From NCBI GenBank assembly GCA_003282175.1, contig QBZX01000005.1:1-64000 (forward strand): 64,000 bases of DNA, written 5' to 3'. Source of the DNA: Pelagibacteraceae bacterium AG-337-G06 (lineage in GTDB: Bacteria > Pseudomonadota > Alphaproteobacteria > Pelagibacterales > AG-422-B15). The first letter of the stretch is position 1. Each line of letters starts with the position of its first letter. A program made the translations under genes and the position numbers. Under the pieces are notes generated by a model. That model saw only the letters and a program-made list of their open reading frames with translations. It had not been told where the DNA came from and did not search any database. Shown piece after piece: positions 1 to 64,000 of the stretch.

Positions 1-21
1 TATTATAGATATGATATTTAA

Positions 22-519
22 ATGAAAAATATGAATGCAATGTGGAAAGTAAAGAACTCAAAAGTTCATGGAAGAGGAATTTTTGCAAACCAAGAAATTA
101 AAAAGGGTCAGAAAGTAATAGAATATATAGGTGAAAAAATTACTAAAATGGAAGGTGATAAGAGGTCAAATAGAAGAATAAATAGATATCTTAATTCTAA
201 AACAACAGGTTCTGTTTATATTTTTGAATTGAATAAAAAATATGATATTGATGGATCACCGAAATATAACAAAGCAAGGTACATAAATCATTCATGTAGT
301 CCGAATTGTGAAGTAGAAATTAAAAAAGGTAAAATCTGGATAATATCAATAAAAAAAATTAAGGAAAACGATGAGTTGAGTTATGATTATGGTTATGAGT
401 TTGACAAAGATGATTACAAAGATCATCCTTGTAAGTGTCGCAGTAAAAAATGCATGGGTTATATAATCTCTAAAGATGATTGGCCTAAATATAAGAGGTA
501 TATAAAAAAAAATGAGTGA
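22..519 (+). CDS. SET domain protein (putative protein-lysine methyltransferase)
   Basis: 165 residues forming an almost bare SET domain, the fold that transfers methyl from S-adenosylmethionine to protein lysines. Visible are the N-terminal G-x-G stretch (VHGRGIFA, 15-22), NHSCSPNC at 89-96 and ELSYDYGY at 118-125, the two halves of the cofactor/active-site pseudoknot. A post-SET C-x-C-x4-C follows (C137, C139, C144), which with C96 can bind zinc. The catalytic Tyr is likely Y121 or Y123. Its target cannot be told. The stop overlaps the wzz-like start by 8 bases, so the two are probably co-transcribed. ATGs at 22, 31 and 40 are all possible starts. Confidence 0.85.
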   Translation: MKNMNAMWKVKNSKVHGRGIFANQEIKKGQKVIEYIGEKITKMEGDKRSNRRINRYLNSKTTGSVYIFELNKKYDIDGSPKYNKARYINHSCSPNCEVEIKKGKIWIISIKKIKENDELSYDYGYEFDKDDYKDHPCKCRSKKCMGYIISKDDWPKYKRYIKKNE

Positions 520-1690
520 CGATTTAAAAGTAGATTTTCTTAGTTTAATAAATATTTTACTTAGAAATTTAAAAGTTTTAATTGTTATAACCATAATTTT
601 TACTTTATCTGGAGTACTATTTTCACAATTAAAGAAAACTGAAATGCTAGCGACTTTAGAATTTAATACATTAAGTGAAATAGAATTATATGAATATTCC
701 ATATTAAATAAATTTGAACTACTTGATGAAATAACGCCAGAGAGTCTGTCTCAAAGAACTGTTAGTGCTATAGATAATGAACTTATTTTTAATTCAATTA
801 AAGATTTAGGTATTATCAATGAAAACAGCTTTCCTTCTTTTGATGAATATGAAGACGCAATCTATAGGGAGGTTGGAAAATTATTTGTAGTAAAGCCCAT
901 TATAACAAAAGAAGATAGAATATTATTTCAGCAAACGCTGAACTCAAATTATCGAATAATGTATGAAACTGATTTAGTACAAAATAGTGAAATATTTCAA
1001 TTACTTTTTCAAAACATATTAAATGCAGCTGAAACTAAAGTTCAGAAAAATTATAAAACAAACATTCAAAATATAATTAGAAAAGAAAAAAAGTGGATTA
1101 GTTTCGAAATTCAAGACCTACAAAAGGAGAGAAATATATTGATTGAAAATCATGTATTATCTTTAAATGAACAATTAAGAATATTAATTGAAAACTTAAA
1201 AATTGCTGAGTCTTTAGGTTTTACAGAAGATAAGGTATTGGATAGCCAGATTGAGACAGATTTGTTCAAAGTTAATCCGGTATTAAATGATAGCGATGAA
1301 GAATTCTCTATCACACTCAGCCCACATTACTATTTTGGATCAGTAGCGATCAAAGAGCAAATTGCTAATTTAAAAAGAAATATTGAGATTAGTAAAAATA
1401 AACCAAAAAATATTCGAAATAAAAAGATAAACGAAATCGATATGAAAATTCAGCAAATCCTACAAAATAGAGATATTGAACGCTTTGAAGATTTATATAA
1501 TTTATCACCTTTAGTAGATGAAAGGAATTTTAAAAGCATAAAATATAATTCTCCTTCGATTGAGATAGAAAATATAGGTCTCGGAAAAATCCAAATACTT
1601 TTAATATTTATAATTTCAGGTATCATAACTAGTTTATTAACTATTTTACTTATTGAAATTAGAAGTGAGATAAGAAAAAGATATCACTAA
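512..1690 (+). CDS. Wzz-like polysaccharide chain-length determinant protein
   Basis: 392 residues with the layout of polysaccharide co-polymerases: a membrane segment near residues 22-40, a long periplasmic part with predicted coiled coil (about 190-320) and a second membrane segment near 357-380. Such inner-membrane proteins set the chain length of O-antigen or exopolysaccharide built by the Wzy pathway. There is no cytoplasmic tyrosine-kinase domain. It starts inside the end of the SET gene and is followed 4 bases later by galE, which fits a polysaccharide operon continuing off the left edge. Sequence similarity in this family is weak, so the call rests mainly on architecture and context. 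Confidence 0.7.
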   Translation: MSDDLKVDFLSLINILLRNLKVLIVITIIFTLSGVLFSQLKKTEMLATLEFNTLSEIELYEYSILNKFELLDEITPESLSQRTVSAIDNELIFNSIKDLGIINENSFPSFDEYEDAIYREVGKLFVVKPIITKEDRILFQQTLNSNYRIMYETDLVQNSEIFQLLFQNILNAAETKVQKNYKTNIQNIIRKEKKWISFEIQDLQKERNILIENHVLSLNEQLRILIENLKIAESLGFTEDKVLDSQIETDLFKVNPVLNDSDEEFSITLSPHYYFGSVAIKEQIANLKRNIEISKNKPKNIRNKKINEIDMKIQQILQNRDIERFEDLYNLSPLVDERNFKSIKYNSPSIEIENIGLGKIQILLIFIISGIITSLLTILLIEIRSEIRKRYH

Positions 1691-1694
1691 AGTT

Positions 1695-2696
1695 ATGATA
1701 CTTGTAACAGGTGGGGCAGGTTATATTGGCTCGCATTTTATATTACATCTGATTAGATCTAATATTGAATTCATATTTATAGATAGTTTCATCAATAGCT
1801 CCCCAAAAATTATTCAGAAATTAAAGTTGATCAAAAATTCTCGTATTAATTATTTAAAAGGAGATGTCAGAAATGTAAAATTTCTTAAACAAGTATTTTC
1901 TAATTACAATATTAGTAGCGTTGTTCACTTTGCTGGTTTAAAATCAGTAAAAGAGAGCTTTGAGAAACCAAGTGAATATTTTACAACAAATGTCTCGGGG
2001 ACTATCAACATAATTAAAGCGATGGAGATTGCTAATGTAAAGAAAATAATATTTTCTTCATCTGCGACAGTTTATAATGTTACTCAAACTTTACCGTGGA
2101 AAGAGAGCGGTGAATTAGATTTTTCAGGTAGCCCTTATGCTCAAACTAAAATAATGAGTGAAAAAATCTTAGAGCAGGCAGCTCTAGCAAATCCTGGATG
2201 GAGTGTAGGAATATTGAGGTATTTTAACCCCATTGGCTCAGATAAACTTGGGTTGATCGGCGAGAATATTATTAAAGAAAGTACTAATTTAATCCCTTCT
2301 TTAGTTAATGTGTTGCTTGGAAGAAAAAAATATCTTGATGTTTATGGTGCTGATTTTAAAACTGCAGATGGATCAGGAATAAGAGATTATATTCACATAG
2401 ATGATCTTATTAATGGCCACATCAAAGCACATAGCTACATCAATAGACACCCGGGTTATAATATTTGGAATTTAGGAACTGGGAAAGGATATAGTGTTTT
2501 TGAAGTAATTAAAGAATTTGAGACTGCTGCTAATTGTAAGATACCAATTAAAATAAGAAAAAGAAGAAAAGGCGATTTAGCCAAGTTTTGGGCAGATGTA
2601 AAGAAGGCTAGGGACGAATTAGACTTTATTGCCAAAAAAGAATTGAATGAAATGATCAAAGATGTCATTAATTTTACTAATAATATATCTAAATAA
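1695..2696 (+). CDS. galE: UDP-glucose 4-epimerase
   Basis: 333 residues, usual length for GalE, which interconverts UDP-glucose and UDP-galactose using tightly bound NAD. The N-terminal Rossmann motif GGAGYIGSH (6-14) and the short-chain dehydrogenase catalytic set are visible: Ser in SSSATVY (about 121-127) and Y148-x3-K152. The C-terminal half carries RYFNPIGSD and IRDYIHIDDL, both typical of GalE rather than of dehydratases. It probably supplies sugar nucleotides to the polysaccharide cluster begun by the wzz-like gene. It converges on trhO with 8 bases between the stops. Confidence 0.9.
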   Translation: MILVTGGAGYIGSHFILHLIRSNIEFIFIDSFINSSPKIIQKLKLIKNSRINYLKGDVRNVKFLKQVFSNYNISSVVHFAGLKSVKESFEKPSEYFTTNVSGTINIIKAMEIANVKKIIFSSSATVYNVTQTLPWKESGELDFSGSPYAQTKIMSEKILEQAALANPGWSVGILRYFNPIGSDKLGLIGENIIKESTNLIPSLVNVLLGRKKYLDVYGADFKTADGSGIRDYIHIDDLINGHIKAHSYINRHPGYNIWNLGTGKGYSVFEVIKEFETAANCKIPIKIRKRRKGDLAKFWADVKKARDELDFIAKKELNEMIKDVINFTNNISK

Positions 2697-2704
2697 TTTT
2701 TCTT

Positions 2705-3637
2705 TTAAAAATTATCGCTGGTAATCTTTTTAAATGGGTGTGTAATGTTTTTATTTTCTGCTGCATAAATTTGTTGCTGTCTATTCATTGACCTTTTTTT
2801 TTGCTCTTCAGTCCTTTTATTGTAACAATACTTACATGAAACTCCTTTAATATATGTTTTTGATTTTGTTTCATTAGCTGAAATAGGACTCCTACAACCG
2901 TGACACTGAAGATATTTACCTGGTTTTAAATTACTGTCTACAGATACACGATTGTCAAATACGAAACACTCGCCATTCCATTTTGATTTAAGCTTATTAT
3001 TTTTAATGAAATCTAAATAATTGAGTACTCCCCCTTCTAGCTGATATATATTTTTATATCCCTTTATAGATAGATACTTTGAAGCCTTTTCACATCTGAT
3101 ACCTCCAGTGCAATAAATGCCAATTTTATGATTTTTATTAAGATTCATTTCCTCAATTTTTTTTGGAAAATCCCTAAATGAATTAGTTTTTGGATCCAAG
3201 GCATTTTTAAATTTTCCTATTTTAATTTCATAAATATTCCTAAGATCTATTAATGCTAATTCTTCCTGTTCGAGAAAACTATTCCATTCAGATGGATTTA
3301 TATAATTAATACTTTTTCTATCTGGCAGTATTTCTCCCTTACCCAAAGATACTATTTCTTTTTTTAACCTGACTTTAAGTCTATTAAATGGAAGAAAGCT
3401 AACTTCATTTATTTTTAAGGAAACTTTTCGAATATTAAGTGTATTTTTTATAAATCTTAATAACTTATCTAAGTCTTTTTTTTGACCCGAGATTGATCCA
3501 TTTATGCCTTCGTTTGCTAAAAGTATTGTACCTCGTAATTTTTTACCTTTTATGAAATTTTCTATTTTAATTTTTATTTCTTTCTTATTCCGAACATTTA
3601 CAAAACGATAATAGCTATAAATTAAAAAATTATTCAT
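2705..3637 (-). CDS. trhO: tRNA uridine(34) hydroxylase TrhO (YceA family, rhodanese domain)
   Basis: 310 residues. TrhO enzymes hydroxylate U34 of certain tRNAs to 5-hydroxyuridine, the first step toward cmo5U/mo5U wobble bases. The N-terminal domain contains GTILLANEGINGSISG (36-51). The rhodanese domain has its catalytic loop at YCTGGIRCEKAS with Cys176. A C-terminal C-x2-C ... C-x2-C cluster (about 242-272) matches the family's zinc-like tail. The next gene upstream on this strand overlaps its start by 8 bases, so trhO is the last gene of a three-gene minus-strand unit with the acyltransferase and alkA-like genes. Confidence 0.9.
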   Translation of the reverse strand: MNNFLIYSYYRFVNVRNKKEIKIKIENFIKGKKLRGTILLANEGINGSISGQKKDLDKLLRFIKNTLNIRKVSLKINEVSFLPFNRLKVRLKKEIVSLGKGEILPDRKSINYINPSEWNSFLEQEELALIDLRNIYEIKIGKFKNALDPKTNSFRDFPKKIEEMNLNKNHKIGIYCTGGIRCEKASKYLSIKGYKNIYQLEGGVLNYLDFIKNNKLKSKWNGECFVFDNRVSVDSNLKPGKYLQCHGCRSPISANETKSKTYIKGVSCKYCYNKRTEEQKKRSMNRQQQIYAAENKNITHPFKKITSDNF

Positions 3638-4460
3638 TGAATGAATCCCTTAAACTATAAGTCTTTTCTTTTAAGTATTTCGTGAGTTCTAATCGATCTT
3701 GAATATCACTTATTTCACTATATTTAATTATTTTTCCAGAATTAATTTTAATTGTCTTGCCAATCATTTTTCTTGTTTCATGTATATAGGAAGAATATTT
3801 TAGTGTCTGATTTTTAAGTTTTGTGGCAAAAAGGTGAAAAAGAAAACCATTTTTGCCATCAAAAAATATTGGTAAAACATTTGTTTTTGTCTGTTGAATT
3901 AATTTTGCTGGAAATAATTTCCAATCATCGTCCAAAGCAGTCGAACTGAGATTACTGGCCGTTGATACACCCCCTGAGGGAAAGATGATTATGACCCCAT
4001 TATTACTTAATTGCTCTTTTGCCTTAATTGCAGTTTTAATATTTAAAAGTTTTGATGTTCTTGTCTGCTTGCTAAAATCTACTGGCAGTATGAATTCTTC
4101 AAGCTGGGGTAAAAATTGAAGTGTCTCGTGTGTCATTATCTTGAAATCACTTCTAACTTTAGACACTAATGAACAAAGAATTAGGCCGTCAATAATTCCA
4201 AATGGGTGATTTGAGATTATCATTAAAGATCCTTTTTTTGGAACAATCACTTTGTTTTTTGATTTATTTATTACTTTTATTTGCATTTCATCAAGTATAT
4301 CTCCCCAAAAAGCATCAGGTTTGTTAGGGTTTAGAGAATAATCTTTATATAATTTTTCTAATTTTTTTTTACCTGTAAGAGTTTCGATAGTTTTAATGAC
4401 TAGACGCTGCGCAAAATTATGCTCTGACTTTGAGGCATATGAAAAATCAATTTTATCCAT
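3630..4460 (-). CDS. Lysophospholipid acyltransferase family protein (hemolysin/OlsA-like)
   Basis: 276 residues of the PlsC-like acyltransferase fold. The catalytic His is in SNHPFGIIDG (83-92). The H-x5-D spacing (H85, D91), rather than H-x4-D, is the variant seen in the lyso-ornithine-lipid/hemolysin-like branch. A second conserved block, FPSGGVS, takes the place of the usual EGTR motif. These enzymes add an acyl chain to a lysolipid at the inner membrane. The substrate is not decidable here; ornithine-lipid synthesis is an inference and no OlsB partner is adjacent. It sits one base from the alkA-like gene upstream. Confidence 0.75.
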   Translation of the reverse strand: MDKIDFSYASKSEHNFAQRLVIKTIETLTGKKKLEKLYKDYSLNPNKPDAFWGDILDEMQIKVINKSKNKVIVPKKGSLMIISNHPFGIIDGLILCSLVSKVRSDFKIMTHETLQFLPQLEEFILPVDFSKQTRTSKLLNIKTAIKAKEQLSNNGVIIIFPSGGVSTASNLSSTALDDDWKLFPAKLIQQTKTNVLPIFFDGKNGFLFHLFATKLKNQTLKYSSYIHETRKMIGKTIKINSGKIIKYSEISDIQDRLELTKYLKEKTYSLRDSFNE

Positions 4461-4461
4461 A

Positions 4462-5082
4462 CTAATACTCTACTGGTATTGGGTCCAAACTCCTCCAAAA
4501 GTACCACGTTGCTACCGATCTCCATGGTTGCCATTTTTTGGATATCTTCAAGGCATGATCTTTTGTAATGGGGTATTTAAGTTTATAGCAATTGCAAATA
4601 CCTTTTATTAATCCTAGATCATCAACGGGGAAAATATCTGGCCTGCATAAATTAAAAATTAAAAACATTTCAGCTGTCCACCTTCCAATACCTTTTATCT
4701 GGACCAATTCATTTATTATATCTTCATTTTCTAAAGTTACCCACTTTCTTGGGTGAATCTTTTTTTCTAAAAATGCATTAGATAGTGATTTTAAATATGT
4801 AATCTTTTGTTTTGACAATCCACATGATTTGAGAGACATGTAGTGCATTTCTCTTACCTTATGAGGTTTAATTGATACAACTTTTTTTTCAAATCGATTC
4901 CATACAGCTTGAGCAGCAGTTACTGAGATTTGTTGACCAACTATAGATCTGGCAAGAGTATAAAATGGATTAGATCTCGTATAAAGAAAGTCATCCGGAT
5001 AATTCTTTATAATGTTACCTAATATCTTATCTTTCTTAATAAGATCTTTCTTTGCAGTATCCCAAAAATCAGGTTTTTTCAT
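4462..5082 (-). CDS. DNA-3-methyladenine glycosylase II (AlkA/Mag-like)
   Basis: 206 residues of the HhH-GPD base-excision glycosylase superfamily. The helix-hairpin-helix is at LVQIKGIGRW (126-135), followed by TAEMFLIF and the catalytic aspartate in FPVDDLGL (D155). It lacks the N-terminal domain of E. coli AlkA (282 residues) and resembles the shorter Mag1/AlkA2 type that removes alkylated purines from DNA. The gene is first of the minus-strand unit alkA-acyltransferase-trhO and is divergent from the SCP2 gene, with an 85-base region between the starts. Confidence 0.85.
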   Translation of the reverse strand: MKKPDFWDTAKKDLIKKDKILGNIIKNYPDDFLYTRSNPFYTLARSIVGQQISVTAAQAVWNRFEKKVVSIKPHKVREMHYMSLKSCGLSKQKITYLKSLSNAFLEKKIHPRKWVTLENEDIINELVQIKGIGRWTAEMFLIFNLCRPDIFPVDDLGLIKGICNCYKLKYPITKDHALKISKKWQPWRSVATWYFWRSLDPIPVEY

Positions 5083-5107
5083 AGTTTGCTTTCTAAAAAA
5101 ATACGTA

Positions 5108-5136
5108 TTGACATATATAAGGTAAATTGATTTATT
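5108..5136 (+). promoter_or_regulatory. Candidate sigma-70-type promoter for the SCP2 gene
   Basis: A perfect -35 box TTGACA (5108-5113) is followed after 17 bases by TTTATT (5131-5136), 4 of 6 matches to the -10 consensus. It lies in the intergenic region between divergent genes, about 30 bases before the SCP2 start, which has a GGAG ribosome site at 5157-5160. Confidence 0.5.
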
Positions 5137-5167
5137 GTCATTCTAAATTAATTTATGGAGTATATAT

Positions 5168-5482
5168 ATGGCTGACGTAGCAAGTTTATTGGCTGAATTT
5201 CAAAAAGGAATAGAGGGTAAAGATACAGGCCTTGGAGCAACTGTTAAATTTGATTTTGAAGGTGCTGGATGCATTTTTTTAGATGGAAAATCTAATCCTA
5301 ATACTGTTTCTGATCAAGATCAGGAAGCAGACTGTACGCTTTCAATGTCAATGGAAACATTTGAGCAAATGAGATCAGGTGAAGTTGATGGAACTTCTGC
5401 TTTTATGCAGGGTAAATTAAAAGTATCTGGGGATATGTCTATTGCAATGAAGTTACAATCTGTAATGGATGCTCTCGCTTAA
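5168..5482 (+). CDS. SCP2 sterol-binding domain protein
   Basis: 104 residues, a single SCP2 (sterol carrier protein 2-like) domain, which forms a hydrophobic pocket for lipids or acyl-CoA. The typical run is present: a hydrophobic strand ending GCIFLDG, then D-x-x-A-DCTLSMSMETFEQMRSGEVDG, and GKLKVSGDMSIAMKLQ near the end. There is no signal peptide, so it is cytosolic. Start supported by GGAG 7 bases upstream. The ligand is unknown. It is a single-gene unit with its own candidate promoter and a strong terminator. Confidence 0.85.
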   Translation: MADVASLLAEFQKGIEGKDTGLGATVKFDFEGAGCIFLDGKSNPNTVSDQDQEADCTLSMSMETFEQMRSGEVDGTSAFMQGKLKVSGDMSIAMKLQSVMDALA

Positions 5483-5505
5483 AAGATTTAAAATAGAATT
5501 AAATT

Positions 5506-5540
5506 AAAACCCAGTTATTTATAACTGGGTTTTTTTTTAT
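5506..5540. terminator. Bidirectional rho-independent terminator
   Basis: Perfect 9-base-pair stem CCCAGTTAT (5510-5518) with ATAACTGGG (5521-5529), extended by A4/T4 pairs and followed by a run of T on the plus strand; the flanking A run gives a T tail on the minus strand too. It lies between convergent SCP2 and hisN-like genes and overlaps the hisN-like stop codon at 5515. Confidence 0.9.
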
Positions 5541-6318
5541 TTAATTTTGTTTTAGTTTTTTGAAATAGCTTTTTGTTTGCTGCTGCAAGAATTCTTCCTC
5601 CATTAAATATATTATCTCCTTCCCAAGTTTTTAATATACCACCAGCATTTTTGATTATTGGCTCTAATGCTCTGATATCCCATGGTTTAAGTCCACTTTC
5701 TAATATGATATCAACATGACCATCAGCTAATAAACAATAACTGTAACAATCACCGCCAAGTCTCACTGTTTTTACATTTTTAACCACTTCCTCAAAAATT
5801 TTTTGATCATTTTTGTTAGCAAAAACGTACGGAGAAGTTGTATTTAAAATACTCTCTTCAAGTTTAACAGTATTTCTTGATTTAAGTTTACTTTTCTTAC
5901 CTTTGATTATTTTATAAGATATATTTGAATGTCCAATATATCGTTCATTTAACACAGGTATATCTGCTATCCCAAGAATAATTTTTTTGTTTTTGGACAA
6001 TGAAATAAGTGTGCCCCATACAGGAAACCCTTGAATAAATGACTTCGTACCGTCAATTGGATCAATGCACCATTCATAATCACTTTTTTTCTGTATACTT
6101 GCTTCCTCGCCCAGAACTGAATGTTTTGGGTAATTAATTGATATTATCTCGTTAATTTTTTTTTGAATACTGACATCAGCTATTGTAACTGGATCGAAAT
6201 TCTTTAATTGTTTTGAATGGATGTTTAATTTCTTTTTAAAATACTTTAATGATATCTTTCTAGACTCATTAGCAATGTAATTTCCAATTTTCACAAAATT
6301 TTCTATATCTGTTTTCAT
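5515..6318 (-). CDS. hisN: Histidinol-phosphatase, inositol-monophosphatase family (HisN-like)
   Basis: 267 residues of the Mg-dependent inositol monophosphatase superfamily. Metal-binding motifs are GEE (70-72), DPIDGT (86-91) and PWDIRALEPI near 217-226. The stretch after DPIDGT (KSFIQGFPVWGTLISL) is the pattern seen in HisN-type histidinol phosphatases, which dephosphorylate histidinol-phosphate in histidine synthesis. The SuhB-type paralogue at 17479-18261 has SNFVFSIPHFAISIA there instead. No other his genes are nearby, so the substrate is inferred from motif only. Confidence 0.75.
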   Translation of the reverse strand: MKTDIENFVKIGNYIANESRKISLKYFKKKLNIHSKQLKNFDPVTIADVSIQKKINEIISINYPKHSVLGEEASIQKKSDYEWCIDPIDGTKSFIQGFPVWGTLISLSKNKKIILGIADIPVLNERYIGHSNISYKIIKGKKSKLKSRNTVKLEESILNTTSPYVFANKNDQKIFEEVVKNVKTVRLGGDCYSYCLLADGHVDIILESGLKPWDIRALEPIIKNAGGILKTWEGDNIFNGGRILAAANKKLFQKTKTKLNKKKPSYK

Positions 6319-6371
6319 ATATATTAATAATTAGTGTTGATTTGAATTAACGAACTTCTATCATAACTATA

Positions 6372-7649
6372 ATGATAAAAAAAATAATTATTATCTTAAT
6401 AACTTTAACCTTGACATCTGGACATGCAGATACAATTTTTACGCTTGAAAATATTGGGGAAAGGGAACCAATTATGAGTCCTTTGCCTGAATTTGATCCT
6501 GAGATTGATTCATATCCGGATCCATTTTCTTTAGATCAAATACTATTTTCGATAAATTTAGATAATTATAATGAATACAAGAATAGTATTCTAACTCCTG
6601 GTCAAATTAAAATGTTTGAAACATACCCTGATACATTCAAAATGAATGTTTATCCATCACGAAGAAGTTGTGCTGTACCACCTGAGGTTTTAGAATTAAC
6701 AGATAAAAATGCATTGTTGATAGATGATGGTGAAGGAATTGAAGGTGTAGTAGGTAGTATTCCATTTCCAAATCCAACTGAAGCCCTACATCACGTTTGG
6801 AATCATATTTTAAGATACAGAGGTGTTGATATATATGGTGCATCGCCATTCTATATAATTAACCCTGATGGAACACAAACTTATGGAGCTGGTGAGGCCA
6901 TAGCTAAAAATTTTTGGAATCCATATGTAAGAAATGAAGAGGCAGGATTGCAAGGAATGCTGATGACAAAAGTCACACATCCACCAAGGTTGGCAGATGC
7001 TTCAACTTTAGTAATTGAGTCTCTTAATGCTTTTAAAAGTCCTCGTAAAGCATGGGTTTATAACCCAGGAACAAGACGAGTGCGCAGAGCTCCTGATATT
7101 AGTTATGACTATATGCCAAGTGCTGCTCAGGGACTGACAACTGTAGATCAGTTTGATGGATTTAACGGAGCAAAAGATAGATATAGTTGGGCATACCTTG
7201 GTGAGCAATTAAGACTTATGCCATATAATGCATACAAGTTTCATGAAACTAAAATTGAAGATATATTAACTCCTTATCATGTAAATCAGGATTTATTAAG
7301 ATATGAGCTAGTAAAAGTAAACGTTATTGAAGCAAAGCTTAAAGATGATAAACGTCATATCATTCCAAAAAGAGTAATGTACTTTGATCATGATAGTCAT
7401 AATATGCTATCTGAAGAAACATTTGATGATATGGGTATTATAATGGCGTATCGAGAATTCCCAATTATTAATTTTTATGATCAGCCAATGTGCCTATCAA
7501 TACATTCCGCGACTTATGACTTTGCCACCAGGCGCTATCAATTACAAAGTGTTAGATCGACTGATATACCTAAAGTGCAATGGAAATTAGATAAGCCTCA
7601 TGATGAAAAAATATTTACACCTGAAGGTTTAAAAAGATTTGCCCGATAA
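6372..7649 (+). CDS. DUF1329 family outer-membrane-associated protein
   Basis: 425 residues with an N-terminal signal peptide (about 1-19, ending SGHADT). The body matches DUF1329, a family with a LolA/LolB-like fold. Matching landmarks are G-x-IPFPNP-x-EALHHVWNHILRYRG, PDISYDY with a following D-x-FDGFNGAKDRYSW, PYNAYKF, and a C-terminal region of paired aromatic and acidic residues. Members are exported and often co-occur with DUF1302 proteins and RND exporters in hydrophobic-compound metabolism; neither partner is present here. A role in lipid transfer to the outer membrane is inference. Confidence 0.75.
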   Translation: MIKKIIIILITLTLTSGHADTIFTLENIGEREPIMSPLPEFDPEIDSYPDPFSLDQILFSINLDNYNEYKNSILTPGQIKMFETYPDTFKMNVYPSRRSCAVPPEVLELTDKNALLIDDGEGIEGVVGSIPFPNPTEALHHVWNHILRYRGVDIYGASPFYIINPDGTQTYGAGEAIAKNFWNPYVRNEEAGLQGMLMTKVTHPPRLADASTLVIESLNAFKSPRKAWVYNPGTRRVRRAPDISYDYMPSAAQGLTTVDQFDGFNGAKDRYSWAYLGEQLRLMPYNAYKFHETKIEDILTPYHVNQDLLRYELVKVNVIEAKLKDDKRHIIPKRVMYFDHDSHNMLSEETFDDMGIIMAYREFPIINFYDQPMCLSIHSATYDFATRRYQLQSVRSTDIPKVQWKLDKPHDEKIFTPEGLKRFAR

Positions 7650-7695
7650 GTATGGATAGCCAATAAATAATGATATATATAGCATTATTATCAAA

Positions 7696-7770
7696 GGGCA
7701 CGTAGCTCAGTGGTAGAGCATCACGTTGACATCGTGGGGGTTGTTGGTTCGATCCCAACCGTGCCCACCA
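7696..7770 (+). tRNA. tRNA-Val (anticodon GAC)
   Basis: 75 bases including encoded CCA. Acceptor arms GGGCACG and CGTGCCC pair fully, the D arm is GCTC-AGTGGTA-GAGC, the anticodon stem TCACG/CGTGG holds loop TTGACAT with anticodon GAC, and the T arm is GTTGG-TTCGATC-CCAAC. GAC reads valine codons GTC and GTT. Confidence 0.97.
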
Positions 7771-7823
7771 GAGAAATAATATGTTGTTTTTTTTAACTTT
7801 TTATATAAAAGATCGCAATAGAT

Positions 7824-7958
7824 ATGAAAAAACCAAATAAAATTAGAGAAGCACGATTAAATAAAAAACGTTCTAAAAAGAATAACATTCGTAAAGAAAA
7901 GGTCAGGCTTAAAAAAATTGATGAAGCTAATGCACCTCAGGTTGAGCAGCAATCATGA
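7824..7958 (+). CDS. Small Lys/Arg-rich protein of unknown function upstream of rpmJ
   Basis: 44 residues, starting [20 protein letters not shown] and ending [11 protein letters not shown]. Its first 32 residues are about half lysine or arginine, so it is strongly basic, with a short neutral-acidic tail. No membrane segment or signal. Its stop overlaps the rpmJ start by four bases (ATGA), implying translational coupling and co-transcription. I do not recognise the family; basic composition and coupling to a ribosomal protein gene suggest an RNA-, ribosome- or DNA-binding role, which is inference. It could also be a leader peptide for rpmJ. Confidence 0.6.
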
Positions 7959-8080
7959 AAGTAAGAAGCTCACTTAAAAATCTTAAAACGAGAGATCGCA
8001 ATAATAAGCTTATAAAACGTAAAGGCCGTCTTTACGTAATTAATAAGAAAAATCCAAGAATGAAAGCTCGCCAGGGTTAA
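7955..8080 (+). CDS. rpmJ: 50S ribosomal protein L36 (zinc-free type)
   Basis: 41 residues reading [20 protein letters not shown] then [21 protein letters not shown]. This is the YkgO-like form of L36 lacking the C-x2-C...C-x5-H zinc ligands, the usual form in alphaproteobacteria. L36 binds 23S rRNA in the large subunit. The start overlaps the preceding small basic ORF by four bases. The formylglutamate amidohydrolase-like gene begins 8 bases after its stop. Confidence 0.93.
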
Positions 8081-8087
8081 ATAATTT

Positions 8088-8792
8088 TTGGTAAGATTCA
8101 AAGAAAATCAAATTCTAATAATTGTCGATCACGCATCTAACTTTATCCCAAAAGAAAATAATAAATTAGGGCTACCAAATTTTTTTTTAAAACAGCATAT
8201 TGCATTCGATATTGGTATTAAAGAATTAAGTTTGGATTTAGCAAATCGGTTAAAGTGTAAAATTATTCAAGGCAAATATTCGAGGCTGCTTATTGATTTA
8301 AATAGAGATTTAGATGACCCAACTGTAATTCCAGAAATAGTAGATAATAAAATAATCCATGGAAACATTGGACTTAGTAAAAGTGAGATAAGATTAAGAG
8401 TTAAAAAAATATATAATAAATATCATAATGAAATAGATCGAATTGTAAGAAACAAAAAGGTAAAAATTATTTTATCTCTACATTCGTTTAATCCAATATT
8501 TAAGAATAAAAAAAGAGTATTAGAATTTGGCATTCTTTCAAATGAAGATAAGAGTCTAAGTAGTATAATAATTCATCAACTCAGATTGCAAAAACTAAAA
8601 GTTGGTGACAATAAGCCCTATAAAGGGAATTTGATTGGAGACAGTATGTATAGGCATGGTCTGAAAAATAACATTCCACATGCGCTAATAGAAGTTAGAA
8701 ATGATTTACTTTCAAATGCAAGTAAGATAAAAAGAATTTCAAGGCTATTACACAAAACAATATCTAAATCGTTAGAAATACTTGCTTTATGA
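8088..8792 (+). CDS. N-formylglutamate amidohydrolase family protein
   Basis: 234 residues. Family landmarks are an N-terminal VDHASNFIP followed by LGLP, then AFDIGIKELSLDLA, RLLIDLNRDLDDP, SLHSFNP and HALIEVRNDLL near the C terminus; the Asp, His and Glu in these are the expected metal ligands. Classical members hydrolyse N-formylglutamate at the end of histidine degradation, but no hut genes are here and many family members act on other N-acyl amino acids. No ATG or GTG is available; the ORF opens with TTG at 8088, which places the first motif at the right distance from the N terminus. Confidence 0.75.
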   Translation: MVRFKENQILIIVDHASNFIPKENNKLGLPNFFLKQHIAFDIGIKELSLDLANRLKCKIIQGKYSRLLIDLNRDLDDPTVIPEIVDNKIIHGNIGLSKSEIRLRVKKIYNKYHNEIDRIVRNKKVKIILSLHSFNPIFKNKKRVLEFGILSNEDKSLSSIIIHQLRLQKLKVGDNKPYKGNLIGDSMYRHGLKNNIPHALIEVRNDLLSNASKIKRISRLLHKTISKSLEILAL

Positions 8793-9691
8793 ATACAAAT
8801 GCACCTCAATGGTTTAAAGACTCAATCGCTAATAATCCAGAAATATGCTTTGTCAAAGTTAAGGGTACAAGAATTGTCTATAATACTTGGGGTGATAAAA
8901 AAAATCCTGGACTAATATTTGTTCATGGTGGAATGGCACATGCCGAATGGTGGAATTTTATTGGACCATATTTTGCAAAGTCTCATAGAGTTGTAGCAAT
9001 GAATTTAGGGGGCATGGGTGAGAGTGATTGGAAAAAAAAGTACTCTATAGAGTCATGGGGAGATGAAATTGTCGGAGTTTGTAAAAAAGAGAAACTTAAA
9101 AAGCCAATTTTAGTTGGGCACAGTCTAGGAGGTATGTGCAGTGTAATTGCTGCTTCGTCTATGAAAAAAACTCTTTATGGCCTTGTTATTGTAGATACAG
9201 CAATAATGCCTCCTTCAGAAAAGCCACCTAAATTTGACTTAAAAATAAGAGCTAATAAAATTTATAAAAAACAATCGGATATAAGAAAAAGGTTTAGACT
9301 TGTCCCTTCTCAAAGTGATGCACTTGACTACGTAATGGATTACATTGCAGAAAAATCTATTAAAAAAGTTAGAGGTGGATGGACATGGAAGTTTGATCCA
9401 AACTATATGAAAATTTTTAATAGTGATAGTTTTGCTGAAAGGCAAGCAATGTATCGCAACAAGCTTAAGGGATTGAAGTGTAGGGTTGCAATATTCAGAG
9501 GTGAGAAGTCACTTCTTTTTCCTGGTCGAAGTGCAAAATATATGCACGAGCTCATGGATAAAAAATCTCCAATAATAAATATTCCGGAAGCCCATCATCA
9601 TATTATGGTAGACCAACCCTTAGCATTAGTAGCAGCCTTAAGATCTCTCGTCATAGACTGGGATCATTCGAAGCCCTCTAAAGCATTGTAA
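8789..9691 (+). CDS. Alpha/beta hydrolase
   Basis: 300 residues with the alpha/beta-hydrolase fold. The oxyanion-hole HGG is at 46-48, the nucleophile elbow GHSLGG at 110-115 (Ser112), and the catalytic His is probably in EAHHHIMVDQP near residue 270. The lid between is rich in charged residues. Substrate not predictable: esterase, lipase or C-C hydrolase are all possible. Its start overlaps the preceding gene by four bases, suggesting translational coupling to the amidohydrolase-like gene and a shared catabolic role. No signal peptide, so cytosolic. Confidence 0.8.
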   Translation: MNTNAPQWFKDSIANNPEICFVKVKGTRIVYNTWGDKKNPGLIFVHGGMAHAEWWNFIGPYFAKSHRVVAMNLGGMGESDWKKKYSIESWGDEIVGVCKKEKLKKPILVGHSLGGMCSVIAASSMKKTLYGLVIVDTAIMPPSEKPPKFDLKIRANKIYKKQSDIRKRFRLVPSQSDALDYVMDYIAEKSIKKVRGGWTWKFDPNYMKIFNSDSFAERQAMYRNKLKGLKCRVAIFRGEKSLLFPGRSAKYMHELMDKKSPIINIPEAHHHIMVDQPLALVAALRSLVIDWDHSKPSKAL

Positions 9692-9780
9692 AAATTAAAT
9701 AAAATAAATTTTTATACTAAAAGTTATATAAAAATAATGCTGTTAAATTATAAATTAAGAAATATATTACATTGAATATT

Positions 9781-9891
9781 ATGGACATTTCAGAACAAAA
9801 AAAAACCTACTCATTTTTTGGAAAGTTGATTGTTTGGGGATCAGTAGGTGTGGTTTTAGTCCTAGTATTTATGGCAATTTTCTTATTATAG
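9781..9891 (+). CDS. aa3-type cytochrome c oxidase subunit IV
   Basis: 36 residues: a short polar head MDISEQKKTYSFFGKLIVWG and one hydrophobic helix ending MAIFLL. This matches the bacterial aa3 oxidase subunit IV family (Pfam COX4_pro_2), a single-helix accessory subunit. The M-D-I-x-E-Q-x-x-T-x-x-x-F pattern and the position directly upstream of pntAA are both characteristic of alphaproteobacteria, where this gene is commonly separated from the other oxidase genes. The transhydrogenase gene begins 12 bases downstream, so they are probably one operon. Confidence 0.8.
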   Translation: MDISEQKKTYSFFGKLIVWGSVGVVLVLVFMAIFLL

Positions 9892-9903
9892 ATTCTATTC
9901 ACT

Positions 9904-11025
9904 ATGCAAGTTTATATTCTTAAAGAAAGCAATTCTGACTCTAGAGTGGCAGCCTCTCCAGACACTGTTAAGAAAATGAAGGACTGGGGTCTTAATGTAG
10001 TTATACATGACAATGCTGGATTTAACTCAAATTTTTCTAACGAAGAATATATTAAAAGTGGAGCAACAATATCGAATGAAATTTCTGACATAAGTAAATC
10101 TGATCTGATACTTAAGATTAATAAACCAAATGACGACGAAATTGCACTTATGAATGAGGGATCAGTGCTAATTGCATCTCTCGATCCATATAATAATATA
10201 GAAACACTAAATAAGTTAAAAGATAAAGGTGTAACATCTTTTGCAATGGAATTAATGCCTAGAATAACTAGAGCTCAATCTATGGATATTTTGTCGTCAC
10301 AGTCAAATTTAGCAGGATACAAAGCTGTCATTGATGCTACTTATCTTTTTAATAAAGCAATGCCCATGATGATGACAGCTGCTGGAACAATAGCTCCTGC
10401 CAAAGTGATGGTATTTGGGGCCGGTGTTGCAGGACTGCAAGCTATTGCTACAGCAAAAAGATTAGGAGCAATTGTTTCGGCAACTGACGTAAGAATGGCC
10501 GCAAAAGAGCAGGTTGAAAGCTTAGGTGGCAAATTTATAATGGTTGAAGACGATGAAACTCAAGATGCTGAAACATCAGGAGGATATGCAAAAGAAATGA
10601 GTGAAGAATTCAAGTTAAAGCAGGCAAATCTAATTTCTGAAACTTTAGCATTTCAAGATATTGCTATATGTACAGCTTTAATACCAGGCAAGAAAGCACC
10701 ATTATTAATTTCAAAAGAGCAAGTTAATTCTATGAAGCCAGGATCAATAATTATTGATTTAGCAGCTGAAAGTGGAGGCAATTGTGAATGCTCTACCGCT
10801 GGTGAAACAAATAATGTGAACGGGGTAACAGTCGTAGGTGTAAAAAATATTACATCAACTATTTCTCAGGATGCCTCATCCCTTTTTTCTAAAAATGTTT
10901 TAAATTTTTTAGATTTGTTGATTGATAGTGAGACAAAGGAATTAAGCATTGATTGGGAAGATGAGATTGTAAAAGGCATACTTGTCACTAAGAATAAAGA
11001 AATAACTAATGAGGAATTTATATAA
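9904..11025 (+). CDS. pntAA: NAD(P) transhydrogenase subunit alpha part 1 (NAD(H)-binding domain I)
   Basis: 373 residues matching the soluble NAD(H)-binding domain of proton-translocating transhydrogenase, which uses the proton gradient to reduce NADP+ with NADH. The alanine-dehydrogenase-like fold is recognisable from the N terminus (KESNSDSRVAASPDTVKKM). The nucleotide-binding GAGVAGLQAIATAKRLGA lies near 172-189 and the region ending IDLAAESGGNCE near 300. The alpha chain is split as in Rhodospirillum and other alphaproteobacteria. The stop codon shares one base with the pntAB start. Confidence 0.95.
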   Translation: MQVYILKESNSDSRVAASPDTVKKMKDWGLNVVIHDNAGFNSNFSNEEYIKSGATISNEISDISKSDLILKINKPNDDEIALMNEGSVLIASLDPYNNIETLNKLKDKGVTSFAMELMPRITRAQSMDILSSQSNLAGYKAVIDATYLFNKAMPMMMTAAGTIAPAKVMVFGAGVAGLQAIATAKRLGAIVSATDVRMAAKEQVESLGGKFIMVEDDETQDAETSGGYAKEMSEEFKLKQANLISETLAFQDIAICTALIPGKKAPLLISKEQVNSMKPGSIIIDLAAESGGNCECSTAGETNNVNGVTVVGVKNITSTISQDASSLFSKNVLNFLDLLIDSETKELSIDWEDEIVKGILVTKNKEITNEEFI

Positions 11026-11348
11026 TGGAATTAGTTGATCCAAATATTTTCAGACTAACAATATTTGTTTTATCGATTTTTATTGGATATTACGTCGTAT
11101 GGAGCGTTACACCTGCCTTACACACACCTTTGATGGCAGTCACTAACGCAATTTCATCAGTTATAATTGTTGGTGGGTTGTTTGCTCTAGTTCTCAGCAG
11201 CGATTTATCACTTTTAGGAAATCTATCTAAAGGATTCGGCTTTCTTGCTGTGCTTTTAGCTGCTGTGAATATATTTGGTGGGTTTCTTGTAACACAGAGA
11301 ATGCTTGCAATGTATAAGAAAAAACCAAAAAAAGAGGATAAAGAATAA
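11025..11348 (+). CDS. pntAB: NAD(P) transhydrogenase subunit alpha part 2 (membrane part)
   Basis: 107 residues with about three membrane helices, corresponding to the C-terminal membrane part of E. coli PntA. It contains the conserved GYYVVWSVTPALHTPLMAVTNAISS segment and ends with a lysine-rich cytoplasmic tail. With pntB it forms the proton channel (domain II). Start ATG overlaps the pntAA stop by one base and pntB begins immediately after its stop, so the three are a tight operon. Confidence 0.95.
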   Translation: MELVDPNIFRLTIFVLSIFIGYYVVWSVTPALHTPLMAVTNAISSVIIVGGLFALVLSSDLSLLGNLSKGFGFLAVLLAAVNIFGGFLVTQRMLAMYKKKPKKEDKE

Positions 11349-12749
11349 ATGCTTACAAACCTAGTCGCAATTGCATATGTTGTATCTGGTGTATTTTTTA
11401 TCATTGCTTTAAGGGGACTCTCATCCCCAGAAAGTTCCAGAAGAGGAAATATTTTTGGTATCTTAGGAATGGTAATTGCTATTTTAGCAACTTTGTTCTC
11501 GGTTAATTTTTTTACCTCAGATATTCAAACTATAGTATTTGTTATATTTGCAATTGCTATTGGTGGAATAGTAGGTGCTATTATTGCAAAAAGAATTGCT
11601 ATGACAGATATGCCACAGTTAGTTGCAGGTTTCCATAGCCTTGTTGGTTTAGCTGCTGTATTTGTTGCTCTAGCTGCATTTTATGCACCTGAGGCATTTA
11701 AGATTGGGACTTTAGGAAATATAAAAACTCTAAGTTTAGTTGAAATGTCCTTGGGGGCAGTGATAGGTGCAATTACTTTTTCTGGCTCTGTAATTGCGTT
11801 CGGTAAACTTCAAGGAATAATGTCTGGTTCTCCGATAGTATTTAGGGGGCAACACATGCTCAATTTATTTATTGGGATCATAATCATTGCTGGCATTATA
11901 TATTTTTGCTTCAATCAAGACCAAAAGATATATTTAACAATTATAGCGCTATCATTTTTAATAGGTTTTCTTATTATTATTCCGATCGGTGGAGCAGATA
12001 TGCCAGTGGTTGTATCTATGCTTAATTCATATTCAGGATGGGCTGCAGCGGGCATTGGGTTTACACTTGGAAACACGGCACTGATAATTACCGGAGCTTT
12101 AGTTGGATCATCTGGTGCCATACTCTCATATATAATGTGCGCCGCAATGAATAGATCATTCATAAGTGTAATATTAGGTGGTTTTGGGGGTGAAGATATT
12201 GCAGTTAATAAAGATTTAGAGCAACGACCTGTAAAAGAGGGTGGTTTCGATGACGCAGCATTTATAATGAAAAATGCCGGATCTGTGATTATCGTACCGG
12301 GTTATGGAATGGCTGTAGCTCAAGCTCAGCATGTATTAAAAGAAATGACTGATGCCTTGAAAAAAAATGGAGTTAAAGTAACTTTTGCAATTCATCCAGT
12401 TGCAGGAAGAATGCCCGGCCATATGAATGTCTTGTTAGCAGAAGCTAATGTACCATACGACGATGTTTTTGAACTTGAAGATATAAATTCAGAATTTTCC
12501 CAGGCAGATGTAGCATTTGTGATTGGAGCGAATGACGTAACTAATCCTATAGCTAAAACTGACCCTTCATCACCAATTTATGGAATGCCAATACTTGATG
12601 TAGAAAACGCAAATACAGTTTTATTTGTTAAGAGGGGTAGGGGCTTAGGTTATGCTGGGGTAGATAATGAGTTGTTTTACAGAGACAATACAATGATGCT
12701 TTTCTCCGATGCAAAAAAAATGGTTGAGGGTATCGTTAAGGCTTTATAG
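11349..12749 (+). CDS. pntB: NAD(P) transhydrogenase subunit beta
   Basis: 466 residues: multiple N-terminal membrane helices (roughly 1-260) followed by the NADP(H)-binding domain III. Domain III features are [51 protein letters not shown] and [16 protein letters not shown], all hallmark PntB motifs. Together with pntAA and pntAB it completes the energy-coupled transhydrogenase, a main NADPH source in aerobic alphaproteobacteria. It converges on rpsU with 6 bases between the stop codons. Confidence 0.96.
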
Positions 12750-12755
12750 CTGGCA

Positions 12756-12953
12756 TTAGCTGTATAATTTTCTTCTAGCCATTTTTCGAGATCGACGTAT
12801 ATTTTCTGCTTTTTCTCTTAATTTCTTCTGACTAGGCTTTTCGAAGTAAGTTCTCATTTTCATCTCTTTAAAAATACCTTCTCTTTGCATTTTTTTCTTG
12901 AGGACGCGCAAAGCTCCTTCAACATTATTATCTTTTACACTTACTTCAACTAT
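12756..12953 (-). CDS. rpsU: 30S ribosomal protein S21, apparently with ATA start codon
   Basis: 65 residues. From the second residue the protein reads [20 protein letters not shown] and continues [19 protein letters not shown], a clear S21 (decoding-side small-subunit protein that helps initiation). No ATG, GTG, TTG or CTG is in frame between the conserved N terminus and the in-frame stop TAG eleven codons upstream of the second residue. ATA at 12953-12951 stands exactly where S21 proteins begin, and the Shine-Dalgarno AAGGAGG lies 8 bases before it. ATA is therefore the most likely initiator. A base error in the assembly is the alternative. Confidence 0.88.
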
Positions 12954-13040
12954 CGCACTGCCCTCCTTAAGAGCGTTCTAAATTTGGAGGTTTTTACCAT
13001 CTTGGAATTCCTTTGTCTAGCCTAATAAAATCATATTCAA

Positions 13041-14114
13041 TTATGAGATAAAATTAATGTGACCCATTTTTCGGCCAACTTTTACAATCTTTTTGCCATA
13101 GTCATACTTAATATTCTTATTGAAGCCTTCATATTTCTTCATGGATGTTATTCTATTTACATTTTTTATTTCATTGCCTATGAGATTTCTCATAAGTCCC
13201 TTTTTAAGTATTTTAGGTTTAGGAATCTTTTTTCCTGTAATGGCTCTTATGTGTAACTCAAATTGACTTATATTTGCATTATCAAGGGTTATATGCCCGG
13301 AATTATGAACTCTTGGAGCAATTTCATTAACGAAAATTTTATTTTCTTTATCAATGAAAAATTCAATCGTTAATAATCCAATATAATTTAGCCTTGTAAT
13401 AATTTTTTTTGATATTTTTAATAATTCACCTTCAATTTCTGCATCTATAATACTTGGAGAAGTAGTTTCAGAAAGTATATGGTTTTTGTGTATATTGGTG
13501 AATAATTGATAAAAATAAATATTTCTTTTAATGTCTCTGGCACATATAACTGAAACTTCTTTTTTAAGATTAATTTTTCTCTCTATAATACATTCCTGAT
13601 AGTTATTTTCTTTCCATTGTCTTTTTAGACTTTTAGTATTTTTTACTATTGCTTGTCCTTTACCATCATAGCCAAATCTGCTTGTTTTTAATATCACAGG
13701 ATACTGAATTGAAGTTTCTAGTTTTTTTAAACTATTCATATTATTTAGAAGACCAATTCCTGCGTGGTTAATTTTATTTTTTGAGAAGAATTGTTTCTCT
13801 TTTTTTCTATCCTGACTAATAGTCAGTGCAGAAATAGGTGGATATATATTCTTTTGCTCTAATTTTTTAAGAGCCTTAGTTGATACATTTTCAAATTCAT
13901 AGGTTATAAGATCTACTTCACTACTAAAAATTTTTAAACTTTCAACATCTTCGAAGGAGCCATAGAACATTTTGTCAGCATATTTCTCTGCAGGAACTCT
14001 TTGGCTGTCTGAGTAAACGAATACTTTAAGTCCTAACTTATTACATGAATTAGCTAAGAACATGCCCAGCTGTCCGCCACCAATGATTCCAACAGTGGAA
14101 ACTTTTAAACTCAT
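13041..14114 (-). CDS. purK: 5-(carboxyamino)imidazole ribonucleotide synthase
   Basis: 357 residues, an ATP-grasp enzyme that carboxylates aminoimidazole ribonucleotide with bicarbonate in purine synthesis. Visible are the N-terminal [13 protein letters not shown] (9-21), ATP-grasp segments with [14 protein letters not shown], and [16 protein letters not shown], the PurK signature near residue 265-280. It directly follows purE with a four-base overlap, the usual purEK arrangement; PurE then rearranges the product to CAIR. Confidence 0.94.
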
Positions 14115-14602
14115 TTTTTAGGTTTTATATTTACTGACCTGGTTTGCTTTAATCGCCAACTCTTATATTTGTTTTTAAGAATTTTATCTTCACCGCTTAA
14201 TATTGAGATTGCTAATAAGGCAGCATTTTTTGCACCTGACTCACCCACAGCTAGCGATCCTACAGGAACACCTGCAGGCATTTGAGCGATTGATAACAAG
14301 CTATCCAATCCTTTCAATTTTTTAGACTCAACTGGAACACCCAGCACAGGCAAATTACTTATTGATGCAGCCATGCCAGGAAGATGAGCAGCTCCTCCAG
14401 CTCCTGCAATTATTACTTTTATGCCTCTTTTGTCAGCTTCCTCAGCATATGTGAATAATCTTTTGGGAGTGCGGTGGGCTGAAATAATCTTTACCTCATG
14501 TTTAATTTTAAAAGTAGTTAGAATTTTTGATGCATACTTCATTGTTGGCCAATCAGATTGGCTTCCCATTATTATGCTAACGAGTGGCAAACTTTTCATC
14601 AA
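14111..14602 (-). CDS. purE: 5-(carboxyamino)imidazole ribonucleotide mutase
   Basis: 163 residues of class I PurE, which converts N5-CAIR to CAIR. Key residues are in GSQSDWPTM (13-21) and SAHRTPKRL, followed by the glycine/alanine-rich [15 protein letters not shown]. Full family length. The stop overlaps purK by four bases. Start is MMKSL; the second ATG is equally usable. Confidence 0.95.
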
Positions 14603-14608
14603 TAAAAC

Positions 14609-15250
14609 TTATTCGTCTATAGTTGTATTTGTAGAGGAGAAATTCTCTTCATTTTGAATATTCATTTCCTCTAATTTTAGCTTCTCTTCTTTTGCTTTTT
14701 TCTTTTCAGCACGCTTGATTGAACGCTCAGCTTTTTCAAGAGCTTCATCTAATTCTATTTGCCTACATAGACCAAGACCGATTGGGTCTTGAGGTCTGAT
14801 ATTTGCCATATTCCAATGAGTTCTCTTTCTTATTCCGTCTATAGTATTCTTTGTACTTCCTACTAAACGAGCTACCTGAGAGTCTTTTAATTCAGGGTGA
14901 TTTCTAATCAACCAATAGACAGCATCTGGTCGATCTTGTCTTTTAGATAGGGGTGTATATTTCTTTTTTTTCTTTGATTGTTCTGTTTTTTCAGAGATTT
15001 CATTTTCAATGATTTGAAGCTCTTCTTCTTCGGATGCTACGCATCTATCAATTTCTTCTTTAGTTAATTGACCACTAGTAATTGGATTTAATCCCTTAAT
15101 TCCTGCACCTACTTCGCCGTCAGCTATTCCTTTGATTTCAAGTTCGTGCATGCCACAGAAATCTCCAATCTGCCTGAAAGAGAGGGAAGTGTTATCTACA
15201 AGCCAAATGGCAGTAGCTTTTGGCATAAGTGGTAATTTTATTGTTTTCAT
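14609..15250 (-). CDS. trcR: Cell-cycle transcriptional regulator TrcR (DUF1013)
   Basis: 213 residues. The N-terminal half is the DUF1013 domain, almost restricted to alphaproteobacteria: LPLMPKATAIWLVDNTSLSF, then FRQIGDFCGMHELEIKGIADGEV, and RPDAVYWLIRNHPELKDSQVARLVGSTKNTI, which looks like two helix-turn-helix units. The C-terminal 45 residues are a charged Lys/Glu helix. DUF1013 proteins are annotated as TrcR, a DNA-binding regulator of cell-cycle genes. Its presence supports the alphaproteobacterial assignment. It is the first gene of a minus-strand unit with purEK, which starts 7 bases downstream. Confidence 0.85.
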   Translation of the reverse strand: MKTIKLPLMPKATAIWLVDNTSLSFRQIGDFCGMHELEIKGIADGEVGAGIKGLNPITSGQLTKEEIDRCVASEEEELQIIENEISEKTEQSKKKKKYTPLSKRQDRPDAVYWLIRNHPELKDSQVARLVGSTKNTIDGIRKRTHWNMANIRPQDPIGLGLCRQIELDEALEKAERSIKRAEKKKAKEEKLKLEEMNIQNEENFSSTNTTIDE

Positions 15251-15301
15251 AATCTATAATTAAAAAATTCTTATATGTTAGTTTATCATTTTTTCAAAGC
15301 T

Positions 15302-16279
15302 TTACTCAAAATTTAGCAGTAATTTGCCTATATTTTTATTATTTTCCATGTATTGGTGAGCTTTTGAGACATCACTGATACTAAATTTTTTATCAATATG
15401 AAGTTTAATATTGTTATTTTCTATCAAGGGCCAAATATTCTTTTTAAGGTTTTCAGCTATTTCACCCTTTTCTTTATTTGTCCTTGTTCTTAAAGTAGAT
15501 CCCGAAATGATTAATCTCTTTAGCATAATTGGAAGAAGATTAGCTTCAATCTTTGAGCCCTGAAGATAAGCAATATTTATTAGTCTTCCAAAACGATTCA
15601 TTATATTTAGATTTTTTTGGAAGTAATTCCCCCCTACCATATCCAGAATTACATCAACACCTTTATACTCGTTGAGTATTATTTTTTCAAAATCATCAGT
15701 CTTATAATTAATTACTCGTTCTATATTTAGAGAATTTAAATACTTTTCTTTCTCATCAGATCCTACTGTAACAATGCATTTTACTCCAAAAGCCATTGCC
15801 ATTGATACAGCGGTTAACCCAATACCGCTAGCGCCCCCGTGAATAAGCAATGTTTCATTCCTTTTAAGTTTTGCAAGGTCAAATAAATTTGTCCATACTG
15901 TAAAAAAAGTTTCAGGAATAGTGCAAGCATCACTAAGTGAAATTCCTTTGGGAACAGGCAGTATTGTTGATGCATGGCATTTCACATATTCAGCATATCC
16001 ACCACCTGTTACTAAAGCGCAAACATTTTTGTTTAGAAATTCTTTATCAATACCTTTACCACAATCTACAACATTTCCTGAAACCTCTAATCCAAGTATC
16101 TCCGATGCGCCTTTAGGAGGTGGATATTGCCCCATGCGTTGCAAAATGTCAGGTCTATTTATCCCTGCCGCATGAACTTTGATTAATACTTCTTCATCAC
16201 TAACAATTGGTGTCTCTATGGTGTCAGATACATAAAGGACTTCAGGTCCTCCAAATTTGTCAAAAGTAATTGCTTTCAT
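15302..16279 (-). CDS. NAD(P)H-quinone oxidoreductase (zinc-free medium-chain dehydrogenase)
   Basis: 325 residues of the quinone-oxidoreductase/PIG3 branch of medium-chain dehydrogenases. The N-terminal GroES-like domain has AGINRPDILQRMGQYPPP and lacks the structural-zinc cysteines. The nucleotide-binding GGASGIGLTAVSMA lies near residue 150. The branch reduces quinones or enoyl compounds with NADPH. It is downstream of hsp20 across a 48-base gap that contains a 9-base-pair inverted repeat. Confidence 0.88.
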   Translation of the reverse strand: MKAITFDKFGGPEVLYVSDTIETPIVSDEEVLIKVHAAGINRPDILQRMGQYPPPKGASEILGLEVSGNVVDCGKGIDKEFLNKNVCALVTGGGYAEYVKCHASTILPVPKGISLSDACTIPETFFTVWTNLFDLAKLKRNETLLIHGGASGIGLTAVSMAMAFGVKCIVTVGSDEKEKYLNSLNIERVINYKTDDFEKIILNEYKGVDVILDMVGGNYFQKNLNIMNRFGRLINIAYLQGSKIEANLLPIMLKRLIISGSTLRTRTNKEKGEIAENLKKNIWPLIENNNIKLHIDKKFSISDVSKAHQYMENNKNIGKLLLNFE

Positions 16280-16292
16280 AGAAATGTAGAGA

Positions 16293-16316
16293 AGCTGCTA
16301 AATATTATTAGCAGCT
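16293..16316. terminator. Stem-loop between hsp20 and the quinone oxidoreductase gene
   Basis: Perfect 9-base-pair inverted repeat AGCTGCTAA (16293-16301) and TTAGCAGCT (16308-16316) with a 6-base loop. It lies downstream of hsp20 on the minus strand and just before the oxidoreductase start. No long T run follows, so it may be a weak terminator, an attenuator or an mRNA-processing structure. Confidence 0.45.
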
Positions 16317-16327
16317 CCTTATTTATC

Positions 16328-16756
16328 TTAATTAATTTTATTATTAATTTCTATTTTTCTTGGTTTTTGATGTTCTGGAATTTCCCTTTCAAGAAATACA
16401 TGCAATAAACCATTCTCATAGTTTGCATCAGATACTTTGATAGTATCAGCTAGTCGAAATTTTCTTTCAAAGTTTCTACCAGCAATACCTTTATGCAAGA
16501 ACTCAACATTACTTTTAGAATCGTTGGTCTTGCCACTGATTATTAGCTCATTTTCTTGAACAGAAATGTCTAAGTCAGGTTTTGAAAAACCAGCTACTGC
16601 AAGTGTTATAGTATAATTATTATCAGATTTCACAATATTGTAAGGCGGGTAAGCACTTCCAGTCTCATTCATGTTAAAGACAGAGTCAAAAATATTGTCA
16701 AATGCGTCAAAACCTACGCTTGAGCGCAGTAATGGTGATAAGTCAAATGTAGTCAT
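16328..16756 (-). CDS. Small heat-shock protein, Hsp20/IbpA family
   Basis: 142 residues containing an alpha-crystallin domain (about 36-125): YPPYNIVKSDNNYTITLAVAGF, then LIISGK and the G-x-L-like NGLLHVFLEREIPE near the end. The N-terminal FDLSPLLRSSVGFDAFDNIFD is the IbpA-like arm. It holds unfolding proteins for refolding by DnaK/ClpB. Upstream are an RpoH-like promoter and a hairpin that encloses the ribosome-binding site, both listed separately, so heat control at two levels is plausible. rpoH itself is at 39305-40192. Confidence 0.93.
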   Translation of the reverse strand: MTTFDLSPLLRSSVGFDAFDNIFDSVFNMNETGSAYPPYNIVKSDNNYTITLAVAGFSKPDLDISVQENELIISGKTNDSKSNVEFLHKGIAGRNFERKFRLADTIKVSDANYENGLLHVFLEREIPEHQKPRKIEINNKIN

Positions 16757-16758
16757 AG

Positions 16759-16782
16759 TTTAATCCTCCTTAAGCGATTAAA
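16759..16782 (-). promoter_or_regulatory. Candidate RNA thermometer enclosing the hsp20 ribosome-binding site
   Basis: On the hsp20 mRNA strand, TTTAATC and GATTAAA form a perfect 7-base-pair AT-rich stem around the loop GCTTAAGGAG, which holds most of the Shine-Dalgarno AAGGAGG. The 3' arm ends two bases before the ATG. A second hairpin, GCCTAGCTTAA...TTAAGTGGGC, lies just upstream (about 16789-16810). The arrangement resembles heat-shock thermometers, but folding and temperature response are untested. Confidence 0.45.
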
Positions 16783-16848
16783 AGTTTTAGCCCACTTAAA
16801 TTAAGCTAGGCATTTTTTGCTGTTGCATTATTGCCATCAGCAAAACAT

Positions 16849-16876
16849 ATATTGTGACGATTATCTTGATTTCAAG
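16849..16876 (-). promoter_or_regulatory. Candidate RpoH (sigma-32) promoter of hsp20
   Basis: On the minus strand CTTG (16876-16873) followed after 17 bases by ACAATAT (16855-16849) resembles the alphaproteobacterial heat-shock consensus CTTG-N17-CYTATNT, with two mismatches. CTTGAAATCAAG at the -35 side is also a perfect palindrome. It would give an mRNA leader of roughly 85 bases. Confidence 0.4.
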
Positions 16877-16885
16877 GTTTGAAGT

Positions 16886-17104
16886 TTAAGTTTTAAGGTT
16901 GCTAAATCTCTTCTTAAATCTGCTTACTTGACCTTTATCTTGAATTTTTTGCTGCCCACCGGTCCATGCAGGATGAGATAAAGGATCTATGTCAAGAGAC
17001 ATTGTATCTCCTTCTTTTCCCCATGTGGACTTTGTTTCAAACTTCGTACCATCTGTCATTACAACGTTAATTGTATGATAATTTGGATGTTTATCTTTTT
17101 TCAT
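16886..17104 (-). CDS. rpmE: 50S ribosomal protein L31
   Basis: 72 residues: [20 protein letters not shown], then the conserved [27 protein letters not shown] and a basic tail. It has no cysteines, so it is the zinc-free form common in alphaproteobacteria. L31 bridges the two ribosomal subunits. It is alone on the minus strand, divergent from the small membrane protein gene to its right. Confidence 0.93.
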
Positions 17105-17175
17105 TTAATTTAGTTAATTTTGAGGTTAATTAACCTATATAATAATTCTGATCAATATTTATTTAGTGAATTTCT

Positions 17176-17478
17176 ATGAGAATAGTTAATGCAATGATGA
17201 AAAGGCTTAATATCATAAGTTTTTGGCAGTTTACATTGATAATGATCGTATTTGCAATTACCGGATCTTTATCACTTTATATAACAGTCGAATTTTTTCA
17301 AATAATCGGTTTAAAAGAGGAAAACTTTAATCCAATTATATTTTGGCCAATTAGAATTATTCTTTTATTTTTAATATATCAAATATTATTATTATTAGTT
17401 GCCCTTCCTTTTGGACAATTTCGATATTTTTGGAAAGTTGAAAAGAAAATTTTAAATAGAATTGGTATAAAAATATAA
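17176..17478 (+). CDS. Small integral membrane protein (DUF6787-like)
   Basis: 100 residues with two predicted membrane helices (about 17-40 and 54-78), starting with a basic head MRIVNAMMKRLNIISFWQF. The pattern of an N-terminal WQ, FAITGSLSLYI, and a C-terminal LLLLVALPFGQFRYFWKVEKK resembles the DUF6787 family from memory, with modest certainty. Function unknown. Its stop is immediately adjacent to the suhB stop on the other strand, with no intergenic base, leaving no room for a dedicated terminator. Confidence 0.65.
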   Translation: MRIVNAMMKRLNIISFWQFTLIMIVFAITGSLSLYITVEFFQIIGLKEENFNPIIFWPIRIILLFLIYQILLLLVALPFGQFRYFWKVEKKILNRIGIKI

Positions 17479-18261
17479 TTAAATTATTTTTTGAAGTTGG
17501 TCATGAATTCTAAAGTTAGTTGCAAGAATCCTTCCTGAATTAAGATATTCCTCTCTTCCTTCAAAGTCAGTTACTTTTCCGCCTGCCTCTTTTACAATTA
17601 ATGATCCTGCAGCGATATCAACGAGCTTTAAGTTTTTTTCCCAATAACCGTCATACTTGCCAGCAGCAACATATGCTAGATCCAAAGATGCAGCGCCCAA
17701 TCTTCTTACACCACATACATTTTCCATTACTGTTTTAAGTCCAGGTAGATAATCTTCATGTCCTTTCATTCCTCTGTGAGGAATGCCTGTTCCAATCATG
17801 CAGTCTTCTAAGTTTTCCCTTGATGAAACTCTTAGCCTTAAGTTGTTGCAAAAAGCACCCCTGCCTTTTACAGCCCAAAAAAATTCATCTGTCAGTGGCT
17901 GATAAACTCCACCTACAATAATTTCATTATCTTTTTCTAAAGCAATTGAAATCGCAAAATGGGGGATACTAAAAACAAAATTACTCGTACCATCAATAGG
18001 ATCGATTATCCATCTCATATTATCGTCTGAGTTCTTTATAGTTCCATTTTCTTCAGCAAGTATATTTATTTTAGGATAAAAATAAGTAAGTTCTTTTATT
18101 ATTTGCTTCTCTGCTCGGGTATCTGCTAAAGAAACAAAATCAGAAACTCCTTTTAAAGATACCTGTAATTTTTCAACTTCTCCAAAGTCTCTTATGAGAT
18201 TTTTACTTACTTTTCGAGAAGCAAGAAATATTGCATTTATATAAGGATCTGAGTAACTCAT
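17479..18261 (-). CDS. suhB: Inositol monophosphatase family protein (SuhB type)
   Basis: 260 residues. Metal-binding motifs AEENG (near 75), DPIDGTSNFVFSIPHFAISIA (near 88-108) and a C-terminal LVDIAAGSLIVKEAGG match inositol-1-monophosphatase. In bacteria SuhB also takes part in rRNA antitermination. It starts on the last base of the efp stop, a one-base overlap, so it is co-transcribed with elongation factor P. It is a paralogue of the HisN-type gene at 5515-6318. Confidence 0.88.
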   Translation of the reverse strand: MSYSDPYINAIFLASRKVSKNLIRDFGEVEKLQVSLKGVSDFVSLADTRAEKQIIKELTYFYPKINILAEENGTIKNSDDNMRWIIDPIDGTSNFVFSIPHFAISIALEKDNEIIVGGVYQPLTDEFFWAVKGRGAFCNNLRLRVSSRENLEDCMIGTGIPHRGMKGHEDYLPGLKTVMENVCGVRRLGAASLDLAYVAAGKYDGYWEKNLKLVDIAAGSLIVKEAGGKVTDFEGREEYLNSGRILATNFRIHDQLQKII

Positions 18262-18824
18262 TAGTCAACTCTTTTAGAATAGGTTAAGTCCTCAGTATTG
18301 ATTTCAATTTTCTCACCTTGTTCAATAAATGGGGGAACCATTACTCTTATGCCATTCTCTAATATCGCAGGTTTATTTGAAGATGCTGCTGTTTGACCCT
18401 TAACAACTGCCTCCGTTTCATTAACAATAAAGGAGAGCGTTTTTGGAAGTTGTATACCTATAGCTTTGTCATTGTACATTTCAATTGTAACTTCATCATT
18501 TTCACTAATTAAGACCATTCGATCTCCTGCAATTACCGAATCCAGTTCTATTTGTTCGTATGACTCCGTATTCATAAAAACTAGTTTATCATCTTGTTTA
18601 TATAAATATTGGTACTTTTCTTCATCTACCCGTACACGCTCAACTTCCTCAGAGGCTCTGAACCTCTCATTTAGTTTTGATCCAGTTTTAATATTTTTCA
18701 TTTCAACCTGGTTGAATGCTCCACCCTTGCCTGGTTTTACAGATTGTGATTTGGCAACAGTCCACAACTCACCCTTATGCTCTAAAATCATGCCTGGTTT
18801 TACAGAATTTCCATTAATTTTCAT
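18261..18824 (-). CDS. efp: Elongation factor P
   Basis: 187 residues with the three beta-barrel domains of EF-P, which rescues ribosomes stalled at polyproline. The loop that reaches the peptidyl-transferase centre is PGKGGAF, with Lys33 as the residue that EpmA/EpmB modify in other bacteria. The C-terminal domain ends KIEINTEDLTYSKRVD as expected. It lies between fba and suhB in what looks like one minus-strand operon; fba ends 4 bases upstream of the efp start. Confidence 0.95.
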   Translation of the reverse strand: MKINGNSVKPGMILEHKGELWTVAKSQSVKPGKGGAFNQVEMKNIKTGSKLNERFRASEEVERVRVDEEKYQYLYKQDDKLVFMNTESYEQIELDSVIAGDRMVLISENDEVTIEMYNDKAIGIQLPKTLSFIVNETEAVVKGQTAASSNKPAILENGIRVMVPPFIEQGEKIEINTEDLTYSKRVD

Positions 18825-18828
18825 TCAA

Positions 18829-19848
18829 TTAAGCCTCAAGTGACTCGCTCCATTCACCTAAAGAAGCTTTCATATTCATGATTGCACGATGGCCAAATGC
18901 TTTTTGTGCATGCTCAAGATTACTGTCATTACCTGACCAAGCTTTCAATGCTGCTTGCTGCAATGCTCTTCCATAAGAGAAGCTTAGTTTCCATTTAAAA
19001 CCACCAATTTTATTCATCTCATCTAAGTGTGCCGTTGCATCAATATCAGATTGACCACCAGAAAGAAAAACAATGCCTGGTAATTCGTCAGGCACAGAGG
19101 AATTTAGGCAATCAAGAGTTTTTTCTGCAACTTCCCTATAATTCGCTTGATGACTATTTTCTGTTCCTGAAACTACCATGTTAGGTTTTAAAAGGGTGCC
19201 CTTAATATTTATATTTTTTTTATCAAGCATTTCAAAAAGTACAGATAATGTATTCTTAGTAACGTCATAGCATTGATCTATTGTATGCGGGCCATCCATA
19301 ATGACTTCAGGTTCTACTATTGGTACCATATTATTTTCTTGAGCTATAAGGGCGTACTTGGATAAAGCTAACATATTTTCATTGATACATTTTGTAGATG
19401 GCATGCCATCGCTAATATTGATTACCGCTCTCCATTTAGTAAATTTAGCGCCCAATTCATCATATTCTCTACAACGTTCATTTAGGCCATCTAATCCAGT
19501 TGTGATTTTTTCATTAGAATTATCTTCCAGCTCTTTTACTCCTTGGTCTACCTTAATTCCAGGAAGTGACCCATGGTTTAAAATTACATCTCTTAAATAT
19601 GATCCATCTTTTGCTTTTTGTCTCAGAGTCTCATCAAATAAAATTACCCCACCGATAGCCTCTGCCATAGCGGGAGATCTAAAAAGCATTTCTCTATATT
19701 TTCTTCTGTTATCTTCAGTTGACTCCACGTCAATTGACTTAAATCTTTTTTCTATCGTTCCAGTGCTTTCGTCAGCTGCTAGTATTCCTTTGCCGTCTTT
19801 TATAATATAACTTGCAATATCTTCTAAAGTTTTTGGTATCATTTTCAT
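18829..19848 (-). CDS. fba: Fructose-bisphosphate aldolase, class I
   Basis: 339 residues of the metal-independent class I aldolase, which forms a Schiff base with its substrate. Recognisable segments are the N-terminal GILAADESTGTIEKRF, GSLPGIKVDQG, TKWRAVI, VEPEVIMDGPH and the Schiff-base region LLKPNMVVSG with its Lys near 219. It cleaves or forms fructose-1,6-bisphosphate in glycolysis and gluconeogenesis. Class I rather than class II is seen in only part of the alphaproteobacteria. Order tkt-gap-pgk-fba on the minus strand, with 2-11 base gaps, indicates one operon. Confidence 0.95.
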   Translation of the reverse strand: MKMIPKTLEDIASYIIKDGKGILAADESTGTIEKRFKSIDVESTEDNRRKYREMLFRSPAMAEAIGGVILFDETLRQKAKDGSYLRDVILNHGSLPGIKVDQGVKELEDNSNEKITTGLDGLNERCREYDELGAKFTKWRAVINISDGMPSTKCINENMLALSKYALIAQENNMVPIVEPEVIMDGPHTIDQCYDVTKNTLSVLFEMLDKKNINIKGTLLKPNMVVSGTENSHQANYREVAEKTLDCLNSSVPDELPGIVFLSGGQSDIDATAHLDEMNKIGGFKWKLSFSYGRALQQAALKAWSGNDSNLEHAQKAFGHRAIMNMKASLGEWSESLEA

Positions 19849-19854
19849 CTCCTA

Positions 19855-21051
19855 TTATAAAATTCCTAACGCGACCAGGCCTGGTAATTTCTTACCTTCT
19901 ATTAGCTCAAGTAATGCACCACCGCCAGTAGAAACATAAGAAAATTTATCTTTCACTCGGGCTAAGTCCAATGCAGAAATTGTATCACCTCCACCAGCAA
20001 ATGACCTAATTTTATTATTTTCAGTTAGAGTGCCAATAAAATTTGCAATTTCTACAGTGCCTTTGTCAAATGGAGAAGTTTCAAATACTCCAAGTGGACC
20101 ATTCCAGAAAACAGTTTTAGATTTACTAATTTCATTTTTTATTAACTTCAATGTATTTTTGCCTATATCCAGAATCATGTTTTGTTCTTCAATATTATCA
20201 ATTTCAGACTCTTTAGTGTCTGCCTTGTCTGAAATTTTATCTGCTGTGACCGCGTCAATTGGCAAAACTAATCTACAATTATTTTTTGACGAAAAATCCA
20301 ATATTTCTGTAATTAAGTGGTCGACATTTTCCTCATGCAATGATTTTTGGATATTATATCCATGGTATTTCAAAAAGTTATTTGCCATACCGCCAGCTAT
20401 GACAATGGTATCCATTTTTTTTGATAAATTTTTAAGAACAGTAATTTTTGTGGATATTTTAGAACCTCCTATTATTGTGAGAGCAGGACTAAGAGGTTCA
20501 TGTATCACTTCTTGCAAATTAATTATTTCTTCCTCAAGAAGATCACCACAATATGAAGGCATGAAATGCGATATTGCCTCAATTGACGCATGTGCGCGGT
20601 GCGCACAGGCAAATGCATCATTTATGTAAACATCAGCTAACTCAGATAACTGTTTTGCAAAGTCATGATCATTCTCTTCCTCTTCTTTATAGAATCTACA
20701 GTTTTCTAATAAAATAACTGTTCCATTTTCAAACGCACTAATTTTGTCTTTTATCTCATTTCCGATACAATCTGGTAAGAAATTTATTTTTTTTTCAAGA
20801 ACTTTTTCTAGCTGAGGAACTACTTGTTGCAGTGATAGCTCATCCTTTATCTCTCCATTTGGTCTACCCAAGTGAGATAAAATAATGACTTTATGATTTT
20901 CATGCAACAGATTTAAAATAGGTTTTTTAATTCTGATTATTCTATCACTAATATATTCATCAATAGAATTTAGTGGAACGTTAAGATCAAATCTTATTAA
21001 TACAGTTTTATTTTTCTCAGTAATCTTTTTTAGATTAGAGACATCCAGCAT
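19855..21051 (-). CDS. pgk: Phosphoglycerate kinase
   Basis: 398 residues, full length. N-terminal RFDLNVPLN (20-28) and SHLGRPNGE bind 3-phosphoglycerate; the C-terminal nucleotide domain has FWNGPLGVFETSPFDKGT and the glycine-rich AGGGDTISAL near 370. It makes ATP from 1,3-bisphosphoglycerate. It follows gap by 2 bases and precedes fba by 6 bases, so it belongs to the central-carbon operon. Confidence 0.96.
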   Translation of the reverse strand: MLDVSNLKKITEKNKTVLIRFDLNVPLNSIDEYISDRIIRIKKPILNLLHENHKVIILSHLGRPNGEIKDELSLQQVVPQLEKVLEKKINFLPDCIGNEIKDKISAFENGTVILLENCRFYKEEEENDHDFAKQLSELADVYINDAFACAHRAHASIEAISHFMPSYCGDLLEEEIINLQEVIHEPLSPALTIIGGSKISTKITVLKNLSKKMDTIVIAGGMANNFLKYHGYNIQKSLHEENVDHLITEILDFSSKNNCRLVLPIDAVTADKISDKADTKESEIDNIEEQNMILDIGKNTLKLIKNEISKSKTVFWNGPLGVFETSPFDKGTVEIANFIGTLTENNKIRSFAGGGDTISALDLARVKDKFSYVSTGGGALLELIEGKKLPGLVALGIL

Positions 21052-21053
21052 TA

Positions 21054-22064
21054 CTATTTTGATCTTTTCATTGCTACTGCAGTATCACACATTCTATTTG
21101 AGAAACCCCACTCATTATCATACCAACTTAAAACTCTTCCAAATTTTCCATCAATGACTTGTGTTTGAGTCAGGTCAAAATTTGATGAAGCAGGATTATG
21201 ATTAAAATCTGATGAAACCAGTGGCTCTGAATTAACGTTGAGTATGCCTTTCAAGCTATTGGATCGTGACGCAGCGGTCATAGCTTTATTTATGCTATCT
21301 ACTTTCATTGTTTTTTTTGATACAAATTTAAAATCGATAAGTGATACATTGGGAGTTGGCACTCTTATTGCCGTTCCATCTAGTTTTCCTGATAATTCTG
21401 GCATCACTAACCCAACTGCTTTGGCGGCACCTGTTGATGTAGGTATCATTGACATTGAAGCAGCTCTAGCTCTTCTTAAATCAGGATGAAATGTATCCAA
21501 AACACTTTGGTCACCTGTAAATGCATGAATGGTAGTCATATATCCATGAACAATTCCAAATTTTTCGTGAAGAACTTTAACTACTGGCGCCAAACAGTTT
21601 GTAGTGCAAGATGCATTCGAAACAACTAGATCATTGCGAGTTATTTCTTGTTCGTTTACCCCATATACTATTGTTTTATCAGCTTCAGAGCAGGGGGCAG
21701 AGACAAGAACTTTTTTTGCTCCAGCTTTGATATGCATAGATGCTTTTTCTTTCGAAGTAAATAAGCCAGTACATTCAAGAGCTACGTCAATTTTCATTTT
21801 CTTCCATGGAAGTTTTTGTGGATCTCTTTCATTAAGTACTGAAATAGTTTTCCTTCCAATGGTCATTTTATTTTTCTTTACAGAAATTTTTTCGTTTAAA
21901 GGTCCGTGCACTGTATCATTAGCTAGTAAGAATGCGTTTGTATCAACAGGCGCTAAGTCATTTATTGCAACAACATTAATATCCTTACGTTTACTCTCTA
22001 TAATTGATCTGAGAACTAATCTACCGATCCTTCCAAACCCACTAATTGCAACATTTACTGACAT
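21054..22064 (-). CDS. gap: Glyceraldehyde-3-phosphate dehydrogenase, type I
   Basis: 336 residues. Rossmann GFGRIGRLVLR (9-19), cofactor Asp36 in INDLAP favouring NAD+, and the catalytic Cys153 in SNASCTTNCLAP. The C terminus has SWYDNEWGFSNRMCDT, the standard signature. It oxidises glyceraldehyde-3-phosphate to 1,3-bisphosphoglycerate. Lies between tkt and pgk in the operon. Confidence 0.97.
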   Translation of the reverse strand: MSVNVAISGFGRIGRLVLRSIIESKRKDINVVAINDLAPVDTNAFLLANDTVHGPLNEKISVKKNKMTIGRKTISVLNERDPQKLPWKKMKIDVALECTGLFTSKEKASMHIKAGAKKVLVSAPCSEADKTIVYGVNEQEITRNDLVVSNASCTTNCLAPVVKVLHEKFGIVHGYMTTIHAFTGDQSVLDTFHPDLRRARAASMSMIPTSTGAAKAVGLVMPELSGKLDGTAIRVPTPNVSLIDFKFVSKKTMKVDSINKAMTAASRSNSLKGILNVNSEPLVSSDFNHNPASSNFDLTQTQVIDGKFGRVLSWYDNEWGFSNRMCDTAVAMKRSK

Positions 22065-22075
22065 TTTGATAACTC

Positions 22076-24073
22076 CTATATTTTTTTAATTACTTGCTTT
22101 AATATTTTTTTTGCTGTGAAGCCATAGTAATCATAAAGTTTTTGATAAGGAGCGCTGGCTCCAAAATCTTTCATGCATATATTCACAGTATTTCCTGCAC
22201 AGATCTCACTCCATCCAAAACTTGAGCCAGCTTCAATTGATATATTCAACTTAGAATTCCCTCTGATCTTTTTTTGATATGTCTTATTTTGAATTTTAAA
22301 TAGCTCCATGCATGGTACTGAAATCACTCTTACATTTTTTTTCTTCTTTTCTAGTAGACCCATTAGTTGAATCCCTATTTCTACCTCAGAACCTGAGGCA
22401 TAGATTGAAATATCTGGGTTTTTAGAGTTGCTTTTAATTTCATATGCGCCCTGAGAACTAATATTTTTTGCGTAATATTTGCTTCTAAGCATAGGCAGTT
22501 TTTGTCTCGTTAGCGCAATAACAGATGGGCCTTTTTGATTTGATAAAGCCAATTCCCATGCTTCAGCTGTTTCAATAACATCAGCAGGCCGGAATACTTT
22601 TACATTTGGTGTTGCCCTTAGGGATGCCAGCTGTTCAATTGGTTGATGAGTAGGGCCATCTTCACCCAAGCCAATTGAGTCGTGTGTTAAAATATAAATA
22701 GCCCTTTGTTTCATAAGAGCCGCAAGTCTAAGAGAAGGCTTAAAGTAATCTAAAAATATTAAAAATGTTCCTCCAAATGGTATAATACCTCTATGCAATG
22801 ATAAGCCATTCATAATGGCTGCCATTCCATGCTCTCTTATTCCATAATAGATATAATTACCTCTGTAATTTTTATTATTAATAACATCCACTTTGTTACC
22901 TTTAGTATTGTTTGAGCCGGTAAGATCTGCAGATCCACCAACTAGTTCTGGCATGATGGGTGCAATTTGGTTAATCACCATCTCAGAGGCTTGCCGCGTT
23001 GCTATATCAATTGGTTTCTTAATTAAGCCTTTTTTAAACTTGCTTAAAAGCAGATTAACTTTTTTTGGAATATTTCCGCTAATTCTTCTTTCAAATTCAT
23101 CTCTTTTCTTTTTGGAGAGTTTTTCAAAATCTATTTTCCATTTTTTATATACATCAGCTGATCTCTTGCCGGACTTTTTCCATTCATTTAATACATCTGT
23201 TGGAACCGAAAAGGGCTTATGGGGCCACTTTAGTTTAGATCTAGTTAAGCTTACTTCTTCCTCCCCTAGTGGACTGCCATGAGAGGAAGACTTACCCTGC
23301 TTGTTAGGTGAGCCAAAGCCAATTTTTGTTTTACAAGAAATTAGAGTGGGTTTTTTTGATTTTTTAGCTTTTGTTATCGCTTTTATAATTTCATCTTTAT
23401 TATGCCCATTAATTTTTATCGTGTTCCATCCGTAGGCCTTAAAACGGTCAGTTGTATTTTCGGAATTCGAGAGTTTAACAGGTCCATCAATTGAAATTCC
23501 ATTATCATCAAAAAAAACAATTAACTTATTTAACTTCAAATGACCCGCAAATGAAGCGACCTCATGAGATATTCCTTCCATCAAGTCACCATCACTGACT
23601 ATTACGTAAGTATAGTGATTGATAATCTTATCTCCAAATTGGCTGCTCAGTATTTTTTCAGCTAATGCCATTCCTACAGCATTTCCTATTCCTTGCCCTA
23701 GAGGGCCAGTAGTTGTTTCAATACCTTGAGCATGTCCATATTCTGGATGACCAGCACATTTACTATCAAGTTGTCTAAATCTTTTGATATCCTTTATGGT
23801 CATATCACGGTAACCAGTGAGATAAAGAAGTGAATACAGAAGCATCGAGCCGTGACCAGCAGACAATACAAATCTATCCCTATCATGCCACTTGGGGGTA
23901 GCAGAATTAAATTTCAGAAATTTAGTGAAAAGAATAGTGGCGACATCAGCCATACCCATTGGCAATCCTGGGTGCCCGCTCTTAGCCTTCTCCACAGCGT
24001 CAATCGATAAGAATCTTATGGCATTTGCCATATTATCGTGAGGGATAAAAGAAGAATTTGAGTTTTGAGACAT
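22076..24073 (-). CDS. tkt: Transketolase
   Basis: 665 residues, full length for this thiamine-diphosphate enzyme of the pentose-phosphate pathway. The N terminus carries LSIDAVEKAKSGHPGLPMGMADVA, the metal/thiamine region has IVSDGDLMEGISHEVASFAGH, and the pyrimidine-binding domain has YYGIREHGMAAIMNGLSLH and THDSIGLGEDGPTHQP. It is the first gene of the tkt-gap-pgk-fba series and the operon's promoter should lie in the 164 bases upstream of it. A TATAAT is present on that strand without a convincing -35. Confidence 0.97.
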   Translation of the reverse strand: MSQNSNSSFIPHDNMANAIRFLSIDAVEKAKSGHPGLPMGMADVATILFTKFLKFNSATPKWHDRDRFVLSAGHGSMLLYSLLYLTGYRDMTIKDIKRFRQLDSKCAGHPEYGHAQGIETTTGPLGQGIGNAVGMALAEKILSSQFGDKIINHYTYVIVSDGDLMEGISHEVASFAGHLKLNKLIVFFDDNGISIDGPVKLSNSENTTDRFKAYGWNTIKINGHNKDEIIKAITKAKKSKKPTLISCKTKIGFGSPNKQGKSSSHGSPLGEEEVSLTRSKLKWPHKPFSVPTDVLNEWKKSGKRSADVYKKWKIDFEKLSKKKRDEFERRISGNIPKKVNLLLSKFKKGLIKKPIDIATRQASEMVINQIAPIMPELVGGSADLTGSNNTKGNKVDVINNKNYRGNYIYYGIREHGMAAIMNGLSLHRGIIPFGGTFLIFLDYFKPSLRLAALMKQRAIYILTHDSIGLGEDGPTHQPIEQLASLRATPNVKVFRPADVIETAEAWELALSNQKGPSVIALTRQKLPMLRSKYYAKNISSQGAYEIKSNSKNPDISIYASGSEVEIGIQLMGLLEKKKKNVRVISVPCMELFKIQNKTYQKKIRGNSKLNISIEAGSSFGWSEICAGNTVNICMKDFGASAPYQKLYDYYGFTAKKILKQVIKKI

Positions 24074-24183
24074 TAATTTTAAATACCAATAATGAGCCTA
24101 ATATAAGCAATAAAGTAGAAAGAGTCTTAAATTATAATATCTTATTCACAAAAAAAATTTAATTTTTTTTATGATTTTAAAAG

Positions 24184-24212
24184 TTGACTGGGAATAAAAA
24201 AGACAGTTAAAC
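24184..24212 (+). promoter_or_regulatory. Candidate promoter for the coiled-coil/zapA operon
   Basis: TTGACT (24184-24189), 17 bases, then TTAAAC (24207-24212). The -35 matches 5 of 6 consensus positions; the -10 is weak. It stands 26 bases before the first gene of a long plus-strand run, in the 164-base divergent gap shared with tkt. The rest of that gap is AT-rich with no feature I can name. Confidence 0.4.
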
Positions 24213-24237
24213 TCCCCCTAACGATTAAGGGTGAGAC

Positions 24238-24501
24238 ATGTCAACATATCAAGATACTAAAGATCAATTCAGTAATACCATTGCTAGTCTTGGAAGAGAA
24301 ATTGAAAAATTGTCACAAGAAGCAAAAAAAATTCCATCTCTTGAAAATGAAAATGCCAAACTTCTTAACGAAAATAACCACCTTGAAAACGAAATTAAAA
24401 TCTTAAAATCTGATTTTCTAGAGCTCAAAAATATTGCCGGAAATATTTCATCTCAGCTTGATGAAAATATTTATACAATTAAAGACATATTGGATTCATA
24501 A
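24238..24501 (+). CDS. Small coiled-coil protein upstream of zapA
   Basis: 87 residues, almost entirely one predicted coiled coil (about 10-75), with Leu, Ile and Asn in heptad-like spacing and the run LENENAKLLNENNHLENEIK. No membrane segment. Similar short coiled-coil proteins (DUF4164-type) often precede zapA in alphaproteobacteria and are suspected division partners; this is context, not proof. Its stop codon directly abuts the zapA start. Confidence 0.65.
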   Translation: MSTYQDTKDQFSNTIASLGREIEKLSQEAKKIPSLENENAKLLNENNHLENEIKILKSDFLELKNIAGNISSQLDENIYTIKDILDS

Positions 24502-24867
24502 TTGATGCCCGAAATAGTTGTAAATATTAATGATCAAGATTATGCGATAGTTTGCGATCCGGGAGAAGAAAATCACCTAAAGCAACTTAGTTCCCGAATT
24601 GACTTTAAAGTCAGAGAATTGACCAAAAGATTTGGAAAAATAGGTGAAACTAGGCTAATGGTAATGGCTTCATTATTGATTGCTGATGAGATACACGATC
24701 TTAATCAAAAATTAAGTTCAAATTTGACTAAGATCGAAGAGCTTCAAACAAGCATTAGTTCAAAAGAAAAAATTTTAGACCAACAACAAATGGAAAGTCA
24801 AAAATACATTGAAACTAATAATGAAAAATTAACAGATTTACTATCTAAGCTTTCACAGGCAAGTTAA
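24502..24867 (+). CDS. zapA: Cell division protein ZapA
   Basis: 121 residues. The N-terminal globular part VVNINDQDYAIVCDPGEENHLKQLSSRID is the ZapA signature; LMVMASLLIADEIHDLNQKL follows and the rest is coiled coil. ZapA binds FtsZ and bundles its filaments at mid-cell. Typical alphaproteobacterial context: zapA next to the 5-formyltetrahydrofolate cyclo-ligase gene. The upstream coiled-coil gene abuts it. Confidence 0.88.
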   Translation: MMPEIVVNINDQDYAIVCDPGEENHLKQLSSRIDFKVRELTKRFGKIGETRLMVMASLLIADEIHDLNQKLSSNLTKIEELQTSISSKEKILDQQQMESQKYIETNNEKLTDLLSKLSQAS

Positions 24868-24892
24868 GAAATTTTTCTAATCATTAATATTA

Positions 24893-25468
24893 ATGATTAA
24901 TAAAGAGCATCATCTAGAAAAAAAAATATTACGCAAATTTTTAATCAATAGAAGAAAATACCTTTCAAGAGACTATGAAGAAAAAAATATGTCTCACGTA
25001 CATTTACGTCCATTATTACATAATATGAATAGTGACTACGTAGGTTCATATATCGATTATAATTCTGAATTAAGTACTAAAGCTCTAAATAAATATCTTA
25101 TTGAAGAAAATATTAATATTTGCTTACCTAAAATTGATTACCAAACGAATGAAATTAATTTTTTTAAATATAGTACTGGAACTAAATTAATTAAAAATAA
25201 ATATAATATTTTGGAACCTGAGATAACTAATGAAATTATTTTTCCAAAACTAGTCTTAGTGCCTTTGCTAGCATTTAATGAAAGTGGTTTTAGACTCGGA
25301 TATGGGGGAGGTTTTTATGATAAATATTTTTCTTTCATAGAAGAAAAAAAAATTATTAAAGTAGGGCTGGGATTTTCTTTTCAAAATGTTTATGAAATTC
25401 CAATTGAAGGTCATGATCAAAAACTTGATTGGATTTTAACAGAAAGTTATTTATATAAAGTAATATGA
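24893..25468 (+). CDS. 5-formyltetrahydrofolate cyclo-ligase
   Basis: 191 residues of the YgfA/MTHFS family, which converts 5-formyl-THF to 5,10-methenyl-THF with ATP. Conserved features are the basic N-terminal KKILRKFLINRRKYLS, and PLLAFNESGFRLGYGGGFYDKYF near 125-147, which binds the substrate and phosphate. Only 25 bases separate it from zapA, so no 6S RNA gene fits in the place where gammaproteobacteria carry it. Its stop overlaps ymdB by four bases. Confidence 0.93.
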   Translation: MINKEHHLEKKILRKFLINRRKYLSRDYEEKNMSHVHLRPLLHNMNSDYVGSYIDYNSELSTKALNKYLIEENINICLPKIDYQTNEINFFKYSTGTKLIKNKYNILEPEITNEIIFPKLVLVPLLAFNESGFRLGYGGGFYDKYFSFIEEKKIIKVGLGFSFQNVYEIPIEGHDQKLDWILTESYLYKVI

Positions 25469-26265
25469 AAATCTTATTCCTAGGGGATGTAATGGGTAGA
25501 TCTGGTAGGCATTCTTTAAGAGATCATCTGCCACAAGCGATCACCGATAATAATATTGATTTCGTAATAGCGAATGGTGAAAACGCTGCGGGTGGTTTTG
25601 GTATTACTGAAAGTATATGTAATGAATTGTATTCTTACGGTGTAAATGTCATTACCACAGGAAATCATTTATGGGATCAAAAAGAAATAACCAATTACAT
25701 CGATAAAGATCAAAATCTATTAAAACCCTATAATTTTGCAGAAGGATCTCCTGGACTAGGCTTTAATATTTATGAGCTGGACAACAAGGAAAAAATTGCA
25801 GTTATTAATATAATGGGCAACTTATTTATGCGCTCCTGTGACAATGCTTTTTTCAAAATCGAAGAGGTATTGCAAAAAATTGATGTAAAAGATTTATCAT
25901 TCATTTTTGTAGATTTTCATGCTGAAGCATCCAGTGAGAAGATGGCCATGGGTCATCATCTTGATGGACGCGTAACCGCGGTAGTAGGGACGCATACACA
26001 CGTTCCGACAGCTGATGCTACCATTATGGAACATGGGACGGCTTATCAAACGGATGCAGGAATGTGCGGTGATTACGACTCTGTTATTGGAACGAAAAAA
26101 CAGGAATTTGTAAGAAAATTTGCAACACAAGACACTGAAAGAAAAAGAGTACCACCTGCTGATGGGGTAGGCACATTATGTGGAGTAATTATAGAGTCGC
26201 AGTATGATAATTTTCTCGCTAAAAATATTCAATCAATTCGTATTGGAGGAAAAATAGGAAATTAA
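25465..26265 (+). CDS. YmdB family metallophosphoesterase
   Basis: 266 residues of the TIGR00282/YmdB family of calcineurin-like phosphoesterases. Dimetal-site motifs are FLGDVMGRSGR (4-14), ANGENAAGGFGI, TTGNHLWDQKE, DFHAEASSEK and GTHTHVPTADA. Bacillus YmdB hydrolyses 2',3'-cyclic nucleotides and affects RNA turnover and biofilm choice. It overlaps the cyclo-ligase gene by four bases and directly abuts yebC. Confidence 0.9.
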   Translation: MKILFLGDVMGRSGRHSLRDHLPQAITDNNIDFVIANGENAAGGFGITESICNELYSYGVNVITTGNHLWDQKEITNYIDKDQNLLKPYNFAEGSPGLGFNIYELDNKEKIAVINIMGNLFMRSCDNAFFKIEEVLQKIDVKDLSFIFVDFHAEASSEKMAMGHHLDGRVTAVVGTHTHVPTADATIMEHGTAYQTDAGMCGDYDSVIGTKKQEFVRKFATQDTERKRVPPADGVGTLCGVIIESQYDNFLAKNIQSIRIGGKIGN

Positions 26266-27009
26266 ATGGCAGGTCACTCTAAGTTTAAAAATATTCAATA
26301 CCGAAAAGGAGCGCAAGACAAAAAAAGAGCAGGACTATTTTCCAAGTTGTCTAAGGAAATAACTGTTGCAGCAAAGTTAGGGTCTCCAGACCCTGATCAA
26401 AATGCTAGATTGAGATCGGCTATTCAGCTTGCAAAGGCATCGAGTTTTCCAAAAGAGAATATAGACCGTGCTATAAAAAAGTCTTTAGATAAAGATACTA
26501 TAAATTATGACCAAATGAGATATGAAGGATTTGGTCCAGCAGGTACATCTATAATTGTTGAGGCGCTGACTGATAATAGAAACAGAACGGCATCTAATGT
26601 CAGATCAACGTTTCAAAAGTTTGGTGGATCATTAGGTGAAACGGGTTCAGTTTCCCATGCATTTAAACATTATGGATTTTTGAAATTTACCAAGGATATT
26701 ACAACTGAGGATGAGTTCTTTAACTTTTCAATTGAAAATGGTGCAGAAGATTGTTTCTTAGAAGAGGATGAATATGAAACGGTATGCTTACCTGATGCAT
26801 TGTCAAAGTTTTACGACTTGTTAGCTTCTAAATATGGTGAGCCAGTCTCATCTGGTTTTCAGTGGCGACCAAATATATTAGTTAAAGTTGAAGGTGATAG
26901 GTTGAAATCACTTATAAATCTTATAAACGAGCTTGAAAGTGACGAAGATGTTCAGCATATATTTTCAAATTTTGAGGCTAACGATGAAGAATTAAGCAGA
27001 ATTGCTTGA
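26266..27009 (+). CDS. yebC: YebC/PmpR family transcription or translation factor
   Basis: 247 residues, full length. It begins with the family signature MAGHSKFKNIQYRKGAQDKK and continues with YEGFGPAGTSIIVEALTDNRNRTASNVRSTF and GSVSHAF. YebC proteins are reported both as DNA-binding regulators and as ribosome-associated factors easing polyproline stalls. In many proteobacteria yebC is followed by ruvC-ruvA-ruvB; here a different nuclease gene follows. Confidence 0.94.
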   Translation: MAGHSKFKNIQYRKGAQDKKRAGLFSKLSKEITVAAKLGSPDPDQNARLRSAIQLAKASSFPKENIDRAIKKSLDKDTINYDQMRYEGFGPAGTSIIVEALTDNRNRTASNVRSTFQKFGGSLGETGSVSHAFKHYGFLKFTKDITTEDEFFNFSIENGAEDCFLEEDEYETVCLPDALSKFYDLLASKYGEPVSSGFQWRPNILVKVEGDRLKSLINLINELESDEDVQHIFSNFEANDEELSRIA

Positions 27010-27077
27010 TTAATTAACTTTTAAAATCTTAATATATTAATTAGTCTTTAATGAATTGATAAATTTGATTCGTTTTT

Positions 27078-27461
27078 ATGCCAGGTAGCTCTCCAAAAAG
27101 AAAAGGTGATGGATATGAAAGAGAGCTAGCTAAATATTTTAACGAAAAAGTTTTTGGTGGAGATGATCTCGTACAACGAATGCCGCTGTCTGGTGGTGGA
27201 GCAATAAAATCTTCAGGAGGAAGTGATTTAAAAAATACTCCTTATATTTATGTTGAGGCAAAGAGAACTGAAAAATTTAAAATCCATGAGTCTGTTAAGC
27301 AAGTCGAAGAAAATATTGAAACGTCTAATTCAAACTCATTTCCCGTGGTAATTACTAGAAGAAATAGGGAAACAACTGGTAATTCATTGTGTGTTTTAAG
27401 ATTAGATGACTTTATGGAACTATATAAAATATTTCTTGAAAGTAAGAAGACTGATACATGA
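27078..27461 (+). CDS. PD-(D/E)xK nuclease, Hjc-like candidate Holliday junction resolvase
   Basis: 127 residues. RKGDGYERELAKYF (8-21) with Glu14/Glu16, a serine/glycine loop RMPLSGGGAIKSSGG, Asp50 in GGSDL and E60-A-K62 in VEAKR reproduce the E...D...ExK order of PD-(D/E)xK nucleases, in the spacing of archaeal Hjc. A trailing helix with Gln75 (VKQVEENIE) and VVITRRNR complete the fold. Position between yebC and tolQ is where ruvCAB commonly lies, so a junction resolvase role is a reasonable inference. A phage-type or restriction-like nuclease is the alternative. Confidence 0.65.
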   Translation: MPGSSPKRKGDGYERELAKYFNEKVFGGDDLVQRMPLSGGGAIKSSGGSDLKNTPYIYVEAKRTEKFKIHESVKQVEENIETSNSNSFPVVITRRNRETTGNSLCVLRLDDFMELYKIFLESKKTDT

Positions 27462-27500
27462 TGCCCTATTTAAGACAATTTTTACTTTTAAGTTAATACC

Positions 27501-28205
27501 ATGGAAAATGATGCTTTAATAAGTGCAAGTCAAATTAATGATGAGTTCACTTTAATGTCTCTTTTCTTTAGAGCAGATTTAGTAGTGAAATTAGTAATTT
27601 TAATATTATTCGCTGCATCAATATTTTCATGGACAATTATTATTCACAAAATAAGGCTTTTTAGATCTTTAAATAAAATCAGTAAACAATTTGAGGAAGA
27701 ATTTTGGTCAGGACGTTCCATTAAAGAAATTGCATCTACTACGCACCATCTTTCAGAGAGTCCTATAAAGTATGTTTTTCTCGAGGCAGTAGATGAAATT
27801 GAAAAGTCTAATAAAGATGGTAAAAAAAATATTGAAAGCATTATTGATAGAATTAATAGAATAATGGAAGCTGCAATTGATTATCAAAATGAAAAACTCT
27901 CACTATACTTTAGCTATCTTGCAACTATAGGCGCAACCACGCCTTTTATCGGCCTTTTTGGTACCGTTTGGGGAATAATGAATTCTTTTCAGTCAATTGC
28001 AATATCAAGAAATACATCCTTAGCAGTGGTAGCGCCAGGAATAGCAGAAGCTCTTTTTGCAACAGCTCTAGGACTCTTAGCGGCAATACCAGCTGTAATT
28101 GCCTACAATATTTTCACAAGTCAGGTGAATGATGAGAATGCCCGCATGTATAGATTTAAAGAGCATTTTAATGTCATTTTTTCAAGAGGACTTAGTGCAA
28201 AATAA
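27501..28205 (+). CDS. tolQ: Tol-Pal system protein TolQ
   Basis: 234 residues, MotA/TolQ/ExbB proton-channel family: three membrane helices (about 28-48, 133-158, 172-195) and the signature [22 protein letters not shown]. With TolR it uses the proton gradient to energise TolA and pull the outer membrane inward during division. First gene of tolQ-tolR-tolA-tolB-pal-cpoB. No ybgC thioesterase gene precedes it. Confidence 0.95.
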
Positions 28206-28221
28206 ACACAAGATTTTTTAA

Positions 28222-28626
28222 GTGACCAGAAATACTCATTCAAAACCTTTTAGCGATATAAATGTTACACCTTTTGTTGATGTAATGTTAGTTCTGCTGA
28301 TAATTTTTATGGTTACTGCTCCATTATTAACAGTAGGCGTGCAAGTAGATCTTCCTGAGAGTAATGCTGACTCACTTCAGTCTGATGATGAGCCAATGGA
28401 AGTAACAATCAATGAGACTGGTACAATCTATATTCAAGAAACAGAAATAGCACTGGGTGAATTAATTCCTAAAATAAAGGCAATAACTGATAATAGATTA
28501 GATACAAAGATATATGTCAGAGGAGATGAAGCAATTGATTACGGAAAAGTGATGAGAGTGCTTGGGGAGTTATCTGGATCAGGCTTTTCAAAAGTTTCTT
28601 TAATTACAAAACCTGTAAGTGATTAA
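28222..28626 (+). CDS. tolR: Tol-Pal system protein TolR
   Basis: 134 residues, ExbD/TolR family with one N-terminal membrane helix containing the essential Asp in FVDVMLVLLIIFMVTAPLL and a periplasmic domain ending FSKVSLITKP. It begins with GTG, giving MTRNTHSKPFSDINVTPFVD, the expected N terminus. Partner of TolQ, 16 bases upstream. Confidence 0.95.
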   Translation: MTRNTHSKPFSDINVTPFVDVMLVLLIIFMVTAPLLTVGVQVDLPESNADSLQSDDEPMEVTINETGTIYIQETEIALGELIPKIKAITDNRLDTKIYVRGDEAIDYGKVMRVLGELSGSGFSKVSLITKPVSD

Positions 28627-28642
28627 TTAATGGGACTCAAAT

Positions 28643-29455
28643 ATGAGAATTTCAGTTGTAGGATCAGTATTACTTCACTCATTCATCCTTTTTTTTACAG
28701 TAGTTTCACTTCCCTTATTTAATAATAACGAACTTGAGATGCCACCTATCATTCAAGTTGAACTGATAGAAATAGCAGAAAAAACAAATGTGCCTCAAAT
28801 TAGTAAAAAGAAAGAGGATAAAAAACCAGAAAAAGAAAATAAAAAAGAGGAACAAAAATTAAATCAACCAATTCAAAAGCCAAAAGAAGAAAAATCAAAT
28901 GAAAAAGTGAAAGATCCATCTACAGAAGAAAAAATTGAAACTAAAAAGATTGAGGAAAAAATGATTCAAAATATGCCAGTTAAGAAGCCAGAAATAAAAA
29001 AGAAAGATAAATTTGATCCTCTCAAGCTAGCTGAGTTAATTGACAAGCAAAAAGACACAAAGCAAACAAATCCAGAAGATATTGTTGAAAAGGATTATGA
29101 AGCTCTTGATTCAACGCCGAGTCTAGATAAACGACTAACTCTAAGTGAGGAAGATGCAATTAGAGCACAATTCATGCAATGTTGGAGTATACCACTTGGA
29201 ATCCCATATGATGAAACTATGATTGTTAAAATTAAAATATTTTTAAATACAGATGGATCACTTTTAAAGCCACCAGAAGTTGTTCAACACGAACGGATGA
29301 ATAAGCCAGGTGAAAAATATTTTAGAACACTCGCAGAGAGTGCTCTTAGGGCAGTTAGACGATGTGATCCAATCAAAGCGCCAGAAGCTGAGCGCTATGA
29401 TAATTGGAAAAATTTACAGTTGAATTTTGATCCAAGAGAGATACTAAGAGGTTAA
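28643..29455 (+). CDS. tolA: Tol-Pal system protein TolA
   Basis: 270 residues: one N-terminal membrane helix (about 5-24), a Lys/Glu-rich periplasmic stalk (50-140) and a C-terminal domain (about 160-270) with [14 protein letters not shown] and [13 protein letters not shown], each carrying one cysteine as in alphaproteobacterial TolA. It spans the periplasm to touch TolB and Pal. The stalk is low-complexity, so similarity there is uninformative; the call rests on the ends and on context. Confidence 0.92.
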
Positions 29456-29457
29456 TT

Positions 29458-30780
29458 ATGAGAAAATTATTACTATACATAGTTCCTTTAATATTATTTA
29501 CTAATATTTCATATGCGTTAATTGAAATTGATATCACCGAGGGTAATCGTGAACCTCTTCCTCTTGCTATAAGTGAGTTCTTTCACGATAATAGTCCTGA
29601 AATTATAGATAAGAAAATAACAGAAAATATTAGAACAGTAATTTCTGATGACCTTGAAAGAAGTGGATTGTTCTCATCAATAGATAATAAGGCATTTATT
29701 CAAAATAATCGTGCCATGCATTTAAAACCAAGATTTGCGGATTGGAGATTAATAAAAGCTCAAGGATTGCTTACAGGTGAACTTGCCATTGAAGAGGATA
29801 GGCTAAGAGTAGAATTTCGATTATGGGATACATTTGCAGAAAAAGAAATTGAGGGATTAGTTCTTATTACAACAATTGATAATTGGAGAAGAATTAGTCA
29901 TATGATCGCAGACAAAATATATGAGAGACTTACTGGTGAGGAAGGTTATTTTGATACAAGGATAGTTTATGTCGCTGAAGAAGGTCCAAAAAACAAAAGA
30001 ATAAAAAAACTAGCAATTATGGATCAAGATGGCGCTAACCATAAATTTTTAACGAGTGGAAAAGAATTAGTATTAACTCCTAGATTTAATCCTGTAAGAC
30101 AAGAGATTACATATCTCTCATATTTTAAAAATCTGCCCAGAGTTTACTTGTTAAATATACAAACAGGAATACAAGAAGTTGTTGGTGATTTTCCAGGTAT
30201 GACTTTTGCACCTCGATTTTCTCCAGATGGTGGAAAAATTATTATGAGCTTAGCAAGAGAGGGTAACTCTGACTTATATGTCATGGATTTAACAACTCGC
30301 GTTGTTGAACGACTAACTGACAGTCCAGCAATCGATACATCCCCAAGTTATTCACCTGACGGTAAAAGAATAACATTTAATTCAGATAGAGGTGGTTCCC
30401 AACAAATTTATGTAATGGACAGCAATGGAAGAAATCAAAAAAGAATTTCAAAACAAGGAGGGAACTACGCAACTCCTGTTTGGTCACCAAGAGGCGATCT
30501 TATTGCTTTTACTAAGTTTTATCAGGGTCAATATTTTATTGGAGTTATGAGAACGGATGGAAGTGGTGAAAGATTGCTAACTGAAAACTGGTATCAAGAA
30601 GCGCCATCATGGTCATCTAATGGAAGGGTATTAATATTTTATCGTGAAACAAAAGCAAATGATGCAGGGGACGGTCACTCTTCATCCATTTGGTCTATTG
30701 ATCTGACCGGGTTTAATGAGAGAAAAATTATTACACCGGTTGACGCATCTGACCCATCTTGGTCAAAATTAATACAATAA
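29458..30780 (+). CDS. tolB: Tol-Pal system protein TolB
   Basis: 440 residues with an N-terminal signal peptide (about 1-20), an alpha/beta domain and a six-bladed beta-propeller built from repeats such as [39 protein letters not shown] and [15 protein letters not shown]. It is the periplasmic partner that binds Pal. It starts 2 bases after tolA. Full family length. Confidence 0.96.
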
Positions 30781-30841
30781 GAACAATTTTGCCTGGAAAT
30801 TATAGATATTTTAAGGAATATGTAATAACTTTATCCTAGAC

Positions 30842-30870
30842 TTGTGCAAGTTAAGTTAATAGAGTACTAA
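30842..30870 (+). promoter_or_regulatory. Candidate promoter for pal
   Basis: TTGTGC (30842-30847), 17 bases, then TACTAA (30865-30870) in the 122-base gap between tolB and pal, the widest gap in the Tol cluster. The -35 half also contains CTTGTGCAAG, a small palindrome. Extra expression of the abundant lipoprotein Pal from its own promoter would be sensible, but the match is modest. Confidence 0.3.
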
Positions 30871-30902
30871 CGGCTTTGAAAATATTACGGGAGTTTAATA
30901 AA

Positions 30903-31418
30903 ATGGTTTCAACCTTTCAGAATTATACCAGATATTTGGTAGTTATATTATGTGCTTTGTTTTTGGCAGCTTGTGAAACTGTGCCGAAAGAGTCTGCAAC
31001 TTCAACTACATCAACATCAACCGCAGCTGTAGAAATTGTAGATGGTGTTTATGTTGGATCAGATACTGTTGAAATGTTAGCGGTCGATGTTCCTGATAGA
31101 ATATTTTTTGCATACGACAGCTATTCACTTACTAAAGCTGCTCAAAATACATTAGAAAAACAGGCGAAATGGTTAAAAGCCAATGGATCAGCTACAATAG
31201 CGATTGAAGGTCATGCTGATGAAAGAGGAACTAGAGAATATAACTTAGCACTCGGAGATCGCAGAGCGAATGCTGCTAAAGATTATTTGATGACACAAGG
31301 GATTAGTTCTAGCAGAGTTACAACTATCAGCTTTGGTAAGGAAAGACCCGTGAATAGCGGCTCAAATAAAAAGGCCTGGGCACAAAACAGAAGATCAGTA
31401 ACTGTAAGAACAAATTAA
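30903..31418 (+). CDS. pal: Peptidoglycan-associated lipoprotein Pal
   Basis: 171 residues from the chosen ATG. A lipoprotein signal ends at the lipobox LFLAAC, a threonine/serine-rich linker follows, and the OmpA-like peptidoglycan-binding domain contains IAIEGHADERGTREYNLALG and NRRSVTVRTN. An upstream TTG at 30876 would add nine residues, but GGGAG at 30889-30893 is 9 bases before the ATG at 30903 and gives a normal signal peptide. Pal anchors the outer membrane to the wall and is pulled by TolAB. Confidence 0.95.
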   Translation: MVSTFQNYTRYLVVILCALFLAACETVPKESATSTTSTSTAAVEIVDGVYVGSDTVEMLAVDVPDRIFFAYDSYSLTKAAQNTLEKQAKWLKANGSATIAIEGHADERGTREYNLALGDRRANAAKDYLMTQGISSSRVTTISFGKERPVNSGSNKKAWAQNRRSVTVRTN

Positions 31419-31471
31419 ATAGATATTTAATTATTCACGCCTTTATTTAGACAAAAGATAAGTCTAGGCTT

Positions 31472-32527
31472 ATGAAAAGATTTATTTTTATGATCAATAA
31501 GATTTGTCTATATACTTATGTTACTTTAATAACGCTTATAACATTTAATTCACCTCTCTATGCAGAAGAAATTCCATTAGATCAACTTATTCAAAAGTTA
31601 GAAACAATCGAAAGCAGAATTAAGGTTCTTGAAAAAGCAACTTTTAACAATACAACTTCTGGCCAAGCAAATAATTTAAGCCTTGATGATTATCAATCAA
31701 TTATTGCAAAACAATCTATTCAAATAGCAGAACTTCAAAATGAAATTCAATCTCTAACAGCCCAAATTGAAGAAATGATTTTTACAATGCAATCTACTGT
31801 TAATAATTTTAACACATTTAAAGAAGATGCAGAGTATAGATTAACAGATTTAAACACTAAAGCTGAGAATATAGAAAAAGTTCAAAAAAATGCCCAACCT
31901 AATACTTTAAGTGTAATGCAAAGTGAAATGTTTATAGCCAATGAAGATAAATTAGATTTAGAACCAAAATCACTTGGAACTATAAATATGTCAAGCTTAC
32001 CTAAAGAAGAAAATTCACCTTTTGAAGTAAAAATTAATAATGAAGGTGAGGAGCAACAAATTATTAATACAATATCGCAAGATAATATTGTGTCCCTTGG
32101 GGAGCAACCAACGCTTTTATCAATACTGCCGGAGGGTGATGAAAAAAGTCAGTATGAATATGCTATTAATTTACTTAAGCAAGGTGACTATGAAACAGCA
32201 GAAAAAGCGTTCACAGAATTTATTACCATTGGAGATGATAAAAATTATTTAAGCAATTCTCATTTTTGGCTAGCTGAGACTTATTATGTCAGAGAAAACT
32301 ATAAAGATGCTGCTAAGAATTATTTAAGTCTCTATCAAACTTTTCCAAGTGCAAACAAGGCGCCAGATGCTCTATTGAAATTAGGAATTTCATTAGTAAA
32401 CATGCAACAGAAAGAACAGGGGTGCATAACATTTATGCAACTGCAAGAGTCATACCCTGAAGCTAATCCTTCAATTATTGATAGAAGCAACTTAGAAATA
32501 AAAAGAAATGGCTGTGAAATTAGTTAA
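31472..32527 (+). CDS. cpoB: Tol-Pal accessory protein CpoB (YbgF)
   Basis: 351 residues: signal peptide to about residue 30, an N-terminal coiled coil (about 35-130), a variable linker, and C-terminal tetratricopeptide repeats (about 225-345) with YEYAINLLKQGDYETAEKAF, HFWLAETYYVRENYKDAAKNY and PDALLKLGISL. CpoB coordinates peptidoglycan synthesis with outer-membrane constriction. Last gene of the Tol cluster; its end overlaps tilS by 20 bases. Confidence 0.92.
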   Translation: MKRFIFMINKICLYTYVTLITLITFNSPLYAEEIPLDQLIQKLETIESRIKVLEKATFNNTTSGQANNLSLDDYQSIIAKQSIQIAELQNEIQSLTAQIEEMIFTMQSTVNNFNTFKEDAEYRLTDLNTKAENIEKVQKNAQPNTLSVMQSEMFIANEDKLDLEPKSLGTINMSSLPKEENSPFEVKINNEGEEQQIINTISQDNIVSLGEQPTLLSILPEGDEKSQYEYAINLLKQGDYETAEKAFTEFITIGDDKNYLSNSHFWLAETYYVRENYKDAAKNYLSLYQTFPSANKAPDALLKLGISLVNMQQKEQGCITFMQLQESYPEANPSIIDRSNLEIKRNGCEIS

Positions 32528-33599
32528 GCCAATTAATTATCAAAATATAGATAAGATCACTGATGAAGATTTTGAAAAAGAACTTAAGCTTGTTGGTATA
32601 AATACAAACTTTGCCGTCGCTCTTTCAGGTGGCCCAGATAGCTTAGCACTTTTATACCTGGCTAAAAATTTTGTAAAAAAAAATAATTTAAAATTTATAG
32701 CAATTTCAATAGACCATAGGTTGCGAGAAGACTCACCTAAAGAAATTGAATGGATAAAGAAGCTTATGAAAAAAGAAAAAGTAAGCTTTGTTTCAAAAAA
32801 AGTTATTAAAAAAATAAGTAGCTCTAATACACTTTCAACGGCTAGGAAACATCGGTACGAACTATTAACAGATGTTTGTAAAAAAAATAAATTTAAATAT
32901 TTATTAACTGCTCATCATTTAGATGATGAGATTGAAACATTTTTAATGAGGTTAATAAGAGGAAGCGGAATAAAGGGTTTATCATCTTTAAAGCCAGTAT
33001 CTAGGTATAAAGGAGGAAAGATAAGTATTGTTAGACCTTTATTAAAATATTCAAAGAAATGTTTGATTAAATATTTAGCAAAAATGAAGCAACCTTATAT
33101 TTATGATAACACAAATCAAGATATGAAGTACGATAGGTCTCGTATAAGAGCGATTACTGAAAATTTAATTAATGAGGGGTTGGATAAAAAAAGAATTCTA
33201 GAAGTTATACAAAATTTAAAAAAAGCAGATGAAGCAATTACTGTGTCAGTTAATAATTATTTAAAAAAATGTATCTCACTGGGTAGAAATAGCACTTTAA
33301 AGTTTAATAATAAAAAATTTAAAAAAGTGCCAATTGAAATACAATATCGTATTATCAATAAACTTTGTCGTCTTGTAGGCAATAAGGATAAAGTGCCTAG
33401 ATCCAGGTCTCTAAAAAGCCTTATTGACAAAATTAATACCAGAAATCTTAAAAGTCATACTTTAAATGGATGCATATTTACTGCTAAAAATGACGAAATC
33501 TTAATCTCAAAAGAAAAAAAAAGTAGCCCACTTTTGGGACAGAATTTGAAAGTAATTTTTAAAAATAAGAATTGGCCAAAATTAATAGAGCATTATTAG
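32508..33599 (+). CDS. tilS: tRNA(Ile)-lysidine synthetase
   Basis: 363 residues. The PP-loop SGGPDS is at 40-45, followed by IDHRLREDS and TAHHLDDEIETFLMRLIRGSG, the N-type ATP pyrophosphatase core of TilS. The enzyme attaches lysine to C34 of the AUA-reading isoleucine tRNA, essential for decoding AUA. The start overlaps cpoB by 20 bases; translation into this frame near the end of cpoB implies coupling. The gene sits between the Tol cluster and ftsH, as in many alphaproteobacteria. C-terminal substrate domains are short. Confidence 0.93.
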   Translation: MAVKLVKPINYQNIDKITDEDFEKELKLVGINTNFAVALSGGPDSLALLYLAKNFVKKNNLKFIAISIDHRLREDSPKEIEWIKKLMKKEKVSFVSKKVIKKISSSNTLSTARKHRYELLTDVCKKNKFKYLLTAHHLDDEIETFLMRLIRGSGIKGLSSLKPVSRYKGGKISIVRPLLKYSKKCLIKYLAKMKQPYIYDNTNQDMKYDRSRIRAITENLINEGLDKKRILEVIQNLKKADEAITVSVNNYLKKCISLGRNSTLKFNNKKFKKVPIEIQYRIINKLCRLVGNKDKVPRSRSLKSLIDKINTRNLKSHTLNGCIFTAKNDEILISKEKKSSPLLGQNLKVIFKNKNWPKLIEHY

Positions 33600-33696
33600 T
33601 GTTAAGCAATTGATATATATTGTTAAAATTTATACCTTTCTTTTCTTGCATGACGCAAAATAGTAATTACTTAATATAATGAATAATTAAAAAAAA

Positions 33697-35607
33697 ATGA
33701 ATTTCAGAAATATTACACTATGGGTATTTATTGCTCTTATCGTTTTTGGTCTATTTAATCTTTTCAGTAACACTAGCGGGGAAAGAAATGTAATTGATCT
33801 TACATATTCCCAATTCCTTGATGAAGTAGAAGCTGGGTCAGTCAAAGATGTGGTCATAAGAGGTAGCAATATTAACGGCGCGTTTGATGATGGGCGTTCT
33901 TTTAAGACCTATGCTGCAAACGATCCTACTCTTGTAGACAGGTTAAATGAAAGAGGTGTAAATATCTCTGCAGCTCCTCTTGACGATGGTTACCCTTCAC
34001 TCCTGGGAGTGCTTATTTCATGGTTCCCTATGCTATTGCTTATAGGTGTATGGATTTTCTTCATGAGACAAATGCAAGGTGGTAGAGGTGGAGCAATGGG
34101 TTTTGGAAGATCCAAAGCAAAACTTTTAACTGAAAACAAAAATAAAGTCACTTTTAATGATGTAGCAGGAATAGATGAAGCAAAGGAGGAACTTGTAGAG
34201 ATTGTAGACTTTTTAAAGGATCCAAGAAAATTTCAAAAGCTTGGTGGAAGAATTCCAAAAGGAGCATTGTTAATTGGTCCCCCCGGAACAGGTAAAACAC
34301 TTTTAGCAAGAGCTGTTGCGGGTGAAGCTGGCGTTCCATTTTTTACAATTTCGGGTTCTGACTTTGTAGAAATGTTTGTTGGCGTGGGAGCCTCAAGAGT
34401 TAGAGACATGTTTGAGCAAGGAAGAAGAAATTCTCCATGTATAATATTTATTGATGAAATTGATGCTGTCGGAAGAAGTCGTGGTGCAGGTCTCGGTGGC
34501 GGTAATGATGAAAGAGAGCAAACGTTAAATCAAATTCTTGTAGAAATGGATGGTTTTGATACTCAAGAAGGCATTATATTGGTTGCTGCAACAAACAGAC
34601 CAGATGTATTAGACCCAGCCTTATTAAGACCTGGTAGGTTTGATAGACAAGTGGTAGTTCCAAATCCAGATATTATGGGCAGAGAAGCAATTCTAAAAGT
34701 TCATATTAAGAAAATATCAGTTGCCCCTGATGTTGATATTAGAACAATCGCAAGGGGAACCCCTGGTTTCTCAGGAGCTGATTTAGCTAATATTGTTAAT
34801 GAATCTGCATTACTTGCTGCCAGAAAAAATAAAAAAATTGTTACGATGGTAGATTTTGAAGAAGCAAAAGATAAAGTCATGATGGGATCAGAGAGAAGAT
34901 CTCTTGTAATGAGTCAAGAAGAAAAAGAATTAACAGCTTATCACGAAGGAGGTCACGCTATTGTTGCTTTAAACCAACCCGCATCAGATCCTATTCATAA
35001 GGCTACAATCATACCACGTGGTAGAGCCCTAGGAATGGTTATGAGACTGCCTGAGCGAGATCAGTTATCAATGGCTAGAGAAAAGATGCTTGCTGATATC
35101 ACTGTTGCTATGGGAGGAAGAGTAGCAGAAGAAATAATTTTTGGTGACGACAAAGTGACATCGGGTGCATCTTCTGATATCGAAATGGCAACTAAGATGG
35201 CAAGAAATATGGTTACCAAATATGGAATGAGTGAAAAGCTTGGACCACTTCAGTACAGTGAAAACGAGGAAGAAGTTTTCTTGGGTAGATCAGTTCAAAA
35301 ACATCAAAATGTGTCAGAAGACACAGCGAGATTAATTGATTCTGAGATTAGAATAATTGTTGATACGTGCTATGATCTTGCAAGGAAGATCCTTACTGAT
35401 AAAATAAGTGATCTGCATACTCTTGCAAAAGGCTTAATTGAATATGAAACTTTGAATGGAGAAGAAATATTGTCGTTACTCAAGGATGGAAAAATTGACA
35501 GACCAAACCCAGAAGAGGAAATTAGCAATGCTGGCCCATCCGTACCTAAAAGTGGAAAACCTTCAACAGTTGTTCCAGGTTTCAAGCCCAAACCACAGAC
35601 TAGTTAA
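33697..35607 (+). CDS. ftsH: ATP-dependent zinc metalloprotease FtsH
   Basis: 636 residues. Two membrane helices (about 7-23 and 108-126) flank a periplasmic domain; the AAA domain has Walker A GPPGTGKT (194-201) and FIDEIDAVG, with an arginine-finger region [19 protein letters not shown]. The zinc site HEGGH lies near 416. FtsH degrades membrane proteins and, in proteobacteria, RpoH and LpxC. A TATAAT at 33675-33680 upstream may be its -10 box, without a good -35. Confidence 0.97.
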
Positions 35608-35619
35608 ACTCAATTAAAT

Positions 35620-36675
35620 ATGACTGGCACTCGTAAACTTGTTAAGTATTACGTTAGACCAATATTAAATAATAGTAAAAATAAAGACTCTCTAAAACTT
35701 GGCTCTTCCAAACTTTATTTTGATAGAATTGAATTAATTAAGAGAAATGGTAAAAACATTTCATCAAAATATCTCCATTTAAAAGAGGTTAATGGATTAT
35801 CAAGAGACATTAGTAAAATTGTACATATTCAAATAAAAAAAATAACAAAAACCAGAAAGAAAATTAAAAATTTAAAATTTAATAAACCCTTAATCATGGG
35901 AATATTAAACGTCACCCCAGATAGTTTTTCTGATGGAGGAGAATTTTTATCAGTTAAAGACGCATTCGCACAATACAAAAAGTTAAGGAAAGAGGGCGCT
36001 GCCATAGTTGACGTTGGAGGAGAGTCTACACGACCTGGGTCAAAGACAGTTCCAGCTAAAAAAGAACTTCAAAGAATAATGCCAGTTATTGATCAAATTA
36101 AAAGTAATTCAAAAAATTCTTTAGTTTCAGTTGATACAAGAAAATCTTCAGTAATGAAAGCAGTAATGGAATATAATATTGATTTTATCAATGATGTCTC
36201 GGGATTAAGGTATGACAGTAAAGTTATTAGTTTTTTAAATAATACTAAAATTCCTTTCATTATAATGCATTCAATTTCTAACCCTGCGAAAATGCAAAAT
36301 TCAATTAAATACAAAGATGTTTTGCTTGATGTTTATGATTTTTTAGAAAATCAAATAAAAAAATGTAAGTCAAAAGGCATATCTGAAAACAAAATTATAA
36401 TCGACCCCGGTATTGGCTTTGGTAAGACTCTGAAACAAAATTTGACACTTATAAAAAAGATTAGTTTGCTTCACTCGCTTGGTCTGCCAGTAATGTTAGG
36501 CAGTTCTCGAAAAAGTTTTATTGGAAAGATACAAAAAAATGAATTATACGATGATCGTACAGGGGGATCGATAGCTTCAGTTTTATACGGTCTGTCTCAA
36601 GGTATTCAAATATTCAGAGTGCATGACGTATATGAGACAAACCAAGCAATAAAAGTATATTCGAAATTAATATGA
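35620..36675 (+). CDS. folP: Dihydropteroate synthase
   Basis: 351 residues. The TIM-barrel part starts near residue 90 with PLIMGILNVTPDSFSDGG and includes VDVGGESTRPGS, SVDTRKSSV, INDVSGLRYD, IIDPGIGFGKTLKQN and LGSSRKSFIG, all dihydropteroate synthase signatures. It joins p-aminobenzoate to the pterin in folate synthesis and is the sulfonamide target. The N-terminal extension of about 90 residues is a feature of many alphaproteobacterial DHPS. The stop overlaps glmM by four bases. Confidence 0.94.
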   Translation: MTGTRKLVKYYVRPILNNSKNKDSLKLGSSKLYFDRIELIKRNGKNISSKYLHLKEVNGLSRDISKIVHIQIKKITKTRKKIKNLKFNKPLIMGILNVTPDSFSDGGEFLSVKDAFAQYKKLRKEGAAIVDVGGESTRPGSKTVPAKKELQRIMPVIDQIKSNSKNSLVSVDTRKSSVMKAVMEYNIDFINDVSGLRYDSKVISFLNNTKIPFIIMHSISNPAKMQNSIKYKDVLLDVYDFLENQIKKCKSKGISENKIIIDPGIGFGKTLKQNLTLIKKISLLHSLGLPVMLGSSRKSFIGKIQKNELYDDRTGGSIASVLYGLSQGIQIFRVHDVYETNQAIKVYSKLI

Positions 36676-38006
36676 AAAAAAAATATTTTGGAACAGATGG
36701 AATTCGAGCAAGCTCAAACAGTGAAAAATTAAATGGACCTACCCTAATTAATCTAGGGATGGCACTTGGAAAATATTTTACCAAAGGCGATCACAGGCAT
36801 AAGGTAGTTATTGGGAAAGATACAAGGCTCTCTGGTTACATGATCGAACAGGCTTTAACGTCTGGCTTACTATCAATGGGCATGGATGTTTTTTTATTTG
36901 GTCCGATCCCAACTCCTGCAGTTTCAATGCTAACAAGGTCAATGCGAGCTGACCTTGGAATTATGATTACAGCTTCTCATAATCAATATCAAGATAACGG
37001 TTTAAAGATATTTGATAGACTCGGCAACAAGCTCTCTGATGAGACAGAAATAGAAATAGAAGATCTAATGAAAAGTAAACTTGAAGAGTCTCTAGCTAAG
37101 CCTGAAGATATAGGAAGAGCTAAAAGATTAGAAGATGCAAATGGGAGGTACATTGAATATTTGAAAAACACATTTCCTAAGTCTCAACGCCTTGATGGAT
37201 TAAAAATAGTTGTTGATTGCGCTCATGGCGCTTCATATATATCAGCTCCTCTTATCTTATGGGAGTTAGGAGCAGAGTTAATTCAAATTGGAACTCAGCC
37301 AAATGGTATAAATATCAATGATAAGTGCGGCTCAACTAATACAGATTTATTAGCAAAAACTGTAATAGAGGAAAAAGCTAATATAGGCATTGCACTGGAT
37401 GGAGATGGAGACCGGTTAGCGATAGTCGATGAAAAAGGAAATGTTATTAATGGCGACCAAATCCTTGCGTTGTTAGCATTACATATGAGCAAAAAAAACT
37501 TACTCCAAAAAAATAAAGTTGTTGGGACTTCAATGGCCAATATAGGTTTAGAAAACCTTCTTAATGAGAATAATATAGAATTAGTTAGAGCAAATGTTGG
37601 CGATAGATATGTCAAAGAAAAAATGATTCATGAAAATCTTAATTTAGGTGGAGAGCAATCAGGTCATATTATCATGAGGGATTACACATCCTCTGGTGAT
37701 GGTATCATTGTTGCCCTACAAGTACTTGCTATTATCATACAAAATAAAAAACAGGCTAGTGAAATTTTTAATTTATTTACTCCGCATCCTCAAAACCTGA
37801 TTAATTTTGAAGTTAAAACTAAGAATATTTTGGAAAATGATGAAACTAAGAGTTTTATTAAAAAGTGTGAGGAAGAAGTTGCAGGTGAAGGTAGAATCGT
37901 TGTTAGAATGTCTGGTACTGAGCCACTTTTGAGAGTTATGATAGAGTGTAAAAGTCAGATTAAAAATGATGAATTAACTAAAAAAGTTACTAAATATTTT
38001 TCTTAA
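36672..38006 (+). CDS. glmM: Phosphoglucosamine mutase
   Basis: 444 residues of the alpha-D-phosphohexomutase family, GlmM type: N-terminal KKYFGTDGIRASSN, the catalytic serine loop MITASHNQYQDNG (Ser near 102), the metal-binding DGDGDR, GGEQSGHI, and VRMSGTEPLLRVM at the phosphate-binding end. It makes glucosamine-1-phosphate for UDP-GlcNAc, hence peptidoglycan and LPS. ftsH-folP-glmM is a conserved order in proteobacteria. Confidence 0.96.
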   Translation: MKKKYFGTDGIRASSNSEKLNGPTLINLGMALGKYFTKGDHRHKVVIGKDTRLSGYMIEQALTSGLLSMGMDVFLFGPIPTPAVSMLTRSMRADLGIMITASHNQYQDNGLKIFDRLGNKLSDETEIEIEDLMKSKLEESLAKPEDIGRAKRLEDANGRYIEYLKNTFPKSQRLDGLKIVVDCAHGASYISAPLILWELGAELIQIGTQPNGININDKCGSTNTDLLAKTVIEEKANIGIALDGDGDRLAIVDEKGNVINGDQILALLALHMSKKNLLQKNKVVGTSMANIGLENLLNENNIELVRANVGDRYVKEKMIHENLNLGGEQSGHIIMRDYTSSGDGIIVALQVLAIIIQNKKQASEIFNLFTPHPQNLINFEVKTKNILENDETKSFIKKCEEEVAGEGRIVVRMSGTEPLLRVMIECKSQIKNDELTKKVTKYFS

Positions 38007-38018
38007 TATCCAGGATAA

Positions 38019-40192
<2,174 letters not shown>

Positions 40193-40229
40193 ATATTAAA
40201 TATGGTAGTTATATGCTTATTTTCAATGC

Positions 40230-41201
40230 TCAGCTTTTAATAGAATTTATTAGATTGCTCAAGTAATCTGGGATAACAGACTGAAATAATTGAACTTTTT
40301 CTGTTTTTGGATGAATGAAACCAAGACTTTTTGCATGTAGGGCTTGTCCTGGCAGTCCATTAATCGCAGAAATTGCTCTATTTGATAGTTGTTTTAGTTT
40401 TCCTTGAGGCGATCTTCCATACGTCTTATCCCCTATGAGAGGATGTCCCTTATCAGTCATATGTACTCTTATTTGATGAGTTCTGCCAGTATGAAGCTTA
40501 CATTCAATTACGCTTGCAATTGTATTTCCTTTACTGGTTTTTAAGTTTTCAATAGTTTTATAATTAGTTATTGCTTCTTTACCTTTTATCTTAGAGCTCA
40601 TCATTTTTGTCCTATTCTTATTACTTCTTGAAATAAAAGATGATATTTTTCCATTTGCGGGTTTTATTATTCCCCAACAGACAGCAAAGTACTCCCTTCT
40701 AATGGAATGATCAGCAAATTGAAGCGAAAGGTGTTGATGACTAAAATCATTTTTTGCCACAACAACTAGCCCGCTTGTATCTTTATCTATTCGGTGAACT
40801 ATCCCTGGTCTTTGCGAGTCTCCTACAAATTTTAAACTATTGCCACAATGATTAATTAAAGCATTTACAATTGTTCCTGATTTATTGCCAGCACCGGGGT
40901 GCATTACAATTCCAGCAGGTTTATCAATTACAATTAAATCTTCATCTTCATAAATAATATTAAGATCTATCTTTTCACTTTTTAAAGAAGTCTCATTTTT
41001 AATTTCTTCTGTAACTGTAATTTTATCCTTAAAAGAAATTTTATAGTCTGGATCTTGCCTTTTACCATTCACAAGTACCATTTTATTATTTATTAAAAGC
41101 TTAATTTTTGATCGACTCAGATGAGAGAGTTCTAATGAAATATATTTATCAAGTCTTAGCCCGCTATACTTGATATCATTGACTTTATATTCATAGATCA
41201 T
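40230..41201 (-). CDS. rluD: 23S rRNA pseudouridine synthase RluD
   Basis: 323 residues: an N-terminal S4 RNA-binding domain (about 15-60) and the RluA-type catalytic domain with HRIDKDTSGLVVVAK, whose Asp is the nucleophile, and TGRTHQIRVHM. RluD isomerises uridines in helix 69 of 23S rRNA. In alphaproteobacteria it commonly neighbours rpoH, as here. The divergent DUF6476-like gene begins 14 bases from its start. Confidence 0.93.
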   Translation of the reverse strand: MIYEYKVNDIKYSGLRLDKYISLELSHLSRSKIKLLINNKMVLVNGKRQDPDYKISFKDKITVTEEIKNETSLKSEKIDLNIIYEDEDLIVIDKPAGIVMHPGAGNKSGTIVNALINHCGNSLKFVGDSQRPGIVHRIDKDTSGLVVVAKNDFSHQHLSLQFADHSIRREYFAVCWGIIKPANGKISSFISRSNKNRTKMMSSKIKGKEAITNYKTIENLKTSKGNTIASVIECKLHTGRTHQIRVHMTDKGHPLIGDKTYGRSPQGKLKQLSNRAISAINGLPGQALHAKSLGFIHPKTEKVQLFQSVIPDYLSNLINSIKS

Positions 41202-41215
41202 TAATAGTATTTTAA

Positions 41216-41488
41216 ATGAACCAGAGAATTTTACTATTCATAGTTATTTTTTTAGGATTTTTAATTATCGTTGGTACAACTGTTGTTATTACAACTGTAA
41301 TTGAAAGATCCAAAAATGTTGATTTTTTCGAAAACACTAATGATACTGAATTTCATAGTACATGTGGAACATCAGGCATCGAAGACGTCATTAAACTTGA
41401 AGATCAAAAAATATTGATCAAATGTTTTGATGGTCCAGTATATATTTACGACTCTAAGAAAAACCAGATTATTACCGAAATTAATTAA
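41216..41488 (+). CDS. DUF6476-like small membrane-anchored protein
   Basis: 90 residues with one N-terminal membrane helix (about 5-27) and a short extracytoplasmic domain that repeats a pattern I-E-D-V-I-K-L-E-D-Q-K-I-L-I-K followed by GPVYIYDSKKNQIITEI. A protein of this shape next to rluD is an alphaproteobacterial trait (DUF6476). Function unknown. The stop overlaps the GMC oxidoreductase stop by four bases. Confidence 0.65.
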   Translation: MNQRILLFIVIFLGFLIIVGTTVVITTVIERSKNVDFFENTNDTEFHSTCGTSGIEDVIKLEDQKILIKCFDGPVYIYDSKKNQIITEIN

Positions 41489-43077
41489 TTATTTACAATT
41501 AAATCAGACGCTTTTTCAGCAATCATTACAGTTGATGCGTTTAAATTACCAGTAATGATATTGGGCATAATTGATGCATCAATGACTCTTAAACTATCTA
41601 TTCCGTATACTTTGAGTTCCTCGTCTACCACTGATCGATCATCCTTTCCCATTTTACACGTACATGATGGGTGGTATGCAGTATCTCCTTTATCTCTTAT
41701 AAAATTATTAAGATCTTCATCATTATTTATATTGCTTCCTGGTGAGATTTCATCTCCTCTATATTCATCGAATTCCTTTTGACTAAATATCTCCCTTGCA
41801 ATTTTTATTCCTTCTCGCATTTCTCTAAGATCATGTTCGGTTTGCATATAATTGAATTGGATGGAAGGTGCATCGTTTGGATTATTTGATTTTAATTTTA
41901 CTGATCCTCTGCTGGTAGGTCGCATCGGTCCTACGTGGGCTTGAAAAGCATGGCAGGTAGAACTCTTTCTTCCATGATCTAAAACTAAAGATGGAAAAAA
42001 ATGAAATTGTATATTTGGATAATCAGACATTTCATTGCTCTTCACAAAGCCACCTGTTTCTAGATTAGAGTGCGCAGCAACACCTGTTTTAAACAAAAAC
42101 CATTCAGCACCTATCAATGCCATTTTAAAAGGGTTCTGAGCACTGTGAAGTGTTACAGGCTTTTTACATTTATATTGAACATAGGTTTCAAGATGATCTT
42201 GTAAGTTTTTACCAACTCCCTCCAAACATTCTACTGGCTCAATATTATGATTTGATAATTCTTTTTCTGGGCCAATTCCAGAAAGCATGAGCAATTGAGG
42301 TGAATTTATAGCCCCAGCAGAAAGAAGGACCTCTTTAGTTGAAAAATACTTTTTATTTTTACCATTCGCTTTGCATTCAACTCCAACAGCTTTTTTATTT
42401 TCAAACAGTATCTTATTTACAGTTACGTTTGTTAATATCTTCAAGTTAGATCTGTGCTTTATTGGATGAAGATACGTAACGCTTGTACTTTGTCTCTTTC
42501 CATTGAAAATAGTTGTATCCATTAAACCAAAACCTTCTTGTTCTTTGCCATTCATATCATTATTTATTTGATACCCAGCTTGTTGCGCAGCATTTAAATA
42601 AACTTGACTAAGAATATTGCCATTTGTGGATCTTGAAAGTTTCAGAGGTCCCGAGTCTCCTCGAAAATTTGCATCCAAACCCTCAACTGACTCAGATTTT
42701 TTAAAATAAGGCAAAATTTTATCGTAAGTCCAATCTGTTAAACCTAACTGTCCCCAGTTATCAAAATCTTTTGCATTACCTCTTACATGAACCATTCCAT
42801 TGTGCGATGAACTTCCTCCCAACATCTTACCTCTGGGGCAGAACATAGTCCTATTATGCATAAATGGTTCTGGCTCAGATTCATAAAGATAATTATATTT
42901 TGGATCGTGCATTGTATAAAGTAGTGCGGCAGGCATTGCAGTTTTCCAAGTATGGTCTGAAGGCCCTGATTCTATTAGCAGGACATTAATAGAGGCATTT
43001 GATGAAAGGCGATTAGCTAGTACACAACCAGCGCTACCAGCTCCAATTATAATATAATCAAAGTTATTTAATTTCAT
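41485..43077 (-). CDS. betA: GMC family oxidoreductase, choline dehydrogenase-like
   Basis: 530 residues of the FAD-dependent glucose-methanol-choline family. FAD-binding GAGSAGCVLANRLS (12-25), GGSSSHNGMVHVRGNAKDFDNW, LSAGAINSPQLLMLSGIGP and the C-terminal catalytic region with YHPSCTCKMG and GNLNASTVMIAEKASDLI. BetA oxidises choline to betaine aldehyde at the membrane. The neighbouring betaine importer and trimethylammonium enzymes support choline as substrate, but the family is broad and other alcohols are possible. Confidence 0.75.
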   Translation of the reverse strand: MKLNNFDYIIIGAGSAGCVLANRLSSNASINVLLIESGPSDHTWKTAMPAALLYTMHDPKYNYLYESEPEPFMHNRTMFCPRGKMLGGSSSHNGMVHVRGNAKDFDNWGQLGLTDWTYDKILPYFKKSESVEGLDANFRGDSGPLKLSRSTNGNILSQVYLNAAQQAGYQINNDMNGKEQEGFGLMDTTIFNGKRQSTSVTYLHPIKHRSNLKILTNVTVNKILFENKKAVGVECKANGKNKKYFSTKEVLLSAGAINSPQLLMLSGIGPEKELSNHNIEPVECLEGVGKNLQDHLETYVQYKCKKPVTLHSAQNPFKMALIGAEWFLFKTGVAAHSNLETGGFVKSNEMSDYPNIQFHFFPSLVLDHGRKSSTCHAFQAHVGPMRPTSRGSVKLKSNNPNDAPSIQFNYMQTEHDLREMREGIKIAREIFSQKEFDEYRGDEISPGSNINNDEDLNNFIRDKGDTAYHPSCTCKMGKDDRSVVDEELKVYGIDSLRVIDASIMPNIITGNLNASTVMIAEKASDLIVNN

Positions 43078-43122
43078 GAAATGATTTTATCAAACATTGT
43101 ATTTATAGTACAACATTAGATA

Positions 43123-44019
43123 ATGTTAAAAAACTTAAATCCAAGCTTGGCAATAGTATTATCTACTCTGCTTTGGGGAACATGGTGGTATCCTCTTCGT
43201 TTGTTAAATGAGTACGCAAGTAATAATGCGATACCTCTAACATTAAGCTTTATGCTTGCTGGTTTTTTTCTTCTAAGTTTTTCACTACGGAACGTACATT
43301 TACTTACTAAAAAAAATATAATTCTTACAATAATTGCAGCGACTGCTGGTGCGGCGGCAATGTGTCTATATAATGAGGGACTGTTACGTGGTAACGTTGC
43401 AAGAATTTTAATATTTTTTTACCTTACAGCTGTTTGGAGCACAATTATTGAGATTGTATTTTTAAGAACCCCTTTAACCATATACAGAGCTTTTTCCATA
43501 GCAGCTGGTTTCACGGGTCTTTTTATCATAACAGGATTGGACAAAGGTAATATTTTGCCAAGTTCTCTTGCTGATATATTTGGCATAGCCTCTGGTTTTT
43601 TGTGGTCTGTTTGTGCAACAGTAATTAGAATTAATAATGAATTAGATGTTAATTTTGGGACTTCAATCTTCATTCTCATTGGTGGATTATTTGTCATCAT
43701 TGCAACTCTTTTGCCAAATGGACAGGTGCTTGCAGGTTTCAATAATGAAATAATATCTAATACCTATATAATAATTTTGATATTTGCTTTTATTTGGTTA
43801 CTTCCTGGATATTGGCTGATCACTTTCGGCCAAGATCAAGTAGACCCAGGTAGAGCTGGAATTTTACTGATGTTTGAAGTTGTTATAGGCATTCTATCTG
43901 CATATCTCTTAGCGAATGAAATTATTACGATGAGAGAATTTATTGGTGCGGTATTTGTTATGAGCGCTCCATTGATTGAAATATACTTTGGAAATAGATC
44001 ATATAAATCAGTAGCTTAG
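43123..44019 (+). CDS. DMT superfamily (EamA-type) transporter
   Basis: 298 residues with about ten hydrophobic helices in two repeated EamA halves; the first begins with LSTLLWGTWWYPLRLL and the second near LADIFGIASGFLWSVCATVIRINNEL. Drug/metabolite transporters usually export small metabolites, sometimes import them. It stands between a divergent choline-dehydrogenase-like gene (45 bases) and proX (104 bases), so a quaternary amine or its breakdown product is the likely cargo by context only. Confidence 0.8.
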   Translation: MLKNLNPSLAIVLSTLLWGTWWYPLRLLNEYASNNAIPLTLSFMLAGFFLLSFSLRNVHLLTKKNIILTIIAATAGAAAMCLYNEGLLRGNVARILIFFYLTAVWSTIIEIVFLRTPLTIYRAFSIAAGFTGLFIITGLDKGNILPSSLADIFGIASGFLWSVCATVIRINNELDVNFGTSIFILIGGLFVIIATLLPNGQVLAGFNNEIISNTYIIILIFAFIWLLPGYWLITFGQDQVDPGRAGILLMFEVVIGILSAYLLANEIITMREFIGAVFVMSAPLIEIYFGNRSYKSVA

Positions 44020-44123
44020 AATTTTCCTATAAACTATTAAAATTTCTCGCTTTTTACCTAGATAGAAGGATGGATATATGTTTCAATTAAAAAATATATA
44101 AAAAAAATAAATGGGAGTTAAGA

Positions 44124-45140
44124 ATGAGTTTATTCTCTAAGAAATCAGTTATTGCAATATTCCTTTTAGGCTTTGCGATGATCTTTACTGTCAGTTGTGA
44201 CAGAAATCAGGAAGTAGCCGATTGCGGTACAATCACTGTGGCTGAGATGAATTGGGCTTCTGCGGAAATGTTTGCGCATGTAGACAAAATGGTTCTTCAA
44301 AACGGTTATGGATGTAATGTCGAGTTAGTGCCAGGCGATACAATGCCAACTGCGACATCAATGATGGAAAAAGGTGAACCAGATGTTGCGCCAGAACTAT
44401 GGATTAATGCTGTTCGTTTAGCATTAGATAATGCTGTAGGAGAAGGTCGTTTGCATTATGCTGCAGAGGTATTGTCTGACACAGGTGAAGAAGGTTGGTG
44501 GATTCCTCAGTACATGGCAGACGCAAATCCAGACATTCAAACAGTTTATGATGTAATTGAACGACCAGAATTATTTCCTCACCCAGAAGGTGGAACTGGA
44601 GCAATCTATACATGTCCATCAGGGTGGAATTGCCAAATAAGTACTGGAAATTTATTTAAAGCTTATGATATGGAAGCTAAAGGCTGGAGACTTGTAGATC
44701 CAGGATCAGGCGGGGCTTTAGCTGGAGCAATTGGAGAAGCTTACAATAAGGAGGAAGGGTGGCTAGGATACTATTGGGCACCTACCGCAGTACTTGGAAA
44801 GTACCCATTGAAAAAACTCAGTTTTGGTGTTGATCACAGCAAAGAAGAATGGGATAACTGCACATCTCAAGATGGATGCGCTGATCCTCAACCAAATGCG
44901 TGGGTAGTTTCTGAAGTTTATACCGTAGTTACAGATAACTTTAAAAATAGTTCAAATCTGGGTATGGAATACATTTCTAAAAGAGCGCTTCCAAATAGCA
45001 CTGTAAATGCCTTATTAGCATGGAAAGATGACAATCAAGCATCTGGTGAAGACACAGCAATATACTTCTTAAAGAATTATACTGAGTGGCATAGCTGGGT
45101 TGATAGTGATGCAAAAGCAAAAATTGAAGCAGCACTGTAA
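44124..45140 (+). CDS. proX: Glycine betaine/proline-type ABC transporter substrate-binding lipoprotein
   Basis: 338 residues of the OpuAC/ProX family. N-terminal signal ends in a lipobox-like TVSC, so it is probably lipid-anchored in the periplasm. Trp residues typical of the aromatic cage that binds quaternary ammonium are abundant (AEMNWASAEM, PELWINAVR, EEGWWIPQY, GYYWAPTA). It binds glycine betaine, carnitine, choline or related compounds; which cannot be decided from the sequence. Start has GGGAG upstream. A strong hairpin follows before proW. Confidence 0.9.
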   Translation: MSLFSKKSVIAIFLLGFAMIFTVSCDRNQEVADCGTITVAEMNWASAEMFAHVDKMVLQNGYGCNVELVPGDTMPTATSMMEKGEPDVAPELWINAVRLALDNAVGEGRLHYAAEVLSDTGEEGWWIPQYMADANPDIQTVYDVIERPELFPHPEGGTGAIYTCPSGWNCQISTGNLFKAYDMEAKGWRLVDPGSGGALAGAIGEAYNKEEGWLGYYWAPTAVLGKYPLKKLSFGVDHSKEEWDNCTSQDGCADPQPNAWVVSEVYTVVTDNFKNSSNLGMEYISKRALPNSTVNALLAWKDDNQASGEDTAIYFLKNYTEWHSWVDSDAKAKIEAAL

Positions 45141-45154
45141 TTAAATAATAATAT

Positions 45155-45187
45155 TGCGGACTATTATGATATAGTCCGCATTATTTT
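45155..45187 (+). terminator. Stem-loop between proX and proW (partial terminator or mRNA stabiliser)
   Basis: Perfect 10-base-pair stem TGCGGACTAT (45155-45164) and ATAGTCCGCA (45171-45180) with a 6-base loop, followed by TTATTTTAT. The distal end is 7 bases before the proW ATG, which has no visible Shine-Dalgarno. Such hairpins after a binding-protein gene usually raise its mRNA over that of the permease. Confidence 0.7.
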
Positions 45188-46084
45188 ATGAATTTCTCAA
45201 ATTTTTTCCTTTCATTTCCAGAAATGAGCAAGGAGGGCCTTCGTCTTTTTAAGAAAACACTAGATGGGGCTTACCGAAATTTTTCCAGAGAGTACGGAGA
45301 TACGATTGAAGCTGTATTTGATCCTGTACTTTACTTTCTTGTATGGTTTGAGAAAATACTACAAAATTCACCATGGCCACTTGTAATCGTTGCTTTTCTT
45401 TTACTGATTTATTACGGTAGCAGAAGTATTTCTTTGACAATTTCATCTTTATTTGCATTTCTACTAATTGGATATTTTGGGATGTGGGATGACACAATGT
45501 CTACTGTTAGCATAATAGGGGTTTGTACGATTATGTCGATAGGATTAGGAATTCCCATCGGCATACTAATGTCTGGGTCCGACAGGGCGCGTGCCGTCGT
45601 CACTCCCATCCTAGACGTGATGCAAACAATGCCAAGTTTTGTATATCTTATTCCTGTTGTGATGCTTTTAGGTATTGGAAAGATTCCTGGATTACTTGCT
45701 GTTATAATCTACGCTATACCACCGATAATTAGGTTAACAGATCTTGGTATTAGAGAAGTTAACAAAGAAGTTTTGGAAGCAGCTGATGCATTTGGAGCTA
45801 ATAGAATGCAAAAATTATTTAGAGTTCAGCTCCCTCTTGCTTTACCAACAATTTTTGCTGGTATAAATCAAACTATTATGATGGCTTTAGCGATGGTCGT
45901 TATTGCATCAATGATTGGAGTGAAGGGATTAGGACAGCCAGTCCTAAAAGCAATTACTAATCAATATTTCACTATGGGCCTTTTAAATGGTCTTGCCATT
46001 GTTGCTTTAGCAATAATCTTTGACAGAGTTTCCCAATCATTTGGCAAAAGAATGCAACAATATAGAGCAGGAACAAATGAGTGA
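45188..46084 (+). CDS. proW: Glycine betaine/proline ABC transporter permease
   Basis: 298 residues with multiple membrane helices and the binding-protein-dependent permease (EAA) loop at EVLEAADAFGANRMQKLFRVQLPLALPTIFAG near 195-226. VMQTMPSFVYLIPVVMLLGIG is characteristic of the ProW/OpuAB branch. It pairs with ProX and ProV to import quaternary amines. Eight bases overlap proV. The initiator ATG at 45188 lies directly after the hairpin; a second in-frame ATG occurs 13 codons later, also without a ribosome site. Confidence 0.92.
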   Translation: MNFSNFFLSFPEMSKEGLRLFKKTLDGAYRNFSREYGDTIEAVFDPVLYFLVWFEKILQNSPWPLVIVAFLLLIYYGSRSISLTISSLFAFLLIGYFGMWDDTMSTVSIIGVCTIMSIGLGIPIGILMSGSDRARAVVTPILDVMQTMPSFVYLIPVVMLLGIGKIPGLLAVIIYAIPPIIRLTDLGIREVNKEVLEAADAFGANRMQKLFRVQLPLALPTIFAGINQTIMMALAMVVIASMIGVKGLGQPVLKAITNQYFTMGLLNGLAIVALAIIFDRVSQSFGKRMQQYRAGTNE

Positions 46085-47096
46085 AGTTAAAATTAAAATA
46101 GAAAATTTATATAAGATATTTGGCTCAAGATCTAAAGAACTTACGCAAAAAGTTAAAGAGGGTGTTAATAAGGAGGAATTGTTATCAAAATATAATCATG
46201 TTCTTGGCTTAGATGATATCTGCCTAGATATAAAAGAGCATTCAATTCAGGTTGTAATGGGGTTATCAGGATCAGGTAAGTCAACATTAATTCGTCATAT
46301 AAATAGGTTAATAGAGCCAACTGAAGGGACAGTTGCTGTTGATGGCGTTGATATAACTCAGCTAAGTAAAGCTGATTTACTAGAGTTTAGAAGAAATAAA
46401 ACGGGTATGGTTTTTCAACGATTTGCTCTCTTTCCACATCAAAATATTTTAGACAATGTTCAGTTTGGATTGAGCATAAAAAATTTAGATAAAAATGACT
46501 CTGAAGATAAAGCGTTATATTGGATAGATAAGGTAGGTCTAAATGGATTTGAGAATAAATTTCCTAATCAACTCTCTGGAGGAATGCAACAAAGAGTGGG
46601 TCTTGCGAGGGCACTAGCAACTGACCCTGATATTCTATTAATGGATGAAGCATTTAGTGCTTTAGACCCATTAATCAGAACTGATATGCAAGATCAATTA
46701 TTAGATTTGCAACAAAATTTAAATAAAACAATTATGTTCATTACTCATGACCTTGATGAAGCTTTAAAATTAGGGGATAGAATAGCAATTTTGAATGGTG
46801 GAAAGTTGGTACAAGATGGACATGCAGAGGAAATACTTCTCAATCCTGCCGATGAATATGTTACCAATTTTGTCAAAGATGTTAACCGTATAAAAGTTTT
46901 AAAAATAAAAACCATTTTGAATAAAGATGGTAAATCAAACGAAACAGGTCCCTCAGTTAAAATTAATGAAAGTATAGAAAATTGCTTGCCTATTATTTTA
47001 GAAAGTAATTCTGATATAAACGTATTAGATGAAGGTAATAATTTTGTTGGTATAGTTTCAAAAGAAAATGTTGCAGCTATTCTAAGAAAGTCTTAA
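46077..47096 (+). CDS. proV: Glycine betaine/proline ABC transporter ATP-binding protein
   Basis: 339 residues from the ATG at 46077, which gives MSEVKIKIENLYKIFG, the usual ProV start; a longer reading from 46020 would run 57 bases further into proW. Walker A GLSGSGKS, Q-loop VFQRFALFPHQ, signature LSGGMQQR, Walker B ILLMDEAFSALDP and switch THDLDE are intact. A C-terminal CBS-like regulatory stretch follows. An insert before Walker A (KELTQKVKEGVNKEELL) is typical of ProV. It energises the ProXW importer. Confidence 0.93.
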   Translation: MSEVKIKIENLYKIFGSRSKELTQKVKEGVNKEELLSKYNHVLGLDDICLDIKEHSIQVVMGLSGSGKSTLIRHINRLIEPTEGTVAVDGVDITQLSKADLLEFRRNKTGMVFQRFALFPHQNILDNVQFGLSIKNLDKNDSEDKALYWIDKVGLNGFENKFPNQLSGGMQQRVGLARALATDPDILLMDEAFSALDPLIRTDMQDQLLDLQQNLNKTIMFITHDLDEALKLGDRIAILNGGKLVQDGHAEEILLNPADEYVTNFVKDVNRIKVLKIKTILNKDGKSNETGPSVKINESIENCLPIILESNSDINVLDEGNNFVGIVSKENVAAILRKS

Positions 47097-48235
47097 GGGT
47101 TAACTTGGTTCAGATAGTTTAATCTTCCAATAATTTCGTCTCGATCTATATAGTATCCTTGTAAATGTCTTTCGCCTGAATTTGCATCGTATTCTTTTCG
47201 ACCGTGAAGTACCCGTCTATTATTAAAACTAAAAATATCCCCAGCCTTAAGTCTGAAATTTATTTCAAATTTAGGATCGTGAAGTAAAGCGATTAGTTTT
47301 CGGTAAGCTTCGTAAAACTTATCCATTTGGTTGGGGTTACAATCCATCACTCCCATATAAGCAACACTAAACCTTATATCGTTAAAATCATTATTATGAT
47401 CTAAAGAAAATAGAGGTTTATGCATTACCCTTATAGCATTTGAAGTATAATCTCTATTTACAAATTTGACAGGCGTCTCTAAAAGAGTTTCAAAATATTC
47501 TGTATAATTTGCTTTCATGTAACTAGCAACTTTGAATCCATCTACTGCAACCGACTCGCCTCCAGAAGCATTGTTGATCAGGCAATGCAAGAATTGATAT
47601 CCTGGTGCTATTTCATAGTATGGAAGATCTAAATGGTTCCTTAATGCAGCTGCGGTATAAGCAGAATTGTTAGGATTAGGAATATCAATAACTTCAAAAG
47701 GTGTTTTAAAAAAGGTTTCTCTATGGTGACTAATATTAGCAATTACATCAAAACCAGATTCCTTATCCGTAGGTGCATTTTTAACAATAGAAATACCTTT
47801 GTAGTGAAGCTGCTCAAGCCACTTTTTAATTCCATCATCTCCACTAATAATTTCTTTATAGTCTATTTGAATGTCTTCAAAATTAGATTCTATACTATGG
47901 TCCCATAGAAAATATGGCGAAATGTATGTTTTTTTACTTTTAAGTGTGTAGCAATTATGTCTGAGCCAATCGCTATCATAGTAGCTTGTATGATCACCTT
48001 CACTCCATTCAATTTCAAGCGCCCCTTTATCATTTATCTTATAAGACTTTGGATGTATATCATCTGTAACCGTTAAAAGGTTGAAAGTTCTCTCTCTTGC
48101 AGTTGGATGAACTTCTGATGGGCAATTATCTCTCAGCCATAAAAAATTAAATTTACTTTGTTCACCATCGCTCCAATCAACTAGTATTGATTTACCATTC
48201 TTTTTTAACGACGATATAGATGGATTATGACTCAT
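47093..48235 (-). CDS. Gamma-butyrobetaine dioxygenase
   Basis: 380 residues, a two-domain Fe(II)/2-oxoglutarate enzyme of the BBOX1/TauD type that hydroxylates gamma-butyrobetaine to L-carnitine. The N-terminal DUF971-like domain has LWLRDNCPSEVHPTARERTF (32-51). The catalytic domain has the iron triad His201-x-Asp203 (RNHLDLPYY) and His344 (VLHGRKEY); Arg356 in ERHLQG should bind 2-oxoglutarate. Its stop overlaps the proV stop by four bases. It heads toward no downstream gene but is the third gene of a minus-strand unit with BKACE and carnitine dehydrogenase. Confidence 0.88.
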   Translation of the reverse strand: MSHNPSISSLKKNGKSILVDWSDGEQSKFNFLWLRDNCPSEVHPTARERTFNLLTVTDDIHPKSYKINDKGALEIEWSEGDHTSYYDSDWLRHNCYTLKSKKTYISPYFLWDHSIESNFEDIQIDYKEIISGDDGIKKWLEQLHYKGISIVKNAPTDKESGFDVIANISHHRETFFKTPFEVIDIPNPNNSAYTAAALRNHLDLPYYEIAPGYQFLHCLINNASGGESVAVDGFKVASYMKANYTEYFETLLETPVKFVNRDYTSNAIRVMHKPLFSLDHNNDFNDIRFSVAYMGVMDCNPNQMDKFYEAYRKLIALLHDPKFEINFRLKAGDIFSFNNRRVLHGRKEYDANSGERHLQGYYIDRDEIIGRLNYLNQVNP

Positions 48236-48238
48236 AAA

Positions 48239-49210
48239 CTATTTAAAATTATTGTATTTCCTACCCCAATTTGGAAACTTATCTTTTTGATTTTTATTTA
48301 AAGTTTTCATAATTTCAATCAAAAATAAATCTCTTTGTTCCTCAAGCTCTTTGATACTAAATTTCCCAGCTTGTTTTTTCGTGCCAGAAATCATTGATTC
48401 TTTCAGTTTACTCGATAATTCAGGCGCTTTCAATTTAGTCCAAGGCAGCTTTAGAGCAGGACCAAACTGCTCTAGCATATGTTTCATTCCCGTTTCTCCA
48501 CCAGCTAAATGAAATGTTAAACATACCCCCATAAAGGCCCATCTTAATCCAGGCCCATACACAATAGCGTCATCAACTTCTTCAGTTGATGCTACGCCAT
48601 CATTTATTATATGTAAGGCCTCACGCCATAAAGCTTCTTGAAGTCTATCAGAAATGTATCCTTCTATCTCTTTTCGAACAACAAGGGGTCGCATTCCAAT
48701 ATGTTCATATATTTTTTTTAATTTTTTTACATTTGTATGACTAGTCTTTTTACCAGCTACAATCTCAACAAGTGGTAACAAGTATACTGGATTAAATGGA
48801 TGTCCAATTAATACTCTTTCAGGAAATTTACATGTAGATTGAACTTTTGATGGTAATAATCCAGAGGAACTGGACGCAATTATAATATTTTTTGGAATTA
48901 CATTATCAATTTTTTTTAGAATATTTTTTTTAATTTTTTCATTTTCAGGTGCGTTTTCTTGAACGAAGGTTGTTTCATGTAAAGCATCATTCAGGTTAGT
49001 AAAAACTTTAAGTTTTTTCAATGAAGCATGTTTATTTAAACCTATCTTTTTAAGACTTTTAAATGCAAAACGAATATTTTTTTTTAATTTCTCAAGTGAG
49101 TCAATATTTGGGTCATATGCTTTAACAATATAGCCTTTAGCAAGAAATCTTACCGCCCATCCAGCACCAATTACACCTGTTCCAATAATCGAAACAATTT
49201 TTTTTTTCAA
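48239..49210 (-). CDS. L-carnitine dehydrogenase
   Basis: 323 residues of the 3-hydroxyacyl-CoA-dehydrogenase fold: NAD-binding [18 protein letters not shown] (10-27), SSSSGLLPS with the catalytic serine region, [16 protein letters not shown] with the catalytic His, and a helical C-terminal domain. Length and the GAGWA variant fit L-carnitine dehydrogenase, which oxidises carnitine to 3-dehydrocarnitine. The neighbours make and use exactly these compounds. 3-hydroxybutyryl-CoA dehydrogenase is the alternative but lacks this context. It overlaps the BKACE gene by four bases. Confidence 0.85.
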
Positions 49211-50091
49211 CGTTTTAACCCAAGATGTATTCTTGCTTCATCAGGACCCATTACATTTGAGCCTAAATTATTAATTATTGTAGCAGCTTTTTCAACAAGT
49301 GATCCATTCGTAGCATAAACGCCTTTTTCTAAATAAAGATTATCCTCAAGTCCAACTCTAACATTGCCTCCTAATAAAACAGCTTGTGCTACCATCGGCA
49401 TTTGATTAATTCCGATTCCAAATGCCCCCCAGTTACTTCCTTTTGGTATCATATCAACCATATTTTTCATTGATCCAGTTGTTGCGGGCGCACCGTAGGG
49501 TATCCCTAAACAAATTTGAAACAATGATGGCTGATCTAGCAAGCCTTCTTCTAACATCTGATTTGCAAACCATAAATGACCTGTATCAAAGACTTCAAGT
49601 TCTGGTTTAACCCCTAATTCTTGAATTCTCTTAGCACCTATTCTTAGTTGTTCAGGGGTTCCAACATAGATCATATTTTCATCACCAAAATTTAGAGTAC
49701 CGCAATCTAAGGAACATATATCAGGTAGAAGTTCTTCAACATGACTCAGCCTTTCAAGTGCATTTACAAAATCTGTATTAGAACCAAAGTTTAATAAATC
49801 ATCTTCTGGACCAATTTCTATATCTCCTCCCATTCCACTTGTGAGATTAATTATCACATTAGTCCCACTATCTTTTATTCGGCTAACTACTTCTTTATAA
49901 AGTTCATTATCTCTGGATCCCTTTCCAGTTTCAGGATTTCGAACATGAATATGGGCTATAGCAGCTCCAGCATTAGCAGCTTCAATAGAAGCGTTTGCTA
50001 TTTCCTCAGGAGTAACAGGAATATTAGGATGCTTGCCAACAGAGTCTCCTGATCCAGTAACTGCACAAGAAATTATAATATTTTTATTCAT
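49207..50091 (-). CDS. Beta-keto acid cleavage enzyme (BKACE), probable 3-dehydrocarnitine cleavage
   Basis: 294 residues of the BKACE (DUF849) family of zinc TIM-barrels that condense a beta-keto acid with acetyl-CoA and split off acetoacetate. Metal-binding [10 protein letters not shown] (about 48-57), [10 protein letters not shown] and the C-terminal [16 protein letters not shown] are family landmarks. Next to L-carnitine dehydrogenase the expected reaction is 3-dehydrocarnitine plus acetyl-CoA to betainyl-CoA plus acetoacetate. First gene of the carnitine unit; divergent from the aldehyde dehydrogenase across 69 bases. Confidence 0.85.
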
Positions 50092-50121
50092 AAGATTATG
50101 AAGTTACAATATTAAAAAGAA

Positions 50122-50150
50122 TTTACAATTTGAATAGTATAGTATGTAAT
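50122..50150 (+). promoter_or_regulatory. Candidate promoter for the aldehyde dehydrogenase operon
   Basis: TTTACA (50122-50127), 17 bases, TGTAAT (50145-50150). Transcription would start near 50157, only about four bases before the ATG at 50161, and the short A-rich leader contains no ribosome site. The mRNA may therefore be leaderless. Confidence 0.4.
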
Positions 50151-50160
50151 AAAAAAAAAA

Positions 50161-51585
50161 ATGGAAAATCTTCAAAAATTTTATATTAACGGTAAATGGA
50201 TAATGCCCAAATCAACTAAAACAATGGCGGTTCTCAACCCTGCAACTGAAGATTTGATAGGTGAGATAATCCTTGGTAATTCTAAAGATGTAGATATTGC
50301 CGTGAGTGCTGCAAAAAATGCATTTAATAGCTTTTCTAAAACTTCAAAGAATGATCGTTTAGAATTACTTAATAAAATTAGGCAGATTTCTGAAAAAAGG
50401 TTTGAAGATCTTGCAGATGCAATGACATCTGAAATGGGAGCTCCTCATAGAATGGCTAGAGATGCGCAGGCAGATGCAGCAATAGGACATTTAGATGGTT
50501 TTATTGATGCGTTAAAGAAGCATGAAGAAAAAATTATTCTTTCTAATACAGATGTACTTTTAAAAGAGCCAATAGGAGTTTGTGGTTTAATTACTCCCTG
50601 GAACTGGCCCATTAATCAAATTACATTGAAAGTACTTCCTGTGATTGCTACAGGATGTACATGTATTTTAAAGCCATCTGAGCATACTCCTTTATCAGCG
50701 ATGGTTTATGCTGAAATTCTTGATGAGGCTGGAGTTCCTGATGGTGTATTTAATTTAGTACATGGAGATGGAGAAGGGGTAGGCGTGTTGATGTCTCGGC
50801 ATCCAGATATAGAAATGATGTCATTTACTGGCTCTAAAAGAGGAGGTAAGTCAGTTACCATTGAATCTGCTGAGACTGTAAAAAAAGTAACATTAGAATT
50901 AGGCGGCAAATCACCTAACATCGTATTTGCGGATTGTGACTTAGAGGAAAAAGTAAAAGCTTCAGTAAATGAATGTATGTTTAATACTGGACAATCTTGT
51001 GATGCTCCTACAAGGTTACTGGTAGAAAAAAAATGCTATGATGAGGTAATTGATATTGCAAAAAAAACTGCTGAAGAAATTAAGGTAGGTGATCCAACAC
51101 TAGATGGTGACCATCTCGGGCCACTCTTTGATAGAATACAATTTGATCGAGTTCAGAATATGATTCAAGTTGGTATTGATGAGGGAGCAAAATTACTTGC
51201 AGGAGGCCTTGGAAAACCTGATGGTCATGAAAAAGGATGGTTTGTAAAGCCAACAATTTTTTCTGATGTAAAGAATAATATGAGAGTTGCTCAAGAAGAA
51301 ATATTTGGTCCAGTGCTAGTGATAATTCCTTTTGATGACGAGGATGAGGCAATCAGAATAGCAAATGATACTCCTTATGGTCTTGCTGCCTATCTGCAAA
51401 CGGGAGATAAAGAAAGAGCTGAACGTGTCTCAAGGCAATTAAGAGCAGGCGGTGTTCATGTTAATGGCGGTGGTTATAATTATGGTTCACCTTTTGGGGG
51501 ATATAAAGAATCTGGTAATGGCCGAGAAGGTGGAGAAATGGGGCTAGAAGATTACCTAGAAACTAAAGCACTTCACATTGCTTAA
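50161..51585 (+). CDS. Aldehyde dehydrogenase, probable (trimethylamino)aldehyde type
   Basis: 474 residues. ITPWNWPINQ, KPSEHTPLSA, FTGSKRGGKS, LELGGKSPNIVF with the general-base Glu, the nucleophilic Cys in FNTGQSCDAPTRLLV and EEIFGPVLVIIPF are all present. The family includes betaine aldehyde dehydrogenase and 4-trimethylaminobutyraldehyde dehydrogenase. Location supports either betaine aldehyde (after the choline dehydrogenase) or the aldehyde that yields gamma-butyrobetaine. The sequence alone does not decide; the broad family (including 3-succinoylsemialdehyde-type members) should be kept in mind. Confidence 0.85.
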   Translation: MENLQKFYINGKWIMPKSTKTMAVLNPATEDLIGEIILGNSKDVDIAVSAAKNAFNSFSKTSKNDRLELLNKIRQISEKRFEDLADAMTSEMGAPHRMARDAQADAAIGHLDGFIDALKKHEEKIILSNTDVLLKEPIGVCGLITPWNWPINQITLKVLPVIATGCTCILKPSEHTPLSAMVYAEILDEAGVPDGVFNLVHGDGEGVGVLMSRHPDIEMMSFTGSKRGGKSVTIESAETVKKVTLELGGKSPNIVFADCDLEEKVKASVNECMFNTGQSCDAPTRLLVEKKCYDEVIDIAKKTAEEIKVGDPTLDGDHLGPLFDRIQFDRVQNMIQVGIDEGAKLLAGGLGKPDGHEKGWFVKPTIFSDVKNNMRVAQEEIFGPVLVIIPFDDEDEAIRIANDTPYGLAAYLQTGDKERAERVSRQLRAGGVHVNGGGYNYGSPFGGYKESGNGREGGEMGLEDYLETKALHIA

Positions 51586-51606
51586 GAAATAATAAAATTT
51601 TATGAT

Positions 51607-53553
51607 ATGCCAAGGTTGCTTTGGAGCCCATCTAAGGAAAGAGTAAAAAAAACAAACCTATATAATTATTTTATTTTTTTAGAAGAAAAAAACAAAATTC
51701 AATTAAGTTTTGATTATAGTAAAATCTGGTCCTGGAGCATTAGTCATCCTGCTGAATTTTGGTTAAGCTTAATAGATTATTTAGGCATACAGTACAAAGG
51801 AAGCTCTAGCCCAGTTATTGAAAAGGATAAATTTATATACAACCAAGAATTTTTTAAAAATATTAAAGTTAATTATGCCGAAAATATTTTATCTAATCTT
51901 AACTCATGCCCTATTACCTTTATCAATGAACTTGGTTTCAAGAAAAGTTATTATAAGGAAGATTTAGTATCAAAAACGTCAATATTAGCTAACTATTTTA
52001 GATCTATAGGGGTTAAAAAAGGAGATCGGATTGTGGCAGTCGCGGTAAACAGTGCTGAGACACTAATTGCATTTTTAGCAGTGAATTCTATTGGGGCGAT
52101 TTGGTCATCTTGCTCGCCAGATTTTGGCGAGGCAGCTATTTTAGATCGTTTTAATCAAATAAAACCAAAAGTATTATTATATTCTAAAATTTATTTATAT
52201 GGTGGAAAAAAATTTGATATTGAAAAGAAAATAAAAAATGTAATTAATAATATCAAAACACTCAAACACACTATTTGTATTAACTATCCAGACAAGAAAC
52301 TGGATAAAGGAATAGATGAAATAAGTTTAAATTCAATTTTTCAAAAAGAAATTTATCAAGAAAAAATTATTTTTGAAGAAAACTCATTTAATGACCCAAT
52401 GTATATTCTTTATTCTAGTGGAACAACCGGTAAACCTAAATGCATAGTTCATAATACTGGTGGACCACTTTTACAACATACAAAGGAGCAACAGCTTCAT
52501 TGTGATCTAAAAATAGGTGACAAATTATTTTATTATACAACCTGTGGATGGATGATGTGGAATTGGCTTATTTCAGGTTTAGCGTCAGGAGTTTCATTAG
52601 TGCTTTATGACGGATCCCCATTTTATCCAGATAAAGAAACCCTTTTTAAAATTGCTGAAGAAGAAGAAATAACGTGCTTTGGAACAAGTGCAAAATTTAT
52701 TGATGCTTTAAGAAATGATAAAGTAAATATTCTAGAAAAATATAATTTAGGTAAACTTGAATCATTGTTAAGCACAGGGTCACCACTTATAAGTGAGAGT
52801 TTTGAGTATGTGTACGAATTTATAAAAAAAGATATACATCTGGCGTCCATTAGTGGAGGGACAGACATTGTTTCTTGCTTTGTTGGCGGCAATCCAATGT
52901 TGCCAGTTTACTCTGGTGAAATACAAAGTATGTGTCTTGGGGTAGATGTGGATGTCTTTGATGAAAAAGGTCAGGCTACGCTTCAAAAAGGTGAGCTGGT
53001 ATGTAAATCACCGCTTCCATCTATGCCGATTGGATTTTGGGATGACTTAAATAAAGAGAAATATATTAAATCATATTTTTCAAAATTTAAGAATGTATGG
53101 ACACAAGGTGATTACGCTAAAATATCTCAAAATAATGGAATAGTCATTTATGGACGGTCAGACTCAACATTAAATCCTGGTGGAATTAGAATTGGAACTG
53201 CTGAAATATATAGGTCTGTCGAACAAATAGATGAAATTGTTGAATCCATTGTAGTTGGTCAGTCTTGGAACAATGACACAAGAATTATTTTATTTGTGAA
53301 GCTTCAAAAGGATATTGAGCTTGATCAAGTTATTATTGATAAAATTAAATATAATATTAGATCTTCTAATTCTATAAGACATGTGCCTGCAAAAATTATT
53401 AAAGTAAGTGATATACCTAGAACAAGAAGTGGCAAAATAGCAGAAATTACTGTGAGAGATATTATTAATGGCATGAATATAAAGAATTTAGAGGCCTTAG
53501 CTAATCCTGCTTGTTTATCGGAATATGAAAATATTGAAGAATTAAAAAATTAG
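51607..53553 (+). CDS. Acetoacetyl-CoA synthetase
   Basis: 648 residues of the acyl-adenylate ligase family. N-terminal ACAS_N segment (IWSWSISHPAEFWLSLIDY), the ATP loop YSSGTTGKPKCIVH, TCGWMMWNWL, SGGTDIVSCFVGG, the adenylation GDYAKI and the C-terminal SRSGK-like RTRSGKIAE lysine motif. Length and the motif set SGGTDIVSCF identify acetoacetyl-CoA synthetase rather than acetyl-CoA synthetase. It would activate the acetoacetate freed by BKACE, feeding it back as two acetyl-CoA. It starts 21 bases after the aldehyde dehydrogenase. Confidence 0.9.
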   Translation: MPRLLWSPSKERVKKTNLYNYFIFLEEKNKIQLSFDYSKIWSWSISHPAEFWLSLIDYLGIQYKGSSSPVIEKDKFIYNQEFFKNIKVNYAENILSNLNSCPITFINELGFKKSYYKEDLVSKTSILANYFRSIGVKKGDRIVAVAVNSAETLIAFLAVNSIGAIWSSCSPDFGEAAILDRFNQIKPKVLLYSKIYLYGGKKFDIEKKIKNVINNIKTLKHTICINYPDKKLDKGIDEISLNSIFQKEIYQEKIIFEENSFNDPMYILYSSGTTGKPKCIVHNTGGPLLQHTKEQQLHCDLKIGDKLFYYTTCGWMMWNWLISGLASGVSLVLYDGSPFYPDKETLFKIAEEEEITCFGTSAKFIDALRNDKVNILEKYNLGKLESLLSTGSPLISESFEYVYEFIKKDIHLASISGGTDIVSCFVGGNPMLPVYSGEIQSMCLGVDVDVFDEKGQATLQKGELVCKSPLPSMPIGFWDDLNKEKYIKSYFSKFKNVWTQGDYAKISQNNGIVIYGRSDSTLNPGGIRIGTAEIYRSVEQIDEIVESIVVGQSWNNDTRIILFVKLQKDIELDQVIIDKIKYNIRSSNSIRHVPAKIIKVSDIPRTRSGKIAEITVRDIINGMNIKNLEALANPACLSEYENIEELKN

Positions 53554-53567
53554 TTTTATATTTTTTT

Positions 53568-54659
53568 ATGGATTTTAATTATGATTCAAAAGAAATAAGG
53601 TTTTTTATTGGCGATGAGCAATATAAGCTTCATCCTTTATGGATGAGAGAACGGTCATTAGAAGAAGGTGCAGTCGATCAAAATTCACTACAACGACTAT
53701 ATGACCCAGAGAAAATCATTGAAAATTTAGAAATCAAAGAAGTAAATAAGTTAGACGAAGATAAACTATTAATTAAATTCTCAGATAATCATATAGCTAA
53801 GTATTGCATAAAAAACTTAATTAAAGAAATAAAGAGAGCTAAAGGACTTCCTGATAAAGTTTTTTGGAATAAAGACAGCATATCACTTAGAAAGTTTAAA
53901 TTTGATTATAATACAAATGAAAATAAACAAATTTATGAGATATTAGAATATTACCATAGATATGGATTTGCAATTGTAAGCAAACTCAAACCTGAAGATG
54001 GTGAGATTATAAATTTTGCAAAAAAAATTGGATATATAAGAGAAACTAATTTTGGAAAATTATTCAACGTTAAATCTCAAAAACAACCAAACGATTTAGC
54101 ATATACATCCATTGAATTAGAGTCTCATACTGATAATCCATATCGAAAACCAGTACCTTCTATTCAATTTCTTTTTTGTATTCATAATAGTTGCCAAGGA
54201 GGCGACTCAACAATTGTTGATGGGTTTAAGGTTGCAGAAGACTTAAAAAATGAAAATCCAAATGCGTTTAATACTCTTACGAATACTCTTATCAATTTTA
54301 AATTTAAAGACAAAGATGCTATATTGGAAAAAACAGGTAAGATCATCAAGTTAAGTGAGCGAGGAGAAATAAAGCAAATAAAGTATAGCAACAGATTAGA
54401 TTTTGTTTTTTATCAAGACCCTAAAAAACTTGATGAATTTTATGCGTCGAAAAGAGTGATGCACAAAATGATAAATTCTTCTAAATATATATTTAAGTTT
54501 CGCTTAGAACCAGGAGATTTAATTATTATGAATAATTATCGAACACTTCATGGTAGAACAAGTTATAATACAACTGAAGGCAATAGATGGCTGCAGGGAT
54601 TATATATAGACCATGATTCTGCAGAAAGTAAGTTTAAATTATTGTCAGAGGAAATATAA
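53568..54659 (+). CDS. tmpA: TmpA-like 2-oxoglutarate dioxygenase (2-trimethylaminoethylphosphonate hydroxylase candidate)
   Basis: 363 residues with the same two-domain plan as gamma-butyrobetaine dioxygenase: N-terminal domain with LHPLWMRERS (21-30), catalytic domain with His187-x-Asp189 (ESHTDNPYRKP), distal His328 (RTLHGRTSY) and Arg340. It is a divergent paralogue of the gene at 47093: the NC-x4-HPT-x-RERTF block is replaced by a sequence ending LQRLYDPE. Its immediate follower is an HD-domain protein. That pairing defines TmpA/TmpB, where TmpA hydroxylates 2-trimethylaminoethylphosphonate. A second butyrobetaine hydroxylase is the alternative. Confidence 0.7.
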   Translation: MDFNYDSKEIRFFIGDEQYKLHPLWMRERSLEEGAVDQNSLQRLYDPEKIIENLEIKEVNKLDEDKLLIKFSDNHIAKYCIKNLIKEIKRAKGLPDKVFWNKDSISLRKFKFDYNTNENKQIYEILEYYHRYGFAIVSKLKPEDGEIINFAKKIGYIRETNFGKLFNVKSQKQPNDLAYTSIELESHTDNPYRKPVPSIQFLFCIHNSCQGGDSTIVDGFKVAEDLKNENPNAFNTLTNTLINFKFKDKDAILEKTGKIIKLSERGEIKQIKYSNRLDFVFYQDPKKLDEFYASKRVMHKMINSSKYIFKFRLEPGDLIIMNNYRTLHGRTSYNTTEGNRWLQGLYIDHDSAESKFKLLSEEI

Positions 54660-55211
54660 ATGGAAAAAGTAAAATTTACTCAGATGAAAGATGGCACAAA
54701 AGAAGATTATGATCTTTTAAGTAAGTATGAAGAAAAGTTTTCAAAAGATCTTCCTGATAGAATATTAGACGCTTTGAGAAATTTAGATAGTTCAGTTGAC
54801 GGTTATCAAGTAACAAGGTTAGAGCATTCACTTCAATCAGCAACTAGAGCTGAAAAAGATGGCGCAGATGAAGAAATGGTAGTGGCAACTCTTGTACACG
54901 ATATTGGAGATAATCTTGCCCCATATAATCATAGTCAACTTGTTGCCTCAGTTTTAAGGCCCTATGTTTCTGAAAAAGTATATTGGATTATGCTTCATCA
55001 TGGGATTTTTCAAGAATATTACTATGCTCATCACATAGGGAGAGATCGTAATGCTAGAGAAAAATTTAAAGATCATCCTTACTATCAAGATGCAGTGGAT
55101 TTTTGTGAAAAGTGGGATCAAAAGTCATTTGATCCAGATTATGAATCTTATTCTCTTGAATATTTTGAACCAAAAGTAAGGAAGCTTTTCTCTAAGGAGC
55201 CAAATTTTTAA
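54660..55211 (+). CDS. tmpB: TmpB-like HD-domain oxygenase candidate
   Basis: 183 residues, one HD domain. Likely metal ligands are His56 (LEHSLQSATRAE), His80-Asp81 (LVHDIGDNL), His91, His114 or His113 (MLHHGIF) and Asp153 (KWDQKSF). HSLQ-x-A-x-x-A-E and the Trp-Asp at the end recall the PhnZ/TmpB mixed-valent diiron oxygenases rather than ordinary phosphohydrolases. TmpB cleaves the hydroxylated phosphonate to glycine betaine and phosphate. It abuts tmpA with no gap. I cannot place PhnZ's substrate-contacting Tyr/Glu pair with certainty, so phosphohydrolase activity is not excluded. Confidence 0.65.
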   Translation: MEKVKFTQMKDGTKEDYDLLSKYEEKFSKDLPDRILDALRNLDSSVDGYQVTRLEHSLQSATRAEKDGADEEMVVATLVHDIGDNLAPYNHSQLVASVLRPYVSEKVYWIMLHHGIFQEYYYAHHIGRDRNAREKFKDHPYYQDAVDFCEKWDQKSFDPDYESYSLEYFEPKVRKLFSKEPNF

Positions 55212-56335
55212 GCAATTTTTCTCACAATAACATTCCCCACGGAATAACCTGCCCCAAAAGAGCAAATAATTGCAAGATCATCTTTTTTTAGTGAGTTGTT
55301 ATGTTTATGAAAAGCAATTATTGAACCTGCAGAACTTGTGTTAGCATATTCATCAAGAACAACGGGCGCTAGATCTCTAGATGCTTCTTTGCCAAGTACA
55401 TATTTAGAAATAAGAATATTCATATTTTCATTTGCTTGATGCAAATACATTCCCTTTAAATCTTCGGCGGAAAGTTTATTTTCTTCTAAATGATCCTTTA
55501 TTAAATTAGAAACTTTAGGGATGACTTCTTTGAATACTTTTCTTCCATTTTGATGAAACAGTTTGTCTGCCTTACCTATTCCTTCAGGAGAAGAACTATT
55601 CAGAAATCCATAATTATTTCTTATATTATTAGAAAACTCTGTAAGGAGTTTTGTCCCAAGTATTTCATAAGAATTGTTTTTATGAATTTCCCCATTCATT
55701 CTTTCTAAAACTACAGCTGTCGCAACGTCACCAAATATAAAATGACAATCCCTATCTTTGAAATTTAAGTGACCAGTACAAATTTCTGGGTTGACCATTA
55801 AGGCCGATTTAATACTCCCACTTTTTATCATGTCAAAAATGGCTTGAATGCCAAAAGTAGCTGAGGAACAAGCAACATTCATATCAAATGCAAACCCCTC
55901 GATACCTAATTCATTTTGGATTTCAATAGCTATAGCTGGGTAGGCACGTTCTAAATTTGAGCAAGCAACAATTACTGCATCTATCTCTTTGATCTCGATT
56001 TGAGAATTTTTTATAGCTTCTTTTGCTGCAATTACTCCCATTTCAGCAAGATTAGAAATTTGATTCTCAGATCTTTCAACAAGTCTCGGACGCATAAAGG
56101 ATGTATCCAAAATCCCTGATTTATTTTGAACATATCTAGATTTTACACCTGATGCTTTTTCAATAAACTCTGAACTAGATTTTTCAAGTGGCTCCACACT
56201 TCCATTATTTATATCGCTAGCGTTTGATAAATTATATTCATCCACATACTTGTTATATGAGTCAACTAGTTCTTCGTTTGAAATTTTTTCTTTGGGTGTG
56301 TATAGTCCAGTTCCAGAAATTTGCACTTTAAACAT
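55208..56335 (-). CDS. Beta-ketoacyl-ACP synthase III, PA3286-like
   Basis: 375 residues, longer than FabH (about 320). Catalytic Cys in DMNVACSSATFGIQ (near 155), His in YLHQANENM (near 300) and Asn in YANTSSAGS complete the KASIII triad. The N-terminal insertion (SYNKYVDEYNLSNAS...SSSEFIEKASGVKSRYV) and NPEICTGHLNFKDRDCHFIFGD match, from memory, the Pseudomonas PA3286 type. That enzyme draws medium-chain acyl-CoA from beta-oxidation into fatty-acid synthesis. It stands alone, apart from fatty-acid genes; its stop overlaps tmpB's by four bases. Confidence 0.85.
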   Translation of the reverse strand: MFKVQISGTGLYTPKEKISNEELVDSYNKYVDEYNLSNASDINNGSVEPLEKSSSEFIEKASGVKSRYVQNKSGILDTSFMRPRLVERSENQISNLAEMGVIAAKEAIKNSQIEIKEIDAVIVACSNLERAYPAIAIEIQNELGIEGFAFDMNVACSSATFGIQAIFDMIKSGSIKSALMVNPEICTGHLNFKDRDCHFIFGDVATAVVLERMNGEIHKNNSYEILGTKLLTEFSNNIRNNYGFLNSSSPEGIGKADKLFHQNGRKVFKEVIPKVSNLIKDHLEENKLSAEDLKGMYLHQANENMNILISKYVLGKEASRDLAPVVLDEYANTSSAGSIIAFHKHNNSLKKDDLAIICSFGAGYSVGNVIVRKIA

Positions 56336-56402
56336 TTAAATAAGTATACGTAATGGAAACTGATTTTGGCAATTAACTTTTTTAACTGATTATTACAAGG
56401 TG

Positions 56403-56429
56403 TAACTGACCCCATAATGAGGCCAGTTA
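56403..56429. terminator. Stem-loop downstream of the small lipoprotein gene
   Basis: TAACTGACCCCA (56403-56414) and TGAGGCCAGTTA (56418-56429) form a 12-base-pair stem with two G-T wobbles on the minus-strand RNA and a 3-base loop. No T run follows directly, so termination strength is uncertain. It lies 7 bases past the lipoprotein stop codon. Confidence 0.5.
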
Positions 56430-56436
56430 AATATCT

Positions 56437-56553
56437 CTATATTCCTGGAATATAAGGAACACCGTCGCCCTTAACTGTCTCATTAATGCTTTGTAAAGTA
56501 GTACAAGCTGAAATCATGAAACTAAAAGCTAAAACTGTAAGAGTAGTACGCAT
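56437..56553 (-). CDS. 38-residue lipoprotein of unknown function
   Basis: 38 residues: MRTTLTVLAFSFMISAC is a lipoprotein signal with lipobox I-S-A-C, and the mature part is only 22 residues (CTTLQSINETVKGDGVPYIP plus GI). AGGAG lies 7 bases before the ATG, a good ribosome site. The size and layout recall entericidin-like small lipoproteins, but the mature sequence is not one I recognise. It is a single-gene unit with a stem-loop after it. Confidence 0.6.
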   Translation of the reverse strand: MRTTLTVLAFSFMISACTTLQSINETVKGDGVPYIPGI

Positions 56554-56594
56554 GCTTATTCTCCTGTTGATTCATAGATACTATATTTATTTCA

Positions 56595-56873
56595 ATGCCA
56601 AATACAATTAATATATCAAGAAATATGAGATTCTTTGTTTATGTCATCGGAACGAAATACCCAAAAGTACGAACATATGTAGGCTGGAGTAATGATATAA
56701 AAAAAAGACTTAAAGCACATAATGAATCTAAAGGAGCAAAGTTTACAAGAGGATCTAAATGGAAATTGTTATATCAAGAAGAGTTATTCTCTAAATCAGA
56801 AGCCATGAGAAGAGAGGCACATTTAAAAAAAGATAGACTATTAAGATCGCAGTTAAGAAATCAATTAATTTGA
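56595..56873 (+). CDS. GIY-YIG nuclease-domain protein (UPF0213-like)
   Basis: 92 residues. The GIY-YIG core is present as FFVYVIG ... RTYVGWSNDIKKRLKAH, with the catalytic Arg in KKRL, then ESKGAKFTRGSKWKLLYQEE and a Glu-containing helix AMRREAHLKK. These single-domain proteins are possible DNA endonucleases of unknown role. ATG at 56595 is the longest reading; the ATG at 56625 (MRFFVYVIG) would leave more room for the divergent lipoprotein promoter and is equally likely. Its 3' end overlaps the cupin gene by 9 bases. Confidence 0.8.
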   Translation: MPNTINISRNMRFFVYVIGTKYPKVRTYVGWSNDIKKRLKAHNESKGAKFTRGSKWKLLYQEELFSKSEAMRREAHLKKDRLLRSQLRNQLI

Positions 56874-57287
56874 AATGCCATAATTGCTTCGACCTTTTTT
56901 TCTTAGTCCATATGGACCAGCAATATAAATGGTGACCGGTTTGATCCCAGGCTCTAAGTCAACTCTGTGCAGATTATCAGCACTTCTAAATCCAATATAG
57001 AATTTTCCTCTCCAGGTTTTATTTTTATTTATATCTGTTTCCCAGTATCCTCCGCTAACAATAATTGTTATATATGGAAAAGGATGATTATGAAGACCCA
57101 CACCATGATCATCATCTAGAATATGATGTATTAATATATTGAAAGGAAACCAACGGGGCCTCTTTCTGAATAAGAGGTAATATCTTGCTGTCCAAGGTTT
57201 TGCTAAGCAATATTCAGGATGCGATGGACCTCTATCCATAACAACCTTTTTCCTACCTAATTTTTCTAGTATCTTAAGTAAAAGCAT
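56865..57287 (-). CDS. Cupin-fold protein
   Basis: About 140 residues from ATG 57287. The cupin metal-binding motif is visible as LHNHPFPYITIIVSGGYWE, with a second conserved part NLHRVDLEPGIKPVTIYIAGP. HHILDDDHGVG immediately precedes the first motif. The enzyme class is not recognisable. A longer reading would start at 57326 inside the tRNA-Arg gene, so I rejected it. ATG 57239 (MDRGPSHPEY) is another possible start. The 3' end overlaps the GIY-YIG gene by 9 bases. Confidence 0.65.
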   Translation of the reverse strand: MLLLKILEKLGRKKVVMDRGPSHPEYCLAKPWTARYYLLFRKRPRWFPFNILIHHILDDDHGVGLHNHPFPYITIIVSGGYWETDINKNKTWRGKFYIGFRSADNLHRVDLEPGIKPVTIYIAGPYGLRKKGRSNYGISN

Positions 57288-57311
57288 GTTACTTGAAATA
57301 ATAATATAGAT

Positions 57312-57388
57312 GCGTCCATAGCTCAACTGGATAGAGCATCAGACTTCGGATCTGAGGGTTGAGGGTTCGAATCCTTCTGGGCGCACCA
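57312..57388 (+). tRNA. tRNA-Arg (anticodon TCG)
   Basis: 77 bases including CCA. Acceptor GCGTCCA/TGGGCGC with one G-T pair, D arm GCTC/GAGC, anticodon stem TCAGA/TCTGA around CTTCGGA giving anticodon TCG, T arm GAGGG-TTCGAAT-CCTTC with one G-T pair. TCG reads CGA and likely other CGN arginine codons. Confidence 0.96.
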
Positions 57389-57395
57389 AGAAAAT

Positions 57396-57995
57396 ATGAA
57401 GATATACAAACCATTTGGACCAACAATCGGAAAAACAAAACTGACTTTAAGTGCAGTTGCTCGCCTAAACAAATTTTCTGATCAGGTGTCTAATAATAAA
57501 AGACTTTCAAAAAGATACGATTACGACCACAGATTAGTAGGAAGCATGAAACAGCAGTTTAGGATACCCTCAAAAATCTTAAAAATTGGAATTGAAAAAC
57601 AGATTATTAAGTCTGTAAAAGATTATTATGATAAAACACTTAATATTAAAGTTAAAAAAATAAGAATAGAAAAAGCTTGGATCGTCAGCCAGTTTGCTGG
57701 AGATTTTAATCCACCACATTTACATAGAGGTAATATTAGTGGAGTAGGTTATTTAAAGATACCGAGTTCAATTAAGCGTAATAAAGAAAAAGATTTAGCA
57801 GGATTAATTTCTTTCTTTGATGGTCGAGTGTCTCTTCCAAGAAATAGCCCACCGCTTGTGAAACATAGAGAGACTTTTAAGCCCAGAGTAGGAGACTTAT
57901 ACATATTTCCATCATTTCTAATGCATGACGTTCACCCTTTTAGAGGAGATGGAGAAAGAAGGTGCTTTTCCTTTAATGCATTTGTTGATGCATAA
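57396..57995 (+). CDS. Putative 2OG-Fe(II) oxygenase
   Basis: 199 residues of the TIGR02466/PF13759-type 2-oxoglutarate oxygenases often seen in marine bacteria and cyanophages. The first iron-binding His is in NPPHLHRGNISGVGYL (about 108-123), the distal His in LMHDVHPFRGDGERRCFSFNA (about 177-197), where Arg should bind 2-oxoglutarate. W-x-x-Q near 93-98 (AWIVSQFAG) is conserved. Substrate unknown; other members are thought to modify proteins or sugars. It begins 8 bases after the tRNA-Arg gene, which may be co-transcribed. Confidence 0.8.
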   Translation: MKIYKPFGPTIGKTKLTLSAVARLNKFSDQVSNNKRLSKRYDYDHRLVGSMKQQFRIPSKILKIGIEKQIIKSVKDYYDKTLNIKVKKIRIEKAWIVSQFAGDFNPPHLHRGNISGVGYLKIPSSIKRNKEKDLAGLISFFDGRVSLPRNSPPLVKHRETFKPRVGDLYIFPSFLMHDVHPFRGDGERRCFSFNAFVDA

Positions 57996-57998
57996 GTT

Positions 57999-58637
57999 TT
58001 AATCAAGCAACAAATTTTTTTTTAAATTACTTTCAATTGATTTTTTTGAAATAGAACCTTTTCTTAAGAGGTTTATTTTGTTTTTATTCACTTCAACCAG
58101 AGTTGATTCTGCAAAGCTCATTCTGTAGTGACTGCTTATCGCGTGCGTAACATCATCATTATGAAGTAGACTTAGATGATTGATATTATTACTATTTTTT
58201 TCTTGATGAATATTTGCACTGGTAGTTGCGAGTGGCTTATTAACGACTTTAAGTAAGTTCATAACATCTTTATTTTTTGGAATGCGAATGCCTATTTTTG
58301 AAAGTCTTTTATCACCGTTATAGATATTTCTATTTTTTTTTCTAAGTATAAGCGTAAGGGGTCCAGGCCAGTAATGTGTTGCTAAGAACTCCTCAATATC
58401 ATTGAAATATGCATATTTTTTTGCTTCTTTTATGGACTTTACAAATAAAATAAGTGGATAGGTTCTTGGTCTTTTTTTAATTTTGAAAATATTTTCAACC
58501 CCTTTCTCGTTAGTTGCATCTGCTGCAATACCATAAACAGTATCTGTTGGTATAATTATTGTTTTACCATTCAGTAGACTTCTAGCAGCTAATTTAATAG
58601 AGTTTATATTGGCTTTAATTACTTTTTTTGAATTCAT
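57999..58637 (-). CDS. tsaC: L-threonylcarbamoyladenylate synthase
   Basis: 212 residues of the YrdC/Sua5 domain: NGKTIIIPTDTVYGIAADATNEKGV (23-47), FKIKKRPRTYPLILFV, HYWPGPLTLILRKK, and TSANIHQEKN match. It makes threonylcarbamoyl-AMP from threonine, bicarbonate and ATP for the t6A37 tRNA modification. The short form (no Sua5 domain) resembles TsaC. Its start codon is 2 bases from that of the divergent histone-deacetylase-family gene. Confidence 0.93.
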   Translation of the reverse strand: MNSKKVIKANINSIKLAARSLLNGKTIIIPTDTVYGIAADATNEKGVENIFKIKKRPRTYPLILFVKSIKEAKKYAYFNDIEEFLATHYWPGPLTLILRKKNRNIYNGDKRLSKIGIRIPKNKDVMNLLKVVNKPLATTSANIHQEKNSNNINHLSLLHNDDVTHAISSHYRMSFAESTLVEVNKNKINLLRKGSISKKSIESNLKKNLLLD

Positions 58638-58639
58638 CT

Positions 58640-59569
58640 ATGACACAAACTTTTGTATATTTTGACGACTGTTTTAAAGGTCACGTACAATCCTTGGATT
58701 ATCCAGAGTGTTCCGATCGTGTCCAAAATATCATTGAACTAATAAATAAAGAAGAGTTTAAAAATATAATAATTAAACAACCTAATAAAATAGAGCAATC
58801 ACTTATTTTTGCTGCTCATGAAGAGAAATTTGTTAGGGAAACTCTTGCAAGATTTCCATCTGATGATCAAATAGTTTTCTTAGATCAAGAAACTCCAGTT
58901 TCAAAAGGTTCTATGGATGCAACCTTAAGAGCTGCCGGAGCGGGAATAGACGCGGTAGATGCTATAATGAGTAATAATATTCATAATGCCTTTTGTATTG
59001 TCAGGCCACCTGGTCACCATGCATGTTATGATCGATCAATGGGTTTTTGTGTTTTTAACAATGTTGCAATTGCCGCACACTATTTAATTAACAAGTATAA
59101 GTTTAAAAATATAGCCATTATTGATTTTGATGTTCATCATGGAAATGGTACTCAAGATATATTCTATAATAATTCAAAAGTTACCTATTACTCAACGCAC
59201 CAGTATCCCCTATATCCTGGCACAGGTGATGTAAATGAAATAGGAGTAGGTAATATTGTTAATGTTCCACTCACATCAGGAACAAATTCATATAAATATC
59301 AGCAGATATTTGATGAAAGAATTGTAAAAAAATTAGAAGAGCAAAGGCCAGATTTCCTTCTAATTTCTGCTGGGTTTGATGCGCATACAAAAGATCCTCT
59401 TGCCTCGCTGGATCTTGTAGAAAATGATTTTAGGCTAATTACAAGTAAGTTAAGAGAAATTGCAAATAAATATTGCGAAGGAAAAATAATATCGATGCTT
59501 GAAGGTGGTTATGATATAAAAGCACTTGAAAATTCAATGATTACGCATCTAAGTGAGCTGCAAAAATGA
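58640..59569 (+). CDS. Histone deacetylase family protein (AcuC/acetylpolyamine amidohydrolase-like)
   Basis: 309 residues from ATG 58640. Zinc and catalytic motifs: RPPGHHACYDRSMGFCVFNNVAIAA, IDFDVHHGNGTQDIFY, STHQYPLYPGTGD and SAGFDAHTKDPLA. Bacterial members deacetylate acetylpolyamines or other small acetylated amines. A TTG at 58628 would extend it into tsaC and was not used. The stop overlaps xseB by four bases. No strong ribosome site precedes the start. Confidence 0.88.
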   Translation: MTQTFVYFDDCFKGHVQSLDYPECSDRVQNIIELINKEEFKNIIIKQPNKIEQSLIFAAHEEKFVRETLARFPSDDQIVFLDQETPVSKGSMDATLRAAGAGIDAVDAIMSNNIHNAFCIVRPPGHHACYDRSMGFCVFNNVAIAAHYLINKYKFKNIAIIDFDVHHGNGTQDIFYNNSKVTYYSTHQYPLYPGTGDVNEIGVGNIVNVPLTSGTNSYKYQQIFDERIVKKLEEQRPDFLLISAGFDAHTKDPLASLDLVENDFRLITSKLREIANKYCEGKIISMLEGGYDIKALENSMITHLSELQK

Positions 59570-59799
59570 GTAAAATTCCTGCGGAAATAAATAAACTGTC
59601 TTTTGAAAAAGCAATGGAAGAACTATCTGAAATTGTAGAGAATCTTGAAAGTGGAAATATAGATTTAGAAAAGTCTATTGAGTATTATACAAGAGGGTCG
59701 CATCTTAGATCTCATTGTCAGAGGAAATTAGATGAGGCGGTCCTTAAGCTCGACGAAATTAAAGTTTTGTCTGATGGAAAAATCACAAAAAAAAAGTGA
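59566..59799 (+). CDS. xseB: Exodeoxyribonuclease VII small subunit
   Basis: 77 residues: LSFEKAMEELSEIVENLESGNIDLEKSIEYYTRGSHLRSHCQRKLDEAVLKLDEI in two helices, the whole of XseB. Several small subunits bind one XseA to form exonuclease VII, which degrades single-stranded DNA. Typical xseB-ispA order. Stop directly abuts the IspA-like start. Confidence 0.93.
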   Translation: MSKIPAEINKLSFEKAMEELSEIVENLESGNIDLEKSIEYYTRGSHLRSHCQRKLDEAVLKLDEIKVLSDGKITKKK

Positions 59800-60618
59800 A
59801 TGAGGCATCAGGCTATTAAAAGAGATTTAAGAAGTTTTAGTAAAGAATTTAATTCATTTTTAAAAGAAAAATTTATTCTAGATAATAATACCTTAAATCA
59901 ATCAATAAAATATTCGATAAATTCTGGTGGTAAAAGATTTAGACCATATTTGGTTTATGTATTTGGTAAAGAATTTCAATTGCCAAAAAATATAATATTT
60001 AATTTAGGTTCTGCAATTGAAATGCTACATAACTATTCATTAGTGCATGATGATTTGCCATCTATGGACAATGATAAATATAGGAGAGGGAAGAAAACAA
60101 CTCATTATAAGTATAATGAATTTACTGCTGTTCTTGCTGGTTGCGGGCTTTTGACAAAATCTTATTTAACTATAGCGAGTAAGAAATTTAATTTAAGTGA
60201 AGGTAAAAAAATAAAATTAATACAGCTATTGAGTGAATTTTCAGGAGAAAAAGGTTTGTTATTAGGACAATACATTGATTTAAGCTCTTCAAATACAAAA
60301 ATAGAAGAAAGGATTCAGTTAAACCAACTCAAGACAGGAATGTTAATGTCATTTTGTTGTCAGGCAGTAGCAATATGTGCCGGAAAAAGTAAAAAAATTG
60401 AAAAATCTCTTGCTGATATAGGAATGTATATTGGTGAAATTTTTCAAATAAATGATGATTTTGAAGACTTTCCACGTATGTCAGTAAAAACTAAAAAGTT
60501 TCTTGAGAATTACAAATTAAAACTTTCTCAAAAAATCTTTTCAAATTTCAGAAAAATAAATCTTAAAAATAAGAAAACTTATTTACTTATTGAATTTTTA
60601 TTAGACCTTAAAGTTTAG
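59800..60618 (+). CDS. IspA-like farnesyl diphosphate synthase, C-terminal motif region missing
   Basis: 272 residues of the trans-prenyltransferase fold. GGKRFRP (43-49), first Asp-rich motif DDLPSMD (84-90) and second DDFED (219-223) are present. The segment that normally follows, with a G-K-D-x-x-x-G-K-x-T-like block, is absent and replaced by a short Lys-rich stretch. The usual LAGD-x-L reads LAGCGLL (112-118). It may still make farnesyl or geranyl diphosphate, or have drifted. xseB-ispA context is standard; the usual dxs gene does not follow. Its stop overlaps aroC by four bases. Confidence 0.75.
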
Positions 60619-61697
60619 CCACACTGAGCTTTGTTGCGCATGATATGATCAGCTAAAACACATGCTGTCATTGCTTCAGCAATAGGAACTGCCCTTAAAC
60701 CCACACATGGATCGTGCCTTCCTTTTGTGGATATGGTTGTATTCTTTAATCTATTATTAATCGTCTTTTTTGTTTTTAAGATTGAAGATGTTGGTTTCAC
60801 CGCAATACTTATATTGATATCTTGACCACTTGAAATACCTCCTAAAATGCCGCCAGAATTATTCGATGAAAAGGAAATTTTCTTACCGTTAGCTCGTATT
60901 TCATCTGAATTTTCATCACCAGTGATTTCAACAGACTCATTTCCTAAACCAATCTCAACTCCTTTAATCGCGTTGATGCTCATCATTGCAGATGCTAATT
61001 CAGCATCTAATTTGCCGTATATAGGTTCACCAAGTCCTGAAGGAACATTCTTTACATTTACGAGTATTCTTGCTCCTAAAGAAGTTCCATTTTTACGTGT
61101 AACATCTAGATACTCTTCCCATGTCGATATGATCTTTTTGTCAGGACAAAAGAAACTATTTTTACGAACTTCATTCCATTTAAAATGTCTAGGGTTTATG
61201 CTCATCTTCCCAATTTGCGTTACTGCCCCTTGTATCAATATCTTTTTCTTTGAAAGATGACTGATAACTTTTCTGGCTACCGCTCCTGCTGCAACACGAC
61301 TAGCTGTTTCTCGAGCTGATGAGCGACCGCCTCCGCGGTAGTCTCTCATTCCGTATTTTAGAAAGTAAGTAATGTCTGCATGGCCAGGTCTAAATTTATT
61401 CTTTATTTCAGTATAATCTCTAGATTTTTGATCCTTATTCCAGATTAGGAGTAAAATCGGTGTACCAGTTGTTTTGCCCTCAAAAACCCCAGAGAGAATA
61501 GAAACCTTATCATCTTCCTTTCTCTGAGTTACAAAACGAGAGGTTCCAGGCTTTCTCATATCCAAATATTTTTGAATATCTTTCTTATTAAGCGGAATCA
61601 TTGGAGGGCATCCATCAATTACACAGCCAATAGCTTCACCGTGGGACTCTCCCCAAGTGGTAAAACGAAATAATTTTCCAAATGTATTATGTGACAT
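60615..61697 (-). CDS. aroC: Chorismate synthase
   Basis: 360 residues, full length. N-terminal [57 protein letters not shown] and [18 protein letters not shown] are the standard signatures. With reduced FMN it eliminates phosphate from EPSP to give chorismate, the branch point to aromatic amino acids and folate. It starts 3 bases after the ispB stop, suggesting a two-gene unit. Confidence 0.97.
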
Positions 61698-61700
61698 GGT

Positions 61701-62681
61701 TTACTTTTCTCTTATCGCCAAATTATCTACCAAATTTGTAAGATACACCTTATATCTATTATCTTCAAATTTATTAATACTCGACTTTGCTTTTTCATTA
61801 TATTTGAGCAGAAAATCAATCGACTTTTGATAAGAGTCAGTTTTTTCCATTAATTTTAGTATAACGGCAAGATCTTTCTTATTTCTTTTTTTCTTAAGGA
61901 ATAGTTTTGCAATAATTACTTTTGATTTCTGATCAGAGTCTTTAAAGCATCGGATCACAGGATATGTAACTTTTCCTTCATAAAAATCCTTCCCAATTGA
62001 TTTACCCATTTTATTTGAATGTCCAAAATAATCTAAAATATCATCTGATAACTGGAACGACATTCCAAAATAATATCCAAAGTCATTAAATATTTTTTGA
62101 ATTTTTTTATTTTGATGTGTAATTACGGTTGGAAGAAAACAAGACACTCTAAACAGCTCTGCAGTTTTAGCATTAATAATTGCTAAGTATTTTTTCTCAC
62201 TCAATTTAATGTTCTGGGTATTGCCAACATCTTGTATTTGACCTCTCGCCAGTACGAGTGAGGTTTGTGATAATATTTCAAGGAGCTTAAGTGATTTATT
62301 TTTGACCATGAGTTTAAATGCTTTACTTAAAAGATAGTCACCCACAAGGACACTAACTTTATTGCCCCAAATTTCGTTAGCACTTTTTTTACCTCTTCGA
62401 ATTTTTCCAGTATCTATAACGTCATCATGCAATAAAGTTGCGTTATGGATGAATTCAATGCATACCGCTAGTGTTACATCAGCACCGCCCCTATATTTAA
62501 GCATTCTGGAAATAATAAGTGTTAGGAGTGGTCGAATTTTCTTTCCGTCCGAATTGAGTAAGTGCCCTGCAGTTGTAGTTATGAGTTTTTCCTCATCCTT
62601 TATATTGTCTTTAATTTCCTTATTAACTCTTTTCAAAGAAGACTTTAAGGTTTTCGAAAGGGCATTAATAGGATGACTCAT
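61701..62681 (-). CDS. ispB: Polyprenyl (octaprenyl-type) diphosphate synthase
   Basis: 326 residues. GKKIRP (50-55), LHDDVIDTGKIRRG with the first Asp-rich motif, and the full second motif DDILDYFG followed by GKSIGKDFYEGKVTYP. It makes the long polyprenyl tail of ubiquinone. It contrasts with the shorter paralogue at 59800, which lacks that second block. Divergent from the S49 peptidase gene across 95 bases that I could not resolve beyond a TATAAT. Confidence 0.93.
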   Translation of the reverse strand: MSHPINALSKTLKSSLKRVNKEIKDNIKDEEKLITTTAGHLLNSDGKKIRPLLTLIISRMLKYRGGADVTLAVCIEFIHNATLLHDDVIDTGKIRRGKKSANEIWGNKVSVLVGDYLLSKAFKLMVKNKSLKLLEILSQTSLVLARGQIQDVGNTQNIKLSEKKYLAIINAKTAELFRVSCFLPTVITHQNKKIQKIFNDFGYYFGMSFQLSDDILDYFGHSNKMGKSIGKDFYEGKVTYPVIRCFKDSDQKSKVIIAKLFLKKKRNKKDLAVILKLMEKTDSYQKSIDFLLKYNEKAKSSINKFEDNRYKVYLTNLVDNLAIREK

Positions 62682-62776
62682 TTAATAAACTAATGTTTTT
62701 GTTTTATATTTTGGTGTAGTTATAATATAGTCTCGTATTATTAAAAGTTATAGATTTCTGGTAAATAATTTCAAAT

Positions 62777-63583
62777 ATGAGTATCTTTTCAACTAAAACT
62801 CGCATTAATATTGTTGGCTTAAGAGGAGTAATTGGTGACCTTGGTAGGTTCCAAAAAGGACTAACCCTTGAGAATTGTTCAAACATACTTGATAAAACTT
62901 TTACTCACAAAAAACCAAACGTTGTTGTAATCAAAATTAATTCTCCTGGAGGTTCTCCAGTTCAATCAGAGTTGATTTATGATAGAATTAAAACTCTTTC
63001 AAACAAAAATAAAGTAAAAGTGATTACCATAGCTGAGGATGTTGCCGCTTCAGGAGGCTACATGCTAATGTGTGCAGGTGATATTCTCTTGGCAAATAAA
63101 AGTTCTATTGTAGGGTCAATAGGAGTGATTAGTGCATCTTTTGGATTTAAAAAACTTATTGATAAAGTTGGCATTAAAAGAAGAGTTTTTACTAAGGGAG
63201 ATCGTAAATCATTTTTAGATCCTTTTGAGGAAGTATCAAAAAAAGATGTATCAAAATTAATAAAGGTTCAAGATAGTATTTTTGAAAATTTCAAAAACTT
63301 GGTCCTAAAAAGTAGAAAAAAGAAGATAAAGCCTGCTCAAGTTTTCAATGGTGAATTCTGGACAGGAGAACAAGGAAAAAATATTGGATTAGTCGACTCT
63401 AATGAAAATCTGAATACCTATCTTGAAAAACACTATGGAAAAAAGATAAAAATAAGACATATTGAAGAAAAAAAATCATTTATAAAAAATCTATTCAGTA
63501 GCAGATCTGGTTCTAATGATCTGATTGATCAGATTATTCAATCAATTAAGGAAAACTCTTTTTGGAGCCGTTATGGTCTCTAA
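62777..63583 (+). CDS. S49 family serine peptidase (SppA/SohB-like)
   Basis: 268 residues. [12 protein letters not shown] (55-65), the nucleophile Ser92 in [17 protein letters not shown] and a basic residue Lys144 in DRKSFLDPF as general base form the signal-peptide-peptidase active site. There is no N-terminal membrane helix, unlike E. coli SppA, so it may be soluble or peripheral. Members degrade cleaved signal peptides. The glycyl-tRNA synthetase start overlaps its last 11 bases. Confidence 0.9.
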
Positions 63584-64000
63584 AAATATGGAAGACCTTG
63601 TTTCCCTTTGTAAAAGACGAGGCTTTATATTCCAATCAAATGAGATTTACGGAGGACTTCAGGGAGTTTATGATTACGGTCCACTTGGTGTCGAATTAAA
63701 AAATAATCTTAAATTTTCCTGGTGGAAATCAATGATTTATGAAAGGGATGATGTTGAGGGCTTGGATGCATCTATCCTTACAGGAAAGCAAGTTCTTAAA
63801 CATTCTGGACACGAAGATACATTTTCTGATCCACTGGTCGATTGTAAAAGTTGTAATCATAGATTTAGAGCTGACCAACATAATGCTAATAAATGTCCTC
63901 AGTGCGGTTCAACAGACTTAACTGAGCCGAGGCCTTTCAATTTGATGTTTAAAACTGCAGTTGGACCAGTTGATGATGGTAGTAACTACGCATATTTACG
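63573..64000 (+). CDS. glyS: Glycyl-tRNA synthetase, single-chain type (cut by window edge)
   Basis: The first 142 residues are visible. [22 protein letters not shown] then [28 protein letters not shown] is the N terminus of the homodimeric (alpha2) class II glycyl-tRNA synthetase. A zinc-like C-x2-C ... C-x2-C follows at DCKSCNHRF and NKCPQCGS. Most proteobacteria instead have the two-gene alpha2beta2 form. ATG 63573 has GGAG 5 bases upstream and lies inside the S49 gene end; an ATG at 63588 is the alternative. The gene continues beyond 64000. Confidence 0.9.

Follow-up and report, generated by a model that had tools for sequence, protein, structure and literature searches.

Organisation of the locus

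Does the gene block at 41485-55211 of the window, which is the 64,000-nucleotide stretch of Pelagibacteraceae bacterium AG-337-G06 analysed here, form a hub where choline, carnitine and a phosphonate all converge on glycine betaine, as the first-pass annotation proposed, or does part of it serve another chemistry? All gene classes named in that annotation are present in this interval as intact ORFs of the expected Pfam families, the terminal HD-domain protein scoring just below the cut-off of the Pfam HD model (20.8 versus 22 bits). The block is, in our judgement, probably a catabolic island for quaternary ammonium compounds in a SAR11-type bacterium, with a host genome of 1.27 Mb, the last two genes representing a separate and widespread TauD-HD pair rather than TmpA/TmpB. 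Of the proposed hub, the concentrated island with its carnitine arm is supported, and the phosphonate arm finds no support.

Two divergent operons are separated by a 69 bp A+T-rich spacer (50092..50160), where promoter-like sites showed no excess over shuffled sequence. On the minus strand, BKACE (49207..50091) overlaps an L-carnitine dehydrogenase-like gene (CDH; 48239..49210) by 4 nt, and a 3 nt gap separates the latter from a gene for a gamma-butyrobetaine dioxygenase-like TauD enzyme (GBBH; 47093..48235). On the plus strand, aldehyde dehydrogenase (ALDH; 50161..51585), acetoacetyl-CoA synthetase (AACS; 51607..53553), a TmpA-like TauD-family hydroxylase (53568..54659) and the HD-domain protein (54660..55211) follow one another with gaps of 21, 14 and 0 nt. 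This layout is not due to chance, because the genes are tightly spaced and the same order recurs in relatives: the core from importer to HD gene is complete in 23 of the 34 own-family stretches examined, and an EamA/DMT transporter (Pfam EamA; 43123..44019, plus strand) adjoins the island in 13 of these 34, namely the 13 which reach that flank. Separate placement of the genes in close homologues, which the first-pass annotation would have held against a common island, was encountered in part, as AACS, tmpA and HD are separated from BKACE-CDH-GBBH in three g3 genomes (by about 18 kb in G004). In G007 the carnitine block is retained and the HD gene is absent.

The core of the island is not new, because a similar glycine-betaine genomic island was published in 2025 for Arctic SAR11 of subclade Ia.1 (PMC12421898). 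According to the accessible text of that paper, both combine an OpuA-type ABC transporter and a DMT transporter with genes for choline dehydrogenase, ALDH, carnitine dehydrogenase, two BBOX enzymes and BKACE, and the Arctic island carries in addition a class II aldolase, a thioesterase, HADH and others. It is described there as present in half of 16 Arctic genomes and undetected in 18 other single-contig SAR11 genomes, and is interpreted as horizontally acquired, whereas the island described here is shared among members of a different family of the order. The accessible description names neither an HD protein nor AACS, in contrast to the AACS and the TauD-HD pair found here (PMC12421898).

Importer

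An OpuA-class ABC importer, predicted to take up one or more methylated onium compounds, is encoded on the plus strand by a substrate-binding protein (SBP; Pfam OpuAC; 44124..45140), one permease of the ProW/ChoW type (Pfam BPD_transp_1; 45188..46084) and an ATPase of the ProV type (46020..47096). The ATPase exceeds the cut-off of the ProV subfamily model TIGR01186 (355.1 versus 326.6); its ORF as listed begins at a TTG (46020), and an in-frame ATG near 46077 appears the likelier start. The best NCBIfam matches of the permease are ChoW (259.2) and ProW (259.0), both below cut-off. The SBP reaches only 23-24 bits with the NCBIfam ProX/ChoX models, and its closest solved relative is DmpX (7yle; phmmer 5.2e-67; 38% identity), such that the betaine-type proXWV importer originally annotated is retained as one OpuA-type importer, albeit with a binding protein nearer to DmpX than to ProX.

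DmpX binds DMSP, and the accessible part of PMC10030565 reports that replacement of Tyr200 by Ala or Phe abolished this binding; the DmpXWV importer described there has the same three-gene make-up. Seven of the eight DmpX pocket residues, including Tyr200 and four Trp, are kept in the window SBP, DmpX being the sole solved relative that it matched, and a DmdA-like GcvT gene occurs on contig C2 (236.6 bits, cut-off 410). These observations argue for an importer which serves DMSP rather than nitrogen betaines, in which case the block would be a mixed sulfonium/ammonium onium island and not a trimethylammonium hub. We consider this unlikely, though deserving of serious attention, as the SBP is just 38% identical to DmpX and, like its seven close relatives, carries Asn in place of Ala153, nearly all OpuAC proteins compared have the Trp/Tyr cage, and the remaining island enzymes suit nitrogen compounds.

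Carnitine, choline and glycine betaine

For the minus-strand operon, family membership suggests that GBBH would convert gamma-butyrobetaine to carnitine, that CDH would oxidise carnitine to 3-dehydrocarnitine, and that BKACE would combine the latter with acetyl-CoA to give betainyl-CoA and acetoacetate, which AACS might then recover. GBBH (Pfam TauD and GBBH-like_N) scores 307.6 against TIGR02409 (cut-off 414.75) and retains the Fe triad as well as N190 and N191 (BBOX1 numbering), with Ser at N292; we take these three Asn to be the substrate residues of BBOX1. In a tree of TauD proteins it was placed outside both the clade of HD-partner enzymes and the TmpA clade. CDH scored just below the cut-off of NF005471 (374.9 versus 414), the best of 21 models matched, and is devoid of a fused thioesterase domain, as the 495-aa model NF005716 is matched at positions 6-316 only. 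BKACE, the one match in the host genome (G000), was assigned to its family by Pfam (319.1 bits), and AACS exceeds both of its cut-offs (NF002937, 849.6 versus 639; TIGR01217, 754.0 versus 520.9). A carnitine-to-betaine route fits the predicted enzymes at family level. Carnitine catabolism in Pseudomonas (CDH, BKACE and DhcAB; PMC12482172, accessible text) likewise employs CDH and BKACE, while the present island differs in having AACS and no thioesterase beside or fused to CDH. No betainyl-CoA thioesterase was found among the island ORFs scanned. Two 4HBT_2 proteins above cut-off are encoded elsewhere in the genome and may be unrelated to betainyl-CoA.

The assignment of a choline arm is uncertain, since the GMC and ALDH matches that underlie it are general in nature. 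The BetA-like GMC flavoenzyme (Pfam GMC_oxred_N/C; 41485..43077, minus strand) exceeds the cut-off of the choline dehydrogenase subfamily model NF002550 (770.6 versus 605) and falls below that of the betA equivalog TIGR01810 (699.6 versus 732.1), while the ALDH (Pfam Aldedh) is unspecific (HpaE, 447.4 versus 638.35; BADH, 431.9 versus 668.6); consequently, neither the betA nor the BADH cut-off is reached by these two island proteins.

Glycine betaine would be demethylated by genes located elsewhere, and the search for these that the first-pass annotation had recommended yielded family-level candidates on contig C2, which carries a second OpuAC importer together with genes for a homocysteine methyltransferase-family protein, an FAD-GcvT protein and sarcosine oxidase. 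The sarcosine oxidase is above cut-off (SoxA 1409.1, SoxB 673), the methyltransferase belongs to Pfam S-methyl_trans (94.1 with the BHMT model, cut-off 338), and the 811-aa FAD-GcvT protein is a DMGDH candidate, for which there was no DMGDH model to score. In 12 of the 34 relatives, FAD-GcvT and homocysteine methyltransferase-family genes are situated within the island itself.

The TauD-HD pair

A survey of 247 genomes of the order found the HD gene in 185, representing 5 of 10 genera, and the TauD gene in 176; both are present in 167 genomes, HD alone in 18, TauD alone in nine and neither in 53, the Fisher test applied to this co-occurrence ignoring the relatedness of the genomes. Outside the host's own family, TauD adjoins HD in 27 of 41 loci, while in single-contig genomes of another family the two genes lie approximately 68 kb (G259), 71 kb (G296) and 556 kb (G292) apart. 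As 77 of the 142 HD-containing genomes outside the family are without BKACE at 1e-50, and given these distances, the pair has no fixed association with the carnitine arm. As raw lists, with no background rate, BCCT transporters were found in the HD-locus stretches L111, L112, L121 and L142, and OpuAC proteins in L116, L119, L135, L139 and L141. A DmdA-like GcvT gene occurs in the stretches L106 and L142, and clustering places one in L121 as well.

Residues, fold and co-occurrence support the prediction that the pair comprises a hydroxylase and an HD oxygenase. The TauD-family enzyme would use 2-oxoglutarate to hydroxylate a quaternary ammonium compound, after which the HD-domain diiron oxygenase would cut the bond next to the hydroxylated carbon, leaving a carboxylate, presumably a betaine. 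We tentatively propose, with slightly less than even confidence, that this is a two-step oxidative scission of a C-C rather than a C-P bond, and a new class of such reaction, occurring in about three quarters of the sampled genomes of the SAR11 order and in several other marine phyla, employing two TauD branches, and perhaps registered in part by ocean surveys as phosphonate degradation. On the second branch, associated with the same HD family, lie nine TauD partners, which come from Gemmatimonadota and one Spirochaetaceae genome.

A more specific substrate would be trimethyllysine or a similar amino-acid betaine, which TauD would hydroxylate and the HD protein oxidatively cleave at a C-C bond to gamma-butyrobetaine (plus glyoxylate and ammonia), thereby feeding GBBH, CDH and BKACE. 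The pair does lie beside these three genes in two lineages, namely the window family and Marinomonas (L116 and L119), where tauD-HD-GBBH is accompanied by an OpuA importer, a CDH-like gene and BKACE (tblastn, with profiles for L116). Fe and 2-oxoglutarate positions are retained in the TauD partners, and at the positions equivalent to BBOX1 N191 and N292 all 22 have Asp and Ser, of which the Asp might accommodate an amino group; a PF10017 (EgtD-like) gene is close to HD in L135 and L141. MIOX, an HD diiron oxygenase, shows that such enzymes can cleave C-C bonds and likewise is without the YxxE loop (PMC8177086, accessible text), although MIOX was absent from the sequence-profile matches of the HD protein at 0.01 and its fold match is weaker (E 0.063). 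We nevertheless deem this substrate improbable, as the window TauD scores weakest with the trimethyllysine dioxygenase model (184.6, versus 339.1 for TmpA and 293.1 for GBBH) and the pair is present without BKACE in many genomes.

Even less credence is given to a true TmpAB system with a divergent HD protein, where hydroxylation of 2-trimethylaminoethylphosphonate would be followed by C-P scission to yield glycine betaine and phosphate. In its favour, TmpA is the best match of the TauD partner both in NCBIfam (NF049936, under its cut-off of 400) and in PDB, the two genes lie side by side as at TmpAB loci, and the pair resembles TmpA/TmpB of Leisingera caerulea in diiron ligands and fold. The AlphaFold model of the HD protein (pLDDT 95.3) gave ten PhnZ/TmpB chains among its top 12 Foldseek matches, followed by two of MIOX (E 0.06-0.15), before any hydrolase, and PhnZ is its closest PDB match by fold and sequence. 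The six diiron ligands (H..HD..H..H..D) are complete in all 44 HD-family rows aligned. However, the YxxE loop, a feature of PhnZ/TmpB according to the accessible text of PMC8177086, occurs in none of the 44, whereas Tyr and Glu are present in 8/8 control rows of TmpB over cut-off, and Tyr in 10/10 and Glu in 9/10 PhnZ-like rows. The Lys of HVxxK, found in all 18 controls, is replaced by Gln in 44 of 44, and a loop ending in QGG, common to the same 18 rows, is missing from the six HD-family rows printed. The HD protein thereby differs from PhnZ of PhnY*/PhnZ as well as from TmpB, its TauD partner being of the GBBH/TmpA type, and it is far below the NCBIfam cut-offs (TmpB, 39.5 versus 300; Phn-HD, 43.1 versus 214.6), even though 8 of 240 genomes from the class do encode a TmpB over cut-off. 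The window TauD belongs to a 100/100 clade separate from that of TmpA (itself 100/100), which comprises 11 rows (6npb, eight beside TmpB over cut-off and two beside TmpB-like proteins under cut-off), and both Asn positions altered in the 22 TauD partners are Asn in 11/11 TmpA. With no PF12974 phosphonate-binding protein found in the host genome either, the TmpA/TmpB-like phosphonate arm of the first-pass annotation could not be sustained. A reading of the HD protein as an ordinary phosphohydrolase of the HD type in an incidental TauD neighbourhood, as the 14 of 41 outside loci lacking an adjacent TauD might suggest, is very doubtful in view of its full ligand set, its fold matches to oxygenases ahead of any hydrolase, and its pairing with two TauD branches and co-occurrence with TauD even where unlinked.

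Implications

Few cells in the sea rival SAR11-type bacteria in abundance, and a pair without an assignable reaction in 185 (HD) and 176 (TauD) of the 247 genomes of the order leaves a real gap in our picture of marine carbon and nitrogen. If the pair does yield a betaine from an unrecognised onium compound, a new dissolved substrate would be named. Should it sometimes be taken for PhnZ/TmpB, current figures for phosphonate use in the sea would have to be revised. Published phnZ abundances disagree widely (PMC10574752, accessible text); the accessible text of PMC9381506 assigns 45% of marine phnZ sequences to Pelagibacterales after filtering by conserved residues, which speaks against miscounting. 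The pair is also carried by cultured Marinomonas and Alteromonas, and is thus amenable to experiment now.

Organization of the island

The genes that the first-pass annotation had claimed for positions 41485-55211 of the window were all present as intact ORFs with matching Pfam families, in a genome of 1.27 Mb that is 93% complete and whose closest named relatives, among the matches listed, are uncultured Pelagibacteraceae genomes; its relative AG-422-B15 is placed by NCBI in Candidatus Pelagibacterales. The island combines an importer block (DMT transporter, OpuAC binding protein, permease and ATPase) with a minus-strand operon encoding BKACE, an L-carnitine dehydrogenase-like protein (CDH) and a gamma-butyrobetaine dioxygenase-like protein (GBBH), and a plus-strand operon encoding an aldehyde dehydrogenase (ALDH), an acetoacetyl-CoA synthetase (AACS), a tmpA-like TauD protein and an HD protein, both operons diverging from opposite sides of a 69-bp spacer. 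Predicted promoters and terminators in the region did not exceed the counts in shuffled sequence. A hairpin with a perfect 10-bp stem, followed by T-rich sequence, lies between the binding protein and permease genes (45155-45180) and may set the ratio of these two products, such hairpins being no commoner here than in shuffles. A histone-deacetylase-family protein is encoded about 3 kb past the island (58628-59569).

A similar island, likewise with a betaine ABC transporter, choline dehydrogenase, ALDH, CDH, BBOX, BKACE and DMT transporter, is described in PMC12421898 from half of 16 Arctic SAR11 genomes and from none of 18 other single-contig SAR11 genomes, and the core of the island is therefore not new. 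What is added here is that a second family of the order carries it throughout, together with AACS and the TauD-HD pair and, in some genomes, a demethylation block. The pair is the part that deserves a second look. The earlier interpretation of the whole as a hub for quaternary amines was partly supported: it held for the carnitine arm, at family level, and was not supported for the phosphonate arm, where the TmpAB tests went against it.

The TauD-HD pair

The HD protein (54660..55211, plus strand) matches PhnZ and TmpB profiles mainly over some 40 residues around the first ligands, and among the fold matches of its AlphaFold model (pLDDT 95.3) PhnZ and TmpB rank highest, followed by MIOX. A joint alignment was made of 44 HD-family rows, 8 TmpB rows above the cut-off and 10 PhnZ-like rows, the controls being drawn from 20 TmpB/PhnZ-like loci, of which L173 and L174 were excluded owing to in-frame stops. 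All six diiron ligands are retained in 44/44 HD-family rows; in these same 44 rows the Tyr of the YxxE motif is replaced by V, L or F and its Glu by Tyr, and the Lys of HVxxK, present in 18/18 controls, is replaced by Gln. All 18 control rows have a loop that ends in QGG, which is missing from the six HD-family rows shown; both the conserved Lys and this loop presumably have roles in phosphonate binding. According to PMC8177086, PhnZ and TmpB have YxxE and MIOX lacks it, so that a missing YxxE alone does not rule out an oxygenase. TmpB above the cut-off was found in 8 of the 240 genomes sampled from the class, some match at 1e-8 in 52 of 240, and none in the window genome. A role for the HD protein in defence was discarded, no PADLOC match being obtained. 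A second HD protein of 200 aa, about 31% identical to that of the window, occurs in several genomes of the same genus (e.g. G029:C11:7968-8438) and is possibly a true PhnZ.

The TauD partner (53568..54659, plus strand) was placed in a tree of 54 rows, where 21 HD partners, including that of the window, and one unlinked copy form a clade (100/100), 11 TmpA rows form a separate clade, and a third branch, on the side of GBBH, holds nine partners found in Gemmatimonadota and one Spirochaetaceae genome; the joining of this branch with human BBOX1 could reflect long-branch attraction. No variation occurs at the iron and 2-oxoglutarate positions. At the equivalents of N191 and N292, substrate residues of BBOX1, N/N is found in 11/11 TmpA rows and D/S in 22/22 rows of the window clade; in the third branch Asn is retained in 8/9 and 9/9 rows, respectively. 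A gene matching PF12974 was not detected in the window genome, as against 12 of 14 control genomes with a match (10 above the cut-off). The loss of YxxE, the Lys to Gln replacement, the position of TauD outside the TmpA clade, its D/S residues and the lack of PF12974 thus leave the TmpAB reading, and with it the proposal that the pair yields glycine betaine from a phosphonate, unsupported.

Distribution and proposed reaction of the pair

With cut-offs of 1e-20 for HD, 1e-80 for TauD and 1e-50 for BKACE, the HD gene was found in 185 of 247 genomes from the order; among good genomes the count is 109 of 149, and 5 of 10 genera are represented. The TauD profile was matched in 180, reduced to 176 on setting aside the weak matches (best E-values 1e-91 to 1e-95) of G020, G026, G037 and G050, which were scored as partner-less because these matches look like GBBH. 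Both genes occur in 167 genomes, HD only in 18, TauD only in 9 and neither in 53 (Fisher p ~7e-29); outside the window's own family the corresponding numbers are 124, 18, 9 and 43 (p ~6e-20), both tests being uncorrected for relatedness and missing contigs. The two genes lie far apart in single-contig genomes, e.g. by ~68 kb in G259, ~71 kb in G296 and ~556 kb in G292.

The 80 top-ranked of 271 confirmed HD loci include 41 from outside the own family (L105-L145), and an adjacent TauD gene was present in 27 of these, the other 14, some on short contigs, comprising eight Chloroflexota, one alphaproteobacterium and five Pelagibacteraceae. A BCCT, OpuAC or DmdA-like gene accompanies at least 10 of the 41 (L106, L111, L112, L116, L119, L121, L135, L139, L141 and L142), a raw count uncorrected for background; such neighbour counts are lower bounds, as neighbours were picked by eye and by clustering before the profile scans. 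The Marinomonas loci L116 and L119 carry GBBH, importer, CDH and BKACE genes, and no phosphonate genes were noticed among the neighbours of the HD loci listed. The idea that the pair depends strictly on the carnitine arm was rejected, since 77 of the 142 HD genomes outside the own family lack BKACE (1e-50); there, the HD gene is present in 65 of 67 BKACE genomes, and neither gene in 50 of 194. Within the own family, 36 of 53 genomes have both, 7 HD only, 3 BKACE only and 7 neither.

The loss of the phosphonate-enzyme features, coupled with the recurrent placement by betaine transporters and carnitine genes, points to a non-phosphonate onium compound as the substrate, the data allowing gamma-butyrobetaine-like, trimethyllysine-like and beta-alanine-betaine-like compounds alike. 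By analogy with TmpAB, TauD would hydroxylate the carbon adjacent to a bond that the HD enzyme would then oxidise and break, and the pair should in this way release a carboxylate. No description of such a pair was found in the literature covered, subscription papers and preprints being outside its scope; for HD diiron oxygenases it yielded two reviews and two papers on SAMHD1.

Several further genes were observed near the pair. A DmdA-like GcvT gene resembling a copy on contig C2 of the window genome lies near TauD-HD in L106, L121 (by clustering) and L142, from Spirochaetaceae and Gemmatimonadota. In two SAR11 loci a gene of PF10017, the EgtD-like histidine methyltransferase family, is found directly downstream of HD (L141:9565-10476) or about 1.6 kb downstream (L135:11140-12060), and L131, L139 and L140, from three lineages, have a 3-hydroxyisobutyrate-dehydrogenase-family gene and an ALDH gene.

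Carnitine arm, candidate betaine demethylation genes and importer

The chemistry of the carnitine arm is established. PMC12482172 gives the Pseudomonas route as carnitine to 3-dehydrocarnitine to betainyl-CoA. Assignment of AACS is firm by curated model cut-offs and that of BKACE is firm at family level, with no substrate model; for CDH and GBBH their own models score best, yet below the curated cut-offs. The profile scan detected no thioesterase among the island ORFs, and two 4HBT_2 proteins scored above the cut-off elsewhere in the genome. The suggested search for betaine-demethylation genes elsewhere in the genome returned family-level candidates on contig C2, namely a gene of the homocysteine methyltransferase family, a FAD-GcvT protein of 811 aa and, above the cut-off, sarcosine oxidase subunits; a second OpuAC importer and a DmdA-like GcvT gene are encoded on the same contig. 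BHMT is proposed as the betaine demethylase of SAR11 in PMC12478193. These C2 genes lie in a large one-carbon cluster (C2:26197-58922; stretches L155 and L156), where the DmdA-like GcvT has 447 aa and formate-THF-ligase-like (by eye) and MTHFR-like genes also occur.

Among solved structures the importer's binding protein matched 7yle alone, the numbering of which agrees with the RnDmpX pocket as given in PMC10030565. Relative to this pocket W35, T64, W84, E113, W152, Y200 and W202 are retained, whereas A153 is replaced by Asn. Across 13 OpuAC proteins the aromatic positions are almost always retained, and Glu at 113 is confined to the window protein and seven near relatives, as in DmpX. Possible substrates are DMSP, betaines or both.

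Conservation within the family

The HD gene was found at full strength in 43 and BKACE in 39 of the 53 family genomes, many of them incomplete; at E 0.001 HD rises to 46, three being weak matches to another HD protein. Window proteins were mapped onto HD-gene stretches from 34 of the 52 other family genomes, and the complete set of ten genes from binding protein to HD was detected in 23. The left flank (rpoH, rluD, betA, DMT) was reached and present in 13 stretches, an extra three-gene block lies between ATPase and GBBH in 12, with 99-100% identity across genomes, and the remainder comprise three g3 genomes and six short stretches. Owing to the position of the block, the 12 stretches bearing it end at or before the binding protein gene. 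The block (L041:2491-7424; likewise in L038, L039, L042-L046 and L059-L062) encodes a protein of 802 aa that combines DAO, FAO_M and GCV_T domains, a layout that we label dimethylglycine-dehydrogenase-like, a 346-aa protein of the homocysteine S-methyltransferase family (BHMT model 97.8 bits against a cut-off of 338) and a 456-aa protein. In g2, ALDH is absent between BKACE and AACS in L049, the L048 stretch being short. In g3, AACS-tmpA-HD is separated from the carnitine block, by ~18 kb in G004, and in G007, a genome without the HD gene, BKACE-CDH-GBBH is adjoined by AACS, ALDH and, by eye, an iron alcohol dehydrogenase. The importer proteins (44124-47096 against L032-L062) show an identity pattern unlike that of their neighbours, with the binding protein at 71-96%; in L035 it is 72% identical while GBBH is 94%, and in L041 it is 96% identical over half its length and GBBH 86%, a pattern that suggests recombination of the importer among relatives.
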